This document shows, one piece after another, positions 1-64,000 of a stretch of 64,000 nucleotides of DNA (position 1 is its first letter; every line of letters begins with the position of its first letter). Source of the DNA: Oscillospiraceae bacterium (GTDB lineage Bacteria > Bacillota > Clostridia > Oscillospirales > Ruminococcaceae); NCBI GenBank assembly GCA_028692035.1, contig JAQUYD010000006.1:1-64000 (forward strand), written 5' to 3'. Under the pieces are notes generated by a model, which worked only from the letters and a program-made list of their open reading frames with translations, had not been told where the DNA came from and did not search any database. The translations under genes and the position numbers were made by a program.

Positions 1-20
1 GGACGGAATGAAGGAGGACA

Positions 21-1202
21 GTGCCTATGATGAATGAAACAGAAAAAACGACCGCCCTCGTACCATCTGTTGGCGCAGATGGAGGGCAGCCGCTTCGCAA
101 TTCAACTGAGCAAAGTATACCAGACGAGAACGCTGAAATCAATCCCCCTGAGGAAGATTTGCGGGAACTTTACCGTCGGATGCAGCGCATGACTGACCCC
201 CACTACCTGCATACGATTTCCATGACGGAGCTGTATCAAACTTCCTACAAGAGTAGGCCGCCAATCATCGATGGTTTGCTCTATGCCGGGGCGTATATCC
301 TTGCCGGAGCACCGAAAATCGGCAAATCATTTCTTGTGGCGCAGCTCGCCTATCATGTCAGTACCGGGCAAAAGCTCTGGGAATATGATGTCCGTCAGGG
401 CACGGTGTTATACCTTGCCCTCGAGGATGATTTCGGACGCATCCAGAACCGTATGTTCATGATGTATGGCGTGGAGGATACGGACAAGCTCCACTTTGCA
501 ACCGTCGCCGGAAAAATAGGCAACGGATTGGATGAGCAGCTAGAAAACTTCATGCGTGAGCATCCTGACACCAAGCTCATTATCATCGACACCATGCAGA
601 AAATCCGTGAGGCTGGCGGCGAGACATACAGTTATGCCAGCGACTATGAAATTGTCGGGAAGCTAAAACAGTTTGCAGACAAACATTGTATCTGCGTACT
701 GACCGTTCATCACACCCGGAAGCAGCCTGCCGGGGATAGTTTTGAAATGATCTCCGGGACAACAGGCTTGCTGGGCTGCGCGGATGGTTCGCTGCTGATG
801 CAGAAGAAAAAGCGTACAGATATGGATGCCACTATCGATGTTGTCGGGCGTGACCAGCAGGATCAAATTCTCTATTTAAAGAAAGATCCAGAAACGCAAA
901 TTTGGCAGTTGGAGAAAATGGAAAATGAGCTGCACAAGGAGCCACCCGACAGAGTGCTTGAAACTGTATCTAGGCTCGTTTCACCCAATCAGCGCGAATG
1001 GACAGGCTCTCCGTCCGAACTTGCCAATGCTGCCAATGTGGGCATGGCGGCAAACACACTCACAAAATATCTGAATGTCAAGTCCGGCAGATTGTTGGAC
1101 GAATACCATGTCAGCTATGAGAACAAGGCCAAGCACACCGGGCGGCAGGTCAAGCTCGCTTATATGGTGATCGACGCCGTTGACTACGAAGTGATCTCGT
1201 AA
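21..1202 (+). CDS. AAA-family (RepA-like) ATPase of an integrated mobile element
   Basis: Walker A GAPKIGKSFLVAQ, hydrophobic Walker B LIIIDTM; N-terminus duplicated in truncated form at 22093-22353. Confidence 0.85.
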   Translation: MPMMNETEKTTALVPSVGADGGQPLRNSTEQSIPDENAEINPPEEDLRELYRRMQRMTDPHYLHTISMTELYQTSYKSRPPIIDGLLYAGAYILAGAPKIGKSFLVAQLAYHVSTGQKLWEYDVRQGTVLYLALEDDFGRIQNRMFMMYGVEDTDKLHFATVAGKIGNGLDEQLENFMREHPDTKLIIIDTMQKIREAGGETYSYASDYEIVGKLKQFADKHCICVLTVHHTRKQPAGDSFEMISGTTGLLGCADGSLLMQKKKRTDMDATIDVVGRDQQDQILYLKKDPETQIWQLEKMENELHKEPPDRVLETVSRLVSPNQREWTGSPSELANAANVGMAANTLTKYLNVKSGRLLDEYHVSYENKAKHTGRQVKLAYMVIDAVDYEVIS

Positions 1203-1210
1203 ACACAGGC

Positions 1211-1283
1211 GCGACGGTTGCGACGGTCGCAACGGTGAATATGACACCGCCAAAACAACCGTCGCTATCGTCGCGACCGTCGC
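1211..1283. repeat. Cluster of GCGACGGT motifs, two direct and two inverted, with palindrome GTTGCGAC-G-GTCGCAAC
   Basis: GCGACGGT at 1211-1218 and 1220-1227; ACCGTCGC at 1258-1265 and 1276-1283; palindrome 1217-1233. Confidence 0.75.
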
Positions 1284-1307
1284 GGGAAGGATTGGATAGG
1301 AAACGAT

Positions 1308-1562
1308 ATGAAAAATGTACAGATTCCGTATGAGCTGTTCGTGGATTTGGTTTTGTACCATCTGAACGGCGAGGAAGATTATGACGAAGAAATCCGGCAG
1401 GGTTTAGAGCAGAAAATCGATGCCATTCTGAACCGGCAGCTCTATTCGCAGTACAAGACCGCCCCCACCGAGGAGCAGCGGGTGCAGGCGAGGCAGGAAT
1501 ATCTTGACCGCCGTGGTGTGCCGCAAAGCTATCGCTGGACTGTTTCTCCTTGGGAGCTATGA
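1308..1562 (+). CDS. Small acidic mobile-element hypothetical protein
   Basis: 84 aa ORF between ATPase and relaxase, co-directional. Confidence 0.6.
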   Translation: MKNVQIPYELFVDLVLYHLNGEEDYDEEIRQGLEQKIDAILNRQLYSQYKTAPTEEQRVQARQEYLDRRGVPQSYRWTVSPWEL

Positions 1563-1584
1563 CGGGAGCGTGCCACGCTCCCGT
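1562..1584. repeat. Perfect 11-bp-arm palindrome ACGGGAGCGTG-C-CACGCTCCCGT
   Basis: Read directly; overlaps the stop of the preceding ORF; no T-run follows. Confidence 0.75.
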
Positions 1585-1885
1585 GTCCGGCAGGCAAAAG
1601 GAAACTTATGGGAGTCAAATTAAACACCGCCACATCCTGCCTATTGTAGCTCCCGTCCCCGTCAAGAAATTCGCAGATTTCGAGACGGGCAGGTAGGGAG
1701 ATCAAGCGAATCTCCCTGCCTGTGGACGGTGGATGATTGAACAATTCCATTGTGAAAGCAGACGATGTCCATGCCGCGGAATTGTGATGTGGGTACCACA
1801 TGCAAGCCGTGGCAAAGGCTTCCGCAGAAGCCGCACGCCCCGTTCCCCCTCGGAGAGCCCACGGCACTTTGCAGCCGCAGGATGA

Positions 1886-1911
1886 AAGTGTCATAGTGGG
1901 TTATTACACTT
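1886..1911 (+). other. oriT: Predicted MOBV-type oriT (nic region)
   Basis: AAGTGTCATAGTGGG|TTATTACACTT resembles the pMV158 oriT layout (TAAAGTATAGTGTG|TTATACTTTA, from memory); lies about 120 bp upstream of the mob gene. Confidence 0.6.
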
Positions 1912-2027
1912 CCGCACTACGCCCGCAGGCGTGTTTCGGAGTGCAACCGCCGCAGGCGGCTCTTAGCACGGAGATGAAGTGCATCCCCATGGCTTGCAGT
2001 GTCTATACAAACTAAATTGGAGGTATT

Positions 2028-3296
2028 TTGCTTATGGCAAGAGGCGATGGTGTGAATCGTACCAGCGCAAGAAATATGAATATGACAGCCAAAGATATTA
2101 GCAACGCGCAACGCCATAATGAGCGCGAAAAGGAATCCTACACGAATCAAGATATTGTACCTGACCGCACCAGCATGAACGTCCACTTCAAGACGCCGAC
2201 CGGCAGCTATGCGGAAATGTTTGAACAGATGGCGGCTGACGGCGTGATCTCCACCCGTGGGTTGAAGGCAGATGCCAATCTTTACGGAGAACTAATTTTT
2301 GATGTAAACTCAGCCTACTTCCACAACCACGGCGGCTATGAGTTTGCAAAACAATTTTACACCGATGCCTACAAAGCTGCAATTAAAATTGTAGGCGGTG
2401 AGCAATATATTTTGTCGGCGGTCATGCATGCCGATGAACGTAACCGGGCTATGTCGGAGGCACTGGGGCAGGATGTATATCACTACCATCTGCATGTTGT
2501 ATATGTCCCTGTCGTGGAAAAACAAATCAAGTGGTCAACGCGGTGTAAGGATAAATCGCTGGTCGGTACAGTCAAGGAAACCATTATGCAGGTTAGCTCC
2601 AGCAAAAAGTGGTTATCCAAACCGGCGGTCGATGATACTGGTACCCCATTACTTACAAAGAGCGGAAAACCGGTCTTGAGAAAATCCTACTCCATCTTGC
2701 AAGACGATTTCTATAATGATATGCGACAAGCTGGATATAACGATGTAGAACGCGGTGAGCGTGGCAGTTCTGAGGAACATTTGACCGTGACCCAGTTCAA
2801 GGTCGAGCAGGAACAGGCACGGCTGACCGAGTTGGTAGAACGCTCGGATCAGAAGGAGCAGCAGGCGGCAGCCTTGGATAAAAAGATTGCAAAAATCCAA
2901 AAGCAGCAGACAGCTATTGATGCGGTGGATCAGATCGAAGCAAAAACCTTGCCCTTAAGTTCAAAGGTCATACTGGAACGATCTGAGTACGAAAGTCTTG
3001 CGGTAGCAGCGAAAAAATATGTCGCTCAGGAAAAGAAAGAATCCATATTGCAAAAGGCGCTGGAGGCAGCGCATAAGGTGATCGCAGGCCTCGAAGCCAA
3101 AATTGTAGCGCTTACTAAGGAGTTGTCCGAATATAAGTCCGTCCGAAATAAACTCAATACAGCGGGGCTGGAACAGGAAAATGAAGCTCTCCATGGCAAA
3201 CTACGCAGCTATGAATCCGTCATTGAGCGAAATGGCCTTTGGCATTTATTTGGAAGAAATAAGGTGAAAACACACACAAGGGACGATGCTCGATAA
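2028..3296 (+). CDS. MOBV (Pre/Mob family) relaxase
   Basis: N-terminal RTSARNMNMTAKDISNAQRHNERE, HADE...HYHLHVVYVPV metal-binding histidines, coiled-coil C-terminus. Confidence 0.9.
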   Translation: MLMARGDGVNRTSARNMNMTAKDISNAQRHNEREKESYTNQDIVPDRTSMNVHFKTPTGSYAEMFEQMAADGVISTRGLKADANLYGELIFDVNSAYFHNHGGYEFAKQFYTDAYKAAIKIVGGEQYILSAVMHADERNRAMSEALGQDVYHYHLHVVYVPVVEKQIKWSTRCKDKSLVGTVKETIMQVSSSKKWLSKPAVDDTGTPLLTKSGKPVLRKSYSILQDDFYNDMRQAGYNDVERGERGSSEEHLTVTQFKVEQEQARLTELVERSDQKEQQAAALDKKIAKIQKQQTAIDAVDQIEAKTLPLSSKVILERSEYESLAVAAKKYVAQEKKESILQKALEAAHKVIAGLEAKIVALTKELSEYKSVRNKLNTAGLEQENEALHGKLRSYESVIERNGLWHLFGRNKVKTHTRDDAR

Positions 3297-3339
3297 TTTC
3301 TGTGTAGAGCCGAGAAAAACAAATTTTATTCGTTGGGGG

Positions 3340-3371
3340 TGGTCCAAATGAACACCGCATCGTTTGGACCA
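3340..3371. repeat. Inverted repeat TGGTCCAAA...TTTGGACCA
   Basis: 9-bp perfect arms in the intergenic region after mob. Confidence 0.7.
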
Positions 3372-3442
3372 TCTCCGATGGAAAATCCGTCAGGTTTTAC
3401 GGCTGTTGAGCCGACAAAATTGCATTAAAAATGGAGGTATTT

Positions 3443-3736
3443 ATGAAAACAGGTCTTTCCAAGAAACAAAAGGCAACAAACATCTATTTTAATGAAGACA
3501 GCTCGATAATTGAGGTCTGTACTTACAACACTAATCTCAAAAACAGGCTCACCAAATATGCGGGGCAATATTCCGGTGAGTGCAGGCTGATTGATGATGA
3601 CGAAAACGGCTGCCTGACTTTTGAAATCAATAAAGGACGCTTTGGCTTCAAGCTTACAGCCCCGTACAGCCAAGAACGCCGCAAGGCTGCTGGTCAGTTG
3701 GCAAAGAAAGAAAATCTAAAGAGGAACGGATCATGA
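3443..3736 (+). CDS. Mobile-element conserved hypothetical protein
   Basis: ORF with RBS-like ggaggt upstream, overlaps next ORF by 4 nt; start may be the upstream ATG at 3431. Confidence 0.6.
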   Translation: MKTGLSKKQKATNIYFNEDSSIIEVCTYNTNLKNRLTKYAGQYSGECRLIDDDENGCLTFEINKGRFGFKLTAPYSQERRKAAGQLAKKENLKRNGS

Positions 3737-3978
3737 AAGTTATATCCTGTGAGTTCAATATGGATACTGCCTATGTGGAGCTGCAGCTGGACGATGGGAC
3801 ACTGATTGCCATTGATACCATCTCCGTGGAAAACGAAATCGCGGAGAATATATACCAGCGTTCAGAGCTGGACTGGCTAATCTACAACAAGCCGCTTGAA
3901 TACGCAGATATAATCTTGAATGGAGACCCAGCAAAGTATCTGAAAGCAATTACCAGGTATAAGCCATTTGATGAATGA
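3733..3978 (+). CDS. Mobile-element hypothetical protein (DUF6061-like)
   Basis: ATGA overlap with previous ORF; MKVISCEFNMDTAYVELQLDDGTLIAIDT. Confidence 0.6.
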   Translation: MKVISCEFNMDTAYVELQLDDGTLIAIDTISVENEIAENIYQRSELDWLIYNKPLEYADIILNGDPAKYLKAITRYKPFDE

Positions 3979-4058
3979 CCACACCGTCGCCCGTTGGAAA
4001 AAAGAAACGGGCGACATTTCCAACAAAGGTTATTTATCTCCCATGACAAAAATTATTC

Positions 4059-4109
4059 TTGACTTTTGCGGTGGGTTTGCATATAATATAGTTGAGCCCT
4101 TCTTAAGGG
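4059..4109 (+). promoter_or_regulatory. SigA-type promoter with palindromic element for the RM/CBASS operon
   Basis: TTGACT (4059-4064), 17-nt spacer, TATAAT (4082-4087), then palindrome CCCTT-CTT-AAGGG (4097-4109). Confidence 0.7.
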
Positions 4110-4144
4110 TGAAATTTTTGCAATGTTAAAGTTATTTTTTTCTC

Positions 4145-4762
4145 ATGACAAAGGAGTTGGTAAGACTGAAACTCGGAGATATTGCTTCTGTTAGGAGCGG
4201 CTTGGTATTATCGCGGAAGCTTTCAAAAACGCCTACGCAATATCGATATCAACTTATTAATTTACGCTCTATCAATCAGGCTGGCTATATTGAGACTGAG
4301 AATGTTGATTTATATGACGCGACAGAACCGCTGAGTTCTGAGTATCTGGCACATACAGGGGATGTTGTGATCCGGCTGACAGCACCATACACTGCCGTGT
4401 TGATTGATGACACTACATCGGGAATGGTCATCTCATCGAACTTGGTTGTGATTCGCGCGGATGCAAGCCAGATTTTGCCTGAGTACCTATACTGGCTTTT
4501 GAATACGCCTAAGGTAAAACGCCAGATATATGAAAACACTTCGAGCAACATGCTTGGTGCTATTAAGCCACGATATTTTGCTGATTTTGAGGTAAGTCTT
4601 CTATCAATGGAAAATCAGGAGACGATTGCGGCACTGAACCTTTTGGCGCACAAGGAACGTCAGCTTTTGAATGAGCTGGCAATGGAAAAAGAAAAATACT
4701 ATTCCTACACAATTAATGAGATACAAAAACAGATGAGAAGAGGTAACCGTCATGACGACTAA
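4145..4762 (+). CDS. Half-size type I restriction specificity protein (single TRD)
   Basis: HsdS-like LKLGDIASVRSGL..., coiled-coil end; 205 aa; precedes hsdM with overlap. Confidence 0.75.
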   Translation: MTKELVRLKLGDIASVRSGLVLSRKLSKTPTQYRYQLINLRSINQAGYIETENVDLYDATEPLSSEYLAHTGDVVIRLTAPYTAVLIDDTTSGMVISSNLVVIRADASQILPEYLYWLLNTPKVKRQIYENTSSNMLGAIKPRYFADFEVSLLSMENQETIAALNLLAHKERQLLNELAMEKEKYYSYTINEIQKQMRRGNRHDD

Positions 4763-6287
4763 AAGTGATATTGAGCGCGTTCTCTGGAGCGCCTGCGACA
4801 GCTTCCGGGGAAAGATTGACAGCTCTCGCTATAAAGACTATATCCTATCCATGCTTTTTGTAAAATATCTAAGCGATGTTTCTAAGGAAAAGCACGACGA
4901 ATACATGAAGCAGTACAATGGTGATGAGCGCCGTGTGGCACGAGCTATGAGCCGCGAGCGTTTTACCTTGGACGAAGACTCCACATTTGACTACCTGTAT
5001 GAAAACCGCAACGATTCCGAGATCGGTCAAAAAATCAATGTTGCGCTCTCCCACATTGAGGAACACAACAGTGGCAAGCTCCGAAACGTATTCCGTGCCA
5101 TTGACTTTAATTCTCAGGTGGACTTCGGCGACGTAAAGGAAAAGAATGCAACTTTGCGCAATCTGCTGGAGGATTTCAGTGGCATTGACCTTCGTCCCGG
5201 ACAGCTTGGCTCCGCCGATATCATTGGCGACGCCTATGAATATATGATCGCAAACTTTGCCTCAGATGCGGGCAAAAAGGGCGGAGAATTTTTTACCCCC
5301 AGTCAGGTTTCGGAACTGGTAGCATCCCTCGTAAAGCCGAGGGAGAATGATCGCATATATGACCCCACCTGCGGAAGCGGAGGCCTTTTGCTCAAGGCCT
5401 ATAAAAAAGTACACAGCGGCAAGGTTGCAATCTACGGACAGGAGCTGAACGCCCAGACCTGGGCACTCTGCACCATGAATATGTTCCTCCACGGTGTGGA
5501 TGACGCCCGCATCTGGCAGGGTGATACGCTGGCGAACCCTCAGAACATTGAAGATGACAAGCTCATGAAGTTCCAGTGTGTTGTCGCGAATCCGCCGTTC
5601 AGTCTGGACAAATGGGACAGCGGATTTCTCTCCAACGCGCCGGTGGATGCCAAAGGAAAAAAGCAGGAGAAAATGACAGCTTCCCTTGACTCGTGGAAAC
5701 GTTTTGACTGGGGCGTACCGCCGTCCTCCAAGGGCGACTATGCGTTTGTACTTCATATGTTGGCAAGCCTTGATGCTGAGAATGGACGCATGGCGATCGT
5801 GTTACCCCACGGTGTGCTGTTCCGTGGCGCCAGCGAAGGAAAAATCCGCAAACAGATCGTTGAATTCAATCTGCTTGATGCTGTCATCGGACTGCCGGCG
5901 AACCTGTTCTACGGCACCGGTATTCCCGCCTGCATTTTGGTATTCAAGAAGAATCGTACCCGCCGGGATGTGCTCTTTATTGACGCTTCCAGCGATGGAA
6001 ACTATGAAAAAGGAAAGAATCAGAACATCCTGCGTAACGAGGATATAGCCAAAATTGTCAGTACCTACGATGCACGCCAGAGCGTGGAAAAGTATGCGTA
6101 TGTTGCGTCCTTCGATGAAATCAAGGAGAATGACTTCAACCTGAATATTCCCCGCTATGTTGATACCTTTGAAGAGGAAGAACTGGTGGACATCGATGAG
6201 GTGAAGCGGAATATTACCAATATTGAAGTGGAACTTGCCGAAGTACAGGCGCAGATGAAGAAATATTTAAACGAATTGGGGTTGTGA
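4752..6287 (+). CDS. hsdM: Type I restriction-modification methyltransferase subunit
   Basis: GGEFFTPSQVSELVASLV, DPTCGSGGLLL, NPPFS motifs. Confidence 0.95.
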   Translation: MTTKSDIERVLWSACDSFRGKIDSSRYKDYILSMLFVKYLSDVSKEKHDEYMKQYNGDERRVARAMSRERFTLDEDSTFDYLYENRNDSEIGQKINVALSHIEEHNSGKLRNVFRAIDFNSQVDFGDVKEKNATLRNLLEDFSGIDLRPGQLGSADIIGDAYEYMIANFASDAGKKGGEFFTPSQVSELVASLVKPRENDRIYDPTCGSGGLLLKAYKKVHSGKVAIYGQELNAQTWALCTMNMFLHGVDDARIWQGDTLANPQNIEDDKLMKFQCVVANPPFSLDKWDSGFLSNAPVDAKGKKQEKMTASLDSWKRFDWGVPPSSKGDYAFVLHMLASLDAENGRMAIVLPHGVLFRGASEGKIRKQIVEFNLLDAVIGLPANLFYGTGIPACILVFKKNRTRRDVLFIDASSDGNYEKGKNQNILRNEDIAKIVSTYDARQSVEKYAYVASFDEIKENDFNLNIPRYVDTFEEEELVDIDEVKRNITNIEVELAEVQAQMKKYLNELGL

Positions 6288-7426
6288 TGGCAAAAGTGAA
6301 TTCAGAAATTGGTCGGACAGCAATCGATGAAAAAGTGCGAATGAAGTTATGGGCTGTCTCGGGTGGAAGATGTGAGCTATGCAATAGATTGTTGTACCAG
6401 GATCTTGTTTTCGGTTACGATGGAAATTTTGGAGAAATGGCGCATATTCATGCTGTCAGTGAAGGTGGCCCCCGCCACAAATATGGCATGACCATCGGCG
6501 AAAAGAATAATATTGACAATTTAATGTTGCTATGCGAAGAACATCATCACATGATAGATACGCACTCTGAAGATTTTAAGGAAGGGTTATTAATTAGGAA
6601 AAAGATAGCTCACGAAGCAAGAATTCGTGAGGTCACAGGAATCCCAAGTGAGCAGAGCTGCAGAATCATAACATATTTCTCAAATATTGATAATCAGGCA
6701 GAGTTTAGTTCAGAAAGACTTCTTCGTGAAGCTGTCCTGCTTTCGGGGCGTGTTCCAATGCAAGAGCCAATAATCAATCTAAGTGCTGACTCTTGTACGA
6801 GATATACGGCGAGTGAAACTGTTTTTCAACAAAAATCTCAAGAATTGGAGCGAGATTTTAAAAATTGGTTTGATGCTGTGATAAAAAGCAAGGATAGTAT
6901 CGGTATTTTCGCGCTTGCTCCACAACCACTATTATTTAAGCTTGGCACGCTCATTAACGATCAATACAACACGGTTGCATTCCAGTGCCATAGAAGTGGA
7001 CATAAATGGGCTTGGCCGAAAGCGGTAGCATCAGTTGAATTTCAATTCTCGAATACAAAGGAAGGAAAAACAGATGCGCTGGCTTTGGTAATTGATCTCA
7101 GCGCTCCTGTATGTGATGATAGAATCACATTTGTGCTTGGCGATGATGCTACAATTTATCATATAACGATAGATGAACCATCAAGGACTTTTGTATCCGG
7201 AGAAATCATTCAGGAAGAGTTTGTAAAAGTGTTCCGTGCCGCAATGGAAACTCTAAAAAATTTGCGCCCTGCGCCAGAATGTATTCATATTTTTCCTGTT
7301 ATGCCGAATTCTTTGGCAGTACGCGCCGGAATGGACTATATGCCTAAGGCGGATCTGCCAGTTATGATTTATGAGCAAGCAAATCAAGCAGATGGCTTTT
7401 TTAAGGCACTAACAATAGGAGGTTAA
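6287..7426 (+). CDS. cap5: CBASS effector: HNH endonuclease fused to SAVED domain (Cap5-like)
   Basis: HNH CELCNRLL...MAHIHAVSEGGPRH...NIDNLMLLCEEHHHMID; C-terminal SAVED-like region; adjacent to CD-NTase; ATG overlaps hsdM stop. Confidence 0.88.
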   Translation: MAKVNSEIGRTAIDEKVRMKLWAVSGGRCELCNRLLYQDLVFGYDGNFGEMAHIHAVSEGGPRHKYGMTIGEKNNIDNLMLLCEEHHHMIDTHSEDFKEGLLIRKKIAHEARIREVTGIPSEQSCRIITYFSNIDNQAEFSSERLLREAVLLSGRVPMQEPIINLSADSCTRYTASETVFQQKSQELERDFKNWFDAVIKSKDSIGIFALAPQPLLFKLGTLINDQYNTVAFQCHRSGHKWAWPKAVASVEFQFSNTKEGKTDALALVIDLSAPVCDDRITFVLGDDATIYHITIDEPSRTFVSGEIIQEEFVKVFRAAMETLKNLRPAPECIHIFPVMPNSLAVRAGMDYMPKADLPVMIYEQANQADGFFKALTIGG

Positions 7427-7427
7427 A

Positions 7428-8570
7428 ATGACAGATCAAGAAAAGATTCTGGGTATGCTCCTAAGTGGAATTGCAGACGAGATAAATATCACACCGACAA
7501 TGCAAGATAAAGCTATTAATAGCTATACTGCTGTTGGCAAGTGGATCGGTGATGGGTTGGACTATGATGTAAAAATAATGCCGCAGGGCTCCATGAATTT
7601 GGGAACGGTCATTAAGCCTATTGATGACCGAGACGATTATGACATGGACCTTGTATGCTTGCTTAAAAACGGTCAGTATCTTTCCTTAAAAGATATCAAG
7701 AATCTGGTTGGTGATCGGCTAAAAGAAAACGCTACATACTTTCAGAAACTTGAAAAAGAAGGTAAGCGCTGCTGGACGATGCAATATGATGAATTCCATA
7801 TGGACGTTTTGCCATGTGTTCCCCAAAATGGTTATTTTATCGAACCCAATATCACAGCGATTAAACTGACACACAAAATCGGCGACGGAATATATGCGCC
7901 ACGGTACAGCAATCCTTACGCATATTACAAGTGGTTTGATAACCGTATGAAAGATATCCTTTTGATCGAAAAGCGAGCCTTTGCTGTACAGAACAAGACT
8001 GAAATTGATAAAGTTCCAACATACAAAATGCGCACCCCTCTTCAAAAGGCAATTCAGTTGCTGAAACGTCATAGGGATATCTGCTTTCAAAATGCTTCGG
8101 ATGCTGCACCAATATCAATTATTATCACAACTCTTGCAGCATGGGCTTATAACGGTGAGACGAACGTATATGAAGCACTTTGCAATATCTTGGAACGAAT
8201 GCCCCAACACATTGAATGTCGGGATGGTATTTATTGGGTAGAAAATCCAACTATGCCGGAAGAAAACTTTGCTGACAAATGGAATGCAGAACCGAACAAG
8301 CGGACTACATTTAAGAGTTGGCTTGGCAGAGCAAGAAAAGAGCTAATTGATAATCCGCTTGCGCGCTTTGGAATGGATGGAATTGCAGAAGAATACAAGA
8401 AATATCTTGGAGAGAGACCAGTTCAGCGTGCATTTAATGCGGTGGGTGACAAAACGCGTATAGCGAGGGAACGGGGAGAACTTACAATCAATGGCCTCAC
8501 TGGGGGACTCTCTGCATCCGCTAAACATAGTGGCTATCCAGTAAAGGAGCATACGTTTTGGGGTGAATAA
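7428..8570 (+). CDS. CD-NTase (cyclic oligonucleotide synthase, SMODS nucleotidyltransferase)
   Basis: GSMNLGTVIKP, DDYDMDLVC and HMDVLPC give an intact GS...DxD...D catalytic triad. Confidence 0.9.
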   Translation: MTDQEKILGMLLSGIADEINITPTMQDKAINSYTAVGKWIGDGLDYDVKIMPQGSMNLGTVIKPIDDRDDYDMDLVCLLKNGQYLSLKDIKNLVGDRLKENATYFQKLEKEGKRCWTMQYDEFHMDVLPCVPQNGYFIEPNITAIKLTHKIGDGIYAPRYSNPYAYYKWFDNRMKDILLIEKRAFAVQNKTEIDKVPTYKMRTPLQKAIQLLKRHRDICFQNASDAAPISIIITTLAAWAYNGETNVYEALCNILERMPQHIECRDGIYWVENPTMPEENFADKWNAEPNKRTTFKSWLGRARKELIDNPLARFGMDGIAEEYKKYLGERPVQRAFNAVGDKTRIARERGELTINGLTGGLSASAKHSGYPVKEHTFWGE

Positions 8571-9042
8571 AAAGAAATATCTAAAAGCAAAAACATATCG
8601 ACTGATTGACCAACTGATAGCTATAAAACAAAGATTCCCAGAATCGGATGTCACCATCAAAAACGGGGCGTTGCACTGGAGCGGATACATGAAGCCGACA
8701 GCAGTTTCACGCATATACCATGTAGTAATCGACTACAAGGTGAGAAAGCGTCCTGTTGTAAGACTATGCGGGGATAATATACAAGGCCTTGATAGACCCA
8801 ATTTTCCTCATAAATTCCATACTGACTATGAAAAAAAGCAAGTTGATCTATGCTTACATCTTCGATATGAATTTACTTCCAGTATGCTAATCGCTGATAC
8901 AATAATTCCATGGGCAATTGAATGGTTATATTTTTATGAGATATGGTTGGCAACCGACACGTGGTGCGGTGGCGGAAAGCATCCTGAAGGGAAAAAGAAC
9001 TGTGGGGTAACACATGAGCATAATCTTAAAGCCGCTGTTTGA
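8563..9042 (+). CDS. Stand-alone prokaryotic E2-like conjugating protein (short type II CBASS)
   Basis: VDLCLH candidate catalytic Cys, PWAIEWLYFYEIWL, CGGGKHP; overlaps CD-NTase end; GTG start. Confidence 0.7.
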   Translation: MNKKKYLKAKTYRLIDQLIAIKQRFPESDVTIKNGALHWSGYMKPTAVSRIYHVVIDYKVRKRPVVRLCGDNIQGLDRPNFPHKFHTDYEKKQVDLCLHLRYEFTSSMLIADTIIPWAIEWLYFYEIWLATDTWCGGGKHPEGKKNCGVTHEHNLKAAV

Positions 9043-9412
9043 TATACTAACCGGCGATGTGGCCGTAATGGACAACGTGTTGTATAACTACCTCATTATG
9101 CTGGCCGTCGGTGAAATTGCCTTTTGGTTTGCGTTTAGTCTGGTTGGAGACGCCTATGACATAGGCATAATAAACGGAAAATCGGCAGGTTCCATTCTCC
9201 ACTGGATCATTCGATTAGTTATTTATGTAGCCATAGCCTATTTATTACGAGGCGGTATATGGTTGTATAAATTTGTGATAGGTGTACCGCACTGGGTATG
9301 GTGGACTTTAACAGGAGTCATTGTGGCCGCTATGATACTTGTGATTGTACTCCGCTATGTAAGGGAAAAGAGGACGAGCGAAAATGAACGAGCAGATAAA
9401 GAAACGAATTGA
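9014..9412 (+). CDS. Small integral membrane protein in CBASS cassette
   Basis: Three hydrophobic segments; overlaps E2-like ORF by 29 nt and hsdS by 29 nt. Confidence 0.75.
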   Translation: MSIILKPLFDILTGDVAVMDNVLYNYLIMLAVGEIAFWFAFSLVGDAYDIGIINGKSAGSILHWIIRLVIYVAIAYLLRGGIWLYKFVIGVPHWVWWTLTGVIVAAMILVIVLRYVREKRTSENERADKETN

Positions 9413-10628
9413 ACAGATTTTACGTGGTGAAGTGCCGGAGGGGTATAAGCACGAAAAGGTTGGTATCATACCTCAAGAATGGAAAGTCACTTCAGTCGGT
9501 AAATGCGTTCGTGAATATAAGATGTTGTCAAATGATGTGCAGAACACCCCTGTCTACTCATCATCTCGAAAAGGGCTTGTCCCACAATCTGAGTATTACG
9601 ATCTAAAAGAAGCCGTAGAAACAAACTTGGGATACAAAATTGTACCACAAGGGTATGTTACTTATAGACATATGAGCGATGATGATATTTTTCATTTCAA
9701 CATAAACAACACTGGCACTGATATTTTAGTCAGTAGCGAGTATCCGGTTTTTACTGCTTCACAAAGAGCTAATGTGGGGTTTTTGATACCTATATTAAAT
9801 GAAACGGCTCGATTTAGATATTTTTGCAGAACACAAAAATTGGGCGGGACAAGGACAAGATTATATTTCAAAAACTTAGAAGAATACCATATGGGAATTC
9901 CACCACTTCCCGAACAGGATAGAATTGCCGCCATCCTTACCACGCAGGATAAGGTGATTGAACTGAAAGAAAAGCTGCTTGCCGAAAAACAGCGGCAGAA
10001 AAAGTATCTGTGCCAGCAGCTTCTGACCGGCAAAAAGCGTCTGCCGGGGTTCAATGCGAAGTGGCAATTTGAACATCTTGGAAAGCTATTTGCCGAGAGG
10101 GTTGAAACTAAGCGAGAGGATTTGCCATTGCTCGCAATTACAGGAGCTCAGGGAATTATTCCTCGATCAGAGCTTGATTTAAAGGACAATTCGAGTGAGG
10201 ATAAGTCAAAGTATCTTAGAATTTGTGTTGGTGATATCGGCTATAACACAATGCGTATGTGGCAAGGGGTTTCCGCATACTCAAACCACGAGGGCATTGT
10301 CAGTCCGGCGTACACGATTCTAAAACCAGTTGATTCGATCAATGCGAAATACTTTGCATATCTATTTAAGATGCCCGAAGTAGTGTTTTTGTTTTACCGT
10401 TTTTCGCAGGGGCTCGTCGACGATACCCGCAATCTAAAGTACGATAACTTCAGAAGAATTAATGTCAACTATCCAATGGACAAGCGGGAGCAGGATGCTA
10501 TTGTAGAACATCTTTCCATTGCTGATCAAGAAATATCCCTTCTGAAAAAATCTATTGATGCCGAAAAACAAAAGAAAAAAGCCCTGATGCAGCTTCTGCT
10601 GTCGGGCATTGTGAGGGTGAAGGTATGA
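9384..10628 (+). CDS. hsdS: Type I restriction specificity subunit (two TRDs)
   Basis: PLPEQDRIAAILTTQDKVIELKEKLLAEKQRQKK conserved repeat and second TRD. Confidence 0.93.
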   Translation: MNEQIKKRIEQILRGEVPEGYKHEKVGIIPQEWKVTSVGKCVREYKMLSNDVQNTPVYSSSRKGLVPQSEYYDLKEAVETNLGYKIVPQGYVTYRHMSDDDIFHFNINNTGTDILVSSEYPVFTASQRANVGFLIPILNETARFRYFCRTQKLGGTRTRLYFKNLEEYHMGIPPLPEQDRIAAILTTQDKVIELKEKLLAEKQRQKKYLCQQLLTGKKRLPGFNAKWQFEHLGKLFAERVETKREDLPLLAITGAQGIIPRSELDLKDNSSEDKSKYLRICVGDIGYNTMRMWQGVSAYSNHEGIVSPAYTILKPVDSINAKYFAYLFKMPEVVFLFYRFSQGLVDDTRNLKYDNFRRINVNYPMDKREQDAIVEHLSIADQEISLLKKSIDAEKQKKKALMQLLLSGIVRVKV

Positions 10629-10838
10629 CTATATATTTTTACGATCAAGAAGTCAGGTAACCCAGTTTGCTATTCGCCTAACGCAAAAGATTATTACACA
10701 ATGGATGGCGCGGTATATGCATACGTCAAGAATGGCTACTGGTATTCTTATAAGGATAATAGTTGGTTCGGATGGCAAAAAGACAATTGGCTTTATGATT
10801 CCAACGGAAATCCACTATACTTTACAGAAAAGAGGTGA
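10626..10838 (+). pseudogene. Small gene interrupted by a one-nucleotide frameshift at a T5 run
   Basis: Removing one T gives MTIYFTIKKSGNPVCYSPNAKDYYTMDGAVYAYVKNGYWYSYKDNSWFGWQKDNWLYDSNGNPLYFTEKR; ATG overlaps the hsdS stop. Confidence 0.55.
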
Positions 10839-10844
10839 GACACA

Positions 10845-11024
10845 ATGGCAACAAATCCACCAAGTGGCGACGGTCACAGAAATGGCGCGGTAAAAGGCAG
10901 AACGCAGAGTTTGAACCCTAAAACAGGGCTCTACACAAAGCGTGATACCGAAACCGGGAAGTTTATGGATGTAAAAACGACCGGCGGCAAGTTCAAAGGC
11001 GTCACCAAAGAAAAGCAAGACTAA
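10845..11024 (+). CDS. Small basic protein of the RM operon (59 aa)
   Basis: MATNPPSGDGHRNGAVKGRTQSLNPKTGLYTKRDTETGKFMDVKTTGGKFKGVTKEKQD with RBS agaggtgag; not in supplied ORF track because of length. Confidence 0.75.
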   Translation: MATNPPSGDGHRNGAVKGRTQSLNPKTGLYTKRDTETGKFMDVKTTGGKFKGVTKEKQD

Positions 11025-11098
11025 GCACAGGAAGCGAGGCGGTTTTCACCGCCCCGCTATTCCTGCTTTTATAGATATTCCACTAAGGAGGCTCAATT

Positions 11099-14000
11099 AT
11101 GAACCCTGACCTCTATCTTGAAAAGAACGCCAGCCAGCAGCCAGCCATTGATTTGCTGCGTGCTATGGGCTATATTTACATATCACCTGAGGACTGCGCC
11201 ATGCAGCGCGGTAGTGGGTACCATGTGCTGCTCCGAGACATTCTGCGCGGCCAGCTGCGTCGGCTTAACCGCTATCTCTATGCCGGAGCGGAAAATGAAT
11301 TCTCCGCCGCCAATATTGAGCGGGCTATGGAGGATCTGGACGAGCCTCTGACGGATGGCCTCGTTCGTGCCAGTGAGAAAATTTACGACGCACTGCTGCT
11401 GGGTAAAAGCTATCCCGAAACCGTGGGTGACGGGAAAATGCTCAGCTTTAACCTCAAATACATCGACTGGGATCACCCGGAAAACAACCTCTACCATGTG
11501 ACGGAGGAATATGCCGTTGAAAGTCAGGACAAGCAGCATAATGCTCGCCCTGATATTGTGCTGTTTATCAACGGCATTCCATTTGCGGTGATCGAATGCA
11601 AAGCACCGCAGATTTCCGTCGATCAGGCGGTGGAACAGACTGTGCGCAACCAGCAGACAGACTATATCCCTCAACTCTTCAAGTACGCGCAGATCGTTAT
11701 GGCCACCAACAAGAATGCTGTGAAATACGCCACAGCTGGAACGCCGAAAAAGTTTTGGAATGTCTGGAAAGAGCAAAATGAAGCATTCATGAGCCGCCAG
11801 CTTGTGTGGCTGTTTGATGACCGTATGCCCACCGAACAAGATAAAAATATTATTTCGCTGTTCAGCAAAGAGCGTGTCATGGAACTCATGAGGTATTTCA
11901 TTCTCTATGACGCTAATGTTAAGAAGATTTGCCGCTATCAGCAGTATTTCGCAATTAAGGAGATTGTTAAAACCATCGGCGAAACCGACGAGCGCGGCAA
12001 TCGCCAGAGCGGTGTTATCTGGCATACACAAGGTAGCGGTAAGAGCCTGACCATGGTCATGCTGGCAAAGTATATCCTCATGGAGATGACAGACTGCCAT
12101 CCCAGAGTTGTAATTGTAACTGACCGTAAGGAGTTGGACGGTCAAATTGCCGCGACCTTTGCCCACACCCGGTTGAACCCTGCCCGTGCCACCAGCGGAC
12201 GACATTTGGTAGATCTTGTAAACAGCGGCAAGGCAGATGTGATTACGAGTATCATTAACAAGTTCAATACTGCTGAACGCATGGCAACAAAAAACGAGTC
12301 CAAAGACGTCTTTATTCTGGTGGACGAGAGCCATCGTTCAAATTACGGCCTTATGGCAACAAAGATGCGTAGCGTATTCCCCAACGCCTGCTATATCGGC
12401 TTTACCGGAACGCCCCTGATGAAGAAAGAAAAAAACACCATGTCCAAGTTTGGCAAGCTGATCCATAAGTACACAATAAAGGACGGCGTGGATGATGGCG
12501 CTATTGTGCCGCTAATCTACGAGGGGCGCTTTGTGGATCAAAATGTTGACGAGGAAAACATTGACCTTTGGTTTGAGCAGACCACCAAGCGGCTGACGGA
12601 TGCGCAGAAAGAAGATTTGGCAAAAAAATGGAGCAGTATCCGCCGCCTGACATCCACCGATGCACGGATTAAGCGTATCGCCCTTGATATTAACACTCAT
12701 TTCATTGAAGGCTATAAAAATACCGGATTCAAAGCTATGCTTGCCACGAACTATAAAAGAGATGCGGTTCGCTATCTTGAATGCTTTGAGCAGTTTGGCG
12801 ATTTGACCTGCGCCGTAGTTATTTCGCCGCCGGATATGCGTGAAAGCGTCGATGACATGGACGAGGGCACTGACGATAAGGTCGTGGCATACTGGAATAA
12901 AATGATGCGGCAGTATAGCGATGCAGACCGTTATGAAGAGGCTATGAAAAACAAGTTCTGCGACGGTGAAATCGATATACTCATCGTTTGCAGCAAGCTC
13001 CTCACTGGATTTGATGCACCTATTTGCCAAGTGCTATACATTGACAAGGAGCTGAAAGAGCATGGCCTCTTGCAGGCTATTGCACGCACCAATCGACTTC
13101 ACGAAGGCAAGGACTACGGCCTAATCGTTGATTATCGGGGGCTGATCGAAAAGCTGGATACCGCGATGGATATGTACAGCGGAGCAGGTCTTGAGAACTT
13201 TGACAGCGGAGACTTGAAGGGCGCGGTTGTGGATGTTATGTCGTCGGTGGGAACCTTGCGTGATTCGTATACCCGACTAATCGAACTGTTTGCCGCTGTT
13301 CGAAATAAAGCGGACGCAGAGGAAGTGGAAGTATTTCTTGCGGATGACAAGATCCGTGAGGACTTCTATAATCTTCTGTGTGCCTTTGGAAAGGCTCTCA
13401 ATCTGGTGCTGAATTCCGAGCAAGCTTATGCGGCTGTTCCGAGGGATGAACTGAAAAAATATCAAAGTACGTTTATCTTTTTTTCGAAGGTGCGACGCAG
13501 CGTAAAGATCCGTTATTGCGATGCCATAGACAACAGTGAGTACGAACCACTGATGCAAAATCTTTTAGATACCCACTTATCTGTAGCCGGTGTCCGTCAG
13601 ATCACAAGCCCAATCAACATTTTGAATAAGGATGACTTTGAAAAGGAACTGGACGAGCTTGGATCAATCCGAGCGAAAGCCGATGCAATTACAAGCCGCA
13701 TGACAAAGAGCATCAGCGAAAAGTATGATGAAAATCCCGCCTACTATGACAGCTTTTCCAAGAGAATAAAGGACGCGTTGGATCAGTATAAAGAACAAGT
13801 AATTACAGAGGCTGAGTATCTGGCCAAGATGCGTACCATTATGGAAGATTATCACGCCGGACGCAGCTCTATAAGTTACCCGGAATCTATTAAGAATAAT
13901 GTTCATGCACAGGCATTTTACGGTGTGCTTTCTGCCATTCTCGACGATGATAAGTCTGGAAATGTTGAACCGGATTTCGTTGCAGAAATAGCCGAGAAAA

Positions 14001-14188
14001 TTACGAAGACTATTGCAAAGCATAGTCAGGTGGACTGGACAAACAATAAGACCATTCATGATCGCATTTCACAGGATATTGATGACCTGTTTTATGAATA
14101 TGAGAAAACGCGCGGACTGAAGCTCTCATTTGATGTTATCGACAAGATCATAGAGAATGTCAAAACCGTTGCTCTGCGGAGGTTTTGA
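11099..14188 (+). CDS. hsdR: Type I restriction endonuclease subunit R
   Basis: PD-(E/D)xK region RPDIVLFINGIPFAVIECKAP; helicase motifs HTQGSGKSLTM, DESHRSNYG, FTGTPL. Confidence 0.95.
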   Translation: MNPDLYLEKNASQQPAIDLLRAMGYIYISPEDCAMQRGSGYHVLLRDILRGQLRRLNRYLYAGAENEFSAANIERAMEDLDEPLTDGLVRASEKIYDALLLGKSYPETVGDGKMLSFNLKYIDWDHPENNLYHVTEEYAVESQDKQHNARPDIVLFINGIPFAVIECKAPQISVDQAVEQTVRNQQTDYIPQLFKYAQIVMATNKNAVKYATAGTPKKFWNVWKEQNEAFMSRQLVWLFDDRMPTEQDKNIISLFSKERVMELMRYFILYDANVKKICRYQQYFAIKEIVKTIGETDERGNRQSGVIWHTQGSGKSLTMVMLAKYILMEMTDCHPRVVIVTDRKELDGQIAATFAHTRLNPARATSGRHLVDLVNSGKADVITSIINKFNTAERMATKNESKDVFILVDESHRSNYGLMATKMRSVFPNACYIGFTGTPLMKKEKNTMSKFGKLIHKYTIKDGVDDGAIVPLIYEGRFVDQNVDEENIDLWFEQTTKRLTDAQKEDLAKKWSSIRRLTSTDARIKRIALDINTHFIEGYKNTGFKAMLATNYKRDAVRYLECFEQFGDLTCAVVISPPDMRESVDDMDEGTDDKVVAYWNKMMRQYSDADRYEEAMKNKFCDGEIDILIVCSKLLTGFDAPICQVLYIDKELKEHGLLQAIARTNRLHEGKDYGLIVDYRGLIEKLDTAMDMYSGAGLENFDSGDLKGAVVDVMSSVGTLRDSYTRLIELFAAVRNKADAEEVEVFLADDKIREDFYNLLCAFGKALNLVLNSEQAYAAVPRDELKKYQSTFIFFSKVRRSVKIRYCDAIDNSEYEPLMQNLLDTHLSVAGVRQITSPINILNKDDFEKELDELGSIRAKADAITSRMTKSISEKYDENPAYYDSFSKRIKDALDQYKEQVITEAEYLAKMRTIMEDYHAGRSSISYPESIKNNVHAQAFYGVLSAILDDDKSGNVEPDFVAEIAEKITKTIAKHSQVDWTNNKTIHDRISQDIDDLFYEYEKTRGLKLSFDVIDKIIENVKTVALRRF

Positions 14189-14190
14189 GG

Positions 14191-14925
14191 ATGACCCCAA
14201 CTTCAACCCAACGCAAAGTAATGTCCGATGGTAAAGAGATCGCCTATCATTTGGAGCAAAAGCCAGTCAAAAATTTAAATCTTCGAATAAGAAAAGACGG
14301 CAGCGTCTATGTATCGGCAAATGATAATGTTCCAGTTGATAAAGTTGACGAATTTGTGGTCAGCAAGGGAGCCTATATTCTATCGGCTTTGCAACGATTT
14401 CAGGAACTGGCTCAATATCGTCCACAAGCAAAACGGTATATCAGCGGAGAAACCTTTTACATTTTAGGCCGAGGGCTGCGGCTAAAGGTTGTAGAAGGCT
14501 CGAAAAATGCAATCCATTCAGACGGTGTGTACATTTTTCTTCAGGCAAAAGATGCCACAGACGTAAAAAATAAAGAGCGCATTGTGACGCGATTTTTAGA
14601 TCAACAATGCAAAGATCAGTTTGGTGAGATTATGGCGGAAATTTATCCGCTGTTTCAGAAATACGGTGTAGCCCAGCCGACACTGCGCATTCGTGATATG
14701 GATACGCGATGGGGTTCATGCCTATCGAAAAAAGGAATAATCACATTAAATAAAAGATTGCTGGAAGCTCCCCGAAGCTGCATCGAGTATGTGGTAATGC
14801 ATGAATTTTGCCACTTTATTCACCCGAACCATTCCAAGCAGTTTTACGGCTTTCTTGCTATGCTGATGCCTGATTGGAAGAACCGTAAGGTGGCACTTGA
14901 TAAGTGTGCGGAATTTTGGCTATGA
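14191..14925 (+). CDS. YgjP/SprT-like zinc metalloprotease (RM-associated)
   Basis: RWGSCLSKKGIITLNKRLLEAP...VVMHEFCHFIHPNHSKQFY; HExxH motif. Confidence 0.88.
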   Translation: MTPTSTQRKVMSDGKEIAYHLEQKPVKNLNLRIRKDGSVYVSANDNVPVDKVDEFVVSKGAYILSALQRFQELAQYRPQAKRYISGETFYILGRGLRLKVVEGSKNAIHSDGVYIFLQAKDATDVKNKERIVTRFLDQQCKDQFGEIMAEIYPLFQKYGVAQPTLRIRDMDTRWGSCLSKKGIITLNKRLLEAPRSCIEYVVMHEFCHFIHPNHSKQFYGFLAMLMPDWKNRKVALDKCAEFWL

Positions 14926-15149
14926 ATTATTATTTCGTTATAATTTCATGGCAACAAAAAATCAGATAAGCGAGGCTTTTCGTTTTTGCCCAAAAATCAC
15001 GGTTACTAAACGTCCGGATAGTACAGGAGTTTCTATGATTGACCATAAAAGATCCAACTTCTGAAACCGCAAGGTTGCTAAAGTAAATTTCAGAGGATCA
15101 TCCCGATTTTGTGAGTTGGGTATAAACAGGAAAAGGAGACAGGATAGTT

Positions 15150-16262
15150 GTGAATGAAGAAATCATACTTAATATTGCAAAGCCATACGTAAAAGACAGC
15201 GCAATCACTTATGACGAATTTGACCAGTTGTTCTCTATCCTGTCGCGCAAAGAACAGTACGCAGTTTGTGATGTTCTTTTTAATAACGGAATAAACCTTG
15301 TTGATAGCAACGTTGCTGAGGACGCCCTTGTTCTCGACATAGATGCCGAGAATAATCTGGCAGAAGATTTCTTCGCAGATGATTTTGAAATTCACTATGA
15401 TGAAGATCCTTTTAGAGATAGAGCTTCCGGGAGCACCCTCATCGAAGAACTCGTTTTAAATAAGGAGGTTCGTCAATCTAATGATATCCTCTGTCGCCTA
15501 ATTCAACAAGGCAATCGGCAGGCCGTGCAGGATCTCTGTGTCAAGAATCATCGCCTGGTCAGCAAATATGTCTTTGCCTATGGAAAGCGTTATGCAAACA
15601 GACTTGATTCCGAAGATTTGGAACAGGTTGGCTTTATGGGGTTGATCAAAGCTGCCCAAAAGTTCGATTTGAGCCGTGGTGTTTCGTTTAGTACATATGC
15701 GGTTCATTGGATAAAGCAAGCTATAGCCAGAGAAATCATGGATCACGGATATGCTATTCGCATTCCGGTTCATATGATGGAACGGATCAACAAGGTTGTT
15801 GCAACAGATAATCGATTGGCTGGCGAAGGTATTCCCCTATTGGAGAGAATTCGTTCTGTGGCTGATGAACTTGGGATTAGCGAAGATGATGTAAGAGAAG
15901 CCTTGGCTCTTAGAAACAACTATTTGATGTATTCTTCGTTAGATATGCCTGTTGGTGAAGATCAGGACTCCGTTTTGGGAGACTTCATCCCTTTCGATGA
16001 AGAGCTATCTGTAGAACAAATCATCTTCGACAAAGAACTTCATCAAGAGTTGGAAACAATAATTGCTACTCTTAAACCCAAGGAACGGGAAATTCTTAAG
16101 TTGCGGTTTGGATGGAATGATAATCATCCGAAGACGTTGGAGGAAATAGGTATACTATACGGTGTTACGAGAGAAAGAATTCGTCAAATTGAAGCAAAAG
16201 CAATACGCAGACTTCGACATCCGTCACGTTCTCGTCGGCTAAAAGATTTTCAGGAGGATTGA
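15150..16262 (+). CDS. Sigma-70 family RNA polymerase sigma factor
   Basis: Region 2 DLEQVGFMGLIKAAQKFDLSRGVSFSTYAVHWIKQAIAREI; region 4 LEEIGILYGVTRERIRQIEAKAIRRLRHPSR. Confidence 0.92.
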   Translation: MNEEIILNIAKPYVKDSAITYDEFDQLFSILSRKEQYAVCDVLFNNGINLVDSNVAEDALVLDIDAENNLAEDFFADDFEIHYDEDPFRDRASGSTLIEELVLNKEVRQSNDILCRLIQQGNRQAVQDLCVKNHRLVSKYVFAYGKRYANRLDSEDLEQVGFMGLIKAAQKFDLSRGVSFSTYAVHWIKQAIAREIMDHGYAIRIPVHMMERINKVVATDNRLAGEGIPLLERIRSVADELGISEDDVREALALRNNYLMYSSLDMPVGEDQDSVLGDFIPFDEELSVEQIIFDKELHQELETIIATLKPKEREILKLRFGWNDNHPKTLEEIGILYGVTRERIRQIEAKAIRRLRHPSRSRRLKDFQED

Positions 16263-16264
16263 GT

Positions 16265-19200
16265 ATGGCCAATAGAGTAATAGCTAACTGCATTAGGGAG
16301 AAAATTGAGAACCTTAATATAGGAAACGATGCAATCGTTGTGCTGAAGGGCATTCCTCTTTCCATCGTTGACGATACCGTAGGGAGAATCGATTTATCAA
16401 ATGTCGTATCTAATAAACTGGGCTATTTTATGTCCATCTTTGGGCATAGACAGTTCTTAACTTTTGAAGAGTTCCTTCTTCTTGCCGACTTTATTGTTGC
16501 ACAGTATAAGGAAATTTACATTCTTAACAACAATATCTACATGGAGCAGTTCCCTGTAGAAGAATGCTTTCCTGCAGCGGTTCGTGCAGGGCTGTTAACG
16601 CATTTTGACGAATCAGACGAAGGTGAAACTGACAGCCGCTATATTGGTGATATTGATGAGTATGTTTCTGTTTTTGAGGGATTAAAGGAATACAATGGGT
16701 ACTTAATGGGCGCATACTGCTCTGTTCCTGCCTTGCGGAGTCCTAAAGTTATCACAGTAAATGTGTTCGAAAACAGCCATGAGGACTTTCTGTATTCGGT
16801 TGATCAAAGTGTCGATTTTATCGAGATTATTGAAGAATCTGACTATATCAATTTTGTGAAGCTTCTTTTTGCTGAACCCGACGAAATTTATGTTCGTATT
16901 ACTAACTATACAGGTGATGCCAACAAACTAAAGGATCACATTGCGCTTATTTATCACTATTGGCAAGAGTACACGGAAATATTTATTCTTCAGGCCCAGG
17001 AACTTGAAGATGAGTATTCTCACCGTGACGATTATTGCGAAATTCTAAGCAGATTTTGGGGTTATCCCTCTTTCAGGAACCTGCCTGTCTACGATATGGC
17101 TGCGCTTGAACGCGGCGAAAAAGTTGTCAAACAGGTATCCCAGGAGAGCATTATTGCCAACTTGGTTGAAGAAGTTGAGAACTGCGGCGAGAGTAAAGAT
17201 TTCCGAGACGTCTTTGTCACAGCGCCTACTGGCGCAGGTAAATCCGTAATGTTCCAGGTTCCAGCAATCTATCTCGCGGAAAAGTATAATCTGCTTACTA
17301 TTGTTATCTCGCCTCTCATTGGTTTGATGAATGATCAGGTTAAAAATCTGGAGCTGAAGAACTACTCTTTTGCAAAGACAATCAACTCGGATATTTCGCC
17401 TATTATCAAGCAAGACATTATTGAGAAGGTCTCCGATGGCCAATATCATATTCTTTACCTTTCGCCAGAAACGTTGCTTAGCCGTAGTGATGTGGAACAA
17501 CTGATCGGTGACAGAACCATTGGCATGATTGTAATCGACGAAGCCCACATAGTTACTACTTGGGGAAAACAGTTTCGCCCGGACTACTGGTATTTGGGAG
17601 ACCATATACGAAAGCTAAGAAAACAGCAGTTGAAAGCCAAAGGGCGATCCTTTGTAATTGGTACGTTTACTGCGACTGCTATTTATCATGGTCTGGAAGA
17701 CATGTACACGGAAACAATCAACAGCCTCCATATGCTGAGTCCTATTACTTATCTGGGCTATGTAAAACGTGGAGACATTGAAATTATAATTAACCGTCCA
17801 CAGAAACCGAAAGGAGTTCGTGCTGAGTATGAACTGGACAAGTTTGAACAAATTGAGGCGATCCTCCACCGGGCGATCATTACAAACAAGAAGACTCTCA
17901 TTTACTTCCCTACAGTTGCGCTGATTGAACGATGCTATGAATACTTTAGAAGCAAGCGCAAGATTGAGCATATAGCTGTTTATCATGGCTCACTCAGTAA
18001 AGAAGCAAAGCAAGAAAATTACGAGAAGTTTCTGGCTAAAGAAAAACTGGTTATGCTTGCAACAAAGGCGTTTGGCATGGGCATCGATATCAATGACATT
18101 GAATTGGTTGTCCATTTTGCGCCAACCGGTAATGTTTGCGACTATGTTCAGGAGATCGGTCGTGCCGCAAGACGAGAAGACTTAAGGGGCGAAGCTCTTT
18201 ATTACTACAATTCTCGCGACTTCAAGCATATTAACCGCTTGCACGGTATGTCCACCATACAGAAATATCAGCTGATAAAAGTTATTGAAAAGGTTGACGA
18301 ACTGTATCATCAGAATATGCAAAATGGAAATCGTAGGGATTTCACCAAAAAACGAAATGCTATGCTACTGGACGCAGAGAACTTCACCTATATTTTTGGT
18401 TCTCCAATCAGCGACGAAGACAGCAATGTTAACAAAGTGAAGACTGCGCTGCTTTTGATTCAGAAAGATTTTGAATCGAAGATTGGATTCTCGCCGATTA
18501 CTGTTAGGCCTATTCCGATGTTCTCTGTTGGATTCTTTGCTATTGAGCCAAATATTCAGCAGCGGTTACAGCGGCGCTATTGTCATTCTGTAGAGGAAAT
18601 TGACAGCAACAAGCACATTTGCCGTGTCTTGTTAAGTACAATTTGGGAGAAGGATTACAAGACCTTATCGTTCCCGAAGTTCAAATATCTGCTTTATACA
18701 AAGGATCACGAGAATTTGGACTTTGTGACTAAATATCCTATGAGTCCAGCTCTTTGCGTGACAGTCACATACAGCGATGACTATTCCAGTGATTTCAAAA
18801 ATATCTGGAGTTCGCTGAGAGGCTTTATCGGTCAAAAAGTTATCTCCGGTGAGCACACCGCGGTTTCCGAAATCGTGGATGAGCTTTCGTATTCCTGCGG
18901 CCTAAGTAAATACAAAGCGCAGACAATTTGTGAAGTTGTTATTGCATCTATGGACTCGTACAGAAAGAATTTTGCGCGTACTGCAACTCCTATTGTTTTG
19001 GAAAGAACAACCAATGACGGAAAAACAAAATATCAGTTCAACGTTGCGGTAAACTCGTATTTCCAATGGGTAGAGTCTGGTTTGCGTAAAATTGAAACTG
19101 AAACTAACGAAGAACGTCTGTATATCATCAATGACAGCGGCAAACAGGCAAAAGAATATAGTGTGATTCTTGGCGTCCTTGAATCTATGGGAATTCTCAC

Positions 19201-19483
19201 TTTCGAAATGATCGGTGGCGCTAACAGCCAGCTGTATATCTATATTAACCAGATCCAGGCATTGGAGAATATTCTCAATGCTCCTCATAATTATCGTAAC
19301 AGGCTGTTAGAGGCAGTTGCTGAAAGACATCTGATTTCGGTAAAGATGCTAACATATCTGTATGAAGGTGATTTCACCAACGAAGATCGATGGAGTCTGC
19401 TTGAAAACTATTTCTTGGGAGTAATTCCTGAAAAAGTAAAACACGATTGCAGACAGGAACGCCCTGATATTGTTTTCGATTAA
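16265..19483 (+). CDS. RecQ-like SF2 DNA helicase with about 300-aa N-terminal and long C-terminal extensions
   Basis: APTGAGKSVMFQVPAIYL, VIDEAHIVTTWGKQFRPDYW, TFTATA, QEIGRAARRE. Confidence 0.9.
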   Translation: MANRVIANCIREKIENLNIGNDAIVVLKGIPLSIVDDTVGRIDLSNVVSNKLGYFMSIFGHRQFLTFEEFLLLADFIVAQYKEIYILNNNIYMEQFPVEECFPAAVRAGLLTHFDESDEGETDSRYIGDIDEYVSVFEGLKEYNGYLMGAYCSVPALRSPKVITVNVFENSHEDFLYSVDQSVDFIEIIEESDYINFVKLLFAEPDEIYVRITNYTGDANKLKDHIALIYHYWQEYTEIFILQAQELEDEYSHRDDYCEILSRFWGYPSFRNLPVYDMAALERGEKVVKQVSQESIIANLVEEVENCGESKDFRDVFVTAPTGAGKSVMFQVPAIYLAEKYNLLTIVISPLIGLMNDQVKNLELKNYSFAKTINSDISPIIKQDIIEKVSDGQYHILYLSPETLLSRSDVEQLIGDRTIGMIVIDEAHIVTTWGKQFRPDYWYLGDHIRKLRKQQLKAKGRSFVIGTFTATAIYHGLEDMYTETINSLHMLSPITYLGYVKRGDIEIIINRPQKPKGVRAEYELDKFEQIEAILHRAIITNKKTLIYFPTVALIERCYEYFRSKRKIEHIAVYHGSLSKEAKQENYEKFLAKEKLVMLATKAFGMGIDINDIELVVHFAPTGNVCDYVQEIGRAARREDLRGEALYYYNSRDFKHINRLHGMSTIQKYQLIKVIEKVDELYHQNMQNGNRRDFTKKRNAMLLDAENFTYIFGSPISDEDSNVNKVKTALLLIQKDFESKIGFSPITVRPIPMFSVGFFAIEPNIQQRLQRRYCHSVEEIDSNKHICRVLLSTIWEKDYKTLSFPKFKYLLYTKDHENLDFVTKYPMSPALCVTVTYSDDYSSDFKNIWSSLRGFIGQKVISGEHTAVSEIVDELSYSCGLSKYKAQTICEVVIASMDSYRKNFARTATPIVLERTTNDGKTKYQFNVAVNSYFQWVESGLRKIETETNEERLYIINDSGKQAKEYSVILGVLESMGILTFEMIGGANSQLYIYINQIQALENILNAPHNYRNRLLEAVAERHLISVKMLTYLYEGDFTNEDRWSLLENYFLGVIPEKVKHDCRQERPDIVFD

Positions 19484-19856
19484 TCATGGGAACGAGATAT
19501 CTGGATTTTTATCGTTCTGTTTCAAATTGGTATTGTAATCAGGGACTATAATATTGGGGGATAAGCATTTGAAGAAGATGTCAGATCGAATCTTGATATC
19601 GAAAATGCCAGACGAGGTCTGACAAATTTAAGGAGTAAAAAACCAGACACTGTCTGGAAAATCAGCAAACAATATGCTATAATACATCCAAGCCACCTGT
19701 GCTGCCTCATCAAGGATTACCTGTGATAGTTCAGGGGTGATAGATTTTTGATAGCAAAATCTCGGATAGACCATAGGATAAGGATAATCTGTATCAAATA
19801 GAATAACGCCGTATCAAATCCGCTATACAGAAAAGTTTAGAAACGGATTTAACTTG

Positions 19857-19870
19857 GCGAGTGGGAATAA
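19857..19870. other. att-like core GCGAGTGGGAATAA (junction of tandem elements)
   Basis: Near-identical to 22407-22420; next to the integrase 3' end; GTTTAG located 22 nt upstream in both copies. Confidence 0.7.
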
Positions 19871-19886
19871 GAATTAGTGTTACTGC

Positions 19887-19931
19887 AATCTCGGAAGTCC
19901 TTGATATTACAGGGATTTCCGAGATTTTTCT
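19887..19931 (+). terminator. Rho-independent terminator-like hairpin
   Basis: AATCTCGGAAGTCCttgatattacAGGGATTTCCGAGATT followed by TTTTCTGTTTT. Confidence 0.6.
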
Positions 19932-19984
19932 GTTTTAGTGGCTACAAATTGGCTACATGAAACTGATTTTTTGTAGCCAGCGGC

Positions 19985-21073
19985 TCACGGCATCATACCG
20001 TCAAGCTGTCTGGCTACTTCCACCTGCTTGTTTGGATACAGATGGCTGTAAGTGTCCATTGTGATCTGCACCTTTTCGTGTCCGAGGCGCTCCGCAATCA
20101 GCAGCGGCGAGAATCCCATTTCCACAAGCAAACTGGCGTGGCTGTGACGAATATCATGCACCCGAATCCGCTTTACCCCCGATACCTTGCATCCATGCTC
20201 CATTTCGTGATACAGAAAGCTCTTGGTATAGGGAAACATACGGTCGTCTGGTTGCAGCTCGTAGCAATGGGACATATACTCCTTGAGACAGGTACACAAA
20301 CCGTCCGGGATGGGAATTGTGCGGTTGCTCTTGGGCGTCTTGGGAGAGGTAACGACATCCTCGCCGTTTAGCCTTTGATAGCTCTTGTTGACCGTCAGCG
20401 TTTTCTTCTCAAGGTCAATATCTGCCGGAGTAAGGGCAAGCAGCTCGCCCTCGCGGATGCCCGTGTAGTACATGGTCATAAAGATGGTGTAGCTTGCCGT
20501 CCTGTCTTTCATGCTCTCAATGAAGGTGTGAAACTCGTCCTTTGTCCAGAACAGCATTTCGTCGGCTTTCTTCTTGCCCATGCCGCCAGCCTTATGACAG
20601 GGATTTTCTCTCAGTCCGTAATACTTGACCGCATAGTTGAAGATTGCCGTGACTTGGTTGTTGATGGTCTTGAGATAGGTTTGAGAATAAGGCTGCCCGT
20701 TTTCGTTCCGGTAGCCGGTCAAGCTGTTCTGCCACTTGCGGATGTCGGTAGGCTTAATCTCTTGAAGCGGGATTTTACCGAAATAAGGCGTTACCTTCAG
20801 ATCAATCATCCAGCGTTTGTTGGCAATCGTCGAAGGCTTCAATCGTTGTTCCATGTCCCTCATATAGAGCTCGATGAAATCCTTAAATGTCATGCCCAGA
20901 CTGCCTGTGGTTTGGCTGATAAAATCACGTTCCCACTGTAAGGCTTCTTTCTTAGTAGAGAAGCCTCTTTTCTTTTTGTGGAGTTCTTTTCCCGTCCAGT
21001 CCTTGACGCGAAGCTGAGACATCCATTTTCCTGTTTTGCTATCCTTTGTTACTGACATTTGTCCTCCTTCCAT
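19985..21073 (-). CDS. int: Tyrosine recombinase/integrase (Tn916-like family)
   Basis: TGIREGELLAL, VHDIRHSHASLL, LGHEKVQITMDTYSHLYP. Confidence 0.95.
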   Translation of the reverse strand: MEGGQMSVTKDSKTGKWMSQLRVKDWTGKELHKKKRGFSTKKEALQWERDFISQTTGSLGMTFKDFIELYMRDMEQRLKPSTIANKRWMIDLKVTPYFGKIPLQEIKPTDIRKWQNSLTGYRNENGQPYSQTYLKTINNQVTAIFNYAVKYYGLRENPCHKAGGMGKKKADEMLFWTKDEFHTFIESMKDRTASYTIFMTMYYTGIREGELLALTPADIDLEKKTLTVNKSYQRLNGEDVVTSPKTPKSNRTIPIPDGLCTCLKEYMSHCYELQPDDRMFPYTKSFLYHEMEHGCKVSGVKRIRVHDIRHSHASLLVEMGFSPLLIAERLGHEKVQITMDTYSHLYPNKQVEVARQLDGMMP

Positions 21074-21094
21074 CCAGAATCAGGCTTTGATAGG

Positions 21095-21691
21095 TTATTC
21101 ACTTTCCGTACTTGAATAGGTTTTCTCTAAATACTCGGTTCGCTTTTGAATCCGCGCGTCCGGGTCGAGTTCTTCCGGCTCGGCACACTCCACGGCATTT
21201 GCCGCATAATAGGCAAGGATTTGTTCTTTCCACTTTTTGTAGGCTTTCTGTGTGGAGGCGAAAGAACGGATGTTGTCCCTTTCTTCCTCCCACTGTTCCA
21301 AGAACAGGCACATATCGGCGTTGAAATCCGCCATGCTCTTTCCGTCAAAGGTAATGGAGCACTCCCACTGTTTGCTACGTGGCGGCTTTTTCACATCAAT
21401 ATTGAAGTCAATGCCTACAACCGTTTCCAGCTTGAATAGAAAGTCCATGATGTCGGAAAGGTTTTTGATTTCTGCTGTACTGGATTCATATCCGAGAATA
21501 TAGGTCGATGTCGTCTCTAAAATGTCTGCAATCTGGTTGACAACGGCAATAGAAACCTCAATCTCTCCTGTTTCGTACTTCTGTACGGTGCGGAGGGATT
21601 TTTTTAGCCGCTGTGCCAGTTCGGTCTGATTGATACCTTTCCTTTTGCGGAGCGTTTTAATCCGCTGTCCGATTGCGGGATAATCAAAATT
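21095..21691 (-). CDS. XRE-family HTH repressor
   Basis: IGQRIKTLRKRKGINQTELAQRLKKSLRTVQKYETGEIEVS; exact start uncertain. Confidence 0.88.
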   Translation of the reverse strand, partial: NFDYPAIGQRIKTLRKRKGINQTELAQRLKKSLRTVQKYETGEIEVSIAVVNQIADILETTSTYILGYESSTAEIKNLSDIMDFLFKLETVVGIDFNIDVKKPPRSKQWECSITFDGKSMADFNADMCLFLEQWEEERDNIRSFASTQKAYKKWKEQILAYYAANAVECAEPEELDPDARIQKRTEYLEKTYSSTESE

Positions 21692-21771
21692 GTCCATGTC
21701 TGATTCACCTCGTCCATATTGTATCACGGAATAATACGAATTGCAAGTACATATTTATATTTCGTTTGGTA

Positions 21772-21824
21772 TTGACAAATGCACTCGCTGTGCGTATAAT
21801 GAAATATGTACTCAGAGTGCATAT
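21772..21824 (+). promoter_or_regulatory. Promoter with palindromic operator in divergent region
   Basis: TTGACA (21772-21777), 17 nt, TATAAT (21795-21800); palindrome ATATGTACTCAGAGTGCATAT (21804-21824); GCAC-N5-GTGC in spacer. Confidence 0.75.
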
Positions 21825-21900
21825 TTTAGAGTGGGGTTAGGAGGTGAACGCACAAGAGCTTCGCACTCTCCGCTGAAAATCAATGAAACAGGAGGTACTA

Positions 21901-22100
21901 TGAGAGCACAGTTTATCACCGCAGCAGAAATCGCCGAAATCATGGGCATCAGCCGAAGCAAATCCTATCAGATCGTCCGAGAGATGAACAAGGAACTGAA
22001 AGCGCAGGGTTATCTCACCGTAGCCGGAAAATGCCCCGCCCAGTATTTTAAGCAGAAGTTTTACGGGTTCCAGATTCCCGGAGGTGAGCGAAATGCCTGA
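21901..22100 (+). CDS. Small HTH (excisionase/MerR-like) element protein
   Basis: MRAQFITAAEIAEIMGISRSKSYQIVREMNKEL winged-helix-like start; RBS ggaggt. Confidence 0.75.
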
Positions 22101-22353
22101 AGCAAATGAAAAAACGACCGCCCTCATCCCATCTGTTGGCGCAGATGGAGGGCAGCCGCTTCACAATTCAACTGCACAAAGTATACCAGACCAAAACGCT
22201 GAAATCAATCCCCCAGAAGAAGATTTACAGGAACTTTATCGCCGGATGCAGCGCATGGCAGACCCGCATTATCTGCATACCGTCTCCATGACAGAGCTGT
22301 ATCAAACTACTTACAAGAGCAGACCGCCTATCTGGATAATGAAAACAATGTAA
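22093..22353 (+). pseudogene. Truncated N-terminal copy of the element ATPase
   Basis: EKTTALIPSVGADGGQPLHNSTAQSIPDQNAEINPPEEDLQELYRRMQRMADPHYLHTVSMTELYQTTYKSRPPI matches ORF 21-1202, then diverges. Confidence 0.88.
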
Positions 22354-22406
22354 ATACTCTGTGCTAAATCCCATAAGCAAAACTGTTTAGAACACGCTGA
22401 ACAGGA

Positions 22407-22420
22407 GCGAGTGGGAGTAA
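22407..22420. other. att-like core GCGAGTGGGAGTAA (right chromosomal junction)
   Basis: Direct repeat of 19857-19870. Confidence 0.65.
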
Positions 22421-22443
22421 AAATTGAATTACCATTATGTCCT

Positions 22444-22473
22444 AAAAAAGCGCTGTTATGACAGCGCTTTTTT
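22444..22473. terminator. Rho-independent terminator
   Basis: AAAAAAGCGCTGT-TATG-ACAGCGCTTTTTT, perfect 13-bp arms. Confidence 0.9.
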
Positions 22474-22903
22474 AGTTTTTGGTACAATCTTGCATCGTAG
22501 AATTCGTTTTGTTATAAAACGAGGAAATGAACCAGCTTTATATTGTGGGGCAGGAGTGAAAACCCAAGTCAGATTTTCTGAAAACATTTTTAACTAGCCC
22601 CCTTACTGGTCTCTTCATCCATCGCGGGAATTTTGGCGTTGATCGTTGTGGCCGTTATGTCGTTGTTCTTTGTCCCTAAGGGCAAGCGGTGCAACCACGC
22701 GCTCGTACAAGATTGAGAGCGGCAAGCTTACGCTGCATCCGCAACTGTGCGACGCTATCATTGATATGACCATGCCATTGATGAAGCAGAAAAACCTTTT
22801 TTGCCCGCAGGTTCGAACAGGCATCTGCTTTTTAGGTTTATTTTAACTGCCCGTGCTATAATCAATTTATTCCAATTTTAATACAACGAAGAAAAGAGGA
22901 GAG

Positions 22904-23980
22904 ATGGTGGCAGAAAAATGGATCATGCTGATTCCCGCTTACCAACCAGACGGGCAGCTGGTGGATCTGCTTTGCGAAGCACAGCAGGCTCAATTTGAAG
23001 CGGTGGTTGTAGATGACGGCAGCAAAGAACCCTTTGCCACGCTGTTTCAGCAGGCCGGCGCGTATTCGACAGTGCTGGCCCATCCGGAGAACCAAGGAAA
23101 AGGCAGGGCCTTGAAAACAGGATTTGCTTATATCCAGGAGAAATACGGAGAAGATTGTATCATCGTGACAATGGATGCGGATGGACAGCACCGGGTAGAA
23201 GATGCCAAAAAACTCTGCCAGGCCGCGCAGGCGCGACCGGATACGTTGGTGTTGGGCAGCCGCGGCCTTAAAGAGCACACGCCCATCCGCAGCAGATTTG
23301 GGAATGCGGTTACGCGATGGGTCTATCGACTTTCCACAGGGGTGCGGGTTCATGATACCCAGACCGGCCTGCGGGCGTTCAGCGGCCGGCTGCTGGGAGA
23401 GATGGCGCAGATCCCCGGCGAACGGTATGAATATGAAATGAATGTTTTGCTGGAATGCGCCCGCCGCCGGATCCCCATCCGGGAGGAGGAAATTGCAACA
23501 ATCTACATTGACCATAACGCAGGTTCCCATTTTGATACGCTCAAGGATTCCTATCGGGTTTATAAAGAAATCCTCAAGTTTTCGGCTTCTTCTTTCGCAG
23601 GGTTTCTGGTGGATTACGCCGTGTACAGCCTGCTTTTGCTTTTGACTGCGGGGTGGGGCGCAGCTACCAGCCTGCGGCTGTCCAATATCTGCGCCAGGAT
23701 CGTCAGCGCCAGCGTCAACTATACGATCAACCGAAAACTGGTATTTAAAAGCAAGACGGGGCTTTTGCGGTCAGCAATCCAGTATTTTGCGTTGGCGGCG
23801 GTTATTTTGCTGGGGAATACCGCCGTGCTGAGCCTTTTTGTGGAAAATCTAGGATTCAACCGGTTTTTGGCAAAAATCGGTACAGAAATTCTATTTTTCC
23901 TTTTCAATTGGCTGATCCAGAGATATATTATTTTTAAAAGGAGGGATCACATCGACGATGGAAATGAAAAAACAAGATAG
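22904..23980 (+). CDS. Glycosyltransferase family 2 fused to GtrA-like membrane domain
   Basis: VVVDDGS, MDADGQHRVEDA, C-terminal GtrA-like TM region (LVDYAVYSLLL...). Confidence 0.88.
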   Translation: MVAEKWIMLIPAYQPDGQLVDLLCEAQQAQFEAVVVDDGSKEPFATLFQQAGAYSTVLAHPENQGKGRALKTGFAYIQEKYGEDCIIVTMDADGQHRVEDAKKLCQAAQARPDTLVLGSRGLKEHTPIRSRFGNAVTRWVYRLSTGVRVHDTQTGLRAFSGRLLGEMAQIPGERYEYEMNVLLECARRRIPIREEEIATIYIDHNAGSHFDTLKDSYRVYKEILKFSASSFAGFLVDYAVYSLLLLLTAGWGAATSLRLSNICARIVSASVNYTINRKLVFKSKTGLLRSAIQYFALAAVILLGNTAVLSLFVENLGFNRFLAKIGTEILFFLFNWLIQRYIIFKRRDHIDDGNEKTR

Positions 23981-24797
23981 GGGCCGTTTTCTGCTGCGGT
24001 GCGGGCAAGGGGCGCTGGTGGGAACCGGCGCGATACTCCCTGGCGTCAGCGGCGGCGTGTTGTGCGTGGCGTTTGGCATCTATGAGCCGATGATGGCGCT
24101 GCTGGCACATCCCATTCAATCATTCAAACGATATTACAAAATGTTCATCCCTGTTCTGATTGGCTGGCTGGGCGGATTTTTGCTGCTGGCAAGAGTGGTG
24201 GAACAGTTTTTCTCCGCTTCGTCCTCGGTGGCGCTGATGCTTTTTGCCGGGTTGATCCTCGGCACAGTCCCAGCATTGTTCAAAAAATCGGAACAAAGCG
24301 GCGAGGGCTGCACCTGTGGATGGACGCCGTTCGTCCTTTCGCTCGGAGTGTCCTTTTTATTCTTCCGGGTTCTTGGGCAGGACGGGGGCATGGCGCTTAA
24401 AGCGAATGTCCTGTGGTATCTGGTTTGCGGGCTGATATGGGGGCTTAGCTTGGTGGTGCCGGGATTGAGCTCTTCTTCTATTTTGATTTTTTTGGGCCTT
24501 TACCAGCCCATGGCGGCGGGAATCGCCGCACTAGATCTGTCGGTGATCCTGCCGCTGCTGGCAGGGATGCTGATTACGATAGGGCTGACGGCGCGGCTGG
24601 TGAACCGCCTGTTTGAGCAAAGATATGCGCTGGTGTCCCGCATTGTACTGGGCATTATGCTTTCCTCAACACTGCTGATTTTGCCCAGCGCCTTTGAAAG
24701 CCTGTTATCCCTGGCGCTCTCGCTGCCTTGCTTTGCCGTCGGATTCGGCCTGGCCCGATGGATGGACGTCGCGCAGGAAAAACAGAAACTGGATTGA
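23958..24797 (+). CDS. DUF368 family membrane protein
   Basis: GALVGTGAILPGVSGGVLCVAFGIYE...SLVVPGLSSSSILIFLGLYQ. Confidence 0.85.
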   Translation: MEMKKQDRGRFLLRCGQGALVGTGAILPGVSGGVLCVAFGIYEPMMALLAHPIQSFKRYYKMFIPVLIGWLGGFLLLARVVEQFFSASSSVALMLFAGLILGTVPALFKKSEQSGEGCTCGWTPFVLSLGVSFLFFRVLGQDGGMALKANVLWYLVCGLIWGLSLVVPGLSSSSILIFLGLYQPMAAGIAALDLSVILPLLAGMLITIGLTARLVNRLFEQRYALVSRIVLGIMLSSTLLILPSAFESLLSLALSLPCFAVGFGLARWMDVAQEKQKLD

Positions 24798-24809
24798 GGG
24801 GGCGGGGCC

Positions 24810-25757
24810 ATGTTCCGGAAAAAATACCTTTGGGCAGTGGTCTATAGTGTTCTTTTAACGGCCTTTACCACTTATGTAGCGTTAGACACCTTTGTCATTG
24901 CCCGGGTTTATACAATGGTTCAGCCGGCTCAAAAGCAAACGGAGCCGTCGGCCCCGTCAGCCGGCGTATCCGATGTCGCGCAGAGCGTTGCTGATTCCAG
25001 CAGCCTTTCAGAAACCGGCGTTCCGGTGGTTTCTGAAAATACCTATCACGACGATCACATTGCCATTACCCTGACAGAATACCGGGAATACAACACGAGC
25101 ATCTATGTAGCTGATGTACAGCTTTCCTCCGCAGCGTATCTGCAAACAGCTCTCGCGCAGGATGCTTATGGCCGGAATGTGACCGAGAAAACTTCGGAAA
25201 TCGCGGCGCGCAACGGGGCGATCCTGGCGGTGAATGGAGATTATTACGGTTCCCAGGAATCAGGCTATGTAATCCGTGGCGGCGTGCTTTATCGGGAGAG
25301 CGTCTCCAACGGGCAGGAGGATCTGGTCATTTATGAAGACGGCTCCTTTGGAATCATCACCGAAGGGGAGGTTTCCGCCGCGTCGCTGCTGGCTGACGGC
25401 GCCAGGGAGGTTCTGTCCTTCGGCCCGGCGCTGATTGTGGACGGGGCCGTGGCGGTGACCGAGGACGAGGAAGTGGGAAAAGCCAAAACCAGTAATCCCC
25501 GCACTGCCATCGGCGTTGTGGACGATTTGCACTACCTTTTTGTGGTCTCGGATGGGCGGACCGATGCAAGCGAGGGCTTGACCCTTTATCAGTTGGCTAG
25601 TTTTATGGAGTCGCTGGGCGCCAACAGTGCCTATAATCTGGATGGCGGCGGTTCTTCTACCTTGTATTTTAACGGGGAGATCGTCAACCACCCCACTACG
25701 AATGGGAACCGCATCCAAGAGAGGAGCGTGAGCGATATTGTCTATATCGGAGATTGA
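24810..25757 (+). CDS. Phosphodiester glycosidase (NAGPA) family protein
   Basis: NGDYYGSQESGYVIRGG...YNLDGGGSSTLYFNGEIVN. Confidence 0.88.
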   Translation: MFRKKYLWAVVYSVLLTAFTTYVALDTFVIARVYTMVQPAQKQTEPSAPSAGVSDVAQSVADSSSLSETGVPVVSENTYHDDHIAITLTEYREYNTSIYVADVQLSSAAYLQTALAQDAYGRNVTEKTSEIAARNGAILAVNGDYYGSQESGYVIRGGVLYRESVSNGQEDLVIYEDGSFGIITEGEVSAASLLADGAREVLSFGPALIVDGAVAVTEDEEVGKAKTSNPRTAIGVVDDLHYLFVVSDGRTDASEGLTLYQLASFMESLGANSAYNLDGGGSSTLYFNGEIVNHPTTNGNRIQERSVSDIVYIGD

Positions 25758-26157
25758 CAGGCCAAAAAAGCGCCTGCTCAAAACGGCTTTTGTGTATCTG
25801 CTGCTTTCGCTGCTTTGTGCGCTGTTCGGGATGTTGTACGAACAGTTTAGCCATGAAGTGTACTCCAATTATATGATCTATGCCTTTGCTTTCCCGCTGG
25901 GCGGCGGTGCGTTTCCAAGTTTGGGGATAGCGCTGTTTTGCCGGCGTGCGCTGCCCGGGCGGGCCGCGCAAAACTTATACCATTCGGGTATCGCCGCCCT
26001 GACGGTGGGGAGCATTTTCCAAGGGGCCTTGGAAATCTACGGCACAACCAATGGTCTGATCTGTGTTTATTGGTACGCCGGGCTGGGATTTGTCTGTCTC
26101 GGAATCCTGTGCTATGCATGGGAACGCTTCTCTCACGGTGCGGAAAGCACCCGCTGA
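25738..26157 (+). CDS. Small membrane protein of unknown function
   Basis: Multiple hydrophobic segments; overlaps upstream CDS. Confidence 0.65.
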   Translation: MSISEIDRPKKRLLKTAFVYLLLSLLCALFGMLYEQFSHEVYSNYMIYAFAFPLGGGAFPSLGIALFCRRALPGRAAQNLYHSGIAALTVGSIFQGALEIYGTTNGLICVYWYAGLGFVCLGILCYAWERFSHGAESTR

Positions 26158-26181
26158 GACAGCGCTTCCCCGGTCAAAAAT

Positions 26182-26229
26182 ACCCAAAAAGGAAAGGGAT
26201 GCTCTCCGGCATTCCTTTCCTTTTTGGGT
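26182..26229. terminator. Long hairpin, likely terminator
   Basis: ACCCAAAAAGGAAAGGGATG...CATTCCTTTCCTTTTTGGGT, 20-bp arms with one mismatch. Confidence 0.65.
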
Positions 26230-26330
26230 TAAAACTATGCTGGACCCCCTCTTCCTTTTTTACAAAAAGGTGCTATAATGGCTTCGGAAAACCCTATCAT
26301 TTTTATCAAAAGAGAGGGGAAGAGGATCGG

Positions 26331-27194
26331 ATGTCCCAATCAAAAAACGGACCTTTCTTGATTTTTCTCGGTTCGGTATGCTTTAGCCTCGGCGGGTTGT
26401 TCACCAAACTTCTTCCGTGGCAGGCCCTATCCATCGGCTCAGGGCGGTGCATTCTGTCCACCATTCTGATCGGCTGTTTTATGGTTAGCCAAAAGCACCG
26501 GCTGGTGTTTAACAAAACGGTGCTTTTCGGCGGGTTTTGTCTTTGCGGCACGGTCACATTTTATGTGTTGGCCAATAAAATGACGTCGGCCGCCAATGCC
26601 ATTGTGCTGCAATATTCGGCGCCGATTTTTATCATCCTGTTCATGTGGCTGTTTTTCCACAACCGGCCTGGCAAATTGGATTTGGCCGCCTGCGCTGTTG
26701 TCACCGGCGGCATTGTATTGTTCTTTGTGGATGGGCTGGATGCAGGGGGGATGACGGGAAATTTGGTCGCGCTGCTCTCCGGCGTTTGCTATGCGTTGGT
26801 GTGCATGCTCAATGCCTTTCCCGGTGGGGATCCCATTTCTTCGGTATTTCTCGGGCATTTGATGAGCGCGGTGATTGGGCTGCCCAGCTTGGCGCAGGAG
26901 ACGGATTTTTCCGCCGCCGCCCTTGGCTGCATCCTCATGCTGGGCGTATTCCAACTGGGGCTGGGGTATATCCTTTTTACCAAGGGACTGGAAACTACCC
27001 AGCCGATTTCCGCCAGCTTGATTTCTACAGTCGAGCCGATTTTAAACCCGATTTTGGTCGCAGTGTTCTATGGGGAGGCGGTCACGCCCTTGGAAATGGT
27101 TGGCGGAGCGGTTGTCATTGGCGCTGTGGTAGTCTATAATATCATGAAAACCAAACAGTCACGGCAAAAAACAGGTGCGGCGGTTGACCAGTAG
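26331..27194 (+). CDS. EamA/DMT-family transporter
   Basis: MSQSKNGPFLIFLGSVCFSLGGLFTKLL..., two EamA-like halves; start ATG 26331 with upstream RBS. Confidence 0.85.
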   Translation: MSQSKNGPFLIFLGSVCFSLGGLFTKLLPWQALSIGSGRCILSTILIGCFMVSQKHRLVFNKTVLFGGFCLCGTVTFYVLANKMTSAANAIVLQYSAPIFIILFMWLFFHNRPGKLDLAACAVVTGGIVLFFVDGLDAGGMTGNLVALLSGVCYALVCMLNAFPGGDPISSVFLGHLMSAVIGLPSLAQETDFSAAALGCILMLGVFQLGLGYILFTKGLETTQPISASLISTVEPILNPILVAVFYGEAVTPLEMVGGAVVIGAVVVYNIMKTKQSRQKTGAAVDQ

Positions 27195-27250
27195 GGCCAA
27201 CGGCCACCTCAGATTAGAGTAGGCGGGAGCGGGTTCCCTTGTTTACACAA

Positions 27251-27282
27251 AAAAGCCATCCGGTATTTACCGGATGGCTTTT
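27251..27282. terminator. Rho-independent terminator
   Basis: AAAAGCCATCCGGTA-TT-TACCGGATGGCTTTT. Confidence 0.85.
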
Positions 27283-27511
27283 AATAAGCAATCAAAATCC
27301 CGCCCTGCCGATTCTGCAGTTGCTAAACCCATCATAACGATAGGGTGGGTAAGACCGCCTCGCGTTTTCAAGCTCCCTTCATCCGGTAAAGCCGGGAGGT
27401 CTGCCGTCCGCCGTGAGAGCCGGAATCCCGTAGCAAGCGTGTTGGATTTATACTGTCTGCAGGTAGGTCAAACAGGGCAGGATGCCACTATTTTATGGGA
27501 TGCGGCACAGA

Positions 27512-27805
27512 TTATTCGGTAAACTCGTAATAATCCTCCAGATTTTTCATAAAAATCGCCGCAACGTCGTTAAATTCGTCTTCACTTTCAATCCCCACAA
27601 GAAATTCCTCGTCACCCTCTTGTGAATTGCGCAGGATAATCAGTTCGCCAGGCTGCCCCAGAGAATCATCGTCATAAGCGGGAATCATGGCCACATATTT
27701 GTGCCCATCTTTTTCCAGCGTGTCCAACACCTCAAAGCTGTGGGCGACGCCTTCATCATCGGTCAGGGTCAGCAGATCCGGTCCGAATTCATTTTGCTCT
27801 GCCAT
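27512..27805 (-). CDS. DUF1292 family protein
   Basis: MAEQNEFGPDLLTLTDDEGVAHSFEVLDTLEKDGHKYVAMIPAYDDD; acidic, typical DUF1292 pattern. Confidence 0.85.
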   Translation of the reverse strand: MAEQNEFGPDLLTLTDDEGVAHSFEVLDTLEKDGHKYVAMIPAYDDDSLGQPGELIILRNSQEGDEEFLVGIESEDEFNDVAAIFMKNLEDYYEFTE

Positions 27806-27967
27806 TCTTTTGCCTCCAGATTCCAGGCCCGCCAAGACGAACCTTGTAAGATACACGGCGTTGCCGCTGTCTGATTATCATATTATATGATTCAGATTCA
27901 GAAGTCAATTGGAAATAGAATTTAACCTATTTTTAATAAAAAATATAATATTTGTTCAAAAAAACAG

Positions 27968-27996
27968 TTGACATTATCTATAAAGTGTTGTATAGT
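27968..27996 (+). promoter_or_regulatory. Near-consensus SigA promoter
   Basis: TTGACA (27968-27973), 17 nt, TATAGT (27991-27996). Confidence 0.8.
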
Positions 27997-28050
27997 AAAG
28001 ATGCAAGAAAGAGGAAGATCAAAAGAAGAAACTGGAAGGAGGCGTTTCCC

Positions 28051-28140
28051 ATGTACTTAGATGAGCCGGTTCAGAACCTCGGCCGCGGGGTTCGTGGAGA
28101 ATACGCGGCCGCTCGGAAAGCAGTTTCTCATTTAGGATAA
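28051..28140 (+). CDS. Candidate 29-aa peptide
   Basis: RBS AAGGAGG 8 nt before ATG; MYLDEPVQNLGRGVRGEYAAARKAVSHLG. Confidence 0.5.
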   Translation: MYLDEPVQNLGRGVRGEYAAARKAVSHLG

Positions 28141-28174
28141 AGCGAGAGTACTCATTGTTTGATACTCTAAACCA

Positions 28175-28198
28175 ATCGGAGGTTGTCCGATCCTTTTT
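28175..28198 (+). terminator. Terminator-like hairpin after 29-aa ORF
   Basis: ATCGGA-GGTTG-TCCGAT followed by CCTTTTT. Confidence 0.6.
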
Positions 28199-28435
28199 AA
28201 CAGAAACTGCAAGTCCTAACCAATAGATTTCCAAATGCAAAAGACGATTTTTCTTTTATGTAAGTGAATAGAAGACAGAAATCATTGTTCCGATAGCAAA
28301 AGCTGTTACGAGCGAGTGTTCTTTTGAAGTTTGAAGAAAGTATTGCGTCAGGCTTTACAATTCAATAAAAATTTTTTAAAAGGTGAGTCCAATGAAATAG
28401 TCAGTTGACTTCAAAGTTACAAACCAACGATTTAA

Positions 28436-28466
28436 GGGATCCGGTAGAAATACCGGATCCCTTTTT
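28436..28466 (+). terminator. Rho-independent terminator
   Basis: GGGATCCGGTA-GAAA-TACCGGATCCC-TTTTT. Confidence 0.9.
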
Positions 28467-28637
28467 GTTCTCTAAAAGTCAGGAGGATCTCTGTTTCTGC
28501 AATGGACAGCCTGAGCGCTTTGTGGTAAAATAACCGGAGAAGAAAGGCATAGACCGGTGCGACTGCCGGTTTGCCGAAGCAGAATTTTTGGCGCGCGGTG
28601 CAAATCGCCGCAAGAAATAAAGAGTGAGGTACCGGGA

Positions 28638-31013
28638 ATGGAAAATCGGTTTTATGAAGAATATATGGTGTTGAAACGCCGGATTTTGGAAAAACAGTTT
28701 GCCCGGATGAATGAGGAGCAGCTGAAAGCGGTATTTCAGGTCAAAGGGCCGCTATTGATTTTGGCAGGGGCGGGCAGCGGCAAGACCACCGTACTGGTAA
28801 ACCGGGTATCCTATCTGGTGCGGTTTGGAAACGCTTATCATAGCAAATATCTGCCCGAGCAGATTACAGAAGAGGACATGACCCTCCTGCGGCAGGCGGC
28901 GTCCGGTGGGGAGGTGGAGCCGGAACGGCTGTCTGCGATTTTGGCGGATGCGCCGCCAAAGCCCTGGAATGTGCTGGCAATCACCTTTACCAACAAGGCA
29001 GCCAACGAGCTCAAATCCCGTTTGGAACAAAGCTTGGGCCCGGTGGCGCAGGATATTACCGCCGCCACCTTTCATTCCGCTTGTGTGCGGATTTTGCGCC
29101 GGGAAATTGAGCGGCTAGGCTATTCCCGCAGCTTTACCATTTATGATACCGACGATTCGCTGAAGGTGATCAAAGAGGCGATGAAGGTGTTGAATATGGA
29201 AGAGAAGCTTTTTCCGCCCAAGTCGATCTTAAGCGCCATCGGCCGGGCAAAGGACGCGCTGCAAGGCCCGGCGGAGATGATGCGCCAGGCCGGGGCCGAT
29301 TACCGGATGGGCAGCATTGCCAGGGTGTATGAGCGATATCAAGCGGCACTCAAATCCGCCGACGCGGTGGATTTTGACGACATCATTGTGCTGACGGTGC
29401 GGCTGCTGGAACAGTTCCCGGAGGTGCTGTCGTATTATCAGAACCGGTATCGTTATATTATGGTGGACGAGTATCAGGATACCAATCACGCCCAGTACCG
29501 GCTGGTGAGCCTTTTAGCCGAGGGCCATGGCAACCTGTGCGTGGTCGGCGATGACGATCAGAGTATTTACAAATTCCGCGGCGCCACCATTGAAAATATT
29601 TTGAGCTTTGAAGAGCAGTTCGATCAGGCGAAGGTCATCCGTCTGGAACAGAATTACCGCAGCACCAAGCGGATTTTAGACGCGGCCAACGAGGTCATTG
29701 CGAACAACACCGCCCGCAAAGGGAAAAGCCTTTGGACCGGCAACGGGGAAGGGGAAAAGATCTGCCTGTACCGGGCGGGGGACGAGCGGGCGGAAGCTTT
29801 GTTTATCACCGAGGAGATCACCACCCATGTGGCGGCGGGGGACCGGTACAGCGACCATGCAGTGCTGTACCGGATGAACGCCCAGTCCGGCGAGATCGAG
29901 AAGGCGATGGTCAAGGCGGGGATTCCTTACAAGATCGTAGGCGGCCTGCGCTTTTATGAGCGCAAGGAAATCAAGGACCTTATCGCTTATTTAAGCGTTT
30001 TAAATAACCCCAACGACACCGTTCGCCTGGCCCGGATCATCAACGAGCCGAAGCGCGGCATCGGCGATGCAACGGTGGCGGCGGTGATGGAGCTGTCTGC
30101 CCAATTGGGAATCCCACCTTTGCAGGTCATGGCGGACGCGGATCAATATCAGAAGCTCCAGCGTCGTTTTGCGCCGTTGAAGGCATTTGCGGGTATGATG
30201 CAGGGGCTCATCGAAAAAGCGGTGGAGGAGCCGCTGGAGATCCTGCTGGATGCAGTGCTGGACGATACGGGGTATTTGGCCATGCTGCAGCTGCAGGGAT
30301 TTGAAGGGCAGACGCGGATTGAAAACGTCGACGAACTGCGCTCCTCCTTAATCAAATTCAACCAGGAGGCGCCGGAGGGCACCCTATCCGACTTTTTGGA
30401 GGAAGTGGCGCTGTACACCGATCTAGACCGGACCGACCTGCAGGACGACTCGGTAACCCTGATGACCATGCATTCGGCCAAAGGGCTGGAATTCCCGTAT
30501 GTGTTTGTGGCCGGCTGCGAGGAGGGAATCTTTCCCGGCCGCATGAGCATGAACTCCCCTGACGAGATCGAAGAGGAACGGCGGCTGGCCTATGTGGCCA
30601 TTACCCGGGCCAAGAAGAAGCTATACCTGACCACTGCGGCCCAGCGGATGCTGTTTGGCCAAACTTCATGGAACAAGCCTTCCCGCTTTGCCAAGGAAAT
30701 CCCTGGCGAGCTAGTAGAGCTGGTCGATACCACCGTGCAGCCCAAACGTTGGGAGGGTGGCGCCTGGGAACAGCAGGTGCCCAAAGGTACCGTCCGCACA
30801 GGGGATCTGTCTGCCGTTTCGGCGGCAGCTGCTTCCAAGCCTGCGGCGCCGCTGCATCCGGGGGATGTGGTCAACCACAAGATTTTCGGTAAGGGGACGG
30901 TGTTGTCCGCCGCAGCCATGGCCAACGACCTGCTGGTCGAAGTATCTTTCGAAAAAGTGGGCACCAAAAAACTGATGGCTAATTTTGCAAAACTGAAAAA
31001 AATCGAGGGATAG
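28638..31013 (+). CDS. pcrA: UvrD/PcrA-type ATP-dependent DNA helicase
   Basis: LAGAGSGKTTVL, VDEYQDTNHAQ, DDDQSIYKFRGA, TMHSAKGLEFPYVFV. Confidence 0.95.
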   Translation: MENRFYEEYMVLKRRILEKQFARMNEEQLKAVFQVKGPLLILAGAGSGKTTVLVNRVSYLVRFGNAYHSKYLPEQITEEDMTLLRQAASGGEVEPERLSAILADAPPKPWNVLAITFTNKAANELKSRLEQSLGPVAQDITAATFHSACVRILRREIERLGYSRSFTIYDTDDSLKVIKEAMKVLNMEEKLFPPKSILSAIGRAKDALQGPAEMMRQAGADYRMGSIARVYERYQAALKSADAVDFDDIIVLTVRLLEQFPEVLSYYQNRYRYIMVDEYQDTNHAQYRLVSLLAEGHGNLCVVGDDDQSIYKFRGATIENILSFEEQFDQAKVIRLEQNYRSTKRILDAANEVIANNTARKGKSLWTGNGEGEKICLYRAGDERAEALFITEEITTHVAAGDRYSDHAVLYRMNAQSGEIEKAMVKAGIPYKIVGGLRFYERKEIKDLIAYLSVLNNPNDTVRLARIINEPKRGIGDATVAAVMELSAQLGIPPLQVMADADQYQKLQRRFAPLKAFAGMMQGLIEKAVEEPLEILLDAVLDDTGYLAMLQLQGFEGQTRIENVDELRSSLIKFNQEAPEGTLSDFLEEVALYTDLDRTDLQDDSVTLMTMHSAKGLEFPYVFVAGCEEGIFPGRMSMNSPDEIEEERRLAYVAITRAKKKLYLTTAAQRMLFGQTSWNKPSRFAKEIPGELVELVDTTVQPKRWEGGAWEQQVPKGTVRTGDLSAVSAAAASKPAAPLHPGDVVNHKIFGKGTVLSAAAMANDLLVEVSFEKVGTKKLMANFAKLKKIEG

Positions 31014-31064
31014 GGCCGTCGGTCGGCGCCCGATCCAACGGAAGAATAGAAAGGCGGAATAAAA

Positions 31065-31844
31065 ATGCCAAAGGTAACGTTACTTTCCTATACGCCGGAG
31101 CCGGAAAAGCTGGTCGCCGCCGCTGCAAAGCTGTGCTATAGCTCCAGCAGTCCCCAAACGTTGATGGATGGGCTGACGCCGGAAAAAACCGAAAGTTTTT
31201 TGGAGATGCTGCAGGCGATGGGCCACGAAAGCCCCATCGAACATGTGTCCTTTACCTTCGGGATCGAGGGCGTATCCCGCTCCTTGCTGGCCCAGATCAC
31301 CCGGCACCGGATTGCGTCCTACAGCGTCCAGAGCCAGCGCTATGTCCGGGAAAAGGACTTTCAGTATGTCACGCCGCTGCAGATCGAGAAGATCCCCGCG
31401 GCGCTGGAATTGTACGAACAGACCATGGCCCAGATCGGCGAAAGCTACGACCGGCTGGCGGCCATGCTGAAAGAAAAGCATGTTGAAACGCTGATGGCCG
31501 AAGGGATGGATGAAAAGGCCGCCGGCCGCAAAGCGGAAAAGATGGCCATTGAAGACGCGCGTTTTGTTCTGCCCAACGCCTGCGATACCCAGATGGTGGT
31601 GACGATGAACGCCCGTAGCCTTTATAACTTTTTCCGCCACCGCTGTTGCAACCGGGCCCAGTGGGAAATCCGGGAGGTGGCCTATCAGATGTTGGCGCTG
31701 GTGCACACGGTGGCGCCAACTTTGTTCCAAAGCGCCGGGGCCCCCTGTATCTGCGGGAATTGCCCGGAGGGGAAGATGAGCTGTGGCCACCCAGATGAAG
31801 TGCGGGCGTATGACGCCATGAGAAAGGGGAACGCTACCAGATGA
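31065..31844 (+). CDS. thyX: Flavin-dependent thymidylate synthase
   Basis: ThyX motif RHRIASYSVQSQR. Confidence 0.95.
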   Translation: MPKVTLLSYTPEPEKLVAAAAKLCYSSSSPQTLMDGLTPEKTESFLEMLQAMGHESPIEHVSFTFGIEGVSRSLLAQITRHRIASYSVQSQRYVREKDFQYVTPLQIEKIPAALELYEQTMAQIGESYDRLAAMLKEKHVETLMAEGMDEKAAGRKAEKMAIEDARFVLPNACDTQMVVTMNARSLYNFFRHRCCNRAQWEIREVAYQMLALVHTVAPTLFQSAGAPCICGNCPEGKMSCGHPDEVRAYDAMRKGNATR

Positions 31845-32500
31845 AACTGATCGTCATCGAGGGGCTGGACGGCAGCGGCAAGGCGACCCAGACGGCGATT
31901 TTGGCCAAGCGTTTGACAGAAATGGGCGTTCCGGTGAAAACCGTTTCCTTTCCCGATTACGAAAAACCCTGGTCCTGCCTGGTGCGAATGTACTTAGACG
32001 GGCAGTTTGGCAGCCGGCCGGAGGATGTAAGCGCTTATGCGGCGTCCAGCTTTTTTGCCATGGACCGCTTTGCCAGCTACCGAACCGGTTGGCAGAGGGA
32101 TTACGAGGCAGGCACGGTGATCCTCTGCGACCGGTATGTGGGTTCCAACGCCCTACACCAGTCGGTAAAGCTGCCGCGGGAGGAATGGGACGCTTATTTA
32201 GATTGGCTATTCGATTTTGAATACCATAAGCTGGGGCTGCCGGAACCCACGGCCACGGTGTACCTAAAGATGCACCCGGATACCTCCAAAAACCTGCTGA
32301 TCCAACGCTATGGCGGGGATGAGAGAAAAAAGGATATCCATGAAAAAAATTTAAGCTACCTGCTTTCCTGCCACGATGCGGCAGGTTATGTGGCCCAAAA
32401 ATGCGGCTGGCGGGTTGTGGAGTGCTGTGACGGGCAGAATTTGCTGTCCCGGGAAGAGGTGGCGCAGAAAGTTGCGGCTGCTTTGTCCGATTTGTTTTGA
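31841..32500 (+). CDS. tmk: Thymidylate kinase
   Basis: IVIEGLDGSGKATQT, CDRYVGSNALHQ; adjacent to thyX. Confidence 0.88.
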   Translation: MKLIVIEGLDGSGKATQTAILAKRLTEMGVPVKTVSFPDYEKPWSCLVRMYLDGQFGSRPEDVSAYAASSFFAMDRFASYRTGWQRDYEAGTVILCDRYVGSNALHQSVKLPREEWDAYLDWLFDFEYHKLGLPEPTATVYLKMHPDTSKNLLIQRYGGDERKKDIHEKNLSYLLSCHDAAGYVAQKCGWRVVECCDGQNLLSREEVAQKVAAALSDLF

Positions 32501-32588
32501 CAACACCAGGTTTTGACTGGACAAATAGGGATTTGATAGGGTAAAATAACAAAATAGAATGTTTTACTAAGATGGGGGATCAAAAAAG

Positions 32589-33125
32589 ATGGTCTATGTG
32601 TTTTTGGCGCAGGGCTTTGAGGAAATCGAAGCGTTGGCGGTGGTGGATATCCTGCGCCGCGCGGAACTGGATGTGAAAATGGTGGGGGTGACCGGCGAGA
32701 TTGTCAGCGGCTCTCACGGGATCCTTGTAGCCTGCGATACGGTGGAAGGGGTCATTGGCCCATCCGCCGCAGAACTGATTGTGTTGCCCGGCGGTATTCC
32801 CGGCACTTTGAACCTGGAAAAATCCGCCGTGGTAAAAGAGGCGGTCCGCAGCGCGATGGAGGACAACCGCTATATCGGCGCCATCTGCGCCGCACCGTCC
32901 ATTTTAGGGCATATGGGGTATCTGGACGATCGGGAAGTTACCTGCTACCCGGGCTTTGAGTCCCAGATGCCAAAGGCATATTACACCGGCGAAAAAGTTG
33001 TCGTTTCGGACAATATTATTACAGGAAAGGGCGCTGGCGCAGCGGTGGATTTTGCACTAAAACTGGTGGAAATAATGATATCACCGGAGCGCGCCAAAAC
33101 GTTGAGAGAGTCGCTGCAATGTTAA
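32589..33125 (+). CDS. DJ-1/PfpI family protein
   Basis: VFLAQGFEEIEALAVVDILRRA, AICAAPSIL. Confidence 0.9.
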   Translation: MVYVFLAQGFEEIEALAVVDILRRAELDVKMVGVTGEIVSGSHGILVACDTVEGVIGPSAAELIVLPGGIPGTLNLEKSAVVKEAVRSAMEDNRYIGAICAAPSILGHMGYLDDREVTCYPGFESQMPKAYYTGEKVVVSDNIITGKGAGAAVDFALKLVEIMISPERAKTLRESLQC

Positions 33126-33766
33126 AAAGAGACATCCGCGCGGAGAAAAACGCGCTGCGGCAGCAGATGAAAGATTTTCGCCGGGGAATGCCCTCGCTGG
33201 TCAAAGAGAAGAAAGACGCAGCGATCCGGCGGGGCGTACAGATGCTGCGCCAGTACCAGACCTGCGATACGTTACTGACCTTCGTGTCTTCTCCCATTGA
33301 GGTGGATACGAAAGCGTTAATTGAAGAAGCGCTGCAAAGCGGCAAAAAGGTGGCGGTGCCCTATTGCATCGACGGGACGCGGCGGATGGATTTTTATTAT
33401 ATCCGCTCGCTGGCGGACCTTGCGCCCCGCACGTTTGGTGTGCTGGAGCCGGTAGCCGAACGCTGCGAAAAGCTGACCGACGCGCAGAATAGTGTCTGTA
33501 TCGTGCCGGGGCTGGCCTTTGACCGGCATGGCTTTCGGCTGGGCTATGGAAAAGGCTATTATGACCGCTTTTTATCTGGCTATACCGGTTTTAAGATCGG
33601 CATTGTGTACGAGGGGTGCCTGCGTCAGCGGCTTCCCCACGGCTACTATGATGTGCCGGTCGATCTGTTGGTCACTGAAAAGCGCCGGAAAAAACCGTTG
33701 CTGTTACCGGCGAAACGCAAAAAGCGCAATGAAGCGGATTCAGCCGCCTCCAAAACGCGGCTTTGA
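33119..33766 (+). CDS. 5-formyltetrahydrofolate cyclo-ligase
   Basis: VPGLAFDRHGFRLGYGKGYYDRFL. Confidence 0.92.
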   Translation: MLKRDIRAEKNALRQQMKDFRRGMPSLVKEKKDAAIRRGVQMLRQYQTCDTLLTFVSSPIEVDTKALIEEALQSGKKVAVPYCIDGTRRMDFYYIRSLADLAPRTFGVLEPVAERCEKLTDAQNSVCIVPGLAFDRHGFRLGYGKGYYDRFLSGYTGFKIGIVYEGCLRQRLPHGYYDVPVDLLVTEKRRKKPLLLPAKRKKRNEADSAASKTRL

Positions 33767-33826
33767 AATTGATTTGAACCCGGCCGGAACGCACATTTTA
33801 TGTGGAACGGCCAAAGGGAGGGCCAA

Positions 33827-35455
33827 ATGAGCGAAAAAAACGAGCAGGATATTTTTAAAAATTTGATCGACGGCATCCAGATTGAAGAGGAGCCCGAACC
33901 CGCGGGAGAAAAGCCGGCTCCAGGTCAGGCTACCGGCGTGCCGAAGAAGGAAGAGGTGGAAATCCCGCCTCAGGATCCGCAGGTGGTGCCGGTGCGCAGG
34001 AGCGACGAGGATGAGGAGCTTCCCCGCTGGCTGACCGAGAAGAAAAGTCCGGCGGTGCCGGGGAGCGCCTCTGCGCTAAGTCCGAAAAGCGGGCAGTCCC
34101 GTTTGGCCGGGCAGGATGGGCGGGCAAACGCCGCTGTTTCGGCAGAACGGGTGCGCCCGGCAGCCAAAGGCGCAGCCCAACCAACGGCTGGCACCCCAAA
34201 AGGGCCGGAAGCGAAAAAGGAGTTCCAGGTAGATATTGCCTCTCAGGAGGAGGATCGCCTGCCCCCTCTCCAGGAGGGAAAGGACGGACAGCCTCCGGCT
34301 GTTAAGCCGGCGATTTCCACCAGCGAAAAGGGGCCTAAAAAGAAAAAGAAGGTCAAAAAGCAGTACCGCGTTGGCCGCGCATTGTTATTGACGCTGTTGT
34401 TTTTGGGCTTGAGCGTCTATTTGGCTTTTTTTGCCATCCATGCTTTTGAAGATCTTACGGCAGTGAACCTGTTTGGCGGTGATCGCACGAGCGTGGAGCA
34501 AATGACGGTAGAAATTCCGGAAGGGGCTTCCGTTGGCCAGATTGCTAGGATTTTAAAGGAAAGCGGTACGATTACCGAACCGTTGGCATTTCGCCTTTAT
34601 GTGATGCTCAAGCAAGAGGATGGTTTCCAAAGCGGCGAATATATCCTGACCGACCAAATGGACTATGATTCGATCATCTATGCGCTGCAGGCGGGGACGG
34701 AGCGCACGGACGTGGTGGAAATCATGTTCCCAGAGGGCTCAACTTCGACGGATATCGCCCAGAAGCTGGAAGAAAACGGCGTTTGTTCGGCCAGCGATTT
34801 TTTGACGGCGCTCAACGGCAGCGCTTACAACTATACATTTGTAGAGAATATCCCCCAAAATGCGCTGCGCTTTTACAAACTGGAGGGGTATCTGTTCCCC
34901 AATACCCACCAATTCTTTGTGGGAGAAAGCGCGAATTCGGTGGTCAATCGTTTCTTAAAGGATTTTAATTCCCAGATTACCGACGCGATGCGCACCCGGA
35001 TGAACGAGCTGAATCTTACGCTGGACCAGACGCTGGCGCTGGCGTCGATCATTCAAAAAGAGGCCAGCGATCCGGACGAGATGAAAAACGTGTCCGAAGT
35101 ATACCATAACCGTCTGAACAATTCAGACGCATACCCCAATCTACAGTCTGATCCAACGATCTACTATGTGGAAAGGGTCATCAAAAAGAAGATCGGGATC
35201 GCCAATCAACAGATGTACGACGCATACAACACCTATGTGTGTGCCGGGTTGCCGGTAGGGCCCATCTGTAATCCGGGGCTAGACGCGATCGAAGCAGCTT
35301 TGTATCCGGCGCAGCACGAACAAACCTACTACTATTTTGTCACCGATGACGCGGGCACTTACTATTATGCGCAGACTTTGAGCGAGCATGAAGCAAACAT
35401 TGCCCAAGCGGACAAGGTTAACAAAGAAGTTGCGGCCAGTTCAGCCGCCAGTTAA
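33827..35455 (+). CDS. mltG: Endolytic transglycosylase MltG
   Basis: LEGYLFPNTHQF, ASIIQKEA, VYHNRLN, LQSDPTIYY, GLPVGPICNPG. Confidence 0.93.
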   Translation: MSEKNEQDIFKNLIDGIQIEEEPEPAGEKPAPGQATGVPKKEEVEIPPQDPQVVPVRRSDEDEELPRWLTEKKSPAVPGSASALSPKSGQSRLAGQDGRANAAVSAERVRPAAKGAAQPTAGTPKGPEAKKEFQVDIASQEEDRLPPLQEGKDGQPPAVKPAISTSEKGPKKKKKVKKQYRVGRALLLTLLFLGLSVYLAFFAIHAFEDLTAVNLFGGDRTSVEQMTVEIPEGASVGQIARILKESGTITEPLAFRLYVMLKQEDGFQSGEYILTDQMDYDSIIYALQAGTERTDVVEIMFPEGSTSTDIAQKLEENGVCSASDFLTALNGSAYNYTFVENIPQNALRFYKLEGYLFPNTHQFFVGESANSVVNRFLKDFNSQITDAMRTRMNELNLTLDQTLALASIIQKEASDPDEMKNVSEVYHNRLNNSDAYPNLQSDPTIYYVERVIKKKIGIANQQMYDAYNTYVCAGLPVGPICNPGLDAIEAALYPAQHEQTYYYFVTDDAGTYYYAQTLSEHEANIAQADKVNKEVAASSAAS

Positions 35456-35467
35456 ACAGGAGAGAAC

Positions 35468-35497
35468 AAACAGTCACCGGCTTGCCGGTGGCTGTTT
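35468..35497. terminator. Terminator-like hairpin
   Basis: AACAGTCACCGGC-TT-GCCGGTGGCTGTTT. Confidence 0.7.
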
Positions 35498-35533
35498 GTA
35501 TGCAGGAACCATTTGAAAAAGGGGGCGGCTTTT

Positions 35534-36826
35534 ATGGCGGGGCGAAAGCGGGTGGAGGTTCTGGCGCCGGCCGGCGATTTTGAACGGCTGGAAGCGGCGG
35601 TACAGTATGGCGCGGACGCGGTCTATTTAGGCGGCAAAGAGTTTGGAATGCGCGCGTCACCACTAAATTTCACTGAGGAAGAGCTACTGCGTGCAGTGGA
35701 TTACTGCCACCAGCGAGGTGTGAGAGTCTATGTTACCTGCAATATTCTGCCGCGGGAAGAGGATCTTGCCCACCTGCCCGCCTACCTGCATTTTTTACAG
35801 GATGCGGGGGTAGACGCCCTGATCGTGGCGGATATCGGCGTTATGATGCTCTGCCGCAGAGAAATCCCCCAAATGGAGCTGCATATGTCCACCCAGACCG
35901 GCGTGGTCAACCATCTGGCGGCGGCGGAGCTGTATCACCTTGGGGTCAAACGGGTGGTGCTGGCCCGGGAGCTGGGGTTGGAGGAGATTCGGCGGATCCG
36001 GAAAAATACCCCGCCGGAGCTGGAACTGGAGGCGTTTGTCCACGGCGCCATGTGTATGTCGTTTTCCGGTCGCTGTGTGCTGTCCAATTACCTGGCCGGG
36101 CGGGATGCCAACCGCGGCGAATGTGCCCAGCCCTGCCGCTGGAATTATCATCTGGTGGAAGAAAAGCGGCCCGGGTCGTTTTTTCCGATTTTTGAGGATG
36201 AGGACGGGACCTATATCCTCAACGCCAAAGATTTGTGCATGATTGAGCATCTGGACCAGTTGGCGGCGGCGGGCGTCAGCAGCTTTAAAATCGAAGGACG
36301 GGCCAAATCTTTTTATTATGTGGCTACGGTGACCAACGCCTACCGTTGTGCGGCGGACCTGTTGGAACAGGATCCGGCCCATTACCATCCGCCCGGTTGG
36401 TTGGTGGAAGAGACCCGTAAAGTCAGCCACCGGCAGTATTGTACCGGATTTTATTTCGGCCGCCCGGAAGACGGGCAATATTATGAGAGCGGCTATATCC
36501 GTAATTACGATGTGGCCGCGGTGGTGGAAGCGTATGAGGATGGGATGCTTTTTTGCACCCAGCGAAACCGCTTTTTCCCTGGAGAAACATTGGAAATTCT
36601 CTCGCCTGGTCAGCCGCCTCGGCCCTTGGAAGTCTCTGCCATTTTCGATGCGGATGGGCAGCCGCTGGATGCGGCCCGCCATCCGATGCAGCCGCTGCGA
36701 ATCCCTTGCGAGGTGCCACTTGAGCCGGGAACGATTCTGCGCCGCAGGCAAAATGAAACCTTTTGCAGCGGAAATTCTTCGCCTCAAAACGGATTTTCCA
36801 CAGAAATAATGGACTTGCGCCGTTGA
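35534..36826 (+). CDS. U32 family peptidase
   Basis: VEVLAPAGDFERLEAAVQYGADAVYLGG...CMSFSGRCVLSNYLAGRDANRGECAQPCRW. Confidence 0.92.
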   Translation: MAGRKRVEVLAPAGDFERLEAAVQYGADAVYLGGKEFGMRASPLNFTEEELLRAVDYCHQRGVRVYVTCNILPREEDLAHLPAYLHFLQDAGVDALIVADIGVMMLCRREIPQMELHMSTQTGVVNHLAAAELYHLGVKRVVLARELGLEEIRRIRKNTPPELELEAFVHGAMCMSFSGRCVLSNYLAGRDANRGECAQPCRWNYHLVEEKRPGSFFPIFEDEDGTYILNAKDLCMIEHLDQLAAAGVSSFKIEGRAKSFYYVATVTNAYRCAADLLEQDPAHYHPPGWLVEETRKVSHRQYCTGFYFGRPEDGQYYESGYIRNYDVAAVVEAYEDGMLFCTQRNRFFPGETLEILSPGQPPRPLEVSAIFDADGQPLDAARHPMQPLRIPCEVPLEPGTILRRRQNETFCSGNSSPQNGFSTEIMDLRR

Positions 36827-37060
36827 ATTCACAAAAACGGGGGAAAATATTTTGTCTAATCCGCACAAATAAAATGCTTTTGGTTTCACCTATGTTTATC
36901 CAACAAGCAGAAATTTGCAGAAAAACCTGCAAACAGCCGCCGGGATGCGTTGACGAACCGCATTGCTGTGTTATAATAATAAACAGTTTGGCTGTTGTAT
37001 AGGAAAACAATCGTAGAAGAAGCACAACACAATTTAAGATGAAGAAGCAGGAGAGTAGTA

Positions 37061-37324
37061 ATGTTTGTAAAAGATGTTCAGGTTCAGAACCAGGTAGGTC
37101 TGCACGCGCGCCCCGCGACTTTCTTTATCCAAAAAGCAAATGAGTACAAATCCTCCATCTGGGTGGAAAAAGACGAGCGCCGCGTAAACGCGAAGAGCTT
37201 GCTTGGCGTCCTCTCTCTTGGAATTGTTGGCGGCACCTGTATCCGCATCATTGCCGATGGCGCTGATGAGGAGCAGGCGGTCGGCGGCTTGGTAAAATTG
37301 GTTGAATCTGGTTTTGCCGAGTAA
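37061..37324 (+). CDS. HPr family phosphocarrier protein
   Basis: VQNQVGLHARPATFFIQKANEYKS...NAKSLLGVLSLGI. Confidence 0.92.
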   Translation: MFVKDVQVQNQVGLHARPATFFIQKANEYKSSIWVEKDERRVNAKSLLGVLSLGIVGGTCIRIIADGADEEQAVGGLVKLVESGFAE

Positions 37325-37404
37325 TCAAAGAGCACGATGAAAAGCCTCCCGGGCATTCGCACGGTGGGGCTTTTTTCCTATCTTTTTCGGAAAGAGGGCG
37401 GAAC

Positions 37405-39240
37405 ATGGACAACCCAAGATTGGATTACCTGCGGGAAAAGGTGCGTCAGCTTCCCAAAGAGCCGGGCGTGTACATCATGCGGGATAAAACGGGTAAAATT
37501 ATCTATATTGGCAAAGCGAAGGCACTGCGCAACCGCGTGTCTAGCTATTTCCGCAGCGTGGAAAAACACCTGGAAAAGGTCTACAAGATGGTGGAGAATG
37601 TCTATGATTTTGAGACCATCGTGACCGATAGCGAGTTCGAGGCGTTGGTACTGGAATGCAGCCTGATTAAGCAATACACGCCCAAATATAACATTCTGCT
37701 CAAAGACGATAAAGGCTATTCTTATATCCGGGTAACGCCTCCGCCCTTCAGCCGCATCCAGGCGGTACTGCAAAAACAGGAGGACGATGGATGCACCTAT
37801 CTTGGGCCGTATATGTCCTCCTATGTGGTCAAACAGACGGTGGACGAGGCCAACCGGGTGTTCATGCTGCCCACCTGTAACCGAAAATTTCCGCAGGAAT
37901 TCCGCAAAGGGCGCCCTTGCTTGAACTTCCACATCAAACAATGCATCGGCCTTTGCCGGGGCCGGATTGGCGAAAAGGAGTACGCCGCCCGGATGGAAGA
38001 AGCGCTGGATTTTATCCGGGGCGGTTCCGCTCAGGCGTTGGAGCGGCTAGAAAAACAGATGCTGCGCGCCAGCGGGAATTTGGAATTTGAAAAGGCGGCC
38101 CAGTACCGGGATCGGATCCAGGCGATCAAACGGATCACCGATCGGCAAAAGGTGGTCAGTTCCAAGGCGGCGGATGCGGATATCGTGGCCTTTACCCAAA
38201 GCGATTCGGCTACTGCCGCCGCGGTTTTGCTGTTTCGAAACCACCGGTTGGTGGACAAAAAAGACTTTGTGTTTTACGAAAGCGGCGACCTTCCCGCCTT
38301 TCGCCGTGAGTTCCTGCTTAGCTACTATCGGGAGGATATCCCACGAATCATCGAAGTGGATGGGGATTTTGAGGATCGGGAATTGACTGAAACGTATTTT
38401 TCGCAGAAAATGGGACACAAAATTACCATTGTGGTTCCTCAGCGGGGGGAACAGGCTAAGCTGGTGGAAATGGCGCACAACAACGCCTCTCAACGGCTTT
38501 CCCACGAGGTGTCCCGCACCGGGCGGGAGCTATCTGCTTTGGACGAGCTGGCCCGGCTGCTGGGGCTTCCGGCCCCGCCGGCTTATCTCGAAGCGTACGA
38601 TATTTCCAATATCGGCGCCGATACCATCGTTGGCGGTATGGTGGTGTTTGAGGGAGGACGGCCCCAGAAAAAATATTACCGCAAATTCAAGATGAAAACC
38701 CAGTTGACCCCCGACGACTACGCCAGTATGCGGGAGATGCTCGCCCGCCGGTTTACCCGGTACAAGGAGGAAAAGGGTTCAGAAGGCTTTGGCCGCCTGC
38801 CGGATCTGATTTTACTGGACGGCGGCAAAGGCCATGTGGCGGCCATCCAGCCGCTGCTAGAAGAAATGGGCATTGAGGTCCCGGTGTTCGGCATGGTCAA
38901 GGATGACCGGCACCGGACCCGCGCCATTGCAAAAGACGGCGGAGAAATCGCCATTAGCGCCAACAAAAACGCTTTTTCGCTGGTCACCCGCATCCAGGAC
39001 GAGGTGCACCGCTACACCATTGAATTTTCCCGCAAGAGCCACAGGAAAAGCGGGATAGAATTGGCCATGACCTCGGTAGAGGGGATCGGCCCAGCCCGGG
39101 CCAAGGCGCTTTTTGCGGCTTTCAAGACCCAAAAGGCCATGCGCCAGGCAACGGTGGAAGAGCTGGCGGCAGTCAAGGGAATGACTGAACCGTGTGCCAG
39201 GCGGCTGTACGATTGGCTGCACGCTGATGACATGGAATAA
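37405..39240 (+). CDS. uvrC: Excinuclease ABC subunit C
   Basis: PKEPGVYIMRDKTGKIIYIGKAKALRNRVSSYF; EAYDISNIGADTIVGGMVVF. Confidence 0.97.
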   Translation: MDNPRLDYLREKVRQLPKEPGVYIMRDKTGKIIYIGKAKALRNRVSSYFRSVEKHLEKVYKMVENVYDFETIVTDSEFEALVLECSLIKQYTPKYNILLKDDKGYSYIRVTPPPFSRIQAVLQKQEDDGCTYLGPYMSSYVVKQTVDEANRVFMLPTCNRKFPQEFRKGRPCLNFHIKQCIGLCRGRIGEKEYAARMEEALDFIRGGSAQALERLEKQMLRASGNLEFEKAAQYRDRIQAIKRITDRQKVVSSKAADADIVAFTQSDSATAAAVLLFRNHRLVDKKDFVFYESGDLPAFRREFLLSYYREDIPRIIEVDGDFEDRELTETYFSQKMGHKITIVVPQRGEQAKLVEMAHNNASQRLSHEVSRTGRELSALDELARLLGLPAPPAYLEAYDISNIGADTIVGGMVVFEGGRPQKKYYRKFKMKTQLTPDDYASMREMLARRFTRYKEEKGSEGFGRLPDLILLDGGKGHVAAIQPLLEEMGIEVPVFGMVKDDRHRTRAIAKDGGEIAISANKNAFSLVTRIQDEVHRYTIEFSRKSHRKSGIELAMTSVEGIGPARAKALFAAFKTQKAMRQATVEELAAVKGMTEPCARRLYDWLHADDME

Positions 39241-39342
39241 CTGCCAGGATATTGACATCCGGCGGATTTTGCCCCATAATAACCGTATATCAAGACGAAA
39301 AAAAGTGTTTTTTGTCGAAATAGCAGGCAAACGGAGGAAACG

Positions 39343-39888
39343 ATGAGAATTATTACCGGCTTGGCCAGAGGGCGGAAACTGGTATCGCCCGATGGCATGG
39401 ACGTCCGCCCAACGGCGGAGGTGACGAAAGAAGCGGTATTTTCGGCTATCCATTTTGAGGTGGAGGGTGCGCGGATGCTGGATCTGTTCGCCGGCACCGG
39501 CCAGATGGGGCTGGAGGCGATCAGCCGCGGGGCAAAGTCGGCGACCTTTGTGGAGAGCGGCCGCCCCTCGCTGGAGGCGCTGCGGGCCAATATCGCCGCT
39601 TGTGGATTTGAAGAGCAGTGCAAAGTGATCGCGATGGACGCCCTAGGATTTTTAAAGATCGGTGGCGGGGAATACGACGTCGCTTTTATCGATCCCCCCT
39701 ACGGCCAGGGGTTGGCACAGGCGGCACTCCCGCTGGTGGCGCAGCAAATGGCGCCTGGCGGGGTGATTTTGTGCGAAACCGACCGGCACGAGGAAATGCC
39801 GGAAACAGCGGGCAGCTTTCGGCTGATAAAAACCCGCCGGTATGGAAAAGCAACGATCCATACCTACCGGGCCCAGGAAGAGGAGTAG
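39343..39888 (+). CDS. rsmD: 16S rRNA (guanine966-N2)-methyltransferase
   Basis: RIITGLARGRKL, LDLFAGTGQMGLEAISRGA, FIDPPYGQG. Confidence 0.92.
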   Translation: MRIITGLARGRKLVSPDGMDVRPTAEVTKEAVFSAIHFEVEGARMLDLFAGTGQMGLEAISRGAKSATFVESGRPSLEALRANIAACGFEEQCKVIAMDALGFLKIGGGEYDVAFIDPPYGQGLAQAALPLVAQQMAPGGVILCETDRHEEMPETAGSFRLIKTRRYGKATIHTYRAQEEE

Positions 39889-39891
39889 CAG

Positions 39892-40380
39892 ATGAGAATT
39901 GCGGTTTGTCCTGGCAGTTTCGACCCGGTGACCAAAGGCCATGTGGATATTGTGACCCGGGCTTCAAAATTGTTTGATAGGGTGATTGTCCTGGTGGTGA
40001 TCAACGCCGCCAAAACCCCAAGCTTTACGCCGGAGGAACGGGTGCAGATGATCCAGGAGGTCATTGGAGACAGCCTGCCCAATGTAGAGGTGGACACGTT
40101 TTCGGGCCTTTTGGCGGACTATGTCCGGGATGTGGGCGCGGTGGCGATTGTTAAGGGTTTGCGGGCGGTGTCGGACTTTGAATATGAATTTCAGATGGCG
40201 CTGGCCAATAAAAAACTGAATCCAAAAGCGGATACAGTTTTTTTGACCACAGCTGCCGAAAATATGTATTTAAGCTCCAGCCTTGTCAAACAGATCGCCC
40301 AGTTTGGGGGGCATATTTCGGACTTCTTACCGCCCCAGATCGTGGAGCGGGTGGCTGGGCGTTTGTGCAAAAAACCCTAA
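39892..40380 (+). CDS. coaD: Phosphopantetheine adenylyltransferase
   Basis: VCPGSFDPVTKGHVDIVTRA; YLSSSLVKQIA. Confidence 0.96.
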   Translation: MRIAVCPGSFDPVTKGHVDIVTRASKLFDRVIVLVVINAAKTPSFTPEERVQMIQEVIGDSLPNVEVDTFSGLLADYVRDVGAVAIVKGLRAVSDFEYEFQMALANKKLNPKADTVFLTTAAENMYLSSSLVKQIAQFGGHISDFLPPQIVERVAGRLCKKP

Positions 40381-40445
40381 CAAAAGATACCTGGCCGGCA
40401 AAACCGGCTGAACCGTATTAGAAACCGCGATTTAAAGGAGGGCTT

Positions 40446-40913
40446 ATGATGAATATTGACGATATTTTAGATTCATTAGACGAATTGCTGGATCGGGCTT
40501 GGAATTTGCCGTTGACAGGGGGCCGATGCGTGGTGGACGCGGAAAAGGTCCGCGACTTAATCGACGATATCCGGCTCAATATGCCTGCGGAGATCAAACA
40601 GGCGAAACAGATCGTGGCGGATCGGGCGGATATCATCAGCGTGGCTAAGGCGGAGGCAGAGAGCATCGTCCGCAAGGCGGAGGATCACGCGAAGACGCTG
40701 GTGGAGCAGGAGGAAATCACAAGGCAGGCGCAGGCCCGGGCAACCGAAATCCTGACCCAGGCGCAGATGAAATCCCGCGAGATGCGCCAGGCATCTCAAG
40801 AATTTGCGGAGACGATGCTCAAAAGCACCGAGGAGACCTTGTCTAAAGCGCTAGGTGATGTAAAATCAACCCATCAGGCGCTCAAATCCTCCGGCAGAAA
40901 TTTGAAAAAATAA
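40446..40913 (+). CDS. Coiled-coil (ATP synthase F0 subunit B-like) protein
   Basis: Long charged alpha-helical sequence AKAEAESIVRKAEDHAKTLVEQEEITRQAQ. Confidence 0.65.
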   Translation: MMNIDDILDSLDELLDRAWNLPLTGGRCVVDAEKVRDLIDDIRLNMPAEIKQAKQIVADRADIISVAKAEAESIVRKAEDHAKTLVEQEEITRQAQARATEILTQAQMKSREMRQASQEFAETMLKSTEETLSKALGDVKSTHQALKSSGRNLKK

Positions 40914-40928
40914 TCGTCAAATGGGCGA

Positions 40929-40968
40929 AAAAAGGATGGAATTTGATAAAATTCCATCCTTTTTTATT
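40929..40968. terminator. Rho-independent terminator
   Basis: AAAAAAGGATGGAATTT...AAATTCCATCCTTTTTT. Confidence 0.85.
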
Positions 40969-41020
40969 TGGATTTTATGGGTTTTTGAAGAGGTATTTTA
41001 GAAAATCATGTAAAAATTGC

Positions 41021-41078
41021 TTGACAATCATTCGGTACCGAAGTATTATAATGCTGAGCTATAAATTTAGGTACCGAA
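41021..41078 (+). promoter_or_regulatory. Promoter with two palindromic MarR-type operators
   Basis: TTGACA (41021-41026), 17 nt, TATTAT (41044-41049); TTCGGTACCGAA (41031-41042) and TTAGGTACCGAA (41067-41078). Confidence 0.8.
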
Positions 41079-41099
41079 TAACTTTAGGAGGCGTTTTCT

Positions 41100-41600
41100 A
41101 TGAATGAACAGGAACAACCATTGGAGTGCTTGTTCCGTTTGATGCGGGGCTTGCGGCGGGGACATTCCCATCACCATGGGCCGCACCATTCCCACGGATA
41201 TGGACGGCTTATGGACTCCATTGCCCAGCAGGAGGGCGCCAGCGCCCGGGAACTGACCGAGCTTTTGGACATCCGTCCGTCTTCCTTAAGCGAAATGCTG
41301 TCTAAGCTGGAATCTCAGGGAGACATCCGGCGGCAACGGGATGAAAAAGACGCCCGGATTTCCCGGGTGTGGCTGACCGAGCAGGGGCGCCAGCGGCTGC
41401 AACAGCACAGAAAAAGCCCTTTGCCTTACCAGAGTGCGCTTATGGACTGCCTGACTGCAGAAGAGATCCGGGAACTTAACCGCATCTGCCAGAAACTGAC
41501 CGACCGCCTGGCGGAAGAGCAGTCGAGAGAAAAACGAGAGGAGGGATCGCCATGCCGCCAGGAGGACCAGGAGGAATGCACGGACCAAACCGGTTTCTAA
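41100..41600 (+). CDS. MarR-family regulator with His-rich N-terminal stretch
   Basis: MarR wHTH SARELTELLDIRPSSLSEMLSKLESQGDIRRQRDEKDARISRVWLTEQG; GHSHHHGPHHSHGYG. Confidence 0.9.
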   Translation: MNEQEQPLECLFRLMRGLRRGHSHHHGPHHSHGYGRLMDSIAQQEGASARELTELLDIRPSSLSEMLSKLESQGDIRRQRDEKDARISRVWLTEQGRQRLQQHRKSPLPYQSALMDCLTAEEIRELNRICQKLTDRLAEEQSREKREEGSPCRQEDQEECTDQTGF

Positions 41601-43423
41601 CCGATGAGGAGAAAAAGAACCGGCCCAAAATTACAGGAAAACTATTAAAGCGCGTTTTTTCTTACCTGCTGCCCTATTGGCCAAAGCTGCTATTGGTGCT
41701 GGCGGCGATTGTTTTATCGTCGGTATTCGGGCTGTTGCCGTCGATCCTCACAGGTAGGATCATCGATGAAGGGCTGATCGGCAAGGATTTTGATATGTTG
41801 CTGCGCCTAATCCTTCTTTCCTTTGCCGTGCTGCTGATTTCCAACTTAATCGGCGTGCTGGAAAGCTATTTAAACACCTGGGTGGCCCAGCATATTACCT
41901 TTGATATGCGAAATCAGATGTATGCACATCTACAGAATATGTCCCATCGGTTTTTCACCACCAGTAAGCAGGGCGACGTCATTACCCGGATGACCAGCGA
42001 TATTTCCGGAGTGCAGAGTGTAATCGCCAACACCCTGACCAGTATTTTAAGCAACATCGCCGTGCTGGTGACCTCGGTAATCGCTATGTATCAGAAAAAC
42101 TGGCTGCTGGCCACGGTGGGGATCGTCATTGTCCCGCTGTTCGTCCTACCCACCAAGCGGGTGGGCAAAACGCGGTGGACCTTGGCGCTCAAGTCTCAAG
42201 AAAAAAACGATGAGATCAACCAGATTTTAAATGAGACGCTCAGCGTCAGTGGCCAGATGTTGGTGAAGCTGTTTACCAACGAAAAGCCAGAATACGAAAA
42301 ATACCAGAAAGCCAACCGGGAAATGACCCGCCTAAACATCAAAGAGAGTATGGCAGGCCGTTGGTTTCGGGTGGCGATGAGCACCTTTACCAGCATGGGA
42401 CCGATGCTCATCTACTTGGTGGGAGGGTTGCTCATCATCAAAATGGGGAACACCGGCCTTACGGTGGGCGATATTACAGTCATGGTGGCGCTGCTTTCCC
42501 GCATGTACCAGCCGGTCAACTCCCTGTTAAACATTCAGGTGGACGCCATCCGTTCCATGGCGCTGTTCACCCGCATTTTCGATTATTTTGATATGCCGGT
42601 GGAGGTGGAGAACCGCCCCGATGCGGCAAAGCCCGAATCGTTGCGGGGAGACTTGGATTTTTGCGGGGTAGGCTTTTCCTACGATCCGGGACAGGAGATC
42701 TTAAAGGATCTGAATTTCCGGATTGAGGCAGGCCATTCGGTGGCGATCGTCGGCCCGTCAGGGGCGGGGAAATCCACCATTATCCAGCTGATCCCGCGGT
42801 TGTACGATGTGACGGAAGGAACGATCACACTGGATGGCCGGGACATTCGAGATATGGATCTGGAGACGCTGCGGCGCGGCATCGGCGTGGTGACCCAGGA
42901 CACCTACCTGTTCAACGGCACCATCCGGGAAAACCTTTTGTATGCCCGGGCAGACGCCACCGAAGAGCAGCTGATCGAAGCCTGCCGCAAGGCCAATATC
43001 CATGATTTTATCGCCGGGCTGCCTCAGGGGTACGACACGCTGGTGGGCAACCGGGGCGTCAAGCTGTCCGGCGGGGAGAAGCAGCGGGTGTCCATCGCCC
43101 GGGTGATTTTAAAAGATCCTTGCCTGCTGATTCTGGACGAAGCCACTTCGGCGCTGGATTCGATTTCTGAAAGCCTGATCCAGGACGCGATCGACCCGCT
43201 GTTACAGGGCCATACCAGCCTGGTTATCGCCCACCGGCTGTCCACCATTATGGCGGCGGACGAGATCTTGGTGATAGACCAGGGGCGTATTGTCCAAAGG
43301 GGGACCCACCAGGAATTGGTGGCCAGGGACGGCGTTTACCGGGAATTGTATGAGACTCAGTTTCGCCGCGCGCTGGAGGATCAGGAAAGCAGGCGGGAAA
43401 AGGCCGTCGGCTCTTTGGGGTGA
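41552..43423 (+). CDS. ABC transporter permease/ATPase (MsbA/MdlB-like half-transporter)
   Basis: VGPSGAGKSTIIQLIPRLYD, LSGGEKQRVSIARVILKDPCLLILDEATSALD. Confidence 0.95.
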   Translation: MPPGGPGGMHGPNRFLTDEEKKNRPKITGKLLKRVFSYLLPYWPKLLLVLAAIVLSSVFGLLPSILTGRIIDEGLIGKDFDMLLRLILLSFAVLLISNLIGVLESYLNTWVAQHITFDMRNQMYAHLQNMSHRFFTTSKQGDVITRMTSDISGVQSVIANTLTSILSNIAVLVTSVIAMYQKNWLLATVGIVIVPLFVLPTKRVGKTRWTLALKSQEKNDEINQILNETLSVSGQMLVKLFTNEKPEYEKYQKANREMTRLNIKESMAGRWFRVAMSTFTSMGPMLIYLVGGLLIIKMGNTGLTVGDITVMVALLSRMYQPVNSLLNIQVDAIRSMALFTRIFDYFDMPVEVENRPDAAKPESLRGDLDFCGVGFSYDPGQEILKDLNFRIEAGHSVAIVGPSGAGKSTIIQLIPRLYDVTEGTITLDGRDIRDMDLETLRRGIGVVTQDTYLFNGTIRENLLYARADATEEQLIEACRKANIHDFIAGLPQGYDTLVGNRGVKLSGGEKQRVSIARVILKDPCLLILDEATSALDSISESLIQDAIDPLLQGHTSLVIAHRLSTIMAADEILVIDQGRIVQRGTHQELVARDGVYRELYETQFRRALEDQESRREKAVGSLG

Positions 43424-43438
43424 TCTGAGAGGAAACGA

Positions 43439-43474
43439 AAAAGCTGGCCTGCAGATTTTGCAGGCCAGCTTTTT
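43439..43474. terminator. Rho-independent terminator (bidirectional)
   Basis: AAAAAGCTGGCCTGCA...TGCAGGCCAGCTTTTT between convergent genes. Confidence 0.9.
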
Positions 43475-43508
43475 GTCGTTTGATAGCAGACGTTGATTCA
43501 AATCGTAT

Positions 43509-44519
43509 TTACCGGTGCGCAATGACCCGGTCGAGGGTGAAATTTTTGGTGTAATAGCTGTCCTTCATAGGTTCTTCCTTTGCGTAATCGGTAGACAGAT
43601 ATTTTTTATTGTCGTCGGCAAAAACAGTGACCATCACCGGCTCGCCGCCCAAGCGCTCCGCCGCCATGATGGAACCGATCAGATTGGCCCCGGAGGACAC
43701 GCCTACGCCGACCCCCAGCTGGCGGGACAGCATCTGCGCCGCGATAATGGCGTCGCCGTCATCCACAGAGACGACGCCGTCCAATTGAGACAATTGCAGC
43801 AAATCGGGAATGAAATCGTCGGAAATGCCTTGAATCCGGTGTTTGCCGACTTTGTGGCCGGTGGAAAGGGTGGGGGAATTGAGCGGCTCCAGCGCAAATG
43901 CGCCGCAGGAAGGGTTCCCCTCTTTTAGCCGTTTGGCAATGCCCATCACCGTTCCGCCAGTACCAACCCCCGCGACCACGCCGTCGGGTTGAAGGCCCAA
44001 GCGGTCCAGCTGGCGCAGGATTTCCGCGCCGGTGGTTTCGTAATGGGCCGCGCTGTTATCTGGATTGGAAAACTGGCGGGGCAGGAACACGCCGCCTTTT
44101 TGGGCCAGCTCCTCGGTCATGCGGATCGACCCGAGAAAGCCGCCTTCTTCCTTTGAGACCAGGCGCACCTGGGCGCCGTAGCTTTCCATCATAGCCACCC
44201 GTTCGCGGCTCATCCAATCAGGCATGTAAATTGTCACCGGATGCCCCAGCGCCGTGCCAACGGCGGCAAAGGAAATACCGGTGTTGCCGCTGGTCGCCTC
44301 CGCGATGGTCATACCCGGTTCGATTTCGCCGGTTTCATATGCTTTTTTCAAAATATAATAAGCCACCCGGTCCTTGATGCTGCCGGTTAGATTATAAGCT
44401 TCCATTTTAGCAAAAATACGCAGACATCGACCCTTGCAGGTGCAATGGATCTCCAGAAGAGGGGTGTTGCCAATGACTGGCGCAAGATTTTTAAAAGTCT
44501 CTTGTGCAGGTTGCTTCAA
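43509..44519 (-). CDS. PLP-dependent cysteine synthase family protein
   Basis: NLTGSIKDRVAYYILKKA, TSGNTGISFAAV, GVGTGGTVMGIAKRLKE. Confidence 0.93.
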   Translation of the reverse strand: MKQPAQETFKNLAPVIGNTPLLEIHCTCKGRCLRIFAKMEAYNLTGSIKDRVAYYILKKAYETGEIEPGMTIAEATSGNTGISFAAVGTALGHPVTIYMPDWMSRERVAMMESYGAQVRLVSKEEGGFLGSIRMTEELAQKGGVFLPRQFSNPDNSAAHYETTGAEILRQLDRLGLQPDGVVAGVGTGGTVMGIAKRLKEGNPSCGAFALEPLNSPTLSTGHKVGKHRIQGISDDFIPDLLQLSQLDGVVSVDDGDAIIAAQMLSRQLGVGVGVSSGANLIGSIMAAERLGGEPVMVTVFADDNKKYLSTDYAKEEPMKDSYYTKNFTLDRVIAHR

Positions 44520-44713
44520 GTAGGATACCTCCCTTAGTTTACGTCTGCTGGTGCCATTCTATGCCAGAACGCAGAAAAAGTCAAGTGAATCACTAGGAAT
44601 TTATAGGAAAATGCCGGGTCGCCACCAAAAGAGACGAAGGAGAAAAAAGAAAAGAAAAGTGGAAAAATCGCAAAAAAAATCGCAAAAAATTCTATTTTTT
44701 TTGATTTGCAACA

Positions 44714-44790
44714 TTGCATTTTTTAAAAGAACTGGTTATAATGGAGTCACAGTGGTGTGAAGTGGTGTAAAGTGGTTGAAAAGTGATAGA
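44714..44790 (+). promoter_or_regulatory. mraZ promoter with four 10-bp direct repeats (MraZ boxes)
   Basis: TTGCAT-17-TATAAT (44714-44742), then AGTGGTGTGA/AGTGGTGTAA/AGTGGTTGAA/AAGTGATAGA (44751-44790). Confidence 0.8.
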
Positions 44791-44810
44791 AAGAGAGGGC
44801 GGTGGGAAAG

Positions 44811-45230
44811 ATGCTGATCGGCGAGTATGCGCATACGCTCGACGTAAAAGGCCGCGTGAATTTTCCTGCCAAACTTTTAACCGACTTAGGTGAACACTTC
44901 ATCCTGTCAAAGGGCCTGGACGGTTGCTTGTTTGTATATTCCATGGAGGAATGGGGAAATCTGGAGAAAAAAATAAAGGAGCTCCCCCTTTCAAAATCCC
45001 GCACGCTGCAACGGTATTTTTTCGCAGGCGCTGCGGATGTGGAAGTGGACAAACAGGGGCGGATCGTTATCCCCGCCAAACTACGGGAACATGCGGGCCT
45101 GGAAAAGGACATCATGATCATCGGCGCATCCAGCCGGGCAGAAATCTGGGACAAAGAGAGATGGAACCAGAACTGCGAGGAGCTGACCGCCGAAACCATC
45201 GAACAGGCGATGGAGGAGTTGGGATTCTAG
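44811..45230 (+). CDS. mraZ: Transcriptional regulator MraZ
   Basis: MLIGEYAHTLDVKGRVNFPAKLL...VEVDKQGRIVIPAKLREHAGL. Confidence 0.95.
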   Translation: MLIGEYAHTLDVKGRVNFPAKLLTDLGEHFILSKGLDGCLFVYSMEEWGNLEKKIKELPLSKSRTLQRYFFAGAADVEVDKQGRIVIPAKLREHAGLEKDIMIIGASSRAEIWDKERWNQNCEELTAETIEQAMEELGF

Positions 45231-45258
45231 TCGCAAACATACCGAAAGGAGCGGGGCA

Positions 45259-46200
45259 ATGGAATTTTCCCATTTTTCCGTAATGCTGGAAGAGTGCATT
45301 GCGGGGCTTGCCATTCGGCCGGACGGTATCTATGTGGACGGGACAGCTGGAGGGGCTGGACATTCTTGTCAGATCGCAAAAAAGCTGACCACAGGAAAGC
45401 TGTTTGCGCTGGACAAGGATCCGGACGCAGTGGACATTGCAGGACAAAGGCTGGCGCCATACGCGCAGGCCACGGTAATACAGGCGGATTTTAAAGATCT
45501 GTGCTGTACGCTAAAGGAGCGGGGGATTACCGGTGCCGACGGCATTTTACTGGATCTGGGGGTTTCTTCCTATCAGCTGGACGCAGCGGAGCGGGGATTC
45601 TCTTATCACCAGGACGCGCCGTTGGATATGCGCATGAGCAAGAGTGGGCCGAGCGCCCGGGATTTGGTCAATACTTACACTGTCGAAGATTTGGCCCGGA
45701 TCATCCGGGAATTCGGCGAAGAAAAGTACGCTTTCAGCATCGCAAAAAATATAGAAAAAGCGCGGGCAAAAGCGCCGATCACGACGACCGGGCAGCTGGC
45801 GGACATCATTCGGGAATCCATGCCCTATTCCGCCAGGCGGGAAAAAAATCCCGCAAAAAAAACCTTTCAGGCCATCCGCATCGCCGTAAACGGCGAACTG
45901 GACGCCCTGTCGCAGGTTTTGGACCAGGCGTTTGACTTTTTGAATCCGGGCGGCAGGTTTGCCATTATCACCTTCCACTCGCTGGAGGACCGGATGGTCA
46001 AACAGAAATTTGCAGATTTTGCACGGGGCTGCATCTGCCCGCCGGATTTTCCGGTATGCGTTTGCGGAAGGACCCCCAGAGGGACGCTGGTGAGCCGGAA
46101 ACCCATTACGCCAACAGAAAAAGAACTGGCGGAAAATCGCAGAAGCCGCAGCGCCAAACTACGTATTATCGAAAAAAAGCGGGAAGTACAGGAAGTATAA
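45259..46200 (+). CDS. rsmH: 16S rRNA (cytosine1402-N4)-methyltransferase
   Basis: YVDGTAGGAGHS, ADGILLDLGVSSYQLD, GGRFAIITFHSLEDRMVK. Confidence 0.96.
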   Translation: MEFSHFSVMLEECIAGLAIRPDGIYVDGTAGGAGHSCQIAKKLTTGKLFALDKDPDAVDIAGQRLAPYAQATVIQADFKDLCCTLKERGITGADGILLDLGVSSYQLDAAERGFSYHQDAPLDMRMSKSGPSARDLVNTYTVEDLARIIREFGEEKYAFSIAKNIEKARAKAPITTTGQLADIIRESMPYSARREKNPAKKTFQAIRIAVNGELDALSQVLDQAFDFLNPGGRFAIITFHSLEDRMVKQKFADFARGCICPPDFPVCVCGRTPRGTLVSRKPITPTEKELAENRRSRSAKLRIIEKKREVQEV

Positions 46201-46227
46201 ACAAAGGACAACAGAAAGGGTGAGGGG

Positions 46228-46701
46228 ATGGCCACAGGAAATCAAGCTTATGATCTGTCGCGCTACGAGCCGAAGGTCGCTGAACAGCCGAAGGTACGAG
46301 TCGTCAAACGAGCGCAACCAGTAAAGTCCGTATATGGCGTGCGGCCAATCACTCTTGTCCTAGTGGCCATGATCGTGGTTTCGATTACGGCATTGCTTTT
46401 GTACAACAATGCAATGATTGCGGAGATCAGTGCCGATATTACTTCGGCAACCGCACAACTCGAGCAGCTGCAAAATGAAAACGGACGGCTGAACCGGGAA
46501 TTGGACGCCAAGATGTCCAACGAGACCATCGCGGAGATCGCAGTCAATGAATTAGGGCTCAATAAGCTGGAAAATTATCAGGTTGCATATGTAAACCTCT
46601 CCTCGCAGGATGTGGTCACCGCCAAAAACAGCGGCGGAACGGGTATCTTTGTCGTTATTGGACAGGTTATTACAAAAATCCAGGAATATCTGAAATTTTA
46701 G
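46228..46701 (+). CDS. ftsL: FtsL-like cell division protein
   Basis: Single TM plus coiled coil, position between rsmH and PBP. Confidence 0.75.
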   Translation: MATGNQAYDLSRYEPKVAEQPKVRVVKRAQPVKSVYGVRPITLVLVAMIVVSITALLLYNNAMIAEISADITSATAQLEQLQNENGRLNRELDAKMSNETIAEIAVNELGLNKLENYQVAYVNLSSQDVVTAKNSGGTGIFVVIGQVITKIQEYLKF

Positions 46702-46795
46702 GGCAATACCATATAGAGGGAGACAGTAGGGGGGATACGCGTTTCTCGGTGCGATTCGGCGCCGGGATTTGCCGTCGGCTCCTAGTGTGAGAGCG

Positions 46796-46830
46796 AAGGA
46801 GTTGAGAAGAACATTCTTAACTCCTTTTGT
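46796..46830 (+). terminator. Internal terminator/attenuator-like hairpin between ftsL and PBP
   Basis: AAGGAGTTGAGAA-GAACA-TTCTTAACTCCTTTTGTTT. Confidence 0.6.
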
Positions 46831-46887
46831 TTCTGAAAAATTGCGCGGCGGATCTAAGTGCCGGCCGACCGGAACGGGGGATACACA

Positions 46888-49158
46888 ATGGCGTTTCCAA
46901 GCACGACAGTACAAATGAAAAAACGGATCATCGCCTTGATTTTGGCTCTGTCGGTGGTGGGTTCTTCCATTATCGTAGGGCGGCTGTTCCAACTGCAGGT
47001 GGTGCAGGCGGAGGATCTGCAAAAGCGGGCGGCCCGCCAACAAATGCGGGTGACTAGCCTCAGTGCCCAGCGGGGGACGATCTATGACCGCAACGGCGAG
47101 ATCCTCGCCATGAGCGGTACCGTCTGGACCGTCTATTTGTCGCCGGTGGATATTGATTCGGAGGAGGAACGGGCGCTGATCGCCAAAGGCCTTTCGGAGA
47201 TTTTGGATGTGTCTGAGGAATTCGTACTGGAAAAGTCCCAGCGCAATACCTATTATGAAATCATCAAAAAGAAGATCGAACGCCCTCTGGCCGATGAGGT
47301 GACCGCGTTTGTTACCGAAAACGAGATTTCCTGCGTGGGATTGGAAGAGGACTACAAGCGATACTATCCCTACGGGACCCTGGCATCAACCGTGCTGGGC
47401 TTTACCGGCAGCGAAAACCAGGGCGCTTATGGCATTGAATCGTATTACGACAACGCTTTGAGCGGAACAAACGGCCAGGTCGTGTCGGCCAAAAACGCCT
47501 GGGGCACGGATATGCCCTTCAAATACGAAAAGATGTACGAAGCCAAAAACGGAAACGATCTGGTACTGACCATCGATGTCAACATCCAGCGGTTTGTAGA
47601 TAAGCATTTGGAACAGGCGGTCATTGAGCACGAGGTACAGAATAAAGCTTGTGCCATTGTGATGGACGTGAAAACCGGCGAGATCCTCGCCATGAGCACC
47701 AAGCCCGATTTTGACCCCAACACGCCGAACGCCATCTACGACGCAAATGTACAGGCGCAGCTGGACGCCATCACCGACGAAACAAAATATCAAGAGGCCC
47801 TGCTAGAAGCCCAGTACGCCCAATGGCGGAACAAAGCCATTTCCGACCCTTATGAACCAGGTTCCGTTTTTAAGATCATTACGGCTTCCTCCGTGCTGGA
47901 GGAAAAGGTGATCGGGTTAAATCATTCCTTTACCTGTACCGGAGAGTACGAAACCGGCGGCGTGACCTACCACTGCTGGAAGTTGGCGGGCCATGGGACC
48001 CAGAATTTTGCCCAAACTCTGCAAAATTCCTGCAACCCGGCTTTTATTTCTTACGGCCAGGCGCTGGGCGCAGAAAAATTCCGCGAATACTTTCGGGCAT
48101 TTGGACTGACCCAGACCACCGGCGTCGATCTGCCCGGAGAAGCGGGTAGCATTTACCATACAGAAGAGGATTTCGGGATTACGGAGCTGTCCAGCAGCTC
48201 CTTTGGCCAGACGTTTAAGATCACGGCGTTGCAGCTAATCACGGCGGTTTCTGCGGCAGTCAACGGAGGCGAGCTGATGCAGCCTTATGTGGTGAAGCAG
48301 GTGGTGGACGAAGAGAAAAACGTCGTATCCCAAACGGCGCCGGTGGTCAAACGCCAGGTGATCTCCAACGAGACCAGCGCAACCATGAAATCGTTGTGCG
48401 AAAGCGTTGTATCCGACGGATCAGGCCGAAAAGCGCAGCTGCCCGGTTTCCGCATCGGTGGCAAAACTGGGACCTCCGAAAAGTTGGGTGCTGGCGACAG
48501 CGACTGGAAAATCTTGTCCTTTGTGGGCTTTGCGCCGGCGGACGATCCGGAAATCGCGGTGCTGGTCATGCTGGACGAACCCAAGCTGGATGACCCTTAC
48601 GGCTCCACCATTGCGGCGCCTATCGTAAAAAATATGCTGGCGGATATCCTGCCCTACCTGGGGATGGAGGCCGACCTGGACGTGAATGAAAACACCAGCG
48701 TGCCGGTGCCAAACCTGGCCGGTGTGATGCTGGAGGAAGCCCAGTCGCAGCTGATTGATTTGGGGCTTAAGGCCCGTATTGTAGGCGAAGGGGATTCGGT
48801 GCTCAAGCAGGTGCCGCAGTACGGTTATGAAATTCCCTACGGCGGTACGGTGATCCTTTATACGGATGAAACGGAGTTGGCCGAAACCGTATCGGTGCCC
48901 AATGTGCTGGGTAAGACCGGGAAACAGGCCAATACAGCCATTTTAAACGCCGGGCTCAACATCAAAATTGAAGGGGACTTTGAGGATAATGTGCAAACCC
49001 AGGTGATCAGCCAATCCCCTTCTCCGGATGAAAAAGTGCAGCCGGGAACGGTGGTCACGGTGACGGTCCAGCAGGTGGGCAGCAATACAGATACAAATGA
49101 AAGTCCCGAAAATGCGACGAATTTAGTCACACTTCAGCCTGGAAATGTGGTAAAATAA
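46888..49158 (+). CDS. Penicillin-binding protein (PBP2x/SpoVD-like) with PASTA domains
   Basis: AISDPYEPGSVFKIITASSVLEE, GGKTGTSEK, C-terminal PASTA repeats VPNLAGVMLEEAQ / VPNVLGKTGKQAN. Confidence 0.94.
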   Translation: MAFPSTTVQMKKRIIALILALSVVGSSIIVGRLFQLQVVQAEDLQKRAARQQMRVTSLSAQRGTIYDRNGEILAMSGTVWTVYLSPVDIDSEEERALIAKGLSEILDVSEEFVLEKSQRNTYYEIIKKKIERPLADEVTAFVTENEISCVGLEEDYKRYYPYGTLASTVLGFTGSENQGAYGIESYYDNALSGTNGQVVSAKNAWGTDMPFKYEKMYEAKNGNDLVLTIDVNIQRFVDKHLEQAVIEHEVQNKACAIVMDVKTGEILAMSTKPDFDPNTPNAIYDANVQAQLDAITDETKYQEALLEAQYAQWRNKAISDPYEPGSVFKIITASSVLEEKVIGLNHSFTCTGEYETGGVTYHCWKLAGHGTQNFAQTLQNSCNPAFISYGQALGAEKFREYFRAFGLTQTTGVDLPGEAGSIYHTEEDFGITELSSSSFGQTFKITALQLITAVSAAVNGGELMQPYVVKQVVDEEKNVVSQTAPVVKRQVISNETSATMKSLCESVVSDGSGRKAQLPGFRIGGKTGTSEKLGAGDSDWKILSFVGFAPADDPEIAVLVMLDEPKLDDPYGSTIAAPIVKNMLADILPYLGMEADLDVNENTSVPVPNLAGVMLEEAQSQLIDLGLKARIVGEGDSVLKQVPQYGYEIPYGGTVILYTDETELAETVSVPNVLGKTGKQANTAILNAGLNIKIEGDFEDNVQTQVISQSPSPDEKVQPGTVVTVTVQQVGSNTDTNESPENATNLVTLQPGNVVK

Positions 49159-49163
49159 AATAT

Positions 49164-50681
49164 ATGGCTGAATGCAAAGAAAGAGAAGCATTCCCCATCG
49201 CAGCAAAGGGGGTAAACAGTTTGAAGCTTTTTGACTTGATGAACGGAATCCCGTTTCAGGGGAATCTGGAAAACCGGGAGATCGGGATGGTGACCAGCGA
49301 TTCCAGGCAGATCACGCCCGGTTGCCTGTTTGTTTGTATCGCCGGCGCCCGGTTTGACGGGCATACGGCGGCGCGCCAGGTTTTGGCAGACGGCGCGGCG
49401 GCAGTGGTGTGTGAAAAAGATTTGGGGCTGGACAGTCAGCTTTTGGTCGCGGACAGCCGGGAAGCGTACGGCATAATTTGCAGCAATTTTTACGGGAATC
49501 CCTCTCGGAAAATAAAACTGATCGGGATTACGGGAACCAACGGGAAAACCACCTGCACCTACTTGATCAAGCACCTACTGGAATCGGCGGGCAAAAAGGT
49601 GGGGCTCATCGGGACTATCCACAATGAGATCGGCGACATGGTCCTGCCGGCGAAAAACACGACCCCGGACCCGGGGGAGCTGCATGTACTGTTTATGCGT
49701 ATGGCCCAGGCGGGCTGCGAATATGTGGTGATGGAGGCATCCTCCCATGCGCTGGATCAAAAACGCCTGTCGGGGTGCCGGTTCGCCGTAGGGGTATTCA
49801 CCAATCTGACCCAGGACCATCTGGATTACCATATCACAATGGAGGCTTACTATCAGGCCAAAAAAAAGCTGTTTGATCTTTCCGACGCGGCGGTGGTCAA
49901 TCTTGACGACGCGTATGGCCGCAGGCTGGCGAAAGAGCTGTCCTGCCCGGTCCGGACTTTTTCCATCTGGGACGACGCGGCGGACTTTACGGCCCGGGAT
50001 ATCCGGCCAGCCGTAGACCGGAACCGGTTTACGGTGGTGGGCGAATCCCAGATCGGCCGGGTGGATTTTCCCATGCCGGGCGAATTCTCGGTGGCCAATG
50101 CCATGGCCGCGGGGATCGCGGCGCTGACCTTGGGGATGACGTTACAGCAGGTCTGCGCGGGCCTGTCCAGCTGTCCGGGAATCCCGGGGCGGACAGAGGT
50201 GCTTTCCACCGGCACGGATTTTACGGTGATTCGGGACTATGCACACACGCCGGATGGGCTGGAAAAAGTGCTGCCTGCCATCAAACCATTTGTCCAAAAT
50301 CGCTTGATGGTTCTCTTCGGCTGCGCCGGGGAGCGGGATCCTTCCAAGCGGATCCACATGGCCGAAGCGGTGGTCAAATATGCCGATTATATGATTTTGA
50401 CTTCCGATAATCCCCGGCGGGAGGATCCGGTCAAGATCATTGAAGACGCGCTACCGGGATTTGAGGGGACGAACGTTCCCTACGAAGTGATCCCAGATCG
50501 TTATAAGGCCATCGAGTGGGCGTTGGCCCACGCCCAGCCCGGCGACGTGCTGCTGCTGGCGGGAAAGGGCCACGAGGATTATCAGGTGCTGGATTACGGC
50601 ACCATCCATTTTGACGAGCGGGAAGTTGTGGCACGGCTTTTGGCCGAGCAGCGCAAATCAGGAAGTGAGGGAGTTCTTTGA
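49164..50681 (+). CDS. murE: UDP-MurNAc-tripeptide synthetase
   Basis: GITGTNGKTTCTYLIKHLLE; DNPRREDP. Confidence 0.94.
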   Translation: MAECKEREAFPIAAKGVNSLKLFDLMNGIPFQGNLENREIGMVTSDSRQITPGCLFVCIAGARFDGHTAARQVLADGAAAVVCEKDLGLDSQLLVADSREAYGIICSNFYGNPSRKIKLIGITGTNGKTTCTYLIKHLLESAGKKVGLIGTIHNEIGDMVLPAKNTTPDPGELHVLFMRMAQAGCEYVVMEASSHALDQKRLSGCRFAVGVFTNLTQDHLDYHITMEAYYQAKKKLFDLSDAAVVNLDDAYGRRLAKELSCPVRTFSIWDDAADFTARDIRPAVDRNRFTVVGESQIGRVDFPMPGEFSVANAMAAGIAALTLGMTLQQVCAGLSSCPGIPGRTEVLSTGTDFTVIRDYAHTPDGLEKVLPAIKPFVQNRLMVLFGCAGERDPSKRIHMAEAVVKYADYMILTSDNPRREDPVKIIEDALPGFEGTNVPYEVIPDRYKAIEWALAHAQPGDVLLLAGKGHEDYQVLDYGTIHFDEREVVARLLAEQRKSGSEGVL

Positions 50682-52036
50682 GCGGCTATTTCTTAAGCGA
50701 AATCAGCGAATGGATCTGTGCGGATAAAAAGTTGTTCGGCACGGTGGGAGAAATTGTGACCGATTCCAGAAAGATTACGCCTGGTTGCCTGTTTATCGCG
50801 TTAGAGGGCGAATCCTTTGACGGGCACCGCTTTATTGGCGATGCCCTGGAAAAAGGCGCGGTAGCGGCCGTTGCCCATAAAAAGGGTGCGGAACCTGCGG
50901 AAAAGACTCTGTATGTGGGCAACACCGAGCGGGCGCTACGGGCGCTGGCCAGGATGCACCGGATTAAGCTCGATCCGGTGACGGTGGGTGTTACCGGCAG
51001 CGTGGGCAAAACCACCACCCGGGAAATGATCGCAGCGGTGGTGCGGCAAAAATACCATACGCTGACCACGCCGGAAAATTTAAATAACAACATCGGTATG
51101 CCCCAGACCCTTTTACAGCTGACGCCGGAACATCAGGCGGCTGTAATCGAAATGGGCATGACCGCTTTGGGCGAGATCGAGGAGCTGGCCACCACGTTGC
51201 TGCCCCAGATCGGGGTCATCACCAACATCGGCGTTTCCCATATGGAGCGGCTGGGCAGCCAGAAAAACATCCGCCAGGCCAAGTTGGAGATCGTCCAAGG
51301 ACTGCGGGAGGGGGCGCCCTTGCTGCTCAATGGCGACGATTCGATGCTGTGGGGCTACGAAAACCCGGATTTAAAGGTGATCTTTTACGGGATCGAGAAC
51401 AAAAACTGCCAGATTACCGCGAAGGATTTGGTCGTGCTGATGGGAAGCACCACCTTTACCATCTGTTATCAGGGCGAAAAATACCCGGCCCGCATCCCCT
51501 GTATGGGCAGCCACAATGTGCTCAACGCGCTGGCGGCTTTCGGCGTAGGCGTTTGCCTGGGGATAGATCCCCGGGAGGCGGCTGCAGCGCTGGACAAATA
51601 CCAGGTTACCGGCTGGCGGCAGAAGATCACGCCATTTCACGGTTTCACCGTGGTGGAAGACTGTTATAATGCGGGGCCGGAATCCATGAAGGCGGCGCTG
51701 TCCACCCTGTCGGGGATGCCCTGCACAGGGCGGCGGATCGCGGTGTTGGCGGATATGCTGGAATTGGGCTATTTGTCCGAGCAGGCCCACCGGCTGACCG
51801 GTCAGCTGGCGGGGCGCGTCAAGCTGGACGCGGTCTATGCGTATGGGGAAATGGCACGTTTGATCGTTGAAGAAGCGAAAGCCGCCGGGGTGCCGGATGC
51901 GGTTTGGTTCCCGGAAAAGCAGGCACTGACCGGCCATGTGCTGGCGTCGGTTCGCCCAGGGGATATCCTTTGGGTAAAGGGCAGCCATGGGATGGCGTTG
52001 GAAACGCTGGTCCAGGAAGTCTACCAGCAGGCTTAA
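50678..52036 (+). CDS. murF: UDP-MurNAc-pentapeptide synthetase
   Basis: GVTGSVGKTTTREMI; NLNNNIGMPQTLL; DCYNAGPESMKAAL. Confidence 0.94.
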   Translation: MSGYFLSEISEWICADKKLFGTVGEIVTDSRKITPGCLFIALEGESFDGHRFIGDALEKGAVAAVAHKKGAEPAEKTLYVGNTERALRALARMHRIKLDPVTVGVTGSVGKTTTREMIAAVVRQKYHTLTTPENLNNNIGMPQTLLQLTPEHQAAVIEMGMTALGEIEELATTLLPQIGVITNIGVSHMERLGSQKNIRQAKLEIVQGLREGAPLLLNGDDSMLWGYENPDLKVIFYGIENKNCQITAKDLVVLMGSTTFTICYQGEKYPARIPCMGSHNVLNALAAFGVGVCLGIDPREAAAALDKYQVTGWRQKITPFHGFTVVEDCYNAGPESMKAALSTLSGMPCTGRRIAVLADMLELGYLSEQAHRLTGQLAGRVKLDAVYAYGEMARLIVEEAKAAGVPDAVWFPEKQALTGHVLASVRPGDILWVKGSHGMALETLVQEVYQQA

Positions 52037-52084
52037 AATGCAGCCAACGACAACAGGCCGCGGCAGGCGGCGGATAAGGGGCGT

Positions 52085-53098
52085 ATGATGAGGACGTTTA
52101 TTATTCTAATGACAGCATTACTGGCCTTTGGCATTACTGCCTTGATGGGATTTTGGCTGATCCCGCTGCTGCGGAAGGTCAAATATGGCCAGACCATTTT
52201 GGACATTGGCCCGGTGTGGCATAAGAATAAGCAAGGGACCCCGACGATGGGTGGCTTTATGTTTATTGCAGGTGTGCTGGCTGCGGTTACAATGGGCTAT
52301 TTGGTGTATATGGGCGCAGGCGGCGGGGAAAATGAAATATCCCCTATTTTTGGGACCCGGCTGTTTGCCGGCATGATTATGGCCATGGCTTTTGCCTTTC
52401 TGGGTTTTATGGACGACTACATCAAGGTGGTCAAAAAGCGGAACCTGGGCCTGACCGCCGGGCAAAAAATGATCATGCAGATCCTGATTGCGGCGATTTA
52501 CCTGGTTATTCTCTATCTGGCGGGGGATACTTCCACTGTATTGAGAATCCCGTTTCTTGGGGATTTGGATTTGGGCCTGTTTTATTATCCCATCGCGCTG
52601 TTCATTCTGGTTGTGGGTACGGTCAACGCAGTGAACCTGACCGACGGCATTGACGGACTGGCAAGCTCCGTAACCTTTATCGCGTCGCTGGGATTTATGG
52701 TCATCGCCGCGCTTTTCTCGATTTATGAGATGCAACTGCTGGCGGTAGCGGTGGCCGGCGCGATGCTGGGTTTTTTGGTCTGGAACTTCCATCCGGCCAA
52801 GGTGTTCATGGGCGATACCGGTTCCATGTTTTTAGGCGGGCTGGTAGTAGCGATGGGATTCGGGCTGGGGCTGCCGTTCCTCATCGCCATCATCGGGATA
52901 ATTTATCTGGGCGAGACCCTTTCGGTCATGCTGCAGGTGGCCTCCTTTAAGCTCACCGGCAAGAGGATTTTTAAAATGAGCCCCATCCACCACCATTTTG
53001 AAATGAGCGGCTGGAGCGAAGTGAAAATTGTAGCTGTATTTTCTTTGATTACGGCTGTGGGCTGCGCTTTGGCAGTCTGGTGGGTCGTATCCCTGTAA
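52085..53098 (+). CDS. mraY: Phospho-N-acetylmuramoyl-pentapeptide transferase
   Basis: GTPTMGG, LTDGIDGLA, MGDTGSMFLGG, SPIHHHFEMSGW. Confidence 0.97.
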   Translation: MMRTFIILMTALLAFGITALMGFWLIPLLRKVKYGQTILDIGPVWHKNKQGTPTMGGFMFIAGVLAAVTMGYLVYMGAGGGENEISPIFGTRLFAGMIMAMAFAFLGFMDDYIKVVKKRNLGLTAGQKMIMQILIAAIYLVILYLAGDTSTVLRIPFLGDLDLGLFYYPIALFILVVGTVNAVNLTDGIDGLASSVTFIASLGFMVIAALFSIYEMQLLAVAVAGAMLGFLVWNFHPAKVFMGDTGSMFLGGLVVAMGFGLGLPFLIAIIGIIYLGETLSVMLQVASFKLTGKRIFKMSPIHHHFEMSGWSEVKIVAVFSLITAVGCALAVWWVVSL

Positions 53099-53131
53099 AA
53101 GAGAATTTTATCCGAAAAGAGGGAAGCGTGG

Positions 53132-54280
53132 ATGGCGCAAAAACAAAATGCACAGGGCAAGAAAACACGTCCGGTGGGCAGGGGGAACATGGATATTACC
53201 TTCCTGGTATTGGTCCTTTTGCTGTTGACGTTTGGATTGATCATGCTTTTTTCCGCCAGCTACGCTTATGCTTATTACCATGACAATGATAGCTTTTACT
53301 ATATCAAAAAACAGATCATTTTTGCCATTGCTGGCATCATCGCCATGATCGTAGCTTCTAATTTTGATTACCGTTATTGGCAGAAGCTGGCTTTGCCGGT
53401 GATGGGTGTTGCCGTCATACTGCTGATCGTGGTGCTGTTTATGCCCAAAATCGCAGGTGTGCACCGCTGGATTCCCGTCGGGAACCTAACCACCTTTCAG
53501 CCCTCAGAGATTGCAAAGTTTGCCATTGTGATCATGTTTGCAAAAATGGTCACCATGTATGGCGAAAAGATGAAGACCTTTCGATACGGCATCGCGCCCT
53601 TTCTGATTGTGTTAGGCATGGTTGCGGGCCTGATGATGCTGGAGCCCCATCTGTCCGGCACCATCCTGATCGCGACCATTGGCATTGTCATGATGTTCGT
53701 CGGCGGTGTTGATCTGAAATGGTTTGCATTGGGCGTTGGCGTGCTGGCGGCAGGCATTGTGATCGTTGTTATGATTCCCGGTGTTATCCAATACGCCCAA
53801 TCCCGCCTGGAATACTGGCTGGATCCCTTTGCGGATCCCCAGGGCTTGGGCTTTCAGACCATCCAATCGCTGCTGGCCATCGGTTCCGGCGGCGTCATGG
53901 GGCTGGGCCTTGGGAACTCCCGACAAAAATACCTGTATATCCCGGAGCCGCAGAACGACTTTGTGTTTTCCATCGTCTGTGAAGAATTGGGCCTGGTTGG
54001 GGCGACGATCATCGTCATCCTGTTTGCGCTTTTGGTGTGGCGCGGATATGTCATCGCCATTCGGGCGCAGGATAAATTTGGAACCATGCTGGCGGTGGGC
54101 CTGACCACGCAGGTGGGCCTGCAGGCGCTTTTGAACATCGCCGTTGTGACCAACACCATTCCCAACACGGGTATTAGCCTGCCGTTTTTCTCCTACGGAG
54201 GCACGGCGCTGATGATGTTGTTGGCACAGATGGGGGTCATTTTGTCCGTTTCCCGGCGCGCGGCGCTGGAAAAACAGTAG
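53132..54280 (+). CDS. ftsW: FtsW/SpoVE family lipid II polymerase
   Basis: RWIPVGNLTTFQPSEIAK, GLGNSRQKYLYIPEPQNDFVFSIVCEELG. Confidence 0.95.
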   Translation: MAQKQNAQGKKTRPVGRGNMDITFLVLVLLLLTFGLIMLFSASYAYAYYHDNDSFYYIKKQIIFAIAGIIAMIVASNFDYRYWQKLALPVMGVAVILLIVVLFMPKIAGVHRWIPVGNLTTFQPSEIAKFAIVIMFAKMVTMYGEKMKTFRYGIAPFLIVLGMVAGLMMLEPHLSGTILIATIGIVMMFVGGVDLKWFALGVGVLAAGIVIVVMIPGVIQYAQSRLEYWLDPFADPQGLGFQTIQSLLAIGSGGVMGLGLGNSRQKYLYIPEPQNDFVFSIVCEELGLVGATIIVILFALLVWRGYVIAIRAQDKFGTMLAVGLTTQVGLQALLNIAVVTNTIPNTGISLPFFSYGGTALMMLLAQMGVILSVSRRAALEKQ

Positions 54281-54294
54281 AGGGGAAGAAGAAT

Positions 54295-55422
54295 ATGCGG
54301 GTTTTATTTGTCTGCGGCGGCACCGGGGGGCATATCAATCCGGCGTTGGCCGTGGCAGGATATTTGAAAAAGCAGCAACCGGACGCTGAAATCCTGTTTG
54401 CCGGTAGCCCCCTGGGAATGGAGGCCGGATTGGTTCCCAAGGCGGGGTTTGCGTTTGCCCCCATCAAGGTCAAAGGTTTCCAGCGGCAATTCAGTTGGCA
54501 CAACCTAAAAAACAACATAATGGCGGTGGCGTATCTGACCACCTCGGGGCGGCGTTCCCGCCAGATTCTACGCCAGTTTTGCCCAGATGTGGTGATGGGA
54601 ACCGGCGGGTATGTCAGCGGCCCGTTGGTGCGGCAGGCGGCAAAAATGGGGATCCCCACCCTGACCCATGAGCAGAACGCCTTCCCCGGTGTGACGACCA
54701 AGCTTTTGAGCCGGTATGTGGATCGGGTGATGCTGGCCGTGCCGGAGGCAAAGAAATATCTCAATCCCGGCGCGCATTATGTGGTCACAGGAAATCCGGT
54801 GCGGGAGGCGTTTTTTACCGCTGACCGGGCGGCTGTCCGGGAAAAAATGGGGCTGGAGGGGAAAATCTGCGTCCTGTCGTTTGGCGGCAGCCTAGGCGCC
54901 CGGCGGATCAACGAAGCCATAGCCCAGTTGATTTCCCATAATAAGGAAAAAACCAACGTTTTTCATATCCACGCCACCGGCGCATATGGAAAGGCTCTTT
55001 TTCCGCAGCTTTTACAGGAAAAAGGGGTTAAAAATGGCACGAAAAATGAAAATTTGGACGTCAGGGAATATATTTATGACATGCCCGAATGCTTTGCAGC
55101 GGCGGATCTGATCATTGGCCGCTCTGGCGCCAGCACCCTCAGCGAACTGGAAGCGTCGGGCAAGGCGTCGATTTTGATTCCGTCCCCCAACGTGGCGGAG
55201 AACCATCAGTATCACAATGCCATGACTCTGGTGCGGAAAAACGCGGCGGTGGTCATCGAGGAAAAAGACCTGACCGGCCAGCGGTTGTGCGAGGAATTTG
55301 ACCGGCTGTGTGCCGACCCTGCAAAATTGCGGCAGTTAGGCGAAAATGCGGCCAACCTTGCGATCAATGACGCCAACGACCGGATCTATCGGCAGATTTT
55401 AGAGCTGTACCAGAAAAAATAG
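54295..55422 (+). CDS. murG: UDP-GlcNAc:lipid I GlcNAc transferase
   Basis: VCGGTGGHINPALAVA; THEQNAFPGVTTK; SGASTLSE. Confidence 0.96.
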   Translation: MRVLFVCGGTGGHINPALAVAGYLKKQQPDAEILFAGSPLGMEAGLVPKAGFAFAPIKVKGFQRQFSWHNLKNNIMAVAYLTTSGRRSRQILRQFCPDVVMGTGGYVSGPLVRQAAKMGIPTLTHEQNAFPGVTTKLLSRYVDRVMLAVPEAKKYLNPGAHYVVTGNPVREAFFTADRAAVREKMGLEGKICVLSFGGSLGARRINEAIAQLISHNKEKTNVFHIHATGAYGKALFPQLLQEKGVKNGTKNENLDVREYIYDMPECFAAADLIIGRSGASTLSELEASGKASILIPSPNVAENHQYHNAMTLVRKNAAVVIEEKDLTGQRLCEEFDRLCADPAKLRQLGENAANLAINDANDRIYRQILELYQKK

Positions 55423-55516
55423 ACGGCTGTTTGCCCTTTTCACCGAAAGCGCCTGGATGCATATGATGAAATGAGCCGCTCCCAGCGGGACTTTTTATCA
55501 GGAAGGATGGGCGTTT

Positions 55517-56770
55517 ATGGGTCGATATGAGATTACGGGCGGGCGGCGCTTGGAGGGGGAAATCTCCATTCAGGGCGCCAAAAACAGTGTTTTGCCAATC
55601 CTGGCGGCGACAGTGCTGACAGCGGGCCGCTGTGCGATACATAATTGCCCTGCTCTTTCCGACACGGCGCTGACCGTTCAGATTCTGCGGACGCTGGGCT
55701 GCCGTGTGGATTGGAGACAGGGGAGCGTTTTGGTAGATGCCTATGGGTTGTCCGATCCGGAATTGCCCGGCGTCTTGACGGGGAAGATGCGTTCGTCCAT
55801 CGTGTTTCTGGGGCCGCTGCTGGCCCGTCATGGCCGCGCAAAAATCGCCTATCCGGGCGGCTGCCGGCTGGGCCCGCGGCCCATTGACCTGCATTTGGAG
55901 GGCCTGCGCCAAATGGGGGCCGTCGTGCGGGAGGAAGAGCAATTTCTGACATGCCAGGTGCCACAAGGGCTGCGGGGCGCCCGGATTGTTTTATCTTTTC
56001 CTAGTGTGGGCGCCACCGAAAATCTGATGATGGCAGCGGTTCTGGCAAAGGGGAAAACCACCCTGATCAACTGTGCCTGCGAGCCGGAGATTGTCGATCT
56101 GGCGGCGTTTTTAAACCGGTGCGGCGCAAAAATCAGCGGCGCGGGGGAAAATACGATCGAGATTGAAGGGGTGTCCGCGCTGCAGGGGTGTGAATATGCG
56201 GTTATCGGCGATCGTATCGCCGCCGCAACCTACCTGACGGCCGCCGCCATGACCGGCGGAAAGGTACTGGTCACCGGGATCTGCCCAGATAGCCTCATGT
56301 CGATGCTGGCACTGCTACAAATGACCGGCAGCGAGGTCCGCTGGGAAGAAACATTCTGTTATTTGGGCGGAAAAGAACGGCCAAAGGCCATACCACAGAT
56401 CCGGACGATGCCCTACCCGGGATTCCCTACCGATGGGTTGCCTCTTTTTTTGTCACTGGCGGCAGTGGCGGATGGAACCGGCATTTTTGTGGAAAACATT
56501 TTTGAAAATCGCTATAGTAGCGTCCCGGGCTTGCAGCGGATGGGGGCAGCGATCCTGCAGGAGGGAAAGGTTGCGGTGGTCGAGGGGCGCGAATCCCTCC
56601 ACGCGGCGGATGTCTGCGCTGAAGATCTACGCGGTGGCGCGGGGCTTGTACTGGCGGCAATGGCGGCCCAGGGCGTCAGCCGGATCGAAGGGATCGACTG
56701 GATTGACCGGGGGTATGAGCGGTTTTGTGAAAATTTGACGGCGCTAGGTGCGCGCGTTTTGAAAAAATAA
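55517..56770 (+). CDS. murA: UDP-GlcNAc 1-carboxyvinyltransferase
   Basis: LEGEISIQGAKNSVLPILAAT; YPGGCRLGPRPIDLHL. Confidence 0.94.
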   Translation: MGRYEITGGRRLEGEISIQGAKNSVLPILAATVLTAGRCAIHNCPALSDTALTVQILRTLGCRVDWRQGSVLVDAYGLSDPELPGVLTGKMRSSIVFLGPLLARHGRAKIAYPGGCRLGPRPIDLHLEGLRQMGAVVREEEQFLTCQVPQGLRGARIVLSFPSVGATENLMMAAVLAKGKTTLINCACEPEIVDLAAFLNRCGAKISGAGENTIEIEGVSALQGCEYAVIGDRIAAATYLTAAAMTGGKVLVTGICPDSLMSMLALLQMTGSEVRWEETFCYLGGKERPKAIPQIRTMPYPGFPTDGLPLFLSLAAVADGTGIFVENIFENRYSSVPGLQRMGAAILQEGKVAVVEGRESLHAADVCAEDLRGGAGLVLAAMAAQGVSRIEGIDWIDRGYERFCENLTALGARVLKK

Positions 56771-56786
56771 AAGGCGGGAAAGAAAA

Positions 56787-57740
56787 ATGAGCAGGAAGCA
56801 GAAACGAAGAAGTGATAAACGCGGCGCCCCCCATCACTATGGGAGAACGAACGAACGCCCGGCTTCTGCGGCGGGAAAGAAACACCGACGGCGTAGAGGG
56901 AACAACGTCCTCTGGTATCTGCTGATTTTGGCTTTTATGGTGACGACTACAATCATTCTGACCACCACTGTCTTTTTTAAAATTAAGACGATTACCGTTA
57001 CCGGCAGCGAGCATTATGATGACCGGTCACTGATCATTTCGTCCGGCATTTTGCTGGAAGAGAATATGTTCCGGCTCAAGGATGGGCAGATCAAGGAGAA
57101 GCTGATCGAGGAGTACAGTTATATTGCCGCAGTAAAGATCCGGCGGCGCCTGCCGGATACGATTATCCTGGAAATCACTGAGGCTGATCCGGCCGGCGCC
57201 ATCGACGCCGGCGCAGGGTACACGCTGATTAGCGGAGAGGGGCGCGTGTTGGAATGTAACACACCGGTCCTGCCAGAGGAAATGCCTGTCGTCATGGGCT
57301 TTTCAGAAGAAACGCCGGCGCAGGGCAGCTATTTGGATGAAACGGATTCGGAGAATGTCAAACGGATGCGGCTGGTTATGGATGCGGTGGAGAAAACTGG
57401 GTTTCTTTATTTTAATATCATCGATCTCTCGGATCCTTACAATTTGAAATTATACTATCAGGATATTTTTGAAATTGTTTTAGGCACGGACACAAATTTG
57501 GAGTATAAACTCGAGCTGGTAACAGAGGTGATTGAGGCGCAAGATCTGGTCGCCAGCTTCCACGGGATCATCGACGCTTCTTACGACGGAGAGGTCTGGA
57601 CCCGGCCGTCTGGCAGCGTGACGCCGCCGTCTTCCACCGGGCAGGGCGGCGGGGATTCGCAAACAGACGCGCCTATCAGCGAATCTGCACCCGGAGAGGG
57701 CCAACAGCAGGATAGTGGGTCGTCGATACCGGAAAGCTAA
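56787..57740 (+). CDS. ftsQ: FtsQ/DivIB-type cell division protein
   Basis: Single TM, POTRA-like ITVTGSEHYDD...AAVKIRRRLPDTIILEITEADP. Confidence 0.88.
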   Translation: MSRKQKRRSDKRGAPHHYGRTNERPASAAGKKHRRRRGNNVLWYLLILAFMVTTTIILTTTVFFKIKTITVTGSEHYDDRSLIISSGILLEENMFRLKDGQIKEKLIEEYSYIAAVKIRRRLPDTIILEITEADPAGAIDAGAGYTLISGEGRVLECNTPVLPEEMPVVMGFSEETPAQGSYLDETDSENVKRMRLVMDAVEKTGFLYFNIIDLSDPYNLKLYYQDIFEIVLGTDTNLEYKLELVTEVIEAQDLVASFHGIIDASYDGEVWTRPSGSVTPPSSTGQGGGDSQTDAPISESAPGEGQQQDSGSSIPES

Positions 57741-57935
57741 AGAAAATATTGTAAATTTCAGTGAAAAAGTCCGAAAAAACGGGCAGAATCAGTAGATTTA
57801 CTATTGAATTGAGACGAAAAAAATGGTACTCTAAAATGAGAAAGTTTGAATCTATTTTTTGTTGACATCAGCATCCGGAGCTGGCCGTTTACGGCTCCTG
57901 TTTGGGATAAAAGAAATTTTAGGAGGAAATAAAAA

Positions 57936-59051
57936 ATGCTCATGAATTTTGAAATTGACAACTACGTCGATAAAGGCGTTGCTATCAAAGTGGTCGGCGT
58001 CGGCGGCGGCGGCGGCAATGCGGTTAACCGGATGATTTCTTCCGGCATGCAGAGCGTAGAATTCATTTCTCTGAATACGGACAGCCAGGTTCTTTCCTCC
58101 TCAAATGCAACGCAAAAGATTCAGATTGGCATAAAATCCACCCGCGGCAAAGGCGCCGGCGGGCACCCGGAGATCGGCCAGAAAGCGGCGGAGGAAAGCC
58201 GGGAAGAAATTTCTTCGACCCTAAAAGGAACCGATATGCTATTTGTAGCCGCGGGGATGGGCGGCGGCACCGGTACCGGCGCAGCGCCGGTCGTGGCACA
58301 GATCGCCAAGGAGATGGGGATCCTCACTGTCGGCATTGTGACAAAACCCTTTGCTTTTGAAGGCCGCCGGCGGATGGAACAGGCCGAGATGGGCATCCTT
58401 GCGCTGAGAGAACATGTGGACGCGTTGGTGGTTGTTCCCAACGAAAAACTTAAATATTTGTCTGATACGAAGATTACACTGGTCAATGCGTTCGAGGTGG
58501 CGGACGATGTGCTGCGGCACGGCGTGCAAAGCATTTCGGACCTAATCAATATTCCGGGGCTCATCAACCTTGACTTTGCGGATGTCACCGCTGTGATGAA
58601 AGACGCGGGACAAGCCCACATGGGCGTGGGCCGCGCCTCCGGCAAGGACAAGGCTGCCGACGCGGCGGCGGCGGCGATTTCCAGCCCGCTGCTGGAAACT
58701 TCGATCAATGGGGCCAAGGGCGTGATTATCAACATTATCGCTTCACCGGATATCAGCTTAGAGGATGTGGATTTGGCCTCCAGCATGGTGCGGGACGTGG
58801 CGAATCCAGATGCGAACATCATCTGGGGCGCGGCGCTTGACCCGACCTTCAACGACGAAATGCAGGTGACGGTTATCGCCACCGATTTTGAGGCGGAGGA
58901 GCCGTTTAAGCAGGAGGAAAAGCCGCAGGAAAACCCAATTGAAGAGAAGGATCCGGCTTCGGAAATCCTAAAAAGCCTGGGGATCAGCGACGGGGAAGAG
59001 AAACGGGAGATCGACGAGTTTGAAGAGATCCGTAAAATCTTTGACCGGTAA
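57936..59051 (+). CDS. ftsZ: Cell division protein FtsZ
   Basis: [33 protein letters not shown]. Confidence 0.98.
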
Positions 59052-59183
59052 CAAGCGTGTTGCGTGCCGCGGAATACATGATGTGTTCCGCGGATTTTTG
59101 TTTCTGGAACCGGTATCCTGCAGGGCGGGCATACGGCGAAAAGAATGGGGAAAGATAATCAAAAACGAAACCGGGGGAGACGG

Positions 59184-60419
59184 ATGAAACGAAAAAGAAT
59201 TGCTGCACTATTGGCGGCGGCATTGTCCTGTTTGGGCCTTGCGGGCTGTACCGCAGGAGAAAGCGGCAGCCTTTCGTCAGTGGAGCAGGGTCCCTATGGG
59301 GATGGGGTATATGAAGCGCAGATGCCCGCATACGAAAACGGATGGCGGGAGTATGGGAAGATTACAGTGACCGACGGGTATATTACCGATGTGGAATACG
59401 ACGCGTTGGACGAGGCGGGAAAGAAAAAAAGCCAGGATACGGCCTATCGGGACAGTATGGCCACAGGGAATGCGGCTGGTGGTTTGCCCGCCACCTACCC
59501 GGAAAAGGCGTACAGCGCGCTCGTAGATGATTTTCGCGCCGCAGGGTATGACTCGGAGCAGGTGGAAGCGGTAGCCGGGGCCACGGTGTCCTCCGGGAAT
59601 TTTAAAAAGGTCATGGCGGCTTTGATGGACTTTGTCCGGGCGGGAAATCCGGGGAGCATGACCCTGCCGTTGTACCAAGATGGCATTTATGAAGTGGAGA
59701 TGCCGGCATATGACAACGGCTGGAAGGATTTTATCCAGGTTACGGTCACAAAAGGTGAAGTGGAGACGGTCCTGTTCGACGCCAAAAAGGAAAGCGGAGA
59801 TTTAAAATCCGCCGACGAGGGCTACAAAAACAGCATGATCGCTGGAAATGCGGCCAACGGCCTGCCGGAAACCTATCCGGCGGATTATGCCCAGCGGCTG
59901 GTGGAAAATTACAAGCAGGCGGGGTCGGTAGAAGAAATGGATGGCGTAGCCGGAGCCACGATTTCTACCCGCAATTTTAAAAAGCTATTAAAACACGCAT
60001 TGGAAAAAGCAAAAGAGGGCGCTGCCACGATCAGCACCGCCCCGGTTTTTGAGGATGGCAGCTACCGCGCGCAGCTCAGCGCGCCGGATGAGGGGTGGAC
60101 TGAATTTGTGATTCTGACCATCCAGGACAATGCCATTACCCAAATTACCTTTGACGCCATGGACGAAACCGGCGCGTATAAATCCAAAGACGCCGATTAT
60201 CAGGCGCAGATGGAGCAAAATGGGGCGGGCACCTATCCGGCAAAATTTTATCCGGAGATTATCCAGGAATTTATCAAAAAACAATACCTGCCAGATGATA
60301 TGGAGACAGTTGCAGGTGCAACCCAGTCGACCAAAAACTTTAAAAGGCTGGTGATCGCCGCGCTGGAAAAGGCGTTGTACGGCGATCAGGAAATGGTAAC
60401 GGTGGACGCGGCGGAATAG
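59184..60419 (+). CDS. Lipoprotein with three tandem FMN-bind domains
   Basis: Lipobox LGLAGC; three repeats each ending in AGAT(V/I/Q)S(S/T)xNFK. Confidence 0.88.
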   Translation: MKRKRIAALLAAALSCLGLAGCTAGESGSLSSVEQGPYGDGVYEAQMPAYENGWREYGKITVTDGYITDVEYDALDEAGKKKSQDTAYRDSMATGNAAGGLPATYPEKAYSALVDDFRAAGYDSEQVEAVAGATVSSGNFKKVMAALMDFVRAGNPGSMTLPLYQDGIYEVEMPAYDNGWKDFIQVTVTKGEVETVLFDAKKESGDLKSADEGYKNSMIAGNAANGLPETYPADYAQRLVENYKQAGSVEEMDGVAGATISTRNFKKLLKHALEKAKEGAATISTAPVFEDGSYRAQLSAPDEGWTEFVILTIQDNAITQITFDAMDETGAYKSKDADYQAQMEQNGAGTYPAKFYPEIIQEFIKKQYLPDDMETVAGATQSTKNFKRLVIAALEKALYGDQEMVTVDAAE

Positions 60420-60467
60420 GAAATCAAAAAATGGAGGCTGGTTAAGCCTCATAAGAACATGTACTGT

Positions 60468-60510
60468 AAAGCGGCGCGGCCTTGATCAATCAAGGCCGCG
60501 CCGCTTTTTG
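60468..60510. terminator. Strong rho-independent terminator
   Basis: AAAGCGGCGCGGCCTTGA-tcaa-TCAAGGCCGCGCCGCTTT. Confidence 0.92.
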
Positions 60511-60603
60511 CCATTTGCGGCAAAAGAGACTTTTCTGCTTTTATGCCTGTGTCAACGCGATGAGCGCCTGACCGATATCCGCGTTGATACAAACTGGAAT
60601 TTA

Positions 60604-61992
60604 TTACTTCAATAGTTGCCCTGCTGGCAGCAATTCATTTTTCAACTTTGGAATTATAACACTAAAAAACAAGATTGCGCTGAAAATTGCTCCAATGGCA
60701 TCCGATATTGTTCCGGCCAAAAAGACGAAGGAAACATCGGCTATAAGTGGAATAACAAAAATGCAAATGACATAAACAATTTTTCGGAAAACGGAAAGTG
60801 GAAATGCAAACCTCACTTTTCCCATAGCAGTCAGCCCATCCACAAGGGCATACTGCACAGCCACACCGATCAGAGCCATCGTATACATCCGAAGGCTGGC
60901 GGAAGCCTGCAGGTTTAAGCTACTGTCCTGTAAAAACAGCCCGGTGAACAATTGCGGAAATACCTGTACGCCAATCCACAAAAATCCGATATAGGCTCCA
61001 CAAAGTGCAAATACACCAATAAATGCTTGACGGATTTTTTTGTAATGGCCGGCTCCGTAGTGGTAACTGTAAATTGTACCGCAGCCGGACGTGATCCCCT
61101 GCGCAGGGCAGGAAACAATCGTCATAAAACTCTGCACTACCGTTGCGCAGGTGATCAGTTGGTCGCCCCGGCTGATCCCTCCATATTTTCGGAGTATCAC
61201 ATTCAGCAGAATAATGATCAGATTGTCGAGAAGCGTGATCAAAAAGGACATGGAGCCGATGGATAAAATGCGCTGACAGAGTTCCCGCTTCAACCTGCAA
61301 AATCGCAAACGTATCGGCATTTTAGGGCTGCGAAGTTGCCAAACCACATAGACGGCCATGCAGCACTGGGAAATAACGGTTGCAGCAGCGGCCCCGGCAA
61401 TTCCCATATGAAAGACGAAAATCAACAGCGGGTCAAGAATAACATTTACCGCCGCTCCGATCACTACCGACAACATCCCCTGTTTTGAATACCCCTGTGC
61501 CAGAAGGAACTGGTTTAGCCCAACGCCACATAAAGAAGCCACTGTTCCGCAAATGTAAATCGTGAAGTAGGTATTGGTATAAGGGTACATAGTCTCACTG
61601 CACCCCAGCAGATAGAGCAGCGGCCGCCGCACCAAAAGCAAAACAACCGTAAGGAAAAGGGAAAGCCCTAAAAGCAGCAAGACCGCATTTCCCAAAACGG
61701 TATTTGCCCGTTTCTGGTCTTTCTGCCCCAGACTGATACTCATACTGGAAGCGCCCCCGATGCCCACCATATACGCGAAGGCGGTAACCGCTGTTAAAGC
61801 CGGGGCACAGATTCCGATACTTGCAAGGGCAGTTCCTCCGGTTTCCGGGATCTGCCCCACAAAAATGCGGTCAACAATGCTGTAGAGCATATTAAAAAAC
61901 TGCCCGAGCATAGCAGGAACCCCCAAACGAATAATCAGGTGTTGTACAGAATTTCCTTCCAATAGTTCCTCGGTCGTATGATGTTTAGGCAT
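60604..61992 (-). CDS. MATE family efflux transporter
   Basis: 12-TM protein, PAMLGQFFNMLYSIVDRIFVGQIPETGGTALASIGICAP. Confidence 0.93.
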   Translation of the reverse strand: MPKHHTTEELLEGNSVQHLIIRLGVPAMLGQFFNMLYSIVDRIFVGQIPETGGTALASIGICAPALTAVTAFAYMVGIGGASSMSISLGQKDQKRANTVLGNAVLLLLGLSLFLTVVLLLVRRPLLYLLGCSETMYPYTNTYFTIYICGTVASLCGVGLNQFLLAQGYSKQGMLSVVIGAAVNVILDPLLIFVFHMGIAGAAAATVISQCCMAVYVVWQLRSPKMPIRLRFCRLKRELCQRILSIGSMSFLITLLDNLIIILLNVILRKYGGISRGDQLITCATVVQSFMTIVSCPAQGITSGCGTIYSYHYGAGHYKKIRQAFIGVFALCGAYIGFLWIGVQVFPQLFTGLFLQDSSLNLQASASLRMYTMALIGVAVQYALVDGLTAMGKVRFAFPLSVFRKIVYVICIFVIPLIADVSFVFLAGTISDAIGAIFSAILFFSVIIPKLKNELLPAGQLLK

Positions 61993-61993
61993 T

Positions 61994-62347
61994 ACAGTAC
62001 ACCAAATCCGAAACGGGCGGGCAGCAAAAATGCGTACCTGCCCGTTTCATTCCTTTCCGTAGTGGTTCTTTCTTCCTGAATGGTATTGGAGTTCTGGTTA
62101 TAGGCTTTCGCCACGCATTTCCATTCGCCATTCATCTTCAGCAGAAGAGAACGTCTGCGAAGTCGATGCAGTTGCCCCAGCCTTCTTCCAGCACACGCAC
62201 AACGGCCAGAGCTTCTTCTACCATCAGCACATCAACGCGGGTTTTGAAATTATCACCACCTGGTACGGTGTCAACATTCTGGTAAAACTGCTCAATAGAG
62301 CCCATGCTCCACAGCCGTAAGCCGAAGGCTTTTATGGTATTGTCCAA
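61994..62347 (-). pseudogene. Frameshifted NTF2/lumazine-binding-like gene fragment
   Basis: VRVLEEGWGNCIDFADVLFC* continues in another frame as LLKMNGEWKCVAKAYNQNSNTIQEE. Confidence 0.5.
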
Positions 62348-62386
62348 ACAGATCCGGAATCATCTGTCCATTTTTCTTCTGCTTTT

Positions 62387-62431
62387 TCTCTAATTTGTTA
62401 TAAAGCGAAATGCTTTATAACAAATTAGAGA
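62387..62431. repeat. Perfect 20-bp-arm inverted repeat, 5-nt loop
   Basis: TCTCTAATTTGTTATAAAGC-GAAAT-GCTTTATAACAAATTAGAGA. Confidence 0.85.
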
Positions 62432-62973
62432 TTGTTTCCAAGTTCAAAGGCTTTTTGAATTTCGGGCTTTCCGGCGATGTCGCCCACATCACCGTTTCCT
62501 CCTGCAAGGACATGGCCCAGATTATTCCACTTCAGATGTTCCATCAGATGGTCATAATAAAGCACAACATCCTCAAAGCCATATCCCTCTGCTGACATCA
62601 GCAGCGCTGATGATTTGTTGTGTCCACGGAGTAAATTGCCGTCACCCTCCTCCAGCGCAAACAGGCGGTCAATCGCTGTTCTGATCTGACCACTCATATT
62701 CCAGTAGTACAGCGGAGTCGCAAGAACAATCACATCACATTCCTTTACCGCCGGATAAATCTGCATCATATCATCCTTTTGAACGCAAGGACATTCTCTG
62801 CTGCTGTGGCCGCCAAAGCATCCTTTACAGCCATGAATGTTCATACTGTCCAGAAAGAACTCCGTTACTGCGTTTCCCGCACTTTCTGCGCCCTTGGTAA
62901 AAGAATGTACCAGCGCAGATGTATTTCCATTTTTTCGTGGACTTCCATTCAAAATAACTATATTTTTTCCCAT
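62425..62973 (-). CDS. NAD(P)H-dependent FMN reductase/flavodoxin family protein
   Basis: IVILNGSPRKNGNTSALVHSFTKGA...CKGCFGG...ATPLYYWNMSGQ. Confidence 0.92.
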   Translation of the reverse strand: MGKNIVILNGSPRKNGNTSALVHSFTKGAESAGNAVTEFFLDSMNIHGCKGCFGGHSSRECPCVQKDDMMQIYPAVKECDVIVLATPLYYWNMSGQIRTAIDRLFALEEGDGNLLRGHNKSSALLMSAEGYGFEDVVLYYDHLMEHLKWNNLGHVLAGGNGDVGDIAGKPEIQKAFELGNNL

Positions 62974-62984
62974 ATATACCTCGC

Positions 62985-63518
62985 TTATTTCTTCATCAAG
63001 TCAGCGCCGCTTTTCCATGCCTGCCCAACTTTTTCGCCAATGGCAAAATAGCCATGCTGCATCTGGTCGAAAGCAAACGCATGAATTTTTGCTGCGTCAA
63101 TTTTGCCTGCATCATCCAATACTTTTTCATCTGCAATTACATTGATGATTTTCCCAAGGACGCGCAGACCATAAGGCTGGTTCTGCATTTCCACTACTTC
63201 GCACTCTAACGTAATCGGGTATTCTGTAATAACCGGAGCATCCACACGTTCACTCTTCACTGCATGAAGTCCTGTCCGTTCAAATTTATCCGCCATCTTG
63301 TTTGAAGTAGCAATGCCGAGGAAATCGGATTCTCTCAGCGTATCCACTCCTGGAACAGCAAGTGTAAACGCTTTTCTTGCTTCAATGTTTTCAACTGTCT
63401 TATGTTCGGCTTCCAGATTCAGTGCGACCATGTTCTCAGCACAGATTCCACCCCATGCCATCATCATAACATCGACCGTTTCATCCTCGTTATAAGTTCC
63501 AATCATATAGGTCGGCAT
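62985..63518 (-). CDS. Flavin reductase family protein (flavoredoxin-like)
   Basis: MPTYMIGTYNEDETVDVMMMAWGGICAENMVALNL...FLGIATSNKMADKFE. Confidence 0.85.
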   Translation of the reverse strand: MPTYMIGTYNEDETVDVMMMAWGGICAENMVALNLEAEHKTVENIEARKAFTLAVPGVDTLRESDFLGIATSNKMADKFERTGLHAVKSERVDAPVITEYPITLECEVVEMQNQPYGLRVLGKIINVIADEKVLDDAGKIDAAKIHAFAFDQMQHGYFAIGEKVGQAWKSGADLMKK

Positions 63519-63683
63519 CGGAAACAGGTACGGCTGTACGCTAAATTTTTTTTCATAATTTTTCTCCTTTTCTTTTTCACAATTTGACTTTTATTGCCTA
63601 TGACATTATAATCATAGCAAGAATAAAACTTTTTTCAAGTACGCACATTCAAGTGCGATACTTACTTAAAGGAGAGTGTGAAA

Positions 63684-64000
63684 ATGGGGATTATGTGCAT
63701 TCATGACGCAAACTTAGAGGGCACTGGTTTTAGCTACACAATGTCTCTAATTCAAGGGAAATATAAAATGTTTATTCTGTATACCCTTATGGAATTTAAG
63801 GTAGTCCGCTTTAACGAACTAAAAAAATATATAAAGACGATTTCCTACAAGACCCTTAGCTCAACATTAAAGGAATTAGAAACAGATGGTCTTGTCCACC
63901 GAGAGGAGTACCCGCAAATTCCTCCAAAAGTGGAGTATAGCTTAACTGAAAAGGGGAAATCTCTCATTCCAATATTGGATGGCATGTGTGAATGGGGAGA
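63684..64000 (+). CDS. HxlR-family transcriptional regulator (partial, runs off window)
   Basis: MSLIQGKYKMFILYTLMEFKVVRFNELKKYIKTISYKTLSSTLKELETDGLVHREEYPQIPPKVEYSLTEKGKSL. Confidence 0.9.
   Translation, partial: MGIMCIHDANLEGTGFSYTMSLIQGKYKMFILYTLMEFKVVRFNELKKYIKTISYKTLSSTLKELETDGLVHREEYPQIPPKVEYSLTEKGKSLIPILDGMCEWG

Follow-up and report, generated by a model that had tools for sequence, protein, structure and literature searches.

This work indicated that the guaA gene of an Oscillospiraceae bacterium (a gut-type Clostridia) probably carries at its 3' end guaA-specific integrative mobilizable elements arranged in tandem, among which a 2.55-kb remnant would result from a deletion across a core site, fusing the left end of one element type (type B) to a right-end module, RE1. 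The window, i.e., the whole stretch of 64,000 nt that was analysed, corresponds to bases 1-64000 of contig C28 in a 39-contig assembly, and its left edge is thus an assembly edge, since it starts at base 1 of that contig. Two elements are indeed stacked at one site, the second one being collapsed, as originally predicted. The features of this array are as follows (window coordinates unless C29 is named).

C29:32129-33266, left end assigned to element 1 (guaA-core-XRE-xis)
1..19856, + strand, element 1 (type A) except for ~2.5 kb at its left
19745..19760, + strand, right arm site of element 1, TTTTTGATAGCAAAAT, the same TGATAGCA repeat as in the two C29 left arm sites
19835..19870, + strand, attR of element 1 and attL of element 2, GTTTAGAA-N14-GCGAGTGGGAATAA
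19887..19926, + strand, hairpin with a T-run, within the element 2 left end
19938..19958, + strand, left arm sites of element 2, TGGCTACAAATTGGCTACA
19985..21073, - strand, type B tyrosine integrase, 362 aa, intact (Pfam PF00589, E 7e-24)
21095..21727, - strand, XRE-family repressor, 210 aa (HTH_3, E 3e-11)
21900..22100, + strand, excisionase-like small HTH protein, 66 aa (ICEBs1 Xis model NF047858, E 2e-15; 56 bits, below the curated cut-off of 100)
22084..22353, + strand, RepA-like AAA ATPase (AAA_25), ending after ~83 codons
22328..22332, putative deletion junction region between repA and the right-end module
22328..22420, + strand, right-end module RE1 (93 bp), ending in the second core
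22385..22420, + strand, attR of element 2, GTTTAGAA-N14-GCGAGTGGGAGTAA
22442..22475, + strand, perfect hairpin with a T-run just beyond the array

The claimed direct-repeat cores were present, GCGAGTGGGAATAA at 19857-19870 and GCGAGTGGGAGTAA at 22407-22420, and each followed a GTTTAGAA box (at 19835 and 22385, respectively) at the same spacing of 22 nt, start to start. The core alone, with up to two mismatches, was found twice in the window for 0.76 occurrences expected, which is weak evidence; the composite GTTTAGAA-N14-GCGAGTGGGARTAA (36 bp), with up to three mismatches, matched exactly the two window sites and nothing in any of the shuffled sequences. These cores, with their boxes, are att sites. 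A whole-genome search for GAGTGGGARTA returned three sites: besides the pair already described, one at C29:32129, which constitutes the last codons and the stop of guaA (translation ...ATIEWE*; TIGR00884, E 4e-148). The predicted guaA gene does exist, on contig C29, the window starting at base 1 of its own contig. It ends in GAGTGGGAATAA and is followed by the left end of an element; the 1.1 kb of C29 that remain past the core hold an XRE gene and the greater part of an excisionase gene. The guaA 3' end had thus been rightly named as the target, because the core is the end of guaA on C29. Among 30 relatives of the type B integrase that were fetched, nearly all genomes showing the junction had it at a guaA-core; in L027, L028 and L043 other DNA preceded the core, namely, in L043, the end of another element. 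No tRNA or Rfam feature was found within the window.

Element 1 is flanked by core repeats at the guaA 3' end, one on C29 and the other at 19857, in line with site-specific integration. Its gene order reads core-XRE-xis-[int]-nikA-repA, with TGATAGCA arms, and relatives with a C29-type repressor display the order guaA-core-XRE(-)-xis(+)-int(+)-nikA-like(+)-repA(+). Positions 1-36 of the window are the tail of a NikA-like gene (DGMKEDSAYDE, compared with NGMQEEFAYDQ and similar endings in type A elements). The arm repeat TTTGATAGCA was found on both sides, at 88 bp from the guaA core on C29 and at 112 bp from the 19857 core, in each case towards the interior of the element, and the distances of the TGATAGCA arms on the C29 and C28 ends match those of the intact elements Evtepia-3 (Evtepia gabavorous), G244-2 and G097-2. 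Near-identical right ends to the attR region of element 1 were found in CCNA10 and in Evtepia gabavorous. Considering the arm-repeat and NikA/module matches, element 1 would therefore span from guaA on C29 to 19857, about 22.4 kb, the link between C29 and C28 being drawn from the assembly and from comparison with relatives. The gap between the two contigs, modelled at 1406 bp from a close relative, leaves room for an integrase and a NikA-like gene, and the element 1 integrase should fall within these ~1.4 kb, between xis and nikA. No other close copy of the integrase was found elsewhere in the genome, and its position in element 1 coincides with the assembly gap. A direct join of the C29 end to the C28 start, giving an integrase-less element 1, had looked perfect, with an xis ending in FYGTRNWTE* and then a ribosome site; it was rejected, and the neat reading frame attributed to chance, because relatives carry the integrase and the NikA-like gene between these points. 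The same order in relatives ruled out positions 1-36 as the C-terminus of an integrase.

The contents of element 1 are repA, mob, a type I restriction-modification system, CBASS, a YgjP-like protease, a sigma factor and a RecQ-like helicase. The relaxase, at 2028-3296, was recognized by Mob_Pre (E 3e-32), its match to the MobV model being below the cut-off. The restriction-modification system consists of hsdS, hsdM, hsdS and hsdR, with the CBASS set inserted within it: the operon, at 4145-14188, is interrupted by this set between hsdM and the second hsdS/hsdR. The genes of the set are the following.

6284-7426, HNH-SAVED effector
7428-8570, CD-NTase (cyclase)
8563-9042, E2-like protein
9014-9412, small membrane-like protein

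At 15150-19483, an RpoD-like sigma factor (370 aa) overlaps a 1074-aa RecQ/DpdF-like helicase. PADLOC reported an MzaA-like region in the former and, for the latter, C3a193 ("poss. alt. Cas3") as the best model (E 1.6e-142). The two genes are a possible defense module close to the right boundary of element 1.

The second unit contains the four genes announced between the cores, namely, int, an XRE repressor, an HTH gene and a truncated ATPase. Contrary to the proposal that it represents the left end of an element like that at 1-19.8 kb, it is of a different sub-type, since it differs in integrase, gene order and arms. Its order is core-int(-)-XRE(-)-xis(+)-repA(+), with TGGCTACA arms where element 1 has TGATAGCA arms, and type A and type B integrases are about 50% identical. 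Every one of the 22 distinct type B left ends has TGGCTACA arms, which also occur on both ends of intact type B elements. The remnant repA shares 88% DNA identity with that of element 1 (window 42-266). The integrase retains R207, K245, H306, R309, H332 and Y342 at the motif positions, which we take to be its catalytic residues from the roles of such residues in tyrosine recombinases. The remnant thus keeps attL and attR (cores at 19857 and 22407), and int, xis and the repressor are intact open frames; no relaxase is present among the frames between 19857 and 22420.

The right end of the remnant is of another class as well. Homology to repA stops at 22332 and homology to right ends begins at 22328, with a microhomology of 3-5 bp (at least ATC, at most CTATC, depending on the repA sequence that was lost). 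RE1 matches, without repA, element right ends from about a dozen genomes of the family (83-89% identity for the better matches). The repA/RE1 junction, which is likewise deduced from the assembly and from comparison, was absent from all other genomes among 398 of the family; neither the junction nor the motif was found in viral contigs, and plasmids and phages gave only short distant matches. All three continuous type B elements (CCNA10, Evtepia and UBA5396) end in another module, RE3, whose TGGCTACA arms are some 110-122 bp inward of the core, while RE1 or an RE1-like module forms the right end of five traced type A elements (G008-2, G244-1, G097-1, G263-1 and G324-1), with TGGCAACA arms. In intact RE1 ends, these arms are found some 108-120 bp inward of the core, and the remnant lacks this outer TGGCAACA site because only about 80 bp of RE1 is retained in the window; its arms are therefore TGGCTACA on the left and none on the right. 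Since its right end is not the usual type B end, the deletion most likely crossed a core that is now lost, and fused two neighbors.

In the simplest history, an incoming type B element would have integrated at the shared core, with a further element, ending in RE1, standing beyond it. An illegitimate deletion at the 3-5 bp microhomology would then have joined repA to the RE1 right end, taking with it the type B body, its own right end, the intervening core and nearly all of the further element. Such a deletion, running across an RE3 end and the next core, implies that the array would once have held at least three elements.

The main rival to this fusion of two elements is a deletion within a single mosaic type B element: module exchange would first have given it an RE1 end, and the stretch from repA almost to that end would have been lost later. 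It needs one element fewer, right ends do recur as modules, and module exchange between accreted elements has been described (PMC5357655). The type B elements with RE3 amount to three continuous ones, and a mosaic with an RE1 end may exist; however, none was found, and the three continuous elements all end in RE3, so that we consider this explanation rather unlikely. A reading in which the 2.5-kb unit has been kept as a small satellite, minimal but functional and mobile, with int, xis and repressor genes of its own, is very improbable. Both cores are intact, the int, XRE and xis frames are open and the integrase retains its catalytic residues, but the right arm sites are missing, unlike in 13 of the 14 comparison elements, the junction has no second copy in the 398 family genomes or in viral contigs, and no other type B locus shows a core within a few kb on its other side. 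As for a false join by the assembler, the genome is in 39 contigs and this type of region is repetitive between elements, but the 3-5 bp shared at the join are far below assembly overlap lengths and both sides fit one array with the correct polarity, which makes such an artefact extremely improbable.

The deletion also bears on mobility. Left and right arms match in 13 of the 14 comparison elements, the exception being CCNA10-2, and this pairing, together with position, suggests the putative function of the arm repeats. Because the right arm sites for the remnant's own integrase were removed, no free 2.5-kb circle is predicted; judging from arm pairing, the remnant should have lost the ability to excise alone. 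It would then travel only as the last part of a longer segment, excised between the guaA core and the 22407 core by element 1's type A integrase and carrying both units.

The perfect hairpin predicted past the second core, at 22444-22473, is indeed present, at 22442-22475 with a T-run, and may be the native guaA terminator, as a candidate role. If it is this stranded terminator, the empty site would read guaA ...GAGTGGGAGTAA, then AAATTGAATTACCATTATG and the hairpin at 22442-22475. No empty site with the right flank of the array was found in searches with 22400-24000 and with guaA (41 genomes each), and no genome of the same genus among them showed this flank. In the two genus relatives with guaA in the assembly, the contigs terminate inside element-like DNA. 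Synteny around pcrA extends back only to 26.3 kb. The ~3.9 kb to the right of the array (22421-26337), which encode a glycosyltransferase-GtrA fusion, a VCA0040-like protein and a phosphodiester glycosidase, had no DNA match among the genus relatives compared, and this region may thus itself be variable DNA.

Arrays at guaA are common in Oscillospirales, and were found in CCNA10 (a complete genome), Evtepia gabavorous (three elements), G008, G244, G097, G263 and G324. In CCNA10-2, the arms are TGGCAACA on the left and TGATAGCA on the right, and behind a full integrase of the first class lies a truncated one belonging to the second, so that this element is apparently a second cross-element fusion. 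It spans L158:25-15224, and a fragment of a repressor remnant lies beyond its last (right) core. Separately, in L209 (POC01; 6092-8893), the type B integrase is in two pieces (residues 5-293 and 281-362) separated by about 1.7 kb, and thus appears to be interrupted by another insertion. We tentatively propose, as a possibility still somewhat doubtful, that cross-core deletions are a regular route to hybrid guaA elements with changed arm pairing, the remnant and CCNA10-2 being two independent cases.

Tandem accretion of ICEs, IMEs and CIMEs has been described (Pavlovic, 2004; Bellanger, 2011; reviewed in PMC5704250), and reviews also cover decay and the replacement of modules by deletion after accretion (PMC5704250, PMC5357655). 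Since guaA arrays are common, and accretion and decay already described, the two-element stack and its collapse can be regarded as an outcome of known processes: elements of like specificity were stacked at one attB via a resident att site, and one of them decayed. By contrast, the remnant appears to join two elements, and it kept int, xis and the repressor, whereas in a classical CIME the integration genes are gone. Tn5801-like elements also target the guaA 3' end, with 11-bp core direct repeats (PMC4844618), and share with the present elements a tyrosine integrase, this target and such repeats. Tn5801 is, however, a ~25-kb conjugative element of the Tn916 family with tet(M), whereas the window elements have a Mob_Pre/MobV-like relaxase and restriction-modification/CBASS cargo; no Tn916-type conjugation module or tet(M) was noticed among the scanned element 1 proteins. 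Streptococcal IMEs with Tyr_3 integrases are found at guaA or rplL, and tandem accretion and module exchange have been proposed for them (PMC5357655). They resemble the window elements in their guaA-specific tyrosine integrase and IME scale, but differ in host order and mobilization genes.

The array thus offers a clean case of elements stacking, decaying and swapping ends at one gene. The arm-repeat "dialects" TGATAGCA, TGGCAACA and TGGCTACA show which left and right ends belong together and reveal fusions, and guaA in Oscillospirales emerges as a busy hot spot for mobilizable elements with defense cargo.
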